NCBI RefSeq assembly: GCF_910596095.1
Contig: NC_056543.1
Coordinates: 19,669,542 to 19,733,541, forward strand
Length of the DNA: 64,000 bases
Direction: 5' to 3'
From: Thunnus maccoyii
Lineage: Eukaryota > Chordata > Actinopteri > Scombriformes > Scombridae
Every line of letters starts with the position of its first letter. The first letter of the stretch is position 1. A program made the translations under genes and the position numbers. Below the pieces are notes generated by a model. It saw only the letters and a list, made by a program, of their open reading frames with translations, was not told the origin of the DNA and did no database searches. This document shows, in pieces, positions 1 to 64,000 of this stretch.

Positions 1-267
1 TTCATAGTCAAGATTAACACATTTCTTTGCAATGCTATTTAAATTCAGTTTACACTGCCAATTCTAGTGATTACGAGATTTGGGATATGAATTTAACAAG
101 GCTTGACATTTTCCTGCTGTACCACACACTTCACAAATACAATAAAACAACCTTTGTGAAGTGTGCAGTGTTACATTTTTTTGAGACTGTGACAAAGATT
201 TGTCAACACCACAGTGTGGTTGATTTTTGAGACCATGAATTGTGTTCTTGTGGTATTATGTCCAATG

Positions 268-760
268 TACAGAATATAGCCACAAGTATGTGGACACCTG
301 AACATTACACCCGACCGTTGATCATCTCGATTCAAAACCATGGGTATTAATATGCCTTTGTAGCGCCCTTCACTGTTCAGGGAAGGCTTATCATATGATT
401 TTGAAATCTGGCTGCAGAGATTTGCTCCCATTCAGCATTAATGATGTCGGCCACTGATGTTTTGTGATAAGGCCCGGCTCGCAATGTCCAAATTCATCCC
501 AAATGTGCTGGATGGGGTTTAGGTGAGGGATCTGTGCAGGCAATTGTAGTTCTCCCACACAAAACTTGTAGAAAACCATTCCTTTACGGACCTCGCTTTG
601 TGCACCTGGCCATTGATTGTCTAAAATATAATTGTGTGCTGTAGCATTAATGTATTCCTCAACGGGTACCAAAAAGCTTACGAAAAACAGCCTCAAACCA
701 AAACTGCACAAAGGTGCTGTGGGTGGAGGGGTGTCCACATCCTTTTGGTGATATGGTGTA
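268..760 (-). mobile_element. Decayed Tc1/mariner-like DNA transposon fragment
   Basis: The two ends form imperfect inverted repeats: both begin TACA and share the core GTGGACACC after about 25 bases, and TA dinucleotides at each edge fit a Tc1/mariner target site. The minus strand between them encodes a broken peptide (about 391-738) containing HLNPIQHIWDE, which resembles the conserved NP-I-EHLWD stretch near the catalytic end of Tc1-type transposases. The element is short (about 490 bp) and lacks a full transposase, so it is an internally deleted, inactive relic. Family assignment is inferred from the ends plus this one motif. Confidence 0.6.
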
Positions 761-1525
761 GTTCCTTCCTGTTAATTTGTACAGGCAGATGTATTGGCTC
801 ACCCTTGAATTAGTGTGTGAATATAAGCTGAATGTAATGTAATTTTAAATTTCAGGATGGGGGTTATACAGTCAAAACAAACATATAAAAACGTGTTTAC
901 CATAAACCCAAGAGACATGTGAGATCTAGACTGTGATTTGGGAAGATAAAGCACACTGGAAATATATAATATATCAGGGAAACTATTCAATGTAAGCCTT
1001 TATCTATTTGCTGCTTTTACCTATAAAATTGGGATAGTGTTATACTGTTCATACGGTTTTTCTTTGTAATACACTACATGTAACCAGAAAACATTCAGCT
1101 TGCTTTATCAAGGGATCGGCTGCAGAAGCTTTCATGCGAATGTGTCTGCAGATAATTAAGCTGTTCTTAAATGAGCTGCGACCCGAGCAAAACCTTGCTC
1201 AGCTCATCAAAAACAATTTTGCAAGTGCACCGCACGCGCACACTAAAGTACACGCATGCGCACGCTCACGAGCGCGCTCAATAGACAATAACTAAACATC
1301 AAAAGAAGAAGAAATGGGCTTTTTTCTATATAAAACCATCACTCGGTAATGGCTGTAATAAGACGATAAACAGCACAGGAACTATCTTCAAGCAAAGGCA
1401 TATCTGTCTGCCCTTTTTCTATTTTGCAACTTCCTTCAGTGTGCACTCTCAAAACAGGCTTATATTTATTTATTTATTTTATTTTATTTTTTTCACAAGA
1501 GGGTATTTTAATTCTAAAGCGAGGG
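761..1525. other. Non-coding upstream DNA before pcdh8
   Basis: I see no gene here. The stretch is AT-rich with a CG-containing patch around 1210-1280 (several CGCA and GCGC steps) and a simple TTTA/TTTTA tract at about 1465-1493. It may hold distal regulatory sequence of pcdh8, but nothing in it is diagnostic. Confidence 0.5.
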
Positions 1526-1733
1526 ATTGGTCACACTTGGTCTCATTAGCATGAGGAGCTGTATAAACCCCGCCACTGCAGAATTGTGAGCTGTGTTGAA
1601 GGCGAGGCAACAAGCGTATCTCTGACTGGCTGCGCGCAAGGAGCAAGTAACTTTCACTTTCAGCACAGTTCAGTTCATAAAAGCGGGAGCTGTATGGAGA
1701 GCTCTCACGCCCTGTCTCATCTGTTCAGCAGCA
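1526..1733 (+). promoter_or_regulatory. pcdh8: Likely pcdh8 promoter and 5' leader
   Basis: Just upstream of the pcdh8 start lie an inverted CCAAT (ATTGG, 1526-1530), a T-box-like half site TCACACTT (1531-1538), a TATAAA (1562-1567) and a second A/T box, CATAAAAG, near 1676-1683. The ATG follows at 1734. Paraxial protocadherin is a known target of T-box factors such as Tbx16 in zebrafish mesoderm, which makes the TCACACTT site worth noting. Its function here is an inference from position and sequence only, and the transcription start is not determined. Confidence 0.45.
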
Positions 1734-4700
1734 ATGAGGATGCTTACTGAGGGAAAGGTTACTACCAAGATGATACGAGGCAAATTTATAACTTATTGGC
1801 GCCGGTGGATTTTTATATTCTCAATCCATCATTTTTTATCTGCCTCACTGGCCAAATCCGAGGGAAATACTATAAGATACCAGACCAATGAGGAGGACGC
1901 ACCGGGTACAGTCATCGGAAACCTTGCCAAGGACATGTCCTTGAGTCTGTCTCACTCCTCCAAGACCAATTTCAGGATGATGAAACAATTCAATGATTCA
2001 TTCATCAGGGTAAGAGAAAGCGACGGGGAACTCACTGTCGCGGAACGGATTGACAGGGAGAGAATCTGCAGACACACTCCACAGTGTCTCATTACTTTTG
2101 ACGTGGTAAATTTCTCCAAAGATCGCTACAAATTGATTCACGTTGAGGTGGAAATAAAGGACATCAATGACAACTCCCCGGAGTTTCCAAACAAGGAATC
2201 TATAGTGGAGATCTCAGAGAATGCAGCACTGGGGTCCCGTCTTCCTTTAGACCCCGCTGTGGACGCTGATGTCGGGTCAAACTACATCCAAAGCTATCAA
2301 ATTTCTGTCAACAGTCATTTCACCATTGATGTGCTCCTGCGAGCGGATGGGGTTAAATATGCGGAATTGGTACTAATGAAAGGGCTAGACAGGGAGACTC
2401 AGTCATCATACACTGTGGAGCTGGTCGCCACAGACGGAGGCAACCCATACAGATCAGGGTCAACAAAGATAACTATAAGAGTGACTGACTTTAATGATAA
2501 TAGTCCTGTTTTTGACCAGAGTAGTTTCTCAGTCAGTTTGCCTGAGGACGCACCGGTTGGCACTGTTATACTGGACTTGAACGCAGTTGATGCTGATGAG
2601 GGTTTAAACGGGGAGGTCGTCTACGGGTTCGGAAAACAGGTTTCTCATGAGATCCGAGAACTTTTCCACGTGGATAATAAATCAGGTCGCCTGACTCTCA
2701 AGAGTCCGGTGGATTTTGAGGACAAAAGCACCTATGAGCTTGACGTGCAGGCGAATGATCTGGGACCCAACCCGACCCCCTCCGTGTGCAAAATCATAAT
2801 TCACGTCACAGACGTTAATGACAATGCCCCAGAAATCAGTATCACCCCGATGACCTCCATTTCGACTGGCATTGCATATATCAGTGAGGCGGCAGACAAG
2901 GACAGTCTGGTGGCGCTGATCAGCACCTTGGACAGAGACTCGGGTGTTAACAGCCAAGTTCACTGCACATTATACGGCCACGACCATTTCAAGCTCCGAC
3001 AGGCTTACGAGGACAGCTACATGATAGTTACAGCTGCAACCTTAGACAGGGAGAGGATTAGTGAGTATAACTTGACGGTCATGGCTGAGGATTTTGGGTC
3101 ACCTCCGCTGAGAAAGATCACTCAGTACACCATTAGACTCAGCGACGAGAATGACAACGCCCCTCACTTTACTAAAGCTGTGTATGAAGTTTCAGTGGTG
3201 GAAAACAACCCCCCGGGCGCGTATGTCACCACGGTCGAGGCCAGCGACGCGGATTTGGGCAACAATGGCAAAATTACTTACAGACTCGTGGACAGTGTCA
3301 TCATGGGGTCCCCAGTGAACACATTTGTGTCGCTTAACTCAGTGTCTGGCTCCATATATGCCCTAAGAAGTTTTAACTATGAAGTCATGAAACAGCTAGA
3401 TGTACACATACAAGCAAGTGATGGGGGGTCACCACAGCTGCAGAGCACTGCTGTCATCAGACTAAAAATAGTTGATCAGAATGACAACCAACCTTCTATA
3501 ATTGAGCCACCCCTTTACAAGGGATCTGCTGAGGTTTTCCTGCCCAAAGATGCACCTGCAGGTTATGTGGTAACCCAGATAAAGGCCACAGATGCTGATG
3601 AAGGCATAAATGCACAGTTGTCCTATAAAATTACAGAAGGGGGACACCTGGGTTTCTCTATCAACAAAGACACAGGGAAAGTGCATGTGAGCCGACAGCT
3701 GACTTATGATCTCGCAGACAATGTCAAAGTCATAGTATCAGTCAGTGACAATGGGTCCCCCGCGCTTTCCTCCACAGCCATTATACACTTCAGTTTTGTA
3801 GAAGGAACTCTACCCAGTATGCCTTCCTTGGCTGAAAATGGCAGCGAGGATCTCTTTGAATGGGATATGTCCATAGCCATAATCATTGTCCTGGCAGGGA
3901 GCTGCTCTCTCCTCCTGCTGGCTATCATTCTCATCACAACCATTTGCAGCCGCCAGAAAAAAGAGACAAAGGAGGGGGGGTATGATGAAAAAGAAGACAT
4001 ACCAAATGTGGAAAAAGTGGAAAGTGGTCATATTGATTCATTGATTGCCAACCACAAAGGCAAAGTGTTTGATGCCCACCCATTTCCAGAGAAATCTTCA
4101 GTGGCCAGCAGCAATGCAACAGAGGCAGCCTGTGAGGATGGCAGGCAGACAGCAGGCATCTTTGAGTCAAACAGCAGAGTGATGGAGGGTAAATTAAAGG
4201 TAAGTAATTCTATTTTAAGAGATAATTAAAGTTTGTCACATACTGATTTTGTTGTGACTCAAAATTTGTGTCAATGTGTTTCTGTCTTCGCAGGGCTATT
4301 CTACTTTACCAGGATATGGGAAAGAAACTGTCCGGCCGATAACAATATGGAAGGGTAACTCCTTCACAACAATCTCAGCAAGAGATCCTCATATCAGTGG
4401 CAAAGACAGTGGGAAAGGTGACAGTGACTTCAATGACAGTGATTCTGACATAAGTGGGGATGTGCACAAAAAAGACTCGCCACCAACAAACAGTGAGTGT
4501 CACAAAAACATAATAAAATAGAGATTGAGAAAAAAAAAGTCAGATAAGTGAGCGCAGGATTAAATTTCAAGTTGAACTCCATACAATAATGCGTTTCCTA
4601 AAGTATGATTTATATCTTAATCTAAACCACATATACCAAAAAGATTATACCCAGTTACAACAATATATTTTCTGACACACTGGACACATTATGATGGATC

Positions 4701-5109
4701 TAACTTGGGCTCACTGGGGTCTTTTAACATCAAACGCCATCATCCAGGTGAGCCAGCAAATGTATTACATTCTGACAGCACTGCTGTTTCCACAGGTCTC
4801 TGGGCATGTACAAGCGAGTGCAAAGTGCTGGGACACTCAGACCGATGCTGGAGCCCCTCAGCTACAAGGCCCAACATGAGCCTGGCCTGTGGACCGCATC
4901 TGTCGACATTCTCCAAGACAGCTTCACTTCCCCGTGACACCAGAAGGGAAAACTACTATCCAGCTCACCTACCTAAAACCAACGGTCTGCAAAGTGTGTA
5001 CGAAAAAGTTCAACACCAGGAATTTGATTATATTCTTGTGGGTCCACCGACACCGGCCAGAATACAGGAAACAGATGAGATATCCATTCCAGAGTATACA
5101 AACTCATAA
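1734..5109 (+). CDS. pcdh8: Protocadherin-8 (paraxial protocadherin)
   Basis: Single-pass cadherin-superfamily adhesion protein of the plasma membrane (delta-2 protocadherin), known in vertebrates for cell sorting and movement in paraxial mesoderm and for synapse remodelling. Exons: 1734-4199, 4294-4492, 4796-5109; 992 residues joined. The large first exon encodes a signal peptide (hydrophobic stretch about residues 22-38), six cadherin repeats and the membrane segment. The calcium-binding DxNDN linkers sit near residues 143, 251, 360, 471 and 581, and the transmembrane helix at about 712-738. The two small exons encode the cytoplasmic tail, including the conserved [14 protein letters not shown] (CM1-like) and [16 protein letters not shown] (CM2-like) stretches shared by PCDH8, 10, 18 and 19. 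PCDH8 rather than PCDH10/18/19 is chosen from the N-terminus ([18 protein letters not shown]) and the LYGHDHF motif. The gene has three exons, like human PCDH8, and adjacency to cnmd matches human 13q14.3. An in-frame Met at codon 3 is an alternative start. Confidence 0.95.
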
Positions 5110-5480
5110 GAGAGCTTAAATCAAAGATCATCAAAAGGGGCTTTGTCTTTATACTGTACAGTACTTTTATCTTGATTGACTCTATGTTGGATTGTTGCAG
5201 TGTTTTGTAGTATGTCATTTGTCTTTTGACTCATATAAGACTGTTCATTGTACCATGTATAATATGCAAGATTTTGTACATTAATAATATATTTTTCATA
5301 ATGAATCAATGTAAAGAAGAATTTTATTATGGATTTTCAAGAGCATGTGTTACTATTTAAGGGGCATGACCTATGGACATTTAGGCTGAAAGGGGCCTTT
5401 CTGCTGTGGAAAACAATCAATATGAAAAATGACCATGTCTGTGGTAGATTTTGTCACATTGTTGCACAAATAAAACAGTT
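5110..5480 (+). other. pcdh8: pcdh8 3' untranslated region with poly(A) signal
   Basis: AT-rich sequence follows the pcdh8 TAA stop (5107-5109). A canonical AATAAA lies at 5469-5474 and is the best candidate polyadenylation signal, giving a 3' UTR of roughly 380 bases. The cleavage site itself cannot be read from the sequence. Confidence 0.5.
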
Positions 5481-6523
5481 AAAAGAAAATTGTTTTGCTG
5501 TTCAAAAACAAATTTAGTTATCTTGGCTTACAGGTATGTAATCTCATAGGCAGAGTGCAACCTATTGTCCTGAGGAAATATTTATAAAGCTCAAAAAATA
5601 ACCTCAAACGAGCCAAATGAGTGCACTGAATACATTTAATTTGCCTTCAAGACTTATAAGCCGCAATAACTAAAATGTGGTTCTTGGACGATCACAGCCA
5701 AAATGATAACAAGCATAAGCCAATGTCATACTCTTTTCATGGTACACAATGTAATGTGCTGCCTTCAATTTGCATGCAAATACTGCATTGTTGATCAAAT
5801 GCTCTTACAATTACATATTTTTCGAAGGTCAAAAAATCCCGTCACCTTTCTGATTGCCTCCCAGCTCAGCAATTACCCAAAAAATGTGGTTCAATCTGTT
5901 ACCAAGCAACAGCAGCACTGCACATTTGAATCTCTCTGTGATTTTGTATGGTATAACAAGTCAGTGCTGTGTTGCTGCATATCGTAAGAGTATAAAAACA
6001 TCAGAAGACTCGCTTCTACTTACAGGTTTGACTACAGGTAGTCTGTTCCTTCACACTGACACCTGTAACTAGAAAAGACCTGGAAGAAGTCCACAATACT
6101 CATAGAGATTTATATAAGTCATCATCATTGGCATCAAACTTTCTGAACATAAAAATATTCTTTAAAATCATAGCTGCCTTATATATAACTTATATATAAC
6201 TTACATATTTTCCTCCTAACTGAAAGGTCAGACAGTAACTTTTATCACTGCTTGTCACATATGACACCAGCCAATCTCTGATTAACTCAGAACTGCTTCA
6301 AAAGTATTGTTTTAGTTTGGTGCCACAGGATGGCCACCTTGCCTTAAGCAACCTGGACCTCCAGGTAACATTCAGATGAAAAATTTAGCTCAAAGAATTT
6401 ACATCATCTGTACGTCATTCACACTCAAGCGTGAAATAGCCTTCCCCTGGGATAACCTGATTCTCCAAAGAGAAGTATTACAGTATTAGAGGAGGAATTA
6501 TAGAGGACATCATCAGGGAGACG
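5481..6523 (+). promoter_or_regulatory. cnmd: Intergenic DNA upstream of cnmd with candidate regulatory sites
   Basis: No gene is visible here. Three motifs stand out: a perfect 14-base palindrome made of two overlapping POU octamers, ATTTGCATGCAAAT (5768-5781); a perfect RFX-type X-box, GTTACCAAGCAAC (5898-5910); and TATAAAAA (5991-5998). They lie 0.5-0.75 kb before the proposed cnmd start codon. The TATA box may set a cnmd transcription start near 6020 with a long 5' leader, but this is an inference; a start nearer 6430-6520 is equally possible. Confidence 0.35.
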
Positions 6524-9497
6524 ATGGAAAAAGTCCAAAATACCACACATGGATCTGGTTGTTTTGAACACTGCACGACTTCGGTAAGACAGGCTTAATA
6601 TGTTTTTTGATTTCAAAATATAATTGACATCCATGACTTGTGAATTAGTGAGTAGACTCCATGAAATCTTGAGGAATTTGTCCTGCTCATTGATCAGTGT
6701 GTGCCATTTCTTACTTTGCTTCTTCTGAACTTTGGGAAGGTACAAAACACACCGACCTCTACTACGGTCAGTCGCCTCCTGAGATTTGGAGCTGTGGCTC
6801 TTATTGTTGGTGCCGTGTTCATGTTGTGCACCTCCATGGCTGCTGTCTACCTGTGGAAAGTCAGTGATAAAAATGTAAGTGTCAACCAAGGATTATGCTG
6901 TTAGAGGTATTACAGTGCTACTTCAGTAACAGATTTGCAGGCAGTATGCTTTTGATGTCAAACGGACCCAAAATAGACTACAGAATCCTCTCATAATGAA
7001 AATTTTATTACAGGCATAGATGTATTTTCTTGAAACTGTCACAACAGATATTTATGTTAATGATTAAGATGCCCTAACACAATTCAGAGTGTGAAATTGC
7101 ATATTTAATTCTGTCTACAATACATATTTCAAACTACATAACATATTCCCGTAACTCTATCCCATCTTATAAGAAATATTGTGTTTATCTGTGTCCTAAT
7201 GAGCTCACCTGTAGGGCAAGCATCCCCATCAAGGTCTGCAGCAGCATCTCCTGTGGTGCTTTGCTCAATTCTCAGCGTGCTAAAACTACACAGGATTTCT
7301 TTAAGAGAGAAGCAACAACAACAATTACTGTGCAGGGGAATGGCATAAGCAATACGCAGCTTGTTTTTCTGCATCTCTCTTCTACTGTGTTTGCTACAGT
7401 GCGATTTACATAACTTGACTAATCAGTCATTTAATGTTCCACTTTGAATGCTGCCAGGTTTATAATGTTCGTTACAGTATGAACATCAATGGGGAGGCGA
7501 GGGAAGGCTCCATGGAAATTGATTCTGACAACAACCTGGAGAGATTTACAACTGGGAGTGGAGCTGAGGAAGCTGTGGAGATTCATGACTTTCAAATTGT
7601 GAGTGAATTTGTCCTTGTTCTTTCTTCCTGAGGTAGTTCAGCAGAGATTGTCTGTGTGCTTAGCAAAGTAGCAAAGCTGTGAGTGTAAACATGGCATCTC
7701 TGTGATTTGGTGCAGGGAATAACTGGAATCCGCTTCTTCGGAGGAGACAAGTGCTATATAAAATCCCAAATCAAAGCCAACCTTCCACACATGGGAGTTC
7801 AGAACAAAGAGTCGCTGATGTTTGACCTGGTATATGCACACTACTTGATTTTTATCCTCTGCTTTCTTTTAGCACTGCAATTTCTCTCACCACCTGAGTA
7901 ATTCAAGGAAAATATTCTTCTTTTCCTGCCAGACAGATGAAATCATGCCAGTGAGGTTTGATGAGGAATTCCTCACCTGGGCTGCTGCTGAGCGGCCACT
8001 GAAGGACACCAGTTTCCTGAGCAAGAAAATTCTGAATCTTTGCGGGGAGCTTCCCATTTACTGGCTCCAACCTGTCTTTCCTAAAGGTTGCCTTTATATC
8101 TTTTATTACATATTGATTTATACCATCCCACAGAGCCTAGGAAAACTGGCCTGATATCATAGAGCATGGTCTATTTCATTTGAAGTACTGTACATTTCTT
8201 CATAGTTTATTCAGATCCTGGTTGTTATTGCCCTGCTTATCTGCTGACACACTTGTACAATCAGCAGTCTTGTCTGAGAAGTTAGTGAAACACATGAACA
8301 TCTTGAACATACACTACATTTAGAGTCGTACACCAAAAATGGCTCCGGTCTTGTATTAAAAAAGAATGATCTTGAAATATGCAGGACTGCTTGATATCAC
8401 TGCTGCTAATTTAATTATTCAGGACATCTGAGACAGCTGCAGCTATGTAGGATTGAGCTCTGAGGACATGTATGGCGTCTTGTGGATGTTGACCCAATAC
8501 TCTTGCCTCTTGTGGCTGCTGTAACAGATGGGGAGAGGAGAAAGAGAGACACACAGCGCGCCAAACGGCAGTTTAACATGGAGGAGTTTGACGCAGCTGC
8601 TGAGGAGAGGAACCCAGTGAGTCACGCAGAGAATGACACCTCCAGAGTTGAGGAAGAGGAGGAGGGGTCGCAGTCTTCTGCAGGGTCAGCATACAATCCT
8701 GAAAATCCTTATCATGTGAGTACTGACTTTTTCAACAATATTGCTTATGATAAACAAGGCTTCAGAGCTGGTGAATTTTTTATCAACTATCAAGAGACAT
8801 CTACTGAGCCCTGAAGCAACCCTTAAAGTAACATTATGAATTGAAACTTCTCTGTTTTGTCAACACTTTTACAGATGACTTCAGAGCACCATCCTTAAGA
8901 TGCCAGGCTTGTTAAAAATGTATATTCACAGAAATAGAAGTGCGTGATGTGGAAATGTGTTAACCTGGATTTAGTGTCTCTGTCAGCTGTGGGTATGTGC
9001 TGCTGTTGCTGTTGAGTAGGCGTCACATTAGTAGCTAATTACAGGTCACTTGGGTAACAGCTGCCATTTCCAAGTTGATGAACTTATGAACTGAAGTGAA
9101 AATTCCCATTGGTTATAAAAATTCATACCGCCTAAGAGAACTGGAGTCACATGTTTGAAAGGATGAGAGGTTTAAGTTTTGAAAATATTTGAATTGCAAA
9201 TGAGTATAATGTTTTTTTTTTTTTAAGAAAAGGCTGCTCTTCAAAATTAACATTGCTTCAAAACTGCAGCGCAGCAGAGGGTCCGGAGAGGAAGGTGCCA
9301 TGACCTTTGACACCATGCTAGACCACCAGGGGATCTGCTGCTCAGAATGCCAACGCAGCTACACTCACTGTCAGAGGATATGCGAGCCTCTGCGTGGCTA
9401 CTGGCCCTGGCCTTACAACTACAGAGGGTGCCAGGTAGCTTGCCGAGTCATTATGCCTTGTCGCTGGTGGGTGGCACGCATTTTAGGTGTTGTGTAG
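6524..9497 (+). CDS. cnmd: Chondromodulin-1 (BRICHOS-domain, anti-angiogenic cartilage protein)
   Basis: Type II membrane precursor whose furin-released C-terminal part promotes chondrocyte growth and blocks blood-vessel invasion of cartilage. Exons: 6524-6583, 6740-6874, 7458-7598, 7716-7829, 7933-8086, 8528-8715, 9270-9497; 339 residues joined (human 334). Exon 2 holds the transmembrane helix (about residues 37-60). Exons 3-5 hold the BRICHOS domain (YNVRYSMNINGE, IRFFGGDKCYIKSQ, and a second cysteine in LNLCGELPIYWLQP). Exon 6 has two basic furin-type sites, RRKR and RAKR (about residues 205-215), then an acidic linker. Exon 7 encodes the mature peptide with eight cysteines, starting GICCSECQRSYTHC and ending WWVARILGVV, nearly identical to mammalian chondromodulin. 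Exon 1 (20 codons) is the weakest part: it was chosen because ATG, a GTAAGA donor and phase 0 all fit, not by similarity. The gene follows pcdh8 in the same orientation. Confidence 0.93.
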
Positions 9498-9990
9498 AAA
9501 TGCACGCTACATTTGTCAGATAACTTTTTTTGTCTCCCCAAAAAAGACCCCAAAGGTCTCTAAACTTTCAGCTTCTGTGCAGATATGATTGCAGATATTT
9601 GTTTTCTGAGTTTGACTGTAAATACTACCATAAAACTATACTTTTTAGCATGATATGCAGATAATGATGTATGCTTTACTAAGAAAACCTATATATGATT
9701 TAATTATTTTCATAGGTAAGAGGTAAATTGGTGTTTTCTGTTTGCAGGCATATACTACTTCCTTACATACAGTAAAACTAGAAAACGTAAATGCCATTTT
9801 CCTGTTTGCAGCTACACACTCATAAATGGGTTACACAAATGAGCACATTCATTTTTGCATCGTGTAATACCAAGGCTTAATGCACTGTACTGTGCTTAAT
9901 GGAAGGTATGGGACTGAATCCAAAGGCTCAGCAGATCATGTACCTTTTTCTGACTGAATAGGCTTCAATAAATTCTAATTACAGTATATG
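9498..9990 (+). other. cnmd: cnmd 3' untranslated region with poly(A) signal
   Basis: Non-coding sequence after the cnmd TAG stop. AATAAA at 9967-9972 is a plausible poly(A) signal, giving a 3' UTR near 480 bases. Confidence 0.45.
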
Positions 9991-12900
9991 CTGGCTTTGA
10001 TGTAGATGTTTTTTGGTGTCACATGTTGTTTTCATGGTTCCACTGGGTGCTTTTCTGATAAAGCTGAAGTGACAGCAATGGTTGCCACAACTTCCATTCA
10101 CAGCTCAGAATCGGTTTGAGGGCAATGCAATTTGTGCACACTGACATCTGCATCGACGTGAACTAATGCGAGATGAGTGTCATGGCAATGATGGAAAACA
10201 TTTCTATAAACATGACATTTTTATTAAATAAATAAATTTTTTTCCTATGAAAAGTGTGAATGCTAAGCTACCAAATAACATGATCACAGAGACAGGATTT
10301 CTCTTTTTTTTTCACCGCTGTTACCAAGGCTATTCTGAATACCTCAAAATCAAAAGAAATCAGATTACTATCTCTAAAGCCATATGCCAACTTTCTAAAT
10401 AATTGAGAGGAGCCATGTTGCGATCAAGACGATTTCACAGAGGGTGATCCAGGCATATCAAATTACAACAGATGTGAAATTGCACCATATCTGCCACCAA
10501 AGCTGCATTGAAGCAGTGTGAGGAAACAACACAAAGAGATGCTTGTCTCTTTGCTTGGAGATCTTTCCTGGTTTTCATGGGGGTAGAGATGCTTATCACA
10601 TCTGCAGTGCTGATAAGACGGCCTCTGTGCTTCCGTAGGCTATATAATATTAATCCCTCTCCCACGTCTGCAGATGCACTTAAAGGAAGGTGACAAGCAT
10701 GACATATCCAGGACCTCCTGATGGCTCATGCTCTGGAGTGCAGCCACTAAAAGAGCCCAAAGTACCCTCAAGTGATGTAAATTTGCAGGGGGAGTCCAAT
10801 TTCCATCACAGCGCTGTCACTGCCATGGTCATTAAACTAAATCATCCTGCTGTGTGTCACACAGCTCCCATTTTAAAGTCCCTTCAATAATGGAGTTATA
10901 CTTGGACTGCAGATTGCAGCACAACAGTGAATGTCTGACCTGACAGCAGCTGTGACAGTATTCTGCACATTATTTCTTCTTTAGAAATCACAGACAGACA
11001 CTCTATATGAACATAAGAGATACTGTGAAATTATTAATTAATTGACAGACATTTTGTACCTTAGTTGAGCCAGCTTCGGTTTGGCAGGGCTATATATAAT
11101 CACTAAAGTCAGTAACAGCAGCTGAAATTTAAATATGACGTGTTATGTGCCTGTTGCTGTCGGCGGTTTCCTTGGGTTTCTCTCAGAATATGTTGATACA
11201 GCAGCACAAGACAAAGAGCTCTGAGTCTAAGCTCAACAAAAGGAGATGAAATACACAAAGCAAAAGGGAAAAAAACACATCACCACAAGCAACAACTCAA
11301 AATGGCATTTAAACAGAGAAAAAACACATAGCTCAGAACAACAGCAGTTTTGTTATCCCGAGGCTCTGTTTCTAAAAAACTTGTTTCCTTTTGCCATTGC
11401 TCTCCTAAGAAGAGAAATGTACCCCGTTGAGTAGAAAAGACGAATGTGTTGGAGAGCGGCTTCAGTGTGTGAGACAGTGGTGCCTTTTTGTTTGTCTCCC
11501 CTCTGGAGCCAGGCTTACCCTGGGAGCCCTGCAGGCCAGGGAACAAACAGAGCTTTGTGAGCACTGACCCACTGTGCCCAGCAGCCAGACTGCAAACCTC
11601 CACTCCTGTGCTAATAGGAAACCGCAGACAAGGAGTCCGCAGCAGCCAGGGGAGGGGAGCTTTCTCGCATCCACCTGTGCTTTCATCATTGCCCATCAAA
11701 ACAAGCACAGGCAGGCAGGGTGCTCTGGTGACCACCGAATCAAAAGCTTTTTCACTAACATCCTCTTGGCACTCACACTCAACACAGTACATTTGGGATA
11801 CATTAGTTGGTGATTTATTTTGTGGCATGGATTTGTGCTAATCAAGCCCGCGCACTCACTAGAGCTCCCTATAAATAGGCTACGTCAATAGCCTGCCATA
11901 AATTTGCCTGTTGTTGCCCAGGAGGCATTAGAAGTGTGAATAGACGTGTGAAGTGAACCACTCTAGTAAACGTGTCCTACATTTGATTGCATGTTTTCCA
12001 TTACATCCAGACATGAATGAAATAAACAGTAGTGACAGTCCATTTTGCACCTTAACCAGAACACAGAAACCCTTTTAGGCTAGCTCATTATGTTTTTCTG
12101 CAAGAAAGCACTGCAATACGTTTATAGATGCTGGCGTTGTGAAAAAAAAAACAAAAAAAACCTGTAACCCACAGTTTTGCACCGGCAATAACAACCTTGG
12201 CATCTAACATTTGTCTTTTCTTTTCTCCTGAATGGTCAGAAATAACATGGCTGGACGAAGGGGGGCTTGGTACACGGCTTAAATGCTTTTTAATCCCATG
12301 GTTGAGTGACCACTTGCAGCTCTGCCCACCAGTCTGACTCTGCCTGCAATTTGCAGGTCTCTCTGAAGTTTCCTTGCCATTGGCTGGAGTGTCCACTTCT
12401 CCCTCTCTCACACACAAACATCATCTTATTAAGTATGCAAGCCTCAAATGGCTATTAATTAAATGCCTGCTAGTATTATATAAATTAGTCTTGATTATTT
12501 CACTAAACTAAAACTGTAAATATTGTCTATAGACAGCATTCAGTGAATTACACTTTCTATGTAATGAAACATTATAGCAATTCTCCTGGGTGACTCAATT
12601 ACTCTGCACACACTGCAGGGATTTTTTTTCTGTGTATTGCACTTGGTTGCATGGTCTCCTTGTTTTCACTCAAATAGAAAACCTGTAGTGTGCTGTAGGT
12701 CTAAATTGGACACAGTACTGGAATTTACACCATTGTTTTCGTGGAAACAGACCACACTTGAGACAGTGTGGTGAAGGCATCCAACGTCAAGAGTCAAGAT
12801 GTCAAGATTGCCTCACAAGAGGAGGGCAGTTATCTTTATAACACAGCAGGCATTGTTTCTCCGCAAGGATGCTGCTTAATCACAAACATAAATCATAATC

Positions 12901-15900
12901 CCGCTGTAATTTTTTTACACTGTCAGTGAAATTTAATTTGAAAAGCCATGCCAATGGGCTCAATAAAAGGTTCTCCATCAAAATATGGCATTTGTTAAAA
13001 CTTCAGTCACTATAGGATGTACCCCAGAACACACACATCCTCTGGTGGGGTGCTTAAAAAGAGCTATAGATAGCTCAAAGCAGAATCAAATCCAGACTAC
13101 ACATCTACAAACTGTAAAAAAAAAAATAAAAATAAAAAAATAAAAAACAGCTTCTCCACAAAGCAATGTCAAGAGGCTTGCCACATGAAAGCAAAAGTTG
13201 TCCAAAGAGTTGCGAGAAGTACTGACAAAGTTTATGAAGAAAAAAAAAGTAAATGTGTTTTTAATCCTCAGCAGCACGTGCAACAATGAGGGAGCCTGAG
13301 CGCTTAGATATGCCACCCCGGGGGCAGGCTCTATACTTAAGGCTTACAACAGCCTCATTATCTCCCTCAACTCACATCAGATCCTAGCAGCAGTTTGTCA
13401 CAGGCAGGCTCCTCTCTGCCAGTAGGCATCAGACCAATCCTCCTGCAACACTACTGTACATAATTGCCATATGGACAGCATTTTGAGCCAGACTGAAGAC
13501 TAAAAAGCCCTCCAGGCAGATTCCCCAGATAACTAAATGAATATTTTATCTCATTTCCATCTAATTTGCACCACATTATTATACAGAACTGAAATTTTTA
13601 ATTAATTGATAGAACAGATCAAACATAGGTTTACACTTTGATTTTCGGGAGCTGTTATTTTGATAATTTGCATGACTTTTTTCCCATGCCAAGCTTTTTA
13701 ATCTCCCAGAATTTCAGCATCTCTATATAGAAACACTATAATAAAACATACAGCAAATTAATAACTGTCAGCGCATATGAAATGCTTGTCTTGGTTGCGT
13801 GAGCAGTTCCAGTGAGAAGTCCTTTTACCTGCCACCCCACTGATTAATTAATTTCACACTGTTTAATTAAATCCACAGTCTGGGGAGTCTGGGCAGCACC
13901 GTGGGGAGCCCTATCTGAGCCGTGTGTGTACAGAGATTACTAAAGAAGGTCTCAGACACCCGCTCTCTGACTGCTGTTGACACTGACGTCACCCTCTCCG
14001 GATACCAGAGCACGATTGTGTCAATATCATCTGGCAGTTGTGAGCTTTTACTGCTGGGGACATGATAGCACTGCACCATTTGTTGATTATTTGCTGGCAT
14101 TTGCATTAACAAAGGAGACTGAAGTATTTGACAGCATTTTGACACAAATTAGTATTTGACACTAGTGTCTGACAAAGTGTGTTGCTGTTGTATGTAAATT
14201 TTGGATTAACATAACTGTATCAATGAAAATAAGCCATGTGCCATGAAAATGCTATTTGATTTATAAAACTATAAAAAGAAAGTCTAAAAAAACCCACAAA
14301 ATAAGAGGTTGAGATGTAACCAAGAGTGATTCTAAAATGTACAAATACACATAAACACACAAAACATGGACCATGTTTAGCTAGACCAAAAAAAGCACAA
14401 ATTGGCTTCAGTGTAAATGAGCATATTGAACTGCCATATACTGTCCAACATTGTTGAATACAGTCAAAGCCTCAGAGACACAGAGACACCATCTCTCTTA
14501 TGTCAGAACAGAGAGAGGTGCAGGAGTATGTGGCACAGCAGGAAATATGACTGTGTGGGCTGGAAAGCACACATGTTACGTTCTCTGTTCTCTTGAAACA
14601 TATTTCTGGCATCTCTAATCACAAACAAACACATTTTGAGTCAGATTCTCAAATTTGCCTTTACAGGACAACTTACAAACAAGATGACATTTCAGCAGTA
14701 CATGAGTTATGACTAGACTTACAATTTGGACAACTACAATAATTAGTGAAAGGATTAAATTGACTCTTCCTTCTTAGTCTGTCGTAATAACATACCTAAA
14801 GCTGATTCTAAATGTAATTTGGTCAATTTGGTATTTATATGTTGAGGAAAGCAATCAGGCACATAAAGTGATGTGATGTGAAACCAGCATTTATTTGTGT
14901 TCTCTATTGGATGTGCCAAGAGCTATTAGAGCACCAAACCTTTGTATAATGGCACTGATATGAAAAAAGTCATGATATAAAGCGAGTTTGCTATTTTTAT
15001 TCACGTGGTGTCATTTCAAATGAAAAGGTAGCTGATACCTTTATTTAAAAATGAAGAAAAGTCAAAAGTGTGGGGCAATTAACTAAGTTCTAAATATATC
15101 ATTTTCCATGCATAAGAATTTATACCATACATGCTTGAATAACAGAAATTACTATAAGATGAAAGTTTAATTTCAGTGCTTTAGTGGAAGGTTGAATTAG
15201 TTGTAGAAAATATCATAAATTTGTGTCCTTATTACACTTTTCTTTTATATAAGCATCACAAACATCACACTCAGCTATCTATTAAACAAACAATCTTTAC
15301 AAACAGTTGAGAGTTGAGCTCTTTACTGACACAAGATAAACTTTTAATAGGCATCCCAGCGCACAGCATCAAAACAGTTTTGCCGACTGAGACAGCATTA
15401 GTTGGAAGAACAGCGCTCTATTTGTGCTTGCCTTGTCCTGTGACAGGAAGACCTATCAGGTGCTCATCTCTCTCCCCCTCCCATCCCTCTCTCCTCCTGA
15501 CCTCATTCTGTCATCTTCGTTTTCCTTCTTCCCCACTCTCAGGTCTTTTATAAAGTGTCTCCATGCATTACACATTTAACAATGCATTAAAAATAGGCCA
15601 CCATCAATCAGTCATTCAGCAGCGGAGACAGAATCTACTTGTGGCACCAATTTGATATGTTTCTCAAGGTTCAAGAATGAAAGGAATGCCGTAAACTCTT
15701 CAGCTGCTCTGTGTTGGAAACTTAACAGAGATGAAAACACACATTTATGTGCTAATAATACACTGTACCCCATAAAACCACCATAATCATTTTGAATTCC
15801 CATTTGCTTGATTTCCTGTGGCACAGTGTCTTTCCAGAATCCAGAAAAAGAATCAAAATGATATATTTGCAGTCAGTAAGCTGTGACAAGATTTCTGTTG

Positions 15901-16237
15901 ATGGGTGCCAGGTTAACATTGTGCCCAAAACAGTGATTTGAGAACTGTGATGCATGATACAGGATAGGTAGTAGGTAAAATCTGATGTAATGGTTGAGAG
16001 TGAGTCAGGCCCCAGGGGCAAATAGTCTGAACAGTCTGACTCCAGGTTGCTCATGCCAAAGCAGATGTTCAACTGACGACAGCAGTACAAAAGACAGCGC
16101 AGCATGTTATTCACAAGGTATTTTACATAATTAGGAGCTACAGAGAGAGCAACTTTGGTTAAATGCTTTGATAGCTACATTTAGTAAAGAAATATAGAGC
16201 ACTCACAATGTATTTTCACAGTTTCACACGAGTTTTG
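9991..16237. other. Intergenic region between cnmd and the endothelin receptor gene
   Basis: About 6.2 kb between convergent genes (cnmd + and the receptor gene -), with no supportable coding gene; open frames such as 11280-11828 (-) have no recognisable motif and no splice context. Contents I can see: A-rich and T-rich runs, an A/T simple tract near 13118-13150, homeodomain-like TAATTA clusters at about 12453, 13596 and 13840-13875, and a pyrimidine-rich stretch at about 15466-15540. The lower part must contain the receptor 3' UTR; no single poly(A) signal is decisive. Confidence 0.5.
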
Positions 16238-19111
16238 TTAACACAGTGAGGTGTTCTCTTTAACGGGAAGAGATGTAGAAGTCTGCTTGTGAGCTTTGAT
16301 GTTGCTGCTCTGCTCTGAGGCGTGATCCTGCGTTCTGGACTTCAAAACAGACTGCGCCTCATCATGGGTAACAACTTGATGAGGTAGACACCAACTGCAC
16401 AGACATGCCTGAAGGACCACACAAACAAAGACGTTTGGTTAGAGGACAAAACAAATTTCCAATCCACTTCACATGGAGAAAATTTCACTCTTGAAGGTTT
16501 ATGTTTATAGAGTAATAATGGTGTAATCTCAGTGGAATGTAGCCTTGTCTATGTTGTATGTCTTAGTGACCTACAGGAAAAGCTGTATTGCTTCAATACA
16601 GACTCGTTAATTAAAATAGGGAAAATGGAACGCAGCCCTGTTCAGTTTCCATGTAGAAAGACATCTCCTTAAAAACAAAGTTGTGGATTGTGTTTTAATT
16701 GGGGAAGGAATTCCAGGGCTATCTTGATTTCATAAAAATATATCTGTTGTAAAAAAAAAAACATTATCAAATAGAAAACTGAAAACAAGTTCTTCATTTT
16801 CTGTGGAGTACAAATACCTCTTTGAAATCAAAAGAAATCAAAAGCATGTTAAGACATGAGCAAGCAATACAATAAAGGCTTTTACATTTTCTTTCCTTGA
16901 AAATTGCCTTGAAGCCCTCCTTCTCGTAAAATTGCCAAGTGTTGGTTTTTCTCTGATGATGTTTTTCCAGACCATTTTCACTTATTATACCCTCGGGTCC
17001 TTGCTTACTCCAGTCTGCAGTCCATTTCGTAGACATGACTCCATATGTCCACGATGACACATGCGATAGCTCATCCAGCAAGGTTTTCACCCCTACCACA
17101 TCTGTCTAGAAATGAATAGTGGCATATATAGGAACAGCTGGGGGAAGACAATAAAACAGTATATCTCACCTTGAAACATCTCTTAAATCTTTTGCTGACT
17201 ATGTACAATGCAATAGGGTTGATGCACGAGTTGAGTGATGCCATATTCATGCCAAAATAGTCCAGGACAAGAAAGACACTAAAAAAGGAGGATAACCGTT
17301 AAGTATGTCACACAAAAGAGCACAAACCTGGCAATATACAACAAAAATACTGGATTCTTCAAGCTCACCTCAGTAGCTGACACCTATTAGGATCTTTCTG
17401 ATCATATACGGTTAATTTCAAGATTCTGCTGAGGTATAGTGGCAACCAACAGAGCGCAAACACAATCACCAGGCAGAAGACAGTTTTTGCAACTTCTCGC
17501 CTCTTAAAAAGAAAATATAGAACACATATTAAAGACCTAAAAATGGGAAATATGCGATTTGGAAATATGTGTCTAAAAGTAGAGGGTTAACCTGCTTGGT
17601 GTAGTCACTTAATGTTTTCTCGGTGTTCCTCAGCATTTTCCTGGTCATCAGTGTGTAGAAGACGGCAGTCCAAGCCAGCGGCATGCAAAAGTAGAAGCCA
17701 AAGAGCCACCAGTCCTTTAAGGATTTATAAAACTGTTGATTAAACATGACAGAAGCCCACAGTCAGTCAGTGCTGCAGATGACTTTGTGTTCAGTGGTTC
17801 CTATCAGCATTCTATGCATAAAACAATATTTGAGACACACAGACATCATTCACAAGATGACATTGTATAATAAAGTGTTGGGTTGTCTGTTGGATGAGAT
17901 TAGGACAAATGAAATTAGAGCTATTATGTGTTACATTTCCTGTCAGCAGTTTCTTACATTACACTGGGTATAAAAAGACGATCATAATGTCAATCACATG
18001 TTGATCTGTTTACTTTTTTTTGTTGCACTGGTTGGGAAATACCTGCATAAACCGCGTTGTTTGCATAGGATGAAGCAGGCATACTCTCAGATGCTTGTCT
18101 TTATAGTCCATTGTTATCATATCAAAGCCAACAACTTCAGGCACAGCCAGCATGATAGAAATAACCCATATCAAAGTTATTTCGATTGCTGTCCACACTG
18201 AAATCCCAATGCCTTTGATTCGTTTCCAGGATACTACAGCTCGGTACCTGCAAAATCAATGGAAAAATGTTATGACTTGGGGGACTTTTATCTGATGATA
18301 CATTTTTCCAGTTAAAGAACATTTCAAGGGCTCATGCTAAACAAATCTATCTGCTTGATGAAATGCATTAGCCAGCAAACTATATTTTCTTGTAGTGCAC
18401 GGGACAGTGCTGCTTATCTCCTTACCTGTCAACACTCAGAGCACATAAACTCAACACAGTAATTCCAACAGAGGTTTTCTGTATGAAGGGGACAAGCTTG
18501 CACAATACCAAACCGAATGGCCAATCTTCTGCCATGAGCTGCAAAGAAAACAGAAGCACATTTTCTGTAATAACAAACACAATCGATTTAAGGTAAGATT
18601 GAAGTTCTGAAATGGACAGAAAGAGCAGAGCAACAGGATAAGGTGCGACATTACTTTCTCATTGTAATTGCACACCACGAAGTGAATAACTCACCCTGTA
18701 TGTGTTGATTGGAATGTCTATCACAATGTGGATTAGATCCCCCAGAGCAAGACTAGCAATGAGAATGTTCGGCCCGCTTCTCATGCTTTTGTTTACATAT
18801 ATGATTTTCAGTAAGGCTGAGTTCCCCACTATTCCAACAACAAAAACAACAAAAGAGACTATAGTATTGATATATTTGAAGATGTCTCTGATTCCAGCTG
18901 ACTCTAAGCACATAGGAGGGTTTGGTGTTTTTGGTCCTGCTACTTGAGGTGGATGAATTGAGCTGTTGGATTTCTGTTTTCCCAGTACTAAAAGACCAGG
19001 GGACGCTGTTTCAGAGAGTTCAATTACAGAGGACGGTTCTGAATGCTGATCACTGGCCTCTCCGCTGATGAGAATATTTCCCAAACAAAGAACAAGAGCC
19101 GCAGTCCACAT
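16238..19111 (-). CDS. ednrb: Endothelin receptor type B (G-protein-coupled receptor)
   Basis: Seven-transmembrane receptor for endothelin peptides, coupling mainly to Gq and Gi; in fish, B-type receptors act in neural-crest pigment cells and vascular tissue. Coding exons, in gene order: 19111-18695, 18538-18426, 18247-18043, 17732-17592, 17502-17369, 17278-17170, 16408-16238; 429 residues (human EDNRB 442). Residues 1-20 look like a signal peptide; an NSS glycosylation site is at about 49; TM1 is about 81-103 and TM2 about 116-136. [14 protein letters not shown] and IDIPIN match EDNRB closely. The DRY triad is at 176-178, split by an intron. [15 protein letters not shown] is TM5, a cysteine-tryptophan-proline motif is in TM6, and NPIALY is in TM7. 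The last exon gives a cysteine-rich, probably palmitoylated tail (CLCSWCLP). Linkage to human 13q genes fits an EDNRB1-type gene, but which teleost duplicate (ednrba or ednrbb) is not settled. Confidence 0.93.
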
Positions 19112-19138
19112 TGTTGATGATTTCTTCAAAGGCGCTAA

Positions 19139-19471
19139 AATTGTTTTTGCCGGCACTGGACTGAAAATGAGAGTGAAAATAATTATCACAACATCTTAGC
19201 CTTGAGATTTACAGCAAAACATTTAGGTCAGGTAAAAGGTTTATTTAATTTACTGATCAAAAGGCAATAATAATAGGGCTAACAGCATTGATACAGCATG
19301 AAAAACAGAATTATGACAGCTTACCTTTAGATGTACATATGCAAACTCTGCATGAATTCAGTCTGTGTAATACCCACAAAATAGGCTTTATGTTTAACAC
19401 AAAGGCCTACTCTTTGCTGCTGCGCCTGATATAAATCTTGCAACCCAGCAGAGGGAAATCAGGGTTTTATA
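19139..19471 (-). promoter_or_regulatory. ednrb: Endothelin receptor 5' noncoding exon, first intron and TATA box
   Basis: A splice acceptor (TTTTCAG, exon edge at 19160) lies 49 bases before the receptor ATG, so an upstream noncoding exon is expected. A good donor (AAAG then GTAAGC) ends such an exon at 19325. A minus-strand TATAAAA at 19471-19465 would place the transcription start near 19435-19440. Together these give a 5' exon of about 110 bases and an intron of 164 bases. The model comes from splice and TATA consensus only. Confidence 0.5.
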
Positions 19472-19974
19472 GACTACAGTATTGTTGTCAGCATTACTCA
19501 TTGATATGTCAGTAGTGACTGTAATTACTTCCCTTGATGCATCACCCTGAATGAAAGGATGGCATTGAGGTGTACTGTCTGTTATCAAGGAGTGAGATCA
19601 TTTTATGGGCTTCAGTCGAGATATAATGTTGCAGTCGTTTACTGTCTGAAAAAGTTCCTGTCTGAAATAAAAAAACACAAAATCTAAATGTAGCAAAATG
19701 TCTATTTGAGTGAAGGAGCGATGTTTTTTTTTTTTTCTTTTCTTTTCTTTTCTTAAAGCCACAGAGTTATCATTAGTGAATGCAATGGAAAAAGGGAAAC
19801 TGTCTTCTGTGACTGTATGAAATTTTGGATGTACATGAGCCTCATACAGAACTAGCTTACTGCCGGGCAACTGCACTTGAACAATAACATAAAAAGATAC
19901 AAATGGAACCGTGCAACATCTAGTGAGTGTCCTCTAGAGGATTTGCTTCATTTGACATATCACGTTTTAAAAAT
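19472..19974. promoter_or_regulatory. Short divergent intergenic region between ednrb and the first erich6b copy
   Basis: About 500 bases separate the proposed ednrb TATA box (minus) from the proposed start codon of the erich6b-like gene (plus), a head-to-head arrangement. The stretch includes a pyrimidine microsatellite (T-run followed by CTTTT repeats, 19724-19753). No clear TATA box or CpG-rich core promoter for the plus-strand gene is visible. Confidence 0.4.
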
Positions 19975-22900
19975 ATGAGTCAGTCTCTATCCTACCAGAG
20001 AGATACTGCCTGTGCATCTCCTGAGAGTCCTAAACAAGGTGACTTGTTCTTCTCTCAACAGTTTATGACAACCTGCAGAGCCTGGAGGAGCATGAGACAT
20101 GTGAGGACCAGAAAGATCCCATTGTTAATATCATACCCGACAACTACTCCAGCTCTCTTTTGAACATTCAAATTTGTGTTCCGCTGGCTACAAATGACCT
20201 TGGGAACCATGTGCTGGCATGCTTCCACAAGAACAGCCGATTAAGAAAAGTGAGTTGGCTGAGTTGGATATGAGAAATTATGACAACTGTTTACAGCTAG
20301 GCTGTCAAGCTCAACATTATTGCAACTGTTTTTTTCTTCTCCATATAGGTCATTGGAGAGAACCAAGGTGCTTCAGTACAACGCCTGTAAAAAAAGAAGC
20401 TGTAAGGAACATTTTTAATTAACAGTAGCCTGACTGACAGATCTATAAACATAACAGTAATATTCATAATATAAGGAATTCACAGTGATTATCACTTACG
20501 TGCATTGTTACATTTTATTCTCCTGCAGTAGTTGTTACTATGTTTAAACCATATTTTGATTTGTGTCTGACACCAGTTGATGACATTGGGTCCTTGGTGT
20601 AGGCTGTTCTGATGGTCACACACTGACATCTTGCTTGTCAAGTTGGTTAAAGAAGTAGTTTAAAAGCTTGCTAGCGAAAAAAAAAAACTGTCAGGAATGT
20701 ACAATAAGTTATTCAACCAGTGATAGTGCTCCATCCAATTTATATTCACTAAAGCCACTATTACTTCACACAGGCGAAGTGAACAGTTTCATTTGAAAAT
20801 ATATGGTTGGGTTTATTGGCAATCACCCCTAAATAAAGGTGGTCTGTGAGTGTTATTCATTCTCAAAACACTTGAGTTATAACACTGGGAGAAAAAAAAA
20901 TGTTAAGGGGGACATATTATGCTTTTTGTGATTTATGTATAATGTTATGATGTTGGATATTTATGCTAAACATGGTCAGTACTCCAAAACTTGAGGTTAA
21001 TGTATGTAGAGATGCTCCCTGCAAGTCAAAAACCCAGGCTTCAACCTGCTCTGAATGCTTCCTTTGCAACGTTTTTTTCCACCTTGCCGACAAGCTGATG
21101 TCAGCTCGTTGCACACGTCCATAAACGTCCGTCCATTCTGTAGCCTTTGTTGCTATGTTGCTAAGGTTCTTCCATGTGTTATTTGCGTTGTCCATTCTAA
21201 TATTTCGGATTGTATTTCGGCTTGTATGGATGTATTTGAGAAGTTGACATTTTGAGTACAGAATGAGAAAAAGTCATGAAATCCTACTATTATAGTTTGT
21301 TTCATGGTTTGTTGAACGTCTCCTCCAGAGCCGGTGGAAGTCTCCCAAAGAACTGGCCAATCAGAACTGAGTAGGCTCATCTGGAGGGGACTCTTAAAGA
21401 GACAGGAGCTAAAACAGCCTGTTTCAGACAGAGGCTGAACTGAGGGCCTGTATAAAGGGCCAGTATAAGTTAAATAAGGAGTTTTTTTAACTGTAAACCA
21501 TGCAAAAATTTTCCAGCAGAGTCCCATATTAAAGATATAGACCTGTAAATGTGCAAAATATGTCCCCTTTAATGTTCCCACTTTTGTCCAACCTCAACAG
21601 GATAGATGTTAAAATTCTATCTGTTAACTGAACTAACCTGCCCTAATCAGCATTTCTTTTTCACTTAATTTGTTTGCTTATGTTTATCAATCAACAATCT
21701 TGCAATCTATCATTTCTAAACCCTGGAGAGGCCATCAGCTCATATTAGGGCTACAAGGAGGCGTTAAAGCTCCACTAATGAACATTTTTATATAACCAAT
21801 GAAACTGATTACCATGTGAAATAGAAACATTATGAATCACTTTTTTGTGCTGATTTGAATATTTCAGTTTTGTTCAAAGATTTGTAGTCACTGAAGTTCG
21901 CTGACTTTTTAGTAGGATAAGCGATTGCATCATCGTTCAAGCTGTTAGCTTTTCAGTTCAGTTGAGTACAAAACTAAGCGTATACAGCACTGCTTATAAG
22001 GTTTATAGCTCAGCAGCCATTTAAAACAGTTTATCACATCATGATGTTTCTGTGGCTTTGTTTGTGTTTTTTAAGCTTTTAATGAGGAAGTAAAGTACTG
22101 TGAATCCCAGCTGAGCTAACGGCGCTCACAGTCTCCAGTGAGGAGAGCTCTACCGCTAAAAGCTACCGTTTCAGTCTGTGACAGTGGGGATTCAGTAGGT
22201 TATAGTGAGTTCACTTTAAAGAGTCTATGTTAAAGTTTTGTTTGTACATTGACTGAACACCTCTAATATGAAATGGGTGTCTTGTAGTGAAACACAGGCA
22301 ATTATCACCCAACTCTGCGTGCCTCAACCTTAGCCTCTTAGCTTGTTAGCCACTTTTAGCTCAGCAGGCAGCTCCACCAAACATCTAGTCAAACATCTAC
22401 TGGCTTAAGACCAAGATATTTCTTTTAAGTAGTCAATTAGACCTAAAGCAGAGCTAGAACGAGAGTGAATATTGGTTTACATCCATCAGGTGACCACAAG
22501 AAGACTCCAAATTATTTGCTAAAGTTACTCTCAGTCTGTGCCTGCTGTTTGCTAACGAGTTAGACAAAACAGTTTTATAAGGTGAGATATGTGTATGTGC
22601 TTTCTAGCTTGCTGTGGAGTTCTTCCCCCGAGAGGCCCCAAAAAATCAATTAATGCACACAAAGTTGTTGTGGTAAAACACTGATGTAATCCTGTCTCTC
22701 TGTTTGTGTCCTGAACAGTCTGGTCTCTCCAGAGTTCATGGAGGTGCATGCGCTGGATGGGAGATTCATTACTTTGGTGAGCGCTCAGACCCAGACAGAT
22801 TGGGAGTGGGTGGAGCAGAGCCTCTCTTTCAGCTGTCAAGGTAAGCTATGTCATCAGTTTGGGTACGGAGGGGTCACCTGTTCCTGCCCCCTCATGCTTC

Positions 22901-25900
22901 GCATGACTTAGACATCTGTCAAATTCTTAATTATTTCTCTCTTGTGCAGTTCAAAAGGAAATTGAAGATCCCCAGTTGTTGCAGGCAGAAGTGGTGAGCA
23001 TTCTTCAGAGGTAGTCTGCTTGTGGCAAAAGTGTGTGTTAGATACAGTCAAGTCAAGACAGGCCAAAATTACTCATTTGTCTCAGGTGGCTTTACACTGT
23101 GAATTGTAAAGCTCTCTGGCACAAACTGGCGTAGATAATGTTATAGGCTATATATAGGTTTCACCTATAGTTTATGCATATGCAGCTTACATCAAAAAGT
23201 CTACACTAGTGTTGTTGTTTTTTTATTAACATGAGGAGACCGAGGATGAAAACATTCCAAAAGAGCACGTGGGTCTGCCACGTCTCATAGCATACAAGCC
23301 AGAACCAAAACAAGCTCTTCAAGTTGAGAAGGTACCTTTGACTTAGTCCAGTCTCTCTATATTGCACATAGTACCTGGAAATGACAGTGATGGCCTTTTT
23401 CATTTCCCCACAGTAATAGCAGTGTGTGGGGGATATAATATCAGAGGTGGAAAGGTGATTGTGAATCTGTTTTTGCTGCACTGTAGGTTCCAGAGGTTGA
23501 ATTGAAACACAATGTGCATCTTGCTCAGTGTGACTATTGCCAGCAACTCTGTCAGCCCTTCGTGCACAGTGAACTATGGGAAAATGAACCCAACTTTGAG
23601 AGGGTGAGTGTCGCTCACTTACCTTCAACAAAACATTGAAAATAAATTCATTAGAAATAACGACTGTTCACCTTACCCTAATGACAGAATCATCCCTATT
23701 TGTGGTAACAGAGTGGGAAAAAAATTGTAGGAGAAGAGTGCTGTAAGTAAAAAAAAGAAATGTGTAATGTTGAAATTTTCTTTTATTCAGCTCTTTTGTT
23801 GTGAGCAAGCTAGACAAATGAGAGAGCTTATTTTGGAAGAAGGGGGAAAATTGGCACAGAATGAGTCAAAAAGAAAGATTGATGTGGAGCCTCATGCACA
23901 CATCATAAGTGAGGAGGAGAGGGAAGCTGCTAAAGAGAAGGCAAGGGAGAGGTGAGTAATATGCATGCCCTGTCCTCTCTAAGAACAGCTTTTAAAAATG
24001 TACCTGCATTTAAATTTATACATTGGTGGAGAGGCTGCTGAAAACATATAAATAATGACTGTACTTTATTGCTTACACCGTATATTGATACTGATTGTAC
24101 TATATTGTATGCTATAAAAGAGCTCCATTTCTCTTACTGCAGCAAGAAGTATGAGGTGGCATCCAAATTTGTGCCTCAACATGCCCTTCAAGTGTTGTCT
24201 TTGTATTGTTCATTTTCCTACTGCTGCAGAAAATAACTTGGTCATCTTCTAATGTAGGCTGAGCCAGAGAAAACCAATGACAACCAACAATGACAACTTG
24301 AATAAAGACTTAAGTAAGTGTGCAACCTGGGTTCCTAGTCTTGACAAATTTGGACCAACAATGAAGATATTAAGCATGTAGTCTTTCCTGCTTCTCATTG
24401 ACAAAATATTAATAAAAGGATATTCTCCTTTGTCTGCTCAGGCCGAATTGAGATCAAGCATACATTCACCTACAGGCTGTCAAAAGAGATTCCCTACATC
24501 AGTGATGAGGCTCACATCCCTCCAATCAATCTCAAAAATACTACCGGCATGTTTACACTTCAAGAAGAGACAGATAGTGAGCCAAAGGTGTGTTCATGCA
24601 TTCTTAATGACTCTAAACTAGAATAAGCATTTTATTATTTGTGTATTTACCAAAAATGTAATCAATAACTTGACTATCCTGTGTCACAGCTGAAGGAAGT
24701 TACTAAGAAGTTCTATGAAAACAGGACTTGTTTTCTCACCTTGTGTCCAGATAGAACGGGTAATGTTTTGTATCCTTTGAAGCAGCGCACAAAGCAGAAG
24801 ATCAAATACTTAATGAGAGGATACACATTTGTTCCCTTTGATGAAAGGTTTGCACAGTGTTAATGATCCTTAATACACAAAGTTATCCTTCTGGGAAAAT
24901 AGCCATTATAATATCCTCTGCCGAAGCCGCTGACTTCACTTATATAATCCTGGAGGACAAGGACGTGGCGCCCAGCATCAAAGGCATTTTCACAAATAAA
25001 GGCCATGCCACATGCTACCATCCCAATGGAATAATATGGTACTTATTACTCCATGGCAGCTTATTATTTCTAATAATTTAAACCAATTGCTTAGCTAAAT
25101 AGGGGCTTAAGGTAATTAGTGAATTAGAAATTAAATATAAACGTCATTACATGTCGAACCTTGATCCAAACAGTATATTTTATCATAGAAACCAAACAGT
25201 TAGGATCCCTTTGGTTTCCTAAATGATGATGAAATGATGTTTTGACCAGATAGAGATTTTTGATTAACCTTCTGGCTCTCAGGCTACAGGTCACAATGTG
25301 TGTATTGCTAATCTCTTTGGTGTGTCCTAAGGGTGAATCTGACCCCTATTGGAGGTCTGTGCTTCAGTGAGGCAGGAGCTTTGAGGAGGCGTTGGAGTTG
25401 GCTTGATTTCTACCCGCATGTCCGTAAGCTTCCTTTCAAGCCTCTCACCTTTGCCCTGGGTCCATACATCAGTGTGCGCATACATTCACAAGAACATGTG
25501 TACATCACGTTTGCACATCATCAAAACAGCGTGCGCTTCAATGTCGGGTCAAAGCTTAAGGTATAGTATGTATGTAGTATGAATACACTAAGAATTGTGC
25601 ATTTTTGTTTATTTTTGTTTAATACATGAAATATATAGGGAAACCAGCATACATGTTAATTTGTATGCAGCACATGACAACATTTATTAATGATCTGCAA
25701 TGTATACACAGAAATATATAATGAATAAGAAAACGATCATGTTATTTTTCTTGTAATGCAGCTCATTTGTCCAGAGAGCCATGAAAAGAAGCCGGAGCAA
25801 GACGTTGTGGAGAGATATATCCGAACGAAGAGCTCAGAGATTTACTCTCTGCTCGGCCAGATGCAGACCTGCATGACCCACCACTCTGCAAATCTGCACA

Positions 25901-25917
25901 ATGTTAAGCCACATTAG
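19975..25917 (+). CDS. erich6b: ERICH6B-like FAM194-domain protein, first tandem copy
   Basis: Member of the ERICH6/ERICH6B (FAM194) family, whose molecular role is not established. Exons: 19975-20038, 20062-20249, 20349-20386, 22719-22840, 22950-22993, 23236-23331, 23487-23603, 23791-23951, 24258-24313, 24442-24587, 24690-24769, 24883-25038, 25332-25560, 25762-25917; 550 residues, frame kept throughout. A TQTDW motif is encoded at 22789-22803. A possible metal site follows (CDYC in exon 7, FCCE at the start of exon 8), then a charged helical stretch. The C-terminal FAM194 domain spans exons 11-13 (YPSGKIAIII, YIILEDK, GHATCYHPNGIIW, WSWLD, SQEHVYITF). The intron after exon 11 is U12-type. 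Exon 1 is uncertain: the best donor (20039) leaves only 23 intron bases and a weaker one (20012) leaves 50. ERICH6B rather than ERICH6 is chosen from linkage to cog3, as in human 13q14. Confidence 0.82.
20903..21572. mobile_element. piggyBac-type non-autonomous element (MITE) in erich6b intron 3
   Basis: TTAA occurs at both edges (20903-20906 and 21569-21572), the target-site duplication typical of piggyBac elements. Inside, the termini are inverted repeats: GGGGGACATATTATGC on the left and AGGGGACATATTTTGC as the reverse complement of the right end, 14 of 16 matching. The 662-base interior has no transposase frame. A related but partial sequence appears in the cog3 gene near 36180-36475. Confidence 0.7.
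24770..24882 (+). other. erich6b: U12-type (minor spliceosome) intron in first erich6b copy
   Basis: The donor reads GTATCCTTT (24770-24778), the U12-type 5' splice consensus in its GT-AG form. TCCTTAAT at 24867-24874 closely matches the U12 branch-site consensus and ends only 8 bases before the acceptor dinucleotide AG at 24881-24882. There is no polypyrimidine tract, also typical of U12 introns. Reading phase across the intron (phase 2, TT plus T giving Phe before YPSGK) supports it. Confidence 0.8.
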
Positions 25918-28240
25918 TTTCATTGCCTAAATGCAGCGGCTAAGCAGACAAATGGAAAAAGAGATGTCACCCAAAAAGATAAAGGACTAAGTAAAGTGAG
26001 AGAAAAACAGAACTGGCAAAACTAATATAATTTATGGTGGTGTTACAGTTGACTGCCTTGTATTGTTTTAAACAGCTTGAGTATGTGATGCTTACAGTCA
26101 ATCCAATTACATTCAGACTACAAAGGGCTGAGCTTTATAGAAAAAGATTTGTAAAAGATTGGGTCAATTAGTGTGAGATGCAAACAGTTTTGTAAACATT
26201 AGAAATCAGTTCACAGTTAAAATATCCTGCCAAGGTCGGATTTGAGGAGTTATCTGGCAGGACAAAGTAAAAAATCTTAGGGAAAAATCCAAGATTGATT
26301 GCATATTGGTCGTATTTAAGAAGATCATCAGGAACAAATGAATCTTCCTGTCATACCAGTGGGATCTTTTAGCATGTATTTGAGGCTAATTGGAACGTTT
26401 TCACAAAAGAGAAAAGCGACAACTTGCATGATGAGTAAAAAATGTGAAATCCAGCTAAATATTTAGCCTTTTGTAATGGCACAGTTAATGACATAATTAA
26501 TGTCACTGAACTGACTCAGTAAGGCCAGTTCCACATCAATATCTATCTAATAATACTGTACTTGCGAACATTAGCTAACATTAGTCACCATGAGCTCTTA
26601 GTCATATCAGACCTAGTAAGACAGCAATAAAACCCCTAAAGCATTGTGCTGAGCAAACTTATATTGTTTATGAATTCCAGCTAATCATTTGTGACAGCAA
26701 GAATGTGGTCTCTCTTCCTTCAAAAGTCTAATTTAACATTTAAGGAGACCAAAGTAATTGTTCCAACACCTGACTTTTAATTGCAGCTGGTCTTGGTTTT
26801 CCCAACACAAGAAAAACACAAGCTATAAAATACATGTCTTCTACTTAACTGGAAAACTAAAAAGTCAAGCAACAACAGCTAATAAACACTAAATGATGAA
26901 TACCCAGATTTGAACAGAAAACCCTCTCACACATTTCTTTGCATTCCATTCCACCTTTTATCTACTAGAAACATCACATGCCTGTGTTATCACAATTGAA
27001 ACACCATTTCACGCATTCTAACTAATTCAGGGCTATTTCGCATTGAAATTCTGCTACTGACAAACACCAAACAGTTATAAATGCTCAGCTGCCACTAAAA
27101 TCCCTTCTCTGCACCTATCACTGTAACCAACTGTTCATCCAGACTTGTGTCCCCTTATGTCCCCATATCAAACCTGATACTGTCCTTGCATTGCAACACA
27201 GGTTCCTTTGGGTCCACTGAGTAAACATTTGCAAATGCTGAATTGCATGAGTTGGAGACTAATCTATAATTTTTGTACAGTAAAGCTTACCATTATATGG
27301 ACTTAGTAGAGTTTAAAGGAAATTTTAATGGCTGCAGTGCTCCTCCAGTCTATTGCAACTTCTTTTGCACTCCCCAAATTTTGCAGGCATACATTTTATT
27401 AAAAATAATTACCATTCAATCAGTTTCTGTGAGGCCTGATAACCTTTTTTTTCCAAGAGTCTCAAGCGTTTGGGGCTTTTTTAACATGACAAAAGCACAG
27501 GTAATCCACAGCACAATAAAACCCATGAATGCTCTTGAAATAAACTCTATTTGTGGCATACCTTATCAATAAAAGACAATGACATCATACAGTACATTAT
27601 GAAGGCTTTTCAGCCACCATAAACATGCTGCGGCAAATCAGTCTGATCGTCGTTTCAATGCATTTCCAATTTACTTATAGCATGCAACATTTTTATGTTT
27701 TATTTACATTATGTTATTACTATATGGCCTAGTGGAAGACGGTTAATTGGTGTTATTCCCAGATCACCAAATTATTGCGTTGCTATGGCCACTGAATGTT
27801 GGTACATGTGTGATTTACACTTAAGATTTTTATAGCAATTGCAGATGGTGAAAACAAGCCACAGAGAGATAAATATTTTCTCTCCTTATCTTTCTCTCAC
27901 TTCCTCTCAAAGTCAAGTCAAGTCACTTGCTTTACTGGCATGAGCACGATTAAGTACAGGTAGTGCAAGCTTTGCAATTTAAGTATAATAAGTCTGAATC
28001 TTTTCAGAAAAGCCAATGGCTTTCACATTTCTACCTTGTATATGATAAAATAAAAATTGGAAACAGATTTATTTAAAAGAAAATATATAATAAGACGAGA
28101 TGTAGTTTAACAATGTATTCCAGTGAATTGGATATCCAAATGTAATGGTAATGGTAAGAACTATAGGGGAAGAGAGATGGAGGCAGGTTTTTTGAAAGAC
28201 CTCAGTGCAATTTTTTATCCTTTCTCTCCCATTTTGTGTC
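25918..28240. other. Spacer between the two erich6b copies
   Basis: About 2.3 kb with no supportable gene. It contains the 3' UTR of the first copy (AATAAA at 26626-26631 is one candidate signal, but distant), a tandem AAGTC tract (27909-27926) followed by sequence resembling a dispersed fish repeat, and an imperfect RFX-like site GTTGCTATGGCCAC (27779-27792). Confidence 0.45.
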
Positions 28241-28273
28241 TACCATGGAAACAGTTGCATGGTTGCCATGGTA
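28241..28273 (+). promoter_or_regulatory. erich6b: RFX-like inverted repeat upstream of the second erich6b copy
   Basis: Two 12-base arms, TACCATGGAAAC and GTTGCCATGGTA, form an inverted repeat with 11 of 12 positions paired, separated by 9 bases that include another GTTGC. Each arm resembles half of an RFX X-box (consensus GTNRCC-N-RGYAAC). The site lies about 105-135 bases before the proposed start codon. Regulation by RFX factors, hence ciliated-cell or testis expression, is an inference. Confidence 0.4.
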
Positions 28274-28376
28274 CACATGCTGTTTTTATTTGGCCATTCT
28301 GAATCTGATTCAAAATGTTTGCCTTTATTGTGGTTTCTCTATTTTACAACAAGTTAAGGGTTTCATAGAATTGAAG

Positions 28377-31300
28377 ATGCAAACACTTGACACGGCAGGC
28401 AAATCAGTAGAGATGGATTCATCAGCAAGTCTTGGCCTTGAAACCATACAGAGGTTAGCAATCAATATTACAAACTGACTTTAGTCACAGCATCATGAAG
28501 AATAGATACTTATCCATGCAGCTAATGGAGATCCAGTTTTAACCATTTCGGTACCTGGCTTGCAAGGGATATTGTCTAACCTCACAGGATCAAAAAAGAA
28601 AAGTTGTTCATGTATCCATAGTTGGCCTTCTTTTGATAACCATGTAAGAAATATTTTTTTGTTTCAGTTTTAACACAAACTTCAAATTTGAATCAGAACC
28701 TCTCTGATACAGTCTCAAAAAATGGACCTTATGTTTCCAATAGATGGTAGTTTTTGAAGGGTGGGTTTATTGGATTTCATTGTACATTGTAAACTAGGAG
28801 CTTGAGTTATTGCATCCACTCCCTGTACTTGTTTGGGCTCATTAAGTTCATAATAAAGAACTAATTTCAGCGTAAGTTCACGTGAATATCTGACGATCCA
28901 TGCATATGACGGGAGAGTCGTCACCAGAGTCAGCGTTGGTACCCAGACCGACTGGAGACATAAGGAAGAGTGCAGTCAGGGTACAGTTTCTCAATTGTTC
29001 ATGCTAAGTATGAAACTCTAACATTGGCTGGTATTATTAATATTATTATTATTATCATCAATAATTCTTTTTGCATTTGCAGATTATAAATACCCAAACC
29101 AAGAAACATCAAAAGCTCCTCAGAAGAATTTGGTGTTGACATCTGAGCAGATGAGTGTGTTAAGTGTGGGTGAATACCATCAAGATGGTTTACAACAACA
29201 AACTCAGAATGAGGTACTGTATTCTTGTAGAACCCCCCCCCCTGTCTCTCTCAACTGCAGCTGTGATATCCTTGATAAAGTAAAATCTTTTACTAGGATT
29301 GAACTTGACTGTATAATTTTTATGTAATCAAATTACCATTTAAATGCACTTTGGTGAGTGGTGAATATGAAATTACCACATGAGGTCTTTTTGTGTTTTA
29401 CAGATAATTTTACTATGGCCAAATTAATACTGAATATAAGCTTTTGCAGTCTCTCCTTGTCACAGTGTAAGTTTCATCTTGTGAAAGACAGTATAACATG
29501 ATATCCAGAGACACTGAATTTTTTTTTTTTTTTTGTGGTTTTGATTTATTCATGAAGCACAAGTTAAAGACCTCAAAGAATTTATTAAATTATGAAGTGT
29601 CTTTGTTTTTTCTCCTCAGAGCATTCCTAAAAGCATGAAGTCTGAGTTGGAGATATCCCCAGATAATGAAGTGTTGGATTCACTCATCATGGAAACTCCC
29701 CTAGCCTGCCAAGGAGAAACTGAGGAGTCTTTAACTAATCTGGACAAGGTATGAGGGGGTGTAGGGGGGTGGGGGAGGGGTACTTTTAAACTGCTCCTTT
29801 CCCTCTCTTCTAGCATAAATATGAATTAATTTATGAAAGATGCAATTAGTCTGTTTGTCTTGTATCAAAACTTGCCTGTCACTTCTGCTGCTTGTTTTAA
29901 ATTATGCCAGACTGTCAACATGGTTTTTGAAAACCTCATTAACTGGAATATTTGGATATATTTGTGACAGAGGGCCTTCTTGAGAGAGAAAATATGATTA
30001 AAATAAAATCAGTAAGTGTCTATTCCGACTATGTTTTCAGATCCCGGCCTCAAGTGGATCAGACTCATCAGAGGAGTCGTTGCAGACTGTGTTGAACACT
30101 TGCTGTGAGTACTGCCGGCAGCTGAAGGAACCCCCTGTGACCAGTGATCAGTTAGCCAACAGTGTTGACCCAAAAGAGGTGAGAGAGGGAGCTCACATGA
30201 ATCCTTGCAGTTAATATAGTCGGTAGTCGGCTCTTTTTTGTCCTTTTTTAAAGAACGATTAGACAAGTTAACAAAGTCAAGTCAAGTCAAATTTATTTAT
30301 ATAGCACATAGAAAGACCAAAGGTACACAACAGACATGATAAATAAATAAATTACAAGACAGATGAAAGACATACAACAACTACCAGAAATTGTAAGTTC
30401 AGTATGTTGTTTTGTTCACATGCACAGATGTGTGTGTGAGTGATTGTGCACTATCACAAAAATGAAAAGGAAAAACTAAATAAGAATTAATAAATAAGGA
30501 GATAAAGGAAACAATTAATGAAACAATAAATAAAAATGCAAGAATACACAATTAAGTGCTGAGATGATGGAGATAGATAGATAACAAACAGTAAATGATA
30601 ATAATAATATACACATACCAGACAAAAATTACAAAAATTCATACAAATGTGTGGTAGTAATAGTGGTGGTAACAACAACAATCCGTATCATTTTTGACTT
30701 AATTATTAGTACATCTGCATGTATATTAATCAAGTAGAGGAAATGGAGATTATGAAGATCCATCAATAGTGTGAGACAGTCTAGGGAGCAAAGGGAGCTA
30801 GGTAGTGTCCCATAATATTATGGGAGGGGTCATTAGCTTCTCCAGCAGCAGTTTATTGAATAGTCAGAATACAATGTCATCTGCATATTAAAAGATTTTG
30901 TGTCATCTGCATATAAAACTGTTTTTTTGCATTCCTGTAATTGTTGCTTGAACAAATAGCAGCAATTAAAATTGCAAAATATAATGTGGAAAGTGGACAT
31001 CCTTGTCATCCTTGTTTAAGTGAGAAACATTGTTAAGTATGACCAATTTGTTATAACAGGAGCGAGTTTTGGTCCATTGAATGAAAATGAAAAACTCTCC
31101 AAAACCAAATTTCAAGGTTTTTTCAGTGTGATGCAGTGATGCTCTTTAGGCTCTTTCTTTGAGATATGTTGCTTAGACTGAATAACTGGAGCATTTTACT
31201 TGATGATTGTCTGCCTTTTATGAAGCCTGTTTGGTCTGAGTGGTCTGAGTGGATTAGTAGGCTTATAACCGAGTAAATTCTTCTGGCTAATGCTTTGCTG

Positions 31301-33729
31301 ATTATTTTTAGATCACAATCAATTAAGCTTATGGGTCTGGAAGTGAGAGTGGGGTCATTATTGGGTTGAGCAAAACCGAAATGAGTGTGTGTGAACAATT
31401 TCTTGATGATTGTATTTCACTGACCATTCCGGTAAATAAGGGAGGAAATGAAATTAGTTGCCAAAATTGTTTGAAAGATTCCACACAGCATCTGTCTAAA
31501 CTTTGTTATTTGGCATAGAGAAGAGTGCTTTAAGTGGTCTAATGGGTTGGCTTATTCTATGGCTAGTTTTGATAGTCAAACACTGTCAAGGAATGAGTGG
31601 ATGTCCAAGGTATGTGATGCATTATCCGAATGATAGTGTTTGGTAAACATCATGGAGGGTTCTGTTTATGTCGTCTGAGTTGTACAATAAATTTCCTTCT
31701 CAGTCTTTAATCGTTGTGATTAATGAGTTTTCTTTGTTATGCTTTAACTGATTGGCAAGAAATTCATGTTTTGTCATTCTTTTCAAAGTATGTCACCCTT
31801 TGTATGAGAAACTGAGTCCTTTAATGTACAATATTTAAATTTTATATTTTAAATTTTCTGCATCTCATAAAATAGAAAACTGACAGTGAATCCAAAACAT
31901 ACATTATGGTTCTATTCATTAATATGAATGAATAATAATTGAACAATTGTATGATAATTATATCAATGGACATTGATTCTGGATTTTGTAGCATTTTTAC
32001 ATTCATACTCGTCTTTTTCTCTTCTTTGTGTCAGTTTTTCTGCTGTGAGGATGCTTGGGAGTTCTCAGACATTTGGCTGAAGGGTGCGGCAGTTAGCACT
32101 AAAGAAACCGTGACTGATTGGGATCCAGTGATGGAGAGAGATCAAAGGTCAGAATCGCTCTTGTCCATTATTAACTTCCACCATTAGATGGTTTTCAAAT
32201 TCAATTATATGCCATTGAACCTCTGATGCTACATTTTCCACAATACACTGCAGGCTGAAATGTTTGGAATTTCAAAGGAGCTCATACCATCAGACCCCTA
32301 AAGCAGGTTACACACTGAGACATCACAGTTTATATTAACCTATGCATCTATCACGGATCTCCTGCAGGTTAAACTGACTTATCTTTCCCCTTTGTTCATC
32401 GGTGTCATGACACCTTTAATTACATTGCTGGACATAAACAAGAGGAATCTGCCACCCTACACTATCGACTGTCTGATGATGGTGGGACTGCTAAGGACGA
32501 AATTTCATTCCCTGAAATAGAAATCATGGATTCTGAAAACACAGTTTCTCTCAATGGAGAACATGCTGCACTAAAGGTATTGTCATGTGTTGAAATTCAA
32601 GGCTCACTATAGATGAGAGTATAGAAGCCTACATTCATTAAGAAATCTGTTTGGTTCAACAGAGGAACACACCGCTTGTCAAACACTACAACAGTGGTCA
32701 AACATTTATCATGATTTTTCCTGATGGAACTGGGCAGGTATGGTATCCTTTGAGGTGAATTGAACTGGACTTTTATTGACACGATATCACATATTTCATT
32801 TTTCAATGTTCACCTTAATCATATTTAAAAGCTACCCATCAGGAAGGCTTGCTATTCTTGTGTCTGCTGCACAATCAGCTGACTGGTACTATGTGGTCCT
32901 GGAAGACAAACACCTTCACCCTCGCATTCAGGCAGTTTTCATGACAGGGGGTCAGGGTACCTGTTATCACAAAAATGGCTGTATTTGGTATGATTGATTG
33001 ACATAATATTGGCAAATTATTCTGTGATTAAAATCTATTTTATTATCGCCTGTTGTCTGTAGAAACATTTTAAGTTTAATTGACAACAGACAGGAATGAC
33101 AATCTGTCTGACAATAAAACCACTGAGCGGCTCACTATTCTCAAGCTGCTTCTCTTCATTAGGTTGAACCTGACTCCACGGGGAGGCACCTACTGCACTG
33201 ACACAGGTGCTCTGAAGAAGAATTGGAGCTGGCTGGACAATACTCATCATGTTCATGCTCCGCCCTGCCAGCCCCTCTGCCTGACACTGAGCCCTAATCT
33301 CAACATCCGCATCCAGTCCCAGGAGCACATCTACCTCACTTTCACTTCAGGCAGATGCAGTGTACGGTTTAATATAGGGGCAAAATTAAAAGTACGTAGC
33401 TTGCAGTGTTAGTATTCATTTGTGGCAATAGCAGAAATACAATAGATGCAAAGAGCAGATGAAATAATTGATTTTACTTTTCTATATCCTTTCATTCGCA
33501 GCTGCATCAAGGTAAAGGTCTAACACTGCCAGGGTCTGACATGCTTCAGAGGTATCTGCAGCAGAAGAGTGCAGAGATCAATGTCCTGCTCCAGAACATC
33601 CAGTCCCTCATCACCTATCAAAAGACTGTAGGTCAACAGAAGGTCAAGCCCCAGCAAAGCCTCATCTCACAGATGGAAAGACGGCGGCTGCCAATGAAGC
33701 AGCAACGGTCTGCCAAAAAGACCCCCTAA
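28377..33729 (+). CDS. erich6b: ERICH6B-like FAM194-domain protein, second tandem copy
   Basis: Paralogue of the gene just upstream, same orientation. Exons: 28377-28453, 28871-28980, 29083-29213, 29620-29748, 30041-30178, 32035-32147, 32254-32306, 32443-32576, 32663-32742, 32832-32987, 33163-33391, 33502-33729; 525 residues with consistent phases. Exon 2 carries the TQTDW motif (28941-28955) aligned with copy 1. The Cys pair (CEYC) and FFCCE at the start of exon 6 repeat the pattern of copy 1. The three FAM194-domain exons have exactly the same lengths as in copy 1 (80, 156, 229 bases), and a hand alignment gives about 67 identities in roughly 130 residues. Copy 2 lacks counterparts of copy 1 exons 2-3 but has an extra serine/acid-rich exon (29620-29748). 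The acceptor at 32443 is weak: no pyrimidine tract is near it, and an earlier AG would lead into TAA. The C-terminal tail is longer and basic (RRRLPMKQQ). A LINE remnant lies in intron 5. Confidence 0.82.
30275..30312. repeat. AAGTC tandem tract with TTTATTTATATAGCAC repeat tail
   Basis: Three AAGTC units run into ATTTATTTATATAGCAC, a tail very common in dispersed fish repeats. A similar AAGTC tract occurs at 27909-27926. It lies in intron 5 of the second erich6b copy, next to a LINE remnant. Confidence 0.5.
30840..31400 (-). mobile_element. Degenerate LINE (L1-like) reverse-transcriptase fragment
   Basis: On the minus strand the stretch 31398-31123 encodes SRPISLIDCDLKIISKALARR and HSDQTGFIKGRQ, matching the conserved first blocks of L1-type reverse transcriptases. 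Further along, 31010-30985 still gives GCPLS, and about 30920-30868 gives VLYADD, the catalytic box, which here appears twice through a roughly 30-base local duplication. Frameshifts and stops separate the blocks, so this is a dead fragment. Flanks out to about 30750 and 31780 may also be LINE-derived. Confidence 0.7.
32743..32831 (+). other. erich6b: U12-type (minor spliceosome) intron in second erich6b copy
   Basis: Donor GTATCCTTT (32743-32751) and branch-site-like ACCTTAAT (32812-32819), ending 11 bases before the acceptor AG (32830-32831). The intron is 89 bases and sits at the same codon position and phase as in the first copy (before YPSGR), so it predates the duplication. Confidence 0.8.
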
Positions 33730-34938
33730 AGCCACTGAAGTCCTTGAATAGGAGTGTCTCATTTGTGTGAAGCGACTCATTGTATTCACTAACTTTGAAC
33801 GAAATGACAAGAAATAAAACCAGAGAAGATCATTAACTTTTTTTTTTTTTTTAATCAGAATGTTCATAAATAATATAACTGTACACATCATTTTACATGG
33901 GAAACACCAAAAGCAAATGTTACAATTACAGTTTCCTGTTACCTTTGTTACTCTGTGAGGACCATTAGGAACATACGTTGTTTCTCTCATACAGTGCAAA
34001 ACTGCTAAAGTCAAAGGTCCATTATCATGTCAGAGTTAAAGTATATTAGTTTTTGTCAACCTAAGTATAAAAGAAAAAAGTATAAAACATAAGATTTCTT
34101 CTTTTTTTTTTTTTTTTTTACATATTTGCAATTAGTTAACAAAATCCACAAGAAGACTACGGAAGAATCTTTAAGAAAACATCTGACATGTAAAGAACAG
34201 CTGTATAGATTTTTCTATGATCAGAGAAGGAAACATGTTGGACCTGAGCATCACGTAGCACAGGCAACCGTAGAGTTTTAATGAACCTTACAAAGACTGT
34301 TACATTTTAAAAATAGGCGAATAAAATATCTTGCAGCATTTTTCTCCTCGTATCCTTCCAAAACCATCAAGGGAATCTGGGCATCTGGATGCAAGCCCCC
34401 TTACTGGCCATTAGCTACCTGGCTGATGAACAACCCTTTAGTTCCTCTATTTGCACACCCAAAGTGTCCTTGTCTGAACACTCAGGCATAATTCACCCTG
34501 CTAACCCTCAACCCCCCACCATCCACCCTCACACAGTGTGCTAATTCTTTTTATTCAAAATAAATTGGTGTTAGGAGAGATGCAACTGTGATCACAAATC
34601 CACTCATGTACAGATGGATTACTCCTACATGACCCTAATCACAACACCATCTTCAGTCTTAGTCAAATAAAATATTAAACCCAGTACCCAAAGAAATAAC
34701 CTCCACTTCGCAGTTTGTTATGAATTGCTCGACAAACTCATAGCTGCTTGAGTCAAAATCTTTGGCCTTGTGCAGGACTTTTTTTTACCGTTACCATTCA
34801 GTTCAGATTGCAGCTCAGGTGCCGCTCTCTGGTCATCCTGCCTACTCCATCTCATAGCTCCTGGTCACAGCTGGAGTTGCAACATTACATTGCTATGGTG
34901 GGGGGTGTTCACCAGCATCGCCACGTCGAACTTGGGCA
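33730..34938. other. Convergent 3' ends of the second erich6b copy and cog3
   Basis: AATAAA at 33813-33818 is a good poly(A) signal for the plus-strand erich6b copy, about 85 bases after its stop. On the minus strand AATAAA (read at 34555-34550) could end the cog3 transcript, giving a 3' UTR near 400 bases. Between them are two long T-runs (33839-33852 and 34103-34120) and AT-rich sequence; no gene is seen. Confidence 0.45.
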
Positions 34939-37900
34939 TTACTTATTCACAGACAGCAGCAGGTTAATCTGAAAGAGACAGAAAAAATAATGAGTACTCA
35001 CCATGACTTAGTTGCTTATTTAACATTTCTCTGCTGAAGTTGCTCTCAACAGTACTGCTATTATTAAAACTATGTCTAGTGCCTTTTGGCTGATGTTTTT
35101 TTTGCTGATGTCACAGTACTGTACCTGCTCCATAGATGGACATGCAATGATTTGAAGGTCTTCTCCACTGTATTCCTCCTGAAGCAAAGTGTGCAGTCGT
35201 TGGAATACCTGCTGAATGTTATTCTGTGGAAAAGACATCATGTTACTGAATGCTGGAGGGGAAATTAGTCCGGCCTACCTTTCCTAACTAACTTCTTTCC
35301 ATTTCAACTGCAGAATTTGGTTTGTCTCTCATTCAGCTTCACTTGTCACCTTCATGAACAGTAAACCTAAAAACACTTAACAAGCTCCAACTACTATAGA
35401 ACGCAGCTGCTATGCTTTCAACTAGAACCAGGAAGAGAGATCATGTCACTCCACTCTTGTTACTGGTCACTACATTTGTTTTTGAATTGATTTTAAGATT
35501 TTATTAATTATTTTAAAAGCTCTTCATGACTAGGCTTCATATTGCATTTTAGAGTTTCTCTACCCTTACTGACCTACATGCAGCCTGAGGTCCTCAGATA
35601 AGAACCTGCTGGTTGGTACCAAAACCAGATTAAGACTAGAGGGGACTATGGCTCTGGAATGACCAATACCAATTCACCATCTTCTATAAATCTCCTCTTA
35701 AAACTCATTTTTATCAACTGGCCTAACAATAATTTTTATGTTTATTATTTTTCTCTCTGATGTCCGTGATTTTGCCTTGTTGTTTTTGTTTGCTTTGTGT
35801 GAAGCACCTTGTAATGTTGGTTTTGAGTGTGGATGGAGCAGCTACAATGTTAGCATAGCTCTGATCAATCTGAACTCCATTCAGAAAACAAGCATTTTAA
35901 AAGTTATTTGCTTGTCATCTTGCAGACAGACCTGACAGCATGAATTCAGACTTTTTACTAATCGGCATCATGATGTAGTTATTTCAGCATCTATTTAATC
36001 TGTTTTTTGCAATTAAATCACGGCAAAATCTAAGTTAATTTTGGGTTCATTCAGGCTGAGCTTCAGTAACATCTTGGCGCTGGTTGAGGACTAGCTGTCT
36101 GCTGTTGCTTGCTGGCTGTTTGGGGCGAATAAACACAAATTATTCTGCTGTCAAACTCACGCAAATAACACAAGGTATTTTGTGTGTCTGCTGCACTGCT
36201 ATGTTTTCTCTGGCAGCCATGTTGCTCCAGGGTTCATGCTCAACAGTTGCCATAGTAGCCAACACACCCTACGGAAGAGGGGGGTGAGGTGGGCCTGACA
36301 GGCACTCAAACCAGCTGTTCTAAACAGGGCTGTTTAGACAGGATGAGAAGGCTACTGTGGTGCTTGATCCTTGTGGTATTTTGACCAATGCATGTCAGAC
36401 ACATTTTATTAAAGACCCCAGGGAACTGTGTCAACTTGTGTAAAAGGGGTATAATATGGCTGCTTTAAACAAAAAGGGTCACCTCAAGACCAATATTCAA
36501 AACATAGGATTTAAATCCTTTTTGTCTCCCAAACTCATTGGTCTTTTACCACAGTGACTGAGGAATAAAGAAAAAACAATAAATGCTTTCCTACCTATGA
36601 GTTCAGCTCTTCATGTGAATACACATGTATATTACATTATATTATGCAATCCCAGCTTTGTTAATGCCATATAAAAAGATTCTTTGAGCTTCAACAATGA
36701 GTTAAAAAGAAAATGATTAATGCAGTACATGCTACACCCTAGTGTTTCTGCCACCCACCCGGACAGGCTTGAAAAGGATGAACTCTGTGTCTCTATTGGC
36801 CAAGTACAAGGACATGCTCTGTAAAGTGCTTGGCAGCTTGCTCTTCATCACCCGGTAGGTTGCCATCACTATATCGTTGATCTTTGCTGAAAGGAGGGAA
36901 AAAAAAAGTACTAAGAAAAAAAAACAAAAACATTGACATGCCCTCGAGCATGCGCTATACAAGTTTTGATGAATTGCAGTTTGATGCCAGTGGCCTTTCC
37001 TGAGATAAAACCTACCTGGTTGTGCCCAAGGTTGCTGAGACAGACTGTATGTGGGACCCCCCTGGATGGCCATGGTTTTAAGAGCTGCAACCTGAGTGCA
37101 GACACAGTCAAAACAAAACAAGACAATTCATAATGACTTAATTTGTGGTACTGTGAGTCATGCAGACAAGCACAAGAACCCAGCCATCTAGTCAATTCAA
37201 TTCAGTCTTGTATTAGATAAGTAGTTGTTTTGGATAAAAAATGGATGACTATTGAAACAGAATTACTGCATTGAAAGAATTCAGAAGACAATAGGATATC
37301 AACACATCCATAAAAAACTAGCAGCAGAATTAGATATCCTAGTCGAAAAATAGTCATTTTATCTACAGTTGTCAGACCTTCAGTGATCAGTGAATACGCA
37401 AATTATTTTTTTCTTAAAGGTTTTAAAAGGTAAAAGCTGAAAAACTGAAGGTCAGAATGTGCTGTCGTTGCCTGAGGCTAAAGTCGGCATTCACTTCAGC
37501 AGTTACCTTGGTCAGAAACTCCTCAAGGTTCCCAACAAAGATCTGAGTCTGCTGCTGAATAAACTGCTCACAGCTGAACTTCAGGTGTCGGTCCACATCC
37601 TTCTTAGAGTCGATGTAGTGCTCCTTTATCTCTGGTGTTCCCTAGGGGCCACAGAGAAAAAGGGTTTAGTACTATCAAGTGGCAGTTCCCTTGGCAGGAG
37701 CTATCAAAGTGTATAAAGTGTATGGTATGTTTTAATAAAAAAAGGAAAAAAATAAAAACACTACCTCCAAAAGGAATTCAAGTATGGCGTTGTGACTGTT
37801 GAGTCGGAAGAATTTGGGAACAGCCTTAGGGTTCAGGATTTTGAAGGCAGCGTCTTGACAAAAAAAAATACAAAGAGATTAAATCTGAGCTGGGTTGTAG

Positions 37901-40900
37901 AATTAGAGTGCCCTCTAGTGCTACAAATTTAACATGACCTTGAATGAGATAAGGGTGATAGGATGAGCGAATCTGCCCTGTGAGCCATCGGTTAATGTAC
38001 ATTATGGTGTTGGATTACACTGTAATTTCCACATTAATTGTTGCCACCGGTGCATGCGATAGGCACAAGTTGCTTAATGAGCATGAGAATGTAATGACTG
38101 GCTTTATGGAGCTGAACATCAATGTTCCCTCCACCTTTAATTATCTTACCCCGAGTTTTCTTCAGGTCTAGTGAGATTTCCTTGATGGCAAAGTCGGTGT
38201 GAAATGGAGCAATCTGTTCACGCATTATTAGCAGGTGCTTGATCAGGAAAAGTTGCCCATCTATTTGCGTCTACAGAAAAAATGATAGCACACTGTTAAA
38301 ATCCACACTGCAGGCTGCCAACACAAAAGGGCATCTGCTGACTATCCGAGCTACAGAGAACATAAAAAGCGCAGGCTTAGAGGCGATAAGGGAATATGTC
38401 TAATTAATAACTCCTGATTAACCATAGCTGGAAAGGGACACATTACTGTGACAAAAAAAAGGAAGCTGAAACCATTTATCGCTCAGCTAGTGACTAAAAC
38501 ATTGGAAAAAGACATCATCAACACGGGGAGGAAACACGTCCTCTGAGATTGATGTTGCTGCATTAATTTGAAGCGCGAGGTTGAAACGGGCCAGTTACCG
38601 CTGATATTGACAGCAAATTTGAAGGTGTGAGAATAAATAAAGGATGGTCTGCTGAACGCTTTGTAGAGCATAATAAAGCACCCATTAAAATAAACTTTTA
38701 AATGACATCCCAGCTGCTTTCGTTAAACAATCTGTTGCCTGAAGGAATTTAAATGAAAGAGAACACATTTTAATTAAAAAAGGGAACTGATCTTGTTTAC
38801 TATGTCAAACAAAAGGCATATTTCCAGTTATTTTTATAATAATAAAAGAGAAAAGTTCAGTAAAAATACAAAAACCATGCTCTACTCTTAACCATGTGTG
38901 CCGACCTTGTTTTTAAGGATGATATCAGAGGCTTTAAGAAGCGACTGGATGCAGGCAGATAAGGCTTCTTGAGATAAACCCTGGAAGACTGCTCTCTGGA
39001 GAAGACACAATAAGCAACACAGGAAACATAAATACAAAAGTATGTGAAAACGATGCATCAGTATATTAGCAACTAATAGGAACTGAGGACTCACATCTAT
39101 ACATCTGTAAAGCTTGGACAGACAAACCAGCGTTCGTCTGACAGTAGGGTACCACATGCCGTGCAGATCAGCAGGAGAGATGGAGGTCTGTAGGCGTGAT
39201 GCTTCTACATTCCCTGTATTTATCGTAAAAATGGGTAAAGAGCCATCAGGCAAATGACAATAACACCGAAAGTTGTAAAAAAGAAAAAAAGCAAGTATCA
39301 AAAATCCGGAGACACGTACCAGCATTACTATTTCTTCTGCCATCAGGATCCTCAAGCTGAACATCAGAAAACGTGGATTCTTGTGACATCTGCTTCATTT
39401 GCTCTTCCTTCAAGCTCTGAGCAATTCTCTATTGATGTCAAGAACAACAAAAACAGTCAAGAGCTAGAAGATATAAAGTGACACATAATGGAAAGACTCT
39501 CATATTTGCTCTAATGGGAGGTCTCCAGGTTCTTGAAGGTTAAATTAACATAAAAGAAAAATCAACTCGCAAAACAAGTCTGAAGACAGAAAGAATGACA
39601 ATAATATACAAAGAAATATCAGAGCACACACTTGCTCTTGACATTGAGAAAATAGTGTACAAGCAACACATTTAAAGGGCTCTTGAACATTAGTTAAGAC
39701 TCAAAGGCATATTTAACTACAAGTGCAGACATTCACAAGCCCAAAGTCCTTCTGCAACCTTGAAGTTACATTATTCAACTTAATACATAAAGACTTGCTT
39801 CACTTTGGATAACACCAGAGCACTTTTTGAGATTCCTTTTGCCACATTAATAAGACGAACAACAATTCTAGATACAATCGATTTCAAGTGATTGCATTTA
39901 GTGCTGAGATGATACGTTTTTGATAAATTATTATGTCATTTGTCAAGCAAAAAAGCCAAACATTCAGTTTCTGGCTTCTCCAATGTGAGGATTTGCTCCT
40001 ATTGTCAGAAATTACAAGCATTTTGAAAACATTACCTTTGGCTCTGGGAACATGTGATGGGCATTTTTCATTATTTTTGACATTTTACATGTTGTGTAAA
40101 AGCTGGCTGAGTAGAAGCCAACTGGTCACAATTGGTGGATGTTTTCTTTCTGAGGATATTAAAACTATTTACCTCCATCATCTCCAGTTTTTCAGGATAA
40201 GCCAGATCCCCTGGAGCTGGGTTGTAGCCTGTAATATCAGTCTGGATGTAAATGTGAGTCCTGTAGACCAGCCTCTCCTGAACATCCTCCAGCATCTGCT
40301 TCACTACTGCATCAAAGGCCCCCAACTGAGAAGCTACATAAAGGCACACACACACACACACACAGGTCAGTTTACAGTTCGACCAATTCTAAAATCACAA
40401 CAACCTTTCCTTTCTAGTCCATTTTGATGTGAACAGACACAAATCCTTTCGAGTCTGAGGTATATGCTTGATGTAGAGTGATGTTGGATACGGTACGGTC
40501 ATGATGTGAATATCAGAACTGGTGAATGAGAACCAAAAAGCAGGGTGCTGTAGCATGAAAAGACTTCATGTTTTAAAGAAAAAATATTATATTCCTTTTG
40601 TTTTTCCAAAAGTACATGCTTTCTCTGGAGTTTCTACTCTCAGATACCAACCCACTAAATTGGACTAGCACCCCTTTGTAATTCTGGATGAGCAACGTTA
40701 AATCTGGAGGACCTGAATCCAATGAAATTAATCAGTGAACCTCTACAGTTTTTTTTGTTAGCCAAAAATTAAATGAGTGCTCAAGACCTGTGGTTACAAT
40801 CAGACGAAACATTTCTCACTGATAAAAATAAGCCCTGATGATGCAAGTGGATATTTGTGAGTGCCTTATTTTTCATTTATTTGCAGCTCATTCATTTTTG

Positions 40901-42509
40901 AAAAGTATATTTTTCTTTTTTCTTTAGTGATACACAAAACAAGCCAAAAGAAGTTCAAATAATTTCAACTGAAAGACAATTTTGGAGAACAACAAACTGT
41001 CATTAAGTCAACGAGTGTCCAAACCTTTTCATTGTACTGCATCACCTGCATTTTGATAACACCATTTCAAACACCCTATGTGACATTTGAGAAACTTTGA
41101 GGAGAACAAAAGCTCTAACCTACCGTTGTTATGAACGTGGTCTTCTAGCATCTCATTCTTGAGAATACCGCAGAGCTCAGACAGAGTTTCCAGGTGGATG
41201 ATATGGATGATAAGAGGCCGGAGGACATCGTACAGCGACATACATAACTTCTCTAACAGCTCGCTGTCAGAGATTAAACATTGTTAAAGTTAAGGTTATT
41301 TATGTGGCTTTCTCAAGTGATATGGGACACAGTAATGGCTAAAAATTAATTTGCATCATATAACTTTTTTTTTGCTTTTAGATGGTCATACAATGCGTTT
41401 ACCCATGGTGCATAAACTGGTATTTCAAACACTAAACACATCATAAGTACATAAGTGTAACCTAGTGCGACAGAAACAGGCTCGAGTCACGCCTTAAACA
41501 AACACATCGTGCCTGTGTGTGGGCTAAAAGGTGACTCTTGATGCCAGCGAGGTGGGTGCTACTCACTCTAGTTTGGGTGTAGGTTTCGAGAAGAACTCGT
41601 TGTATAGCTGGTGTTCATCCTGGCACACGTGAACCATAAAGGCACAGCCACTGCGGACCTGCATAAATACACATAATGATCACCCGCTGCAGTGTCTATA
41701 AAACACTCTGGCTCACCTACAAACAAGGAAACACATCCTCCCCAATAAATGATGCAGGTCCCCCCATTACAGCCATCCTTAACAAGATGCATAACCTTTC
41801 ATTAAAAAATAAAAAAAAAAGCTTGGACAGGTGATGTGGCTGTTATGACGTCTCATTGCATGAAATGACCTTTAATTACTGAATCCCCATCAAGCCAATT
41901 AGTGAGTGGTGTTTTTAATTGCCGGAACAACATTAAAATACGCAGTCTGTCCTGGTGCTGAAATTGAATCAGTTCTGGCTGAAATCTCACATTAAAATGA
42001 AAATACTTCACTATTAATATGTTGAACTTTTAAACAGTTGCACTGCAGGAACACAATAGCTTTATAGATGAGGTATGACTGAGTGTATATAAACAACGTC
42101 AATGCTCTGCACAGCAATTCAATGGTGAACAAAACAGGAATGGGATTTGGATGCCTGCTGCACACAATCTCAGGTTATACTCATCTATCATGAGCACGGC
42201 TTAGTGTCTGTAACAAATACTCCAGAAAATATCCTAGAGTCCATACTGTGCATTCTCTGCAAGCTCAAATGTCATCTGACTATATCCAAAGGGCAACTCT
42301 GCTTTGAACTAGTCATGCCTTACCAGAGCACAGTGGTCTTTGCTGTTTTGGTTGGTCAGCTCAGTAATGGTGGATGTGATGCTGGGACTGAGGAGCTGCT
42401 CTCTCTGGTCAAGGTAGCACTGGTGGATTTCATCTAAGAGTTGACTGTACCTGCTCATATCAATAGAAGGAGGGATTAGTTAATGTAGCACAGAAACTGT
42501 AGAGAAAAC

Positions 42510-42575
<66 letters not shown>

Positions 42576-45500
42576 CATATATATATACATACATATATAC
42601 ATATATATACACACACACAGTAGGTTGCTTCTTTATTCTGGACAAATAGCAACACTCACTCTGGAATCTTCTCTGCTCGCTGTTCAATCTGTTCAATCAG
42701 TGACTGAAAGATAAAAAAAATGTCAGTGCACCCTATGCTTATCTGTCATTTTATTACAGAGAATTCTCTATGCGTATTCTGTGGGTAACAAAAAAAAACA
42801 AAGAAAAACACATTATACTCACTCTAACTTTCGGTGCAACTGCTCTAAACTTAACGTAGTAAAGTGTAAAGGCATTGTCTGCATTGGTCAAACCCATTGG
42901 ATCCTGAGGAAACAAAAAAAAAATAGACTCAAGTACTGATATTGGATTAGGCGCATACAACTATCTATTGTATGCCTCTGTACATACTGTTGTTCTTGAC
43001 TGTTGTGGAGGATTTGTGTCTTTTTCTTACCCTTTTTGTTAACTGGCTTGTGAGATTCTGTATAGTGTTTACGATGTGGATCTTCATGAAGTGCATAGCT
43101 TTGGAAAGACATTGTTTAAACTTGGCCAGATAAACTGGATAGTCTTTGAAATTGGGCTGCAAATGATAGAGATTTAAAAAAAAGCGTTAGACATCTTTCA
43201 TAGTGTTCACATACAATATATAATCCTATCTATAGATCACACTACAGGTATTAGCACAGTTCTGCAATTACAGGTTTTTGATTACACACATTTCTCAATG
43301 CTGAAATCACTTCTAAACTCTTCACAGTCAGCAACAGTCATTGTGGACTTCATGACAAATCTCATGAATTGTTTTCTCACTCAAACTCATTTACAGTCCA
43401 TTTTGCATCCAACTTTAAAAACTGCTAAAATTACGTTCAAAACCTAACATAACAAAAAACACTGTAAATAAAACTGCAATTTGCTATATCAAAACAAACA
43501 AAAAAAACAATTATTTTCCTCGTGGAAGTGGAAAGTTTGTTTTGTTTTGTAGTCCTGGAATAACTTTACTTTAGAAAAAAAAAGCCTAGTAAAGTATAAA
43601 GCAGAATTTCTGATTCATTTCTGTAATACCGTAAGATAACACAATCCATGCAGTAAAGAGGTACCTTTTTGTAATTAAATCTACATTTATTCAATAAATA
43701 AATAAATAAATAAATACAATTTTAAAAAAGCTTCTTCAAACACAATATTGATACATATGGTAATGCAAGTGCTTGTGGTCTTTGTGTTATGAGAGACAAA
43801 TGTCAGTGTCATTAGAGTTACGGTACGAGTTGATTCTGAGATGTGTATCGTTGTTTTTGTTGGATTAGTGCATTTTGAATATTTGTGATGAGCTGCATGT
43901 TGGTAAAGAGAGCTGTGGCAAGAGTTTCGAAAAAGTGAACTCATTATAGAGAAATGTGTAACCAATTGTAAAACAAAACTGTATAACATCAAACAGTATT
44001 CATTTAATGCCAGACTGATGTAAGGGGGTGAGTGGGGGTCATGAACAAGCTTCATTACATAGAAGGTATTCAAACACTTTTACTACCTAAAACATTATCT
44101 AGTGCTTAGTTACTTTTTTCATTCATTAGTTTAAAAGGTAAGATGAGATCTGCACAAAAAGAACTGAGATACTGATTAGAGTGAAAGCTACTTACATGCG
44201 AAGAAACATATTCAATGCAGTCATCCAATTTAGACAGCATCGGAATAAAACCTTCACTATTTACAGACAAGGTCGGTGAGTTCAGTTTCTGTGAAGACAG
44301 AGAGAAAGCCAAGTGTGAAGTTTTTGCTAATGTAAACAAATTCATTATAATCTTCCAGCTCTTTTTCTTTTCATTTGGCAAAGTTTGCACTGCTAGAAAT
44401 GTGTTGCTTTTAATTTGACGCCAGACTGATTTACAACTTTTACTTATTATATTTATATAAGTTAATATGATTAAAAGTTTTGTGGATCAGGTGAGACAAA
44501 ATCTCATGTCTTATTCAGGGAAAGAAACAGTAGATAGTGATGAAAAAGACAATAAAGTTGGACTACATTGTTGGAGTTGGAGTACACGGTCATAAAGCTC
44601 TTTAGAGAGAAGGAAATATAATTAACATCCAAGTTTTTGTTTTTTTTGAATAAGATTTTCAATCTGGAAACATAACTGACGATCCTTAATAATAATAAAT
44701 ATTCAATTAATTTCCAATGCACACAAATTTTGTTGTCAAATGTTTCAAGATGACGGACAAACAAGAAACCCAGCTTACCGTGTTTATGTTTTCTAACTCA
44801 TTAAAATATGACAGTTTCTGCTGTATGCTCTCTGCCAGGTCAACAAGCTCTGCCTGCAAAGAGAGAAAAACAACAAAGCACAGTTGACACAATACAGCGT
44901 GACAGTGTAATTTCAGCTCAAGTTCCTGGTCCAATCTACATATATTTACGAACATGAACATCTATTTGCAGGAGTTGGAAAAAAAAAAACAAGAAACAAC
45001 AGAAGAATGAAAACCGCAGAGTCGAGAAGGTATTAAATATATCACAGAGGGAATGAGCAGCAGACAGATTTTTTGACCTTCAGAGTGCTTGCTAAAGTAT
45101 TTCGTCCTCAGTGGCCCCTTTGGATGTTTCTACAGTTGTTTTTACACAGTTAAGTCAAAATCGTACGTTTCAAGGTTTGAGATGGAGGCTCATGTTCGTA
45201 AATACTAATCAGTCTGTTCTGGACTGTAAGAAAAATACATTCAAATCGGGTTGTCATGTCAATAAAGCTTTGGTTTACAGTTGATAGGAGAGTGTGCAAC
45301 TTACCTGTTCTTTTAGGAGTTGTTCACAGGCCTCATGTAATGTGCCTGTCTTATTGGACACAAACAGGTACTGTTTCTGGAGGGAGTCCAACTGCTCCAG
45401 AGCTGCACTGACATCTTTCAGAATAGCATCGCATTGCTCCTGGTAGCAGTTTAGATCATCTCTGGTTTTCCTGAAGGGAAAGTAGACATCTGTTTGTTTA

Positions 45501-47445
45501 CCTAAAGACGGACAATGCAGTGAAGGCTGAACCCGCAACAGTAATGTCACAGCTGATGTGTTCCACCAGATGTCAAAGGCAAAATACCTGCTGTAACATC
45601 ACTTATTGGGGTGTTGCTAGGAGATAAGAAGGAAAGTTTTGCCCAAACAGAGCAGCGCTGCAGCAAATTTCTGCCAGAAGCCTTTATTTTACTCCTACTC
45701 TGTTGAATGAACTGTCTGATGATCTGTCATAACTGTGCCCACATACAAAAGTAAACTCAAAATTCTCACATTTCTATTTTCACAGGCTTATGATGAGTGT
45801 TGTGTGTGTCTATGGTGTATGTCTGTGGGGCTGATGAGGGTTATTTTCCATATTTGAGTAGGAAGGTCTTTGCAAGTGCATTTTAATGTAACCCATATTG
45901 AGTTTACTGGTAATTATGTGTTGCTATGATATATAAATAAAATTTTCTTTTCTTTCCTGAGTGGATTTTTACTGATTTACCTTCTCAAGAAACCTTTCTC
46001 TAAAGCTCCTCTAAACAAGCATCTAACCAATGTAGAGCTGCAACGATTGGTCGATTAATCGATTAGTTGCCAACTATTAAATTAATCTCCAGCTATTTTG
46101 ATAATCGATTAATCGTTTGGAGTCATTCTTGAAGAAAAAGAAAATTCTCTGGTTCCAGTTTCTCAAATATGAATGACATTTGAGGACGTCACCTTGGGCT
46201 TTGAGGAAATCTCACATTTTTTTAGACCAAACAGCTAATCGATTAACCGGGAAAATAATCATCAGATTAATCAATAATGAAAACAATCATTAGTTGCAGC
46301 CCTAAACCAATGCCCACAGTATGACACTACAAGCTAGTGTGAATTAGGGATGCACCGATCCCACTTTTTCAGCCCTGATACCTATACCAATATCTGGGAT
46401 CTGAGTATCAGCCGATACCAGGTACCGACTCGATACCAGTGTTCAATTAATAAGAGAGACTGGGATCATTATTTTATGTGTAAGGCAAAATCAGGCTTGA
46501 CTTAAACATTGCTTTCCCAACTTTGTTAATCAAAATGCAACAAATAAATGCATAGATATAATTTTACTGAATTGTTATATATTAAAGTAATGGTATCCAC
46601 ATCAATACCAGATCGGCCCATTGTCACCAGTACACAATCCAGCTATTTGAGTCAGTATTGGACTGATATTAGTATCGGTGCATCTCTAGTCTGAATCACT
46701 TTTAACATTAATGCACCTGTATTTTGCGCTCTCGTCCTGGTCCATGTTTGCCTGTAACTTGGCAAACCAGGCAAAAAACTGCAACACAAATTGGCATCAC
46801 ATTACATTACAACCATGCATATTATTGTGGAGCAGTATGTGTGACTGGATACAGCGCCTGTGAGGTCACCTGCTGTGCGGTTTCTATCCTGTCACTGTCC
46901 ATGTCAAGCATCTGGAAACCCTTGAGCAGGACGTCCTCTGTTGAGGCGGGCACAGTCGCTGTGAAAGGAGACTGCAGGGACCGAGAAGAGAGGCTACACA
47001 GGTCCTCGATGGGTAGCTGCGAAAAACAAAACAGTCAGGGCTGTTTGTACACAGGCTAGCCTTCGTACGAAGCTGTCTGGATGCCTGACGTGGCGGAGTG
47101 CAAGTTACTTAGCATACAAACTAGCATTCAGTGATATATCAACTTTAATATCCTGTTTACATAGCAGGGAAGTGTTCACACACAGGTGGCTTGTGGGTTT
47201 AGTTCTCCTGGCTGGCGTTATAAAGTCAGTTAGCAATACTGTTAGCTGTTTAGCTGTTTAGCTGTCTCACATCTTACCTCTGACGGGACAGAGAGCGTTT
47301 CAGAGGCGGTTCGGATCTCCAGCACAGAGTCCGTTTGTTTCTCCGTGAGGGGAGCCATGGCATCGGTGCGGCGATCCCATAATGACAGTTTCTCCCGGGT
47401 TTCTTTATCTGTTAGATCCAGGAGGGACTGATCTGTGGACGCCAT
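34939..47445 (-). CDS. cog3: Conserved oligomeric Golgi complex subunit 3
   Basis: Subunit of lobe A of the COG tethering complex, which captures recycling intra-Golgi vesicles and is needed for normal glycosylation. All 23 coding exons were placed: 47445-47278, 47016-46870, 46778-46717, 45470-45305, 44853-44779, 44288-44196, 43156-43031, 42903-42823, 42703-42660, 42450-42324, 41658-41567, 41263-41124, 40333-40173, 39428-39320, 39213-39095, 38995-38906, 38270-38150, 37853-37765, 37641-37507, 37091-37016, 36886-36759, 35223-35125, 34968-34939. Joined length 825 residues (human 828). Near-identical blocks include [71 protein letters not shown] and [14 protein letters not shown], ending [10 protein letters not shown] plus a short last exon. 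The start is MASTDQ; an upstream in-frame GTG is not needed. The exon 16 donor is GTCGGC, atypical after GT. It is a housekeeping gene with a GC-rich promoter. Confidence 0.96.
35385..35830 (+). mobile_element. 3' end of a LINE (Rex/CR1/L2-like), decayed
   Basis: The plus strand contains, in broken frames, the end of a non-LTR retrotransposon [23 protein letters not shown] near the start, a charged PKPD stretch around 35620, and [11 protein letters not shown] near 35690-35720, followed by the GTGAAGCACCTTGTAATG tail motif (35799-35816) common at the 3' end of such fish elements. It lies in the cog3 intron between exons 22 and 21, antisense to cog3. Family is assigned from memory of these motifs. 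Confidence 0.6.
36180..36475. repeat. Fragment of a fish MITE-like repeat in a cog3 intron
   Basis: Contains ATTTTATTAAAGACCC and ends with AAAAGGGGTATAATATGGCTGC, resembling the end of the TTAA-flanked element at 20903-21572. Only one terminus is recognisable and no target duplication is visible. Confidence 0.4.
40345..40364. repeat. (CA)10 microsatellite next to the cog3 exon 13 acceptor
   Basis: Ten CA units on the plus strand read as (TG)10 in the cog3 sense, ending 11 bases before the 3' splice site of exon 13 (exon edge 40333), where a pyrimidine tract would normally lie. Confidence 0.85.
42511..42620. repeat. Compound (TA)n(CA)n microsatellite in a cog3 intron
   Basis: TA repeats (42511-42534) pass into CA repeats (42535-42568), then mixed TA/CATA units, ending with a short CA run at about 42620. 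It lies between cog3 exons 9 and 10, about 40 bases from the exon 9 donor. Confidence 0.9.
43693..43716. repeat. (AATA)n microsatellite
   Basis: Six AATA units in the cog3 intron between exons 7 and 6. Confidence 0.85.
46025..46312. mobile_element. hAT-type MITE with 8-bp target duplication (cog3 intron 3, first of two)
   Basis: The element itself is 46033-46304. Its ends are inverted repeats starting TAGAGCTGCAAC on the left and TAGGGCTGCAAC on the right (reverse complement). It is flanked by a perfect 8-base direct repeat AACCAATG (46025-46032 and 46305-46312), the target duplication length of hAT transposons. The interior is rich in self-complementary ATCGATTA motifs and has no transposase frame. 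Confidence 0.85.
46337..46696. mobile_element. hAT-type MITE with 8-bp target duplication (cog3 intron 3, second of two)
   Basis: Element 46345-46688 has inverted ends TAGGGATGCACCGAT and TAGAGATGCACCGAT. The 8-base flanks are GTGTGAAT (46337-46344) and GTCTGAAT (46689-46696), seven of eight matching, fitting an aged hAT insertion. It begins only 32 bases after the end of the neighbouring MITE's right target repeat, and its end sequence differs from that neighbour, so it is a different hAT subfamily. There is no coding capacity. Confidence 0.8.
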
Positions 47446-47607
47446 CGTCACTCTGGACAGACAGCAGCACCAACGTCAGCAGGTCAGCAGAGGCAGCAGT
47501 GGCACTCCATACTTCCTGTTCCGGGAGCGGGGGCGGGGTTTGATGAAGTGGTTTGGGTTTGATCGTGGTCTTGATGGTTACCCTATATTTGTGAAACTCT
47601 CGCGAGA
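47446..47607 (-). promoter_or_regulatory. cog3: GC-rich cog3 promoter
   Basis: Directly upstream of the cog3 ATG (reading toward higher coordinates) lie an ETS-like ACTTCCTG (about 47510-47517), a GC box within GGGGGCGGGG (about 47529-47538) and the palindrome TCTCGCGAGA (47598-47607). The palindrome is the motif bound by BANP at CpG-rich housekeeping promoters. No TATA box is seen, as expected for a broadly expressed gene. Confidence 0.6.
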
Positions 47608-47777
47608 CTACACGCGTTGTTTCTTCACTGTGTACGTTGTACAAAATAATTATGTTTTATGATGTGACAACGCTGTGGTTAAGGTCTGGTTATGGTTAGG
47701 CACAAAAAAACAAAAAAGTACTTGGTTTGGGTTAGGAAAACATCATGGTTTGGGTTAAAATTATCACTCTCGCGAGA
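47598..47777. repeat. Repeat unit with GGTTAGG-like motifs bounded by two TCTCGCGAGA palindromes
   Basis: The stretch 47675-47765 contains GGTTATGGTTAGG, TGGTTTGGGTTAGG and ATGGTTTGGGTTAAA, a pattern common in a dispersed fish repeat. Identical TCTCGCGAGA palindromes, each within ACTCTCGCGAGA, occur at 47598-47607 and 47768-47777 and bracket the unit. Confidence 0.5.
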
Positions 47778-50148
47778 TCTTTCGCAAATCTAGGGTTACC
47801 ATTTATAAACGATCCTCGAGGAAATTTTAATCACAAGTGTTTTAGTTGGCATATGCTTTACTTCCTTATTTTTTGGCACAATTCTGTATGTGTGAAGAAA
47901 TAGGAACAATAATTGAGAAATCAACCAATTATTTCCCTTAGAATATTTCTTTTCTTTTCCACTGACCAATTAAAACCTAATATGTAGAAAATGTATTGAA
48001 GTGGTAACTCTTCTTTCCTTCGGCCACAGAGTGGGCTTCTATTTGATGAGGATGACAGAATAAGTAAATGATCATATTTTTTATTATACCAAATAAGGAA
48101 ATATAACATATACATATGTCACATTCTTTTGTTTGCCAAAAAGTCTATCACAGATAAAGAAATGAACAGTATGTTATCCCACACAGTGATGTTGCTTATA
48201 GTTGGGGTCGATTAGACCCCAGAGAGATTAAACACCCTGTTAGACCTCTCAAAACTCCCCCAGAACAAAAAGAAAAAAATGCAAATATGTGCAATTTGAA
48301 AGGGGTAGTGCGGCGTAAGAAAATACTGTCAACACCAATCACAGATATGAAGCATATGAAAATCCACAGTATTTAACCCTATTTACAGCTGGGGTTTCTA
48401 AGACCCCAAGCAGAAGTAATGCATCATGTTCTGTAGCAGTCTTCTGATCAGTTCAAAATCAGGTCGAAGTGTATTTATTTATTTATTTGGGGGGGTACAA
48501 CAGAATCTAAGCAAATTAAATCAGTTACTTCATAAAGGATCATGCAGGGAAAAAAAACACTTATCAGGTTTAAATTGTAAAACAAAGATACATAATTGCT
48601 GGAACAAAATAGTTTTATATCGTTTTATAATCTTTATCAGTCTCATTCTGATTATTCCCGACCAAGGGCTATTTATTCTATATTTTGCTTTGACTGGATT
48701 TACCTTTATCACCTGAATGGCAGCTGGAGCCCATAAAAATATTAAAACGTTAACATTACCAGACAAGTTAGAACAATGTGATTGAGACATTTCCTGATTG
48801 GGATTTTGCCTCTACCAGGAAATCAATGAATCACAAAAAAAAAAAAAAACAAATCCAGCAGGTGGAGCCTTGAGGCATATTTTAATACTCTAAATGAGGT
48901 TTTTCTGCAGTTTCTCATTATGTCTGCAAATAAGTTTTGTTTTTGTTTTTTGTTTTGTTTTTTCTCCTCTTGGTACACACTCAGAGTGAATCATCTGAAC
49001 AGACTTATTGCAAGCATTGCATTTACTCACTTGACAATTTTTCTTAACTTCCAACAAACAAGAACTTCAACTTAAATCTCTGCCAACTCTGCTGTCTGTC
49101 GTCATGTAGTCATATAGATGATAAAGCACTGAAGAACAAAAATCATGTCCTCTTGAAATGTGTTCTTTGTCACGGCGGATTTTTTTTCTTTCTATCTCAT
49201 AATGGAAAGCAGACATTGGACAAATATATTTACTTTTTTTTTTTTTTTTAACTTTGTTTCAATATACTATCAGTGATGAAATAACTGCAAACAACTCAAT
49301 CAGAGGTCCGTTGTCTTGAGAAAAAGTTAAAGTTAAAAAAGAAATGATTTCTTACAACATGCTCTGTATATGATTAAATGAAACAAAACAGAAATATAAT
49401 TTTGTTTTGCATTACATTTTTATGGTCTTGAGGCATTTTTAGCTGCTGTGTTATGCAGCATATTAACTTATGCGCACCAACTGTTCCCTACATGAGAAAA
49501 ACATTTTTATTACCTAAATCTTTTCACGCAATCTTTTCTATATGAAACTGTTTCCAAGGATTCTTATTTTTTTGGCAAAATCATTTGTGAAAATAGCTAA
49601 AATTCAAAACCAGAATTATGTATACAAGTTATTATAATTTCTTGAATCATTTCCAGTATTTGTTAATATGCAAAAATGTTCACATCTCAAAATCCAACAA
49701 AGTCTTGGTGACAGTACACGGAGGAGGTAGTGTTCACGTATTACAGCCCTGTCTGCAGGGTGTCTCATGGGGAGGTCACACAGAGTTCATATATTTTTTT
49801 TCTTTGTTGCTCTTGTCTACTTTAGTTGAAAGGAGACGCTGCAGAATTCGAGCCATGTTACACTAGTACAAAAAGGGATGTCAGAGCAAATCATGTCAGA
49901 AGTAGTATTTTGGCTCAGTGTGGGTCAGAGTGAATCCCGTAGAGCAAGACTGACACTTTGCTCTATGGTTGTGGTGTTTTCTTTTCACGGTAATGTTGTG
50001 AGGGTTTGCTCAAGCTTTAATGAGAGATCATGTGTAAATTAGCATAAATAAATGTATTAAATTATCATCTTAATGAGAAACATTTTTAGCATTCGGTACC
50101 TCTTAAAACAAGCAGAACAAGTCACACTGATTATCAAATGAAGTCACT
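47778..50148. other. Intergenic region between cog3 and mid1
   Basis: About 2.4 kb of AT-rich DNA with no supportable gene. It has two similar hairpins (48202-48220 and 48390-48408), a TTTA tract with G-run near 48470-48495, an A-run at 48834-48849, T/G-rich runs near 48938-48965 and a T-run near 49233-49248. Confidence 0.5.
48202..48408. repeat. Pair of TGGGGT...ACCCCA hairpins
   Basis: TGGGGTC-GATTA-GACCCCA (48202-48220) is a perfect 7-base stem with a 5-base loop. A related stem, TGGGGT and ACCCCA, occurs at 48390-48408. The upstream flanks are also similar (TTATAGT and TTACAGC). They may be sub-terminal parts of a decayed DNA transposon. Confidence 0.5.
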
Positions 50149-50989
50149 TTTATTACATCTTGTCACAGAGAAACTTAAATGTGAAAACTGTGATGAAGCG
50201 GTTGATGATGAACTGTACTCTTTTTTTTATTCAAACCAGTATGAAGCTACCATGAGGAGATAAATCATCTCATAATGCTGGACTGTTATCGAGCATTTAC
50301 AGATAAATACTGGAAAAACTTGCTAAGACTGATTTTAAATTGACATTTCTAAGAGCGATTGTAGTATATCATGTAATTGTGATCTATTTCATCGGGTGCT
50401 TTTTCAATACAAAAAGAAGAAAGGGAAACATTTTATGGTACAAGTGGCTTAGAAATACATTTTTATAGTGGCAGGCTTCGTCTTCTCAAAGTGCTAAAAA
50501 ATTGTTCAAAAACATTAGAAAATATCCTATCACACAACTTTCCAGAAACATTAGGATCAAAGACTTAGTCCCCTGTTGCTTGCACATGAAGGTTTATCAT
50601 TACCTTTAACAACACATGAATGTAAAAACATATAATACGAATTTAGAAATTAAAAAAAGAACCTGTAACCTATTCAAAAACATCTCCACAACTTTTAAAC
50701 TGTAAGCAAACCTTTAAAATGATCCAGCAGAGTAATGTACAGTACATAAATGTGCAAAGCAAATTAATACATCTACAAATGCAAAAATCATTTCTTAAAT
50801 ACGTCCAAAAATATCAGTTAATTTCAACAAAGGCGTGATTGGGAATGTCCACCTTTGACCTTTAATTGCATCTTGTTTGTTTTTTTTAAATTTTGCCAAC
50901 AGTATGGGGGGCACAGTCAAAGAGGTGCAGGTGCAGGCATTCTGGTCTCTTTTTGGATACACAAAGAAAATCCAGCAGGACAGGTTTTG
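50149..50989 (-). other. mid1: mid1 3' untranslated region
   Basis: Follows the mid1 TGA stop (50992-50990 on the minus strand). A minus-strand AATAAA (read at 50154-50149) is a plausible poly(A) signal, giving a 3' UTR near 840 bases. Its exact end is not determined. Confidence 0.45.
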
Positions 50990-62057
<11,068 letters not shown>

Positions 62058-64000
62058 TTTCAGGCAAAACAAAGTGGGGTTGTCAGCGAAATCCAGGGAA
62101 GCTGATCAGCTATCTGCAAAGATGACACAGACATGAATTTAAAAAACTGGGACAACTATAAAAAGTTCTTCAATAGGAGTTAATGTCCCCTCAACATGTC
62201 CAGCTTTAGACATTAAGGTTACTTGGGGGGAACAAAGTGAATAAAACAGACATCATGCATTTTCCGTCTTTGTTATCAAGTGCTTATCATAATAAAATCA
62301 AAATGATTCATCTCCGCCTTGAGTTTCATTAAATTTCCTTTGCAAACTAGATGTGAATTATGAATATAAATACTATGTAAATATTTGTAAAAGAAATCTG
62401 ATTATGGAAATGAAGCAAATTGGGGAAATAAAATAAACAAGCAGAATACTTAAACAAAAACATGTGTCTCCACATTAGAAATGTATCAGAATGCTGTATG
62501 GTCTGTTTGGCTGGACTTACAACTTAGAAAATGCGGCAGTGGCTCATTTTAATTTGGCACAGGAGCAGTCTAGCCTGTCCCAATGTGTTCCTCTCTATAC
62601 TGTAGCCCGAAGGCCAGCAGGCCAGCGAGGACTGACAGCTCAGCCAAGCAGAAGTCTATTGGCCTGCTTGCTGATGAGTGGAGCTCCACGCTATCACAGA
62701 CACTAAGCCTTTGTTCATGGCCGGTCAGACACCCCAGCTGCGAGTGGACACACTGTGCTCACAGCGTCTCTCTATGTGAACTCTCTACCTCCACTCATTA
62801 TGTGTGAAGAAGGCAAAAGCTCATTATTAGGACACTCGGGCACAAGTAGCCTTTTGAAGTTGTGAGGATACAGCAATTACCTCTGAGCTACAGACCTGGG
62901 TTTGTTCTTTCCATTCTATTCAGATTCAACCATCCCGCTGTACTGTACCAGACAAGAGGCAATTGTTGCACTTGTCTCTTGTGACAGTGATGCATCTGTG
63001 GGCCTTTGTCTCTATGCTATTTGTTCTTTACAGACAAAGTGAGCAAGTTCAGGTGTCTTCAAGTTATTATTGAGGATCAAAGACAACCTCTCCACTATGC
63101 AAACTACTCATAAACATGCTAAATCAAGCCTTTGGCACCTATATTGTTATTAGAGCCTCTATTATCCATTAATATATTCTCTCTAAAATTTTAGATACTG
63201 TTAATTTTACACACAATATTTTGGTTTCAGTTTTAAATAATGTTTGCATAATCCTTAACTTATTCATGCATATATATATATACTGCAAATAGCATAAAAG
63301 CAAACTCATCTCTACAAAAAAATAAAACTCTGGCAAATGAAACTACTTAACTTTATCCATTTGTTTGACAGGGTTCTTCTTGAGATTCAAGACAACATCA
63401 CATCATTTTTTAGCAAAACTCAGCTACAACATAGTTGTTACTGTACTTTCACAGGTCTTGTCAAACAGGTTTAGTTAAGACCTAATTCAAGCAGGCTATC
63501 CTAACTACAACATGAACAAAGAGCTTTGTATGACAAACACAATGCAAAAAGACACTAATCCTGTGATGTCATTGCCTACGGTATAAAATATCCTGAAGTT
63601 CAAGAGAGCTTGTAAAAGAACACCGTGGCAAAACTGTGTTACAGCATCAAAGTACATTACGCACTCCTGAAAGCTCCTCCATTCATACACAGTTTACTTT
63701 ACCCACCGATGGATTTCGCCCCACTTTGCACTGCCGAGACATTTCTGCTGAAGGAAAACTTCTGACCTGAATCATGAAAATATGTTCATGACAACAAATG
63801 CACCAGCCATAAACCCCCAACGTGCTGTAAAGATGGGCATCCAGATGGCACAAGTCTCCACAGCACAGTAATCTTGCAGCAGAGCTGTCATTAGGCAAGA
63901 GATTGAGCAAGAGGTAGCAAGCACAACAGGAAAAGTTGCCCGACAATTCCAGGAAAGCCAGCTCCACCTACAGCTGGAGAGCTGGCCAGTACTGGAAGAA
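62058..64000 (-). other. mid1: mid1 5' leader and upstream DNA
   Basis: The first coding exon extends at least to 62113, where an acceptor (TTTGCAG on the minus strand) indicates one or more upstream noncoding exons, as in mammalian MID1. No promoter is visible in the remaining 1.9 kb. A donor-like GTAAAG after CATCGGTGG near 63700 could end such an exon, but this is weak. Open frames here (for example 63683-63967, minus) have no recognisable domain. Confidence 0.4.

Follow-up and report, generated by a model that had tools for sequence, protein, structure and literature searches.

A predicted U12-type intron at one shared codon of FAM194/ERICH6-like genes in Thunnus maccoyii

We analysed a 64,000-nt window of the Thunnus maccoyii genome (NC_056543.1, 19,669,542-19,733,541, forward strand) containing two FAM194/ERICH6-like genes, here called copies A and B. 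Intron 8 of both genes is very probably (roughly 0.93) a GT-AG intron of the U12 type, which would have been present at the same codon and in phase 2 in the ancestor of the two copies and, most likely, in that of a third family member. With this intron, the obscure ERICH6/FAM194 family would join the genes likely to fail upon minor-spliceosome failure, and the intron would date from before at least two duplications in the FAM194 family.

Recognition of an intron by U11/U12 and exon joining by U4atac/U6atac/U5 are established steps of minor splicing. In the present genes, U11 and U12 would jointly recognise the donor GTATCCTTT and a branch site at CCTTAAT, and U4atac/U6atac/U5 would then join exon 8 (TGNV / TGQV) to exon 9 (F/C-YPSG) within the FAM194 domain. 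Retention of the intron would lead to a translation stop at 24861 (copy A) or 32756 (copy B), ahead of most of the domain. We infer the acting spliceosome and any truncation in vivo from the anatomy, reading frame, scores and conservation, all of which are read directly from the DNA.

Two genes and their splice models

For each copy we rebuilt 11 homologous coding exons (the 5' first exon(s) of either were not located), giving ten introns per gene with phases that agree pairwise in the splice models:

22719..25917, + strand: gene copy A, FAM194/ERICH6-like, 11 exons; 453 aa, stop TAG, in a frame-consistent splice model predicted from sequence
Copy A exons 1-6, + strand: 22719-22840, 22950-22993, 23236-23331, 23487-23603, 23791-23951, 24258-24313
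Copy A exons 7-11, + strand: 24442-24587, 24690-24769, 24883-25038, 25332-25560, 25762-25917
28871..33729, + strand: gene copy B, FAM194/ERICH6-like, 11 exons; 499 aa, stop TAA, in a splice model predicted from sequence
Copy B exons 1-6, + strand: 28871-28980, 29083-29213, 29620-29748, 30041-30178, 32035-32147, 32254-32306
Copy B exons 7-11, + strand: 32443-32576, 32663-32742, 32832-32987, 33163-33391, 33502-33729

Both proteins matched FAM194 (PF14977) far above the Pfam cut-off of 27 bits, with 196.9 bits for copy A (E 3.1e-58) and 195.5 bits for copy B (E 8.2e-58). A close neighbour of the two genes, an open reading frame at 38891-39394 on the minus strand, encodes a COG3_C domain. This neighbourhood agrees with that of human ERICH6B, which we take to adjoin COG3; erich6b is thus a plausible name within this pair. 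The window contained no Rfam match at gathering score, a search for solved structures with the copy B protein listed a single chance-like match (E 0.71), and 0/44 and 0/91 pattern matches were confirmed as relatives in the viral contig and genome contig sets.

Splice signals of intron 8

According to the earlier note, introns starting with GTATCCTTT at 24770 and 32743 carry CCTTAAT sites near their acceptors and share a phase just before a YPSG motif. All of this is found in the window: GTATCCTTT begins both copies of intron 8, CCTTAAT lies at 24868-24874 (copy A) and 32813-32819 (copy B), and both junctions restore the reading frame in phase 2. The relevant features are as follows:

24770..24882, + strand: intron 8 of copy A, 113 nt, phase 2, GT-AG, predicted U12-type
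32743..32831, + strand: intron 8 of copy B, 89 nt, phase 2, GT-AG, predicted U12-type
24770..24780, + strand: predicted U12-type 5' splice site GTATCCTTTGA, copy A; U12 16.05 bits, U2 -3.5 bits (informal matrices)
32743..32753, + strand: predicted U12-type 5' splice site GTATCCTTTGA, copy B; U12 16.05 bits, U2 2.1 bits (informal matrices)
24866..24874, + strand: branch-site-like ATCCTTAAT, copy A; 9.0 bits, second A 9 nt from the last intron base
32811..32819, + strand: branch-site-like CACCTTAAT, copy B; 7.1 bits, second A 13 nt from the last intron base
24883..25038, + strand: exon 9 of copy A, starting T/TAT CCT TCT GGG (YPSG)

Scoring with U12 matrices, which the earlier note had proposed, separated intron 8 clearly from the other 18 introns of the two genes (16.05 versus at most 2.74 bits at the donor), and both donors matched RTATCCTTT at 9/9 positions; the donor and branch matrices for U12 and U2 were informal ones rather than the published sets, with RTATCCTTT and TTCCTTAAY taken as the consensuses. 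The U2 donor scores of intron 8 were the two lowest among all 20 introns, with that of copy B near the next-lowest values of 2.37 and 2.4 bits. The branch sites differ from TTCCTTAAC at two positions in copy A and three in copy B, and scores of 6.5-6.9 bits also occur in three other introns (A1, A2 and A7). At 9 nt, the branch distance of copy A is slightly below the 11-13 nt optimum for the branch-to-acceptor interval (PMC6717393). The base at -1 of the donor is T in copy A and G in copy B; passages of PMC7367187 describe a bias to T at -1 in U12 introns, with G at -1 disfavoured in those of phase 2. The lack of a polypyrimidine tract, put forward earlier as a hallmark, proved a weaker sign than claimed: with 11/20 and 13/20 pyrimidines, intron 8 does not stand apart from the other 18 introns, which have 9-18.

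Near-identical U12 introns appear in Table 1 of PMC7367187, for example in rat Rnf121 (GTATCCTTTG...TGATCCTTAACA, phase 2). Like the vertebrate GT-AG U12 introns in the passages of that paper considered here (RNF121, UFD1), intron 8 has a GTATC(C/T)TTT donor, a branch site near the 3' end and phase 2, and is a single minor intron amid U2-type ones; unlike them, it belongs to a family, FAM194/ERICH6, that those passages do not name, and its assignment is a prediction from sequence.

Single motifs were uninformative. RTATCCTTT occurred four times in the window compared to 1.37 expected (4/100 shuffles reached four) and YCCTTAAY six times compared to 8.9 expected, so that neither motif is evidence by itself. 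A combined scan of both strands for donor, branch site and AG at a spacing of about 60-200 bases, with a branch cut-off of 7 bits chosen just below copy B's 7.1, returned exactly two matches, intron 8 of A and of B; among 60 shuffles the mean was 0.28, and 2/60 reached two matches. Across 782 Mb of the genome, a composite pattern with gaps fitted to the two intron 8 copies gave 14 rows (13 places, including both introns) versus 10 for the reversed control, and by itself is therefore near chance genome-wide. On the splice models, the non-chance element is that the two matches fall at homologous exon junctions required by the reading frame.

Two occurrences of ATATCCTTT were discarded, neither being an intron start: one at 24415 (minus strand) lies within copy A intron 6 on the opposite strand, and the other at 33484 (plus strand) lies within the pyrimidine stretch ahead of copy B exon 11. 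In a small control sample of eight loci from the genome-wide 9-mer search, a branch-like site and AG followed within roughly 1.5 kb downstream in 1/8; no gene was apparent by eye at that locus.

Conservation and age of the intron

The first 11 bases of intron 8 are identical between A and B, compared to 2-5 shared leading bases in the other nine intron pairs. In whole-intron alignments, the intron 8 pair reached a z of 5.8 versus -0.07 to 2.9 for eight other pairs (intron 4 was omitted for length), with a central part that is not clearly conserved (33/300 shuffles score equally well). Bases +7 to +11 are 5/5 identical in intron pair 7 as well, so the argument rests on the leading run and the donor scores instead. 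These signals persist between deeply diverged paralogs: protein identity is 33% across the BLASTP alignment, and only 21/68 fourfold sites are identical, which amounts to saturation.

A third FAM194 gene lies on another large contig of the same genome (PF14977, E 1.3e-61, 207.9 bits) and has an intron at the identical position and phase, a finding new relative to the earlier note. This intron starts with GTATCC and carries weaker U12 signals than those of A and B: its donor GTATCCACT matches 7/9 positions of RTATCCTTT, and its branch-like site ATCCTTATC scores 4.8 bits and is without the second A. A U2-like donor (8.7 bits) lies 49 nt inside the intron; by arithmetic, splicing from it to the unchanged acceptor would put the frame out.

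With marks of minor splicing at the same codon in A, B and this third relative, the intron appears older than the copies. The earlier proposal that it predates the A/B duplication is well supported by the shared codon and phase in diverged copies, and the third gene extends it. The U12 type of intron 8 in A and B, as predicted from donor and branch scores, conservation across these paralogs and reading frame, is likewise well supported. The alternative that both introns are ordinary U2-type introns, sharing GTATCCTTT through recent duplication or chance, gains something from the variability of U2 donors and from the frequency of this 9-mer, which has 5369 sites genome-wide (6185 for its reversed control). 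We consider it very improbable, given that the duplication is not recent, that the copy A donor scores so poorly as a U2 site and that GTATCC recurs at the same site in the third gene.

Paralog-shared U12 introns are a known kind, of which this family is a fresh instance. Minor introns are enriched in gene families such as MAPKK, Nav/Cav channels and E2F in the sections of PMC6865273 consulted, and intron 8 resembles those cases in being kept at one site across paralogs, and hence in predating duplication. ERICH6/FAM194 is absent from the main text of that paper, and human ERICH6, given as testis-specific in the part of PMC7436996 consulted, differs from the essential cycling-cell genes stressed in PMC6865273. 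Among the open-access papers listed for ERICH6 or FAM194, judged on titles and the starts of abstracts, none linked the family to minor splicing; the intron may already appear in U12 database tables, which are kept in supplements and on websites.

An origin of the intron by duplication of the YPS codons, suggested by the resemblance of its start to that of exon 9, was dropped as not clearly distinct from chance: the first 12 bases share 7, 6 and 5 identities in the three genes, versus 2-6 in the 20 other introns compared.

Competing donors and alternative splicing

Possible U2-type donors lie close to both U12 donors:

24760..24765, + strand: possible U2-type donor CGG/GTAATG in copy A exon 8; 5.6 bits, 10 nt upstream of the U12 donor
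32738..32743, + strand: possible competing U2-type donor CAG/GTATGG, copy B; 9.0 bits, 5 nt upstream of the U12 donor
32755..32760, + strand: possible competing U2-type donor GAG/GTGAAT, copy B; 7.7 bits, 12 nt downstream of the U12 donor

We translated 9 donor-acceptor pairs in copy A and 12 in copy B, including the U12 junction, the only one to yield a domain that neither lost nor gained residues. The copy A donor at 24760 outscores 9/18 donors taken as U2 and puts the reading frame out when joined to the intron 8 acceptor; paired with AG at 24902 or 24926 it is in frame, at the cost of 10 or 18 residues including YPSG. A donor at 24848 with the same acceptor leaves a 35-nt intron, which is too short, and no other U2-like donor of copy A above 2 bits is in frame at this acceptor. 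In copy B, the donor at 32738 gave a frame shift and truncated product with 4/4 acceptors tested, while that at 32755, joined to the intron 8 acceptor, preserves the frame and adds four residues, for a 503-aa product with GQVWYPLSYPSG.

These translations also bear on the prospect that our exon models fail here, with the region spliced elsewhere or left unspliced. The models were built from sequence, intron 8 of copy A stays open in frame for 91/113 nt, and the C-terminus is kept in frame by 3/8 alternatives in copy A (two losing YPSG, one with the 35-nt intron) and 3/11 in copy B. That prospect is nonetheless hardly credible beside the unaltered domain given by the U12 junction only and the identical lengths of exon 8 (80 nt) and exon 9 (156 nt) in both copies.

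A more serious competitor, though still quite unlikely, treats copy B as a twintron, or as an intron in transition to the U2 type. The major spliceosome would then splice its transcripts, wholly or in part, at 32755 or 32738, with copy A remaining U12. Both copy B donors fall within the score range of donors taken as U2, the downstream one is in frame, and vertebrate twintrons are known, with 18 in human genes in the portion of PMC3564746 considered. Copy B resembles those U12/U2 twintrons in having a U12 donor flanked by U2-like donors, here recognised from the letters of the DNA; copy A lacks those same U2 sites, and the FAM194/ERICH6 family does not figure in Table 1 of that paper as seen here. 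Against this reading, copy B keeps a perfect U12 donor and CCTTAAT while its other intron sequence is largely randomised, its upstream donor is out of frame with every acceptor tried, and copy A offers no in-frame U2-like donor above 2 bits at its acceptor for an intron of more than 35 nt.

Under the preferred U12 assignment, the earlier suggestion that expression depends on the minor spliceosome is likelier to hold for copy A, whose U2-like alternatives put the protein out of frame, remove YPSG or would require an intron of only 35 nt, and is less certain for copy B because of the in-frame donor 12 bases downstream. With U2-like donors near both U12 donors, sole dependence on the minor spliceosome is conjectural.

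A further reading, which we regard as speculative and rather unlikely, is that one ancestral minor intron exists in three states within one genome's gene family: copy A would hold the intact form, copy B a form with usable U2 donors on either side, and the third gene one whose U12 signals have eroded. Copy A would then have no in-frame U2 competitor at its acceptor, and copy B would be twintron-like, with a four-residue in-frame isoform switch set by the acting spliceosome. If true, the family would form a natural series for following minor-to-major conversion.

Intron 8 of the two FAM194 copies

The window (G000:C11:19669542-19733541) carries two neighbouring FAM194/ERICH6-like genes, copies A and B, whose predicted models were built by matching splice sites and frames.

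22719-25917, + strand: copy A, predicted splice model with 11 coding exons and ten introns; first exon(s) not located
28871-33729, + strand: copy B, predicted splice model with 11 coding exons and ten introns; first exon(s) not located
24770-24882, + strand: intron 8 of copy A, 113 nt, phase 2, interrupting the codon before the YPSG motif
32743-32831, + strand: intron 8 of copy B, 89 nt, phase 2, interrupting the codon before the YPSG motif

The copies lie in tandem on the + strand with identical phase at each of their ten matching introns, and the FAM194 domain in both predicted proteins scored far over the Pfam cut-off. Intron 8 has the structure described in an earlier note: both copies begin with GTATCCTTTGA, carry a branch-like site near the 3' end (TCCTTAAT or ACCTTAAT) and are in phase 2 before YPSG. 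Using U12 and U2 matrices that follow the literature but are not the published ones (the U12 letter consensus likewise), both donors reached the U12 maximum of 16.05 bits, against U2 scores of -3.5 bits for A and 2.1 bits for B. The remaining 18 introns reached at most 2.74 bits as U12 donors, so that matrix scoring agrees with the U12 assignment that the note had made. The top branch sites of intron 8 scored 9.0 and 7.1 bits with the same matrices; branch scores of 6.5-6.9 bits also occurred in introns A1, A2 and A7, none of which has a U12 donor.

Taken singly, the donor and branch motifs are not rare. Within the window, RTATCCTTT was observed four times (1.37 expected) and YCCTTAAY six times (8.9 expected); across the searched genome (782 Mb in 54 contigs), GTATCCTTT had 2692 + 2677 sites, fewer than its reversed control (3087 + 3098). 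A composite pattern, with gaps fitted to the two intron 8 copies, gave 14 rows (13 places) genome-wide compared with 10 control matches and is therefore by itself near chance. When both strands of the window were scanned for donor, branch site and AG, at a branch cut-off of 7 bits picked with intron 8 of both copies in view, exactly these two introns were returned, with ends exactly as the frame requires (60 shuffles: mean 0.28; 2 of the 60 reached two).

Introns of this U12 form are already known, and their features were compared with passages of PMC3584512 and PMC6717393. Table 1 of PMC7367187 gives an Rnf121 U12 intron with signals nearly those of intron 8. Intron type is described as highly conserved in vertebrates (156 of 180 intron clusters kept across all lineages compared; PMC2831892), U12 introns are reported in 612 zebrafish genes (PMC9501576), minor introns are enriched in certain gene families (PMC6865273) and twintrons are already known (PMC3564746). 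Ciliary genes have been linked with minor splicing (PMC13216214), and PMC7436996 lists human ERICH6 as testis-specific. ERICH6 is absent from the main text of PMC13216214, PMC9501576, PMC6717393 and PMC6865273, and the matches listed, seen mostly by title and abstract start, included no paper joining ERICH6, ERICH6B or FAM194 with minor splicing; the case may already be present in U12 databases or supplements, which lay outside that search.

Age of the intron and a third FAM194 gene

Of 427 aligned residues, 163 are identical between the two predicted proteins (33% across the gapped BLASTP alignment); for the part that begins with the FAM194 domain and runs to the C-terminus, the figure is 92 of 196. 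Because only 21 of 68 4-fold sites at conserved residues are identical, these sites are saturated. The leading identical run is 11 bases in intron 8 and 2-5 in the nine other intron pairs. When whole introns were aligned, only intron 8 stood clearly apart (z 5.8, compared with -0.07 to 2.9 for eight others; intron 4 was left out owing to its length), and its middle is not clearly conserved (equal or better score in 33 of 300 shuffles). Together, these results suggest that selection has kept the splice signals, rather than the entire intron, from the time of the duplication onwards.

When the genome was searched at protein level with exons 9-10 of copy B, 11 matches were listed. Four fall in the window genes and five are weaker (E 0.5 to 7); the remaining two, 432 bases apart on another contig (E 9.3e-5 and 0.0022), mark a third gene.

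L030:1259-2692 (a locus on contig G000:C12, around 14864488-14865150): third FAM194 gene, exons 8-11, open throughout

It matches PF14977 (E 1.3e-61) and shares 53 of 153 residues with A and 51 of 153 with B. Its intron before YPSG, 158 nt and phase 2, begins GTATCCACTC (GTATCC), with TTT at -3 to -1 as in A; introns 9 and 10 are U2-type by appearance. Since the third gene has a phase 2 intron here, the intron 8 site was most probably in place before at least two duplications. An origin before the A/B duplication, as the note had proposed, is thus supported by this matching intron and by the identical 11-base donor despite saturated 4-fold sites. The U12 signals of the third gene look eroded: by the same matrices its donor has a U12 score of 7.3 bits and a U2 score of -3.5, and its top branch-like site, ATCCTTATC, scored 4.8 bits and retains only the first of the two branch As.

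Kinesin-motor ORFs lie downstream of this gene on the opposite strand (L035), and short-repeat open frames upstream (L034:6234-6521 and L033:427-801; ASGEVGA..., ALEAPG...).

Predicted splicing and adjoining donors

By the established workings of the minor spliceosome, U11/U12 would bind the intron 8 donor and branch site jointly, and U4atac/U6atac/U5 would excise the intron. Retention would bring a translation stop at 24861 (A) or 32756 (B), and the product would lack the greater part of the FAM194 domain. Near intron 8, two U2-like donors of copy A exceed 2 bits; they are listed here with those of copy B.

24760, + strand: copy A, CGG|GTAATG, 5.6 bits, outscoring 9 of the 18 donors assigned to the U2 class
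24848, + strand: copy A, AAG|GTTTGC, would leave a 35-nt intron
5 nt upstream of the U12 donor, + strand: copy B, CAG|GTATGG, 9.0 bits, out of frame with each of the four acceptors tested
12 nt downstream of the U12 donor, + strand: copy B, GAG|GTGAAT, 7.7 bits, in frame, GQVWYPLSYPSG

Joined to the intron 8 acceptor, the donor at 24760 shifts the frame; joined to the AGs at 24902 or 24926, it deletes YPSG. Given each copy's U2-like alternatives, there is good reason to infer that expression of copy A would depend on the minor spliceosome; for copy B, with its adjoining in-frame U2-like donor, such dependence is less certain.

At 32738-32760 (+) of copy B, the U12 donor is flanked on both sides by U2-like donors, and use of the downstream one would add four residues, repeating 'YP'.

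Genomic neighbourhood

Other features of the window are as follows.

1626-4226, + strand: protocadherin-like open frame, 867 aa, five cadherin stretches
18662-19195, - strand: ORF with a partial GPCR match (Srsx barely above, 7tm_1 below the Pfam cut-off)
38891-39394, - strand: ORF with a COG3_C domain match
61377-62105, - strand: TRIM-like ORF, RING and B-box zinc finger

The COG3_C ORF fits the arrangement in human, where ERICH6B neighbours COG3.
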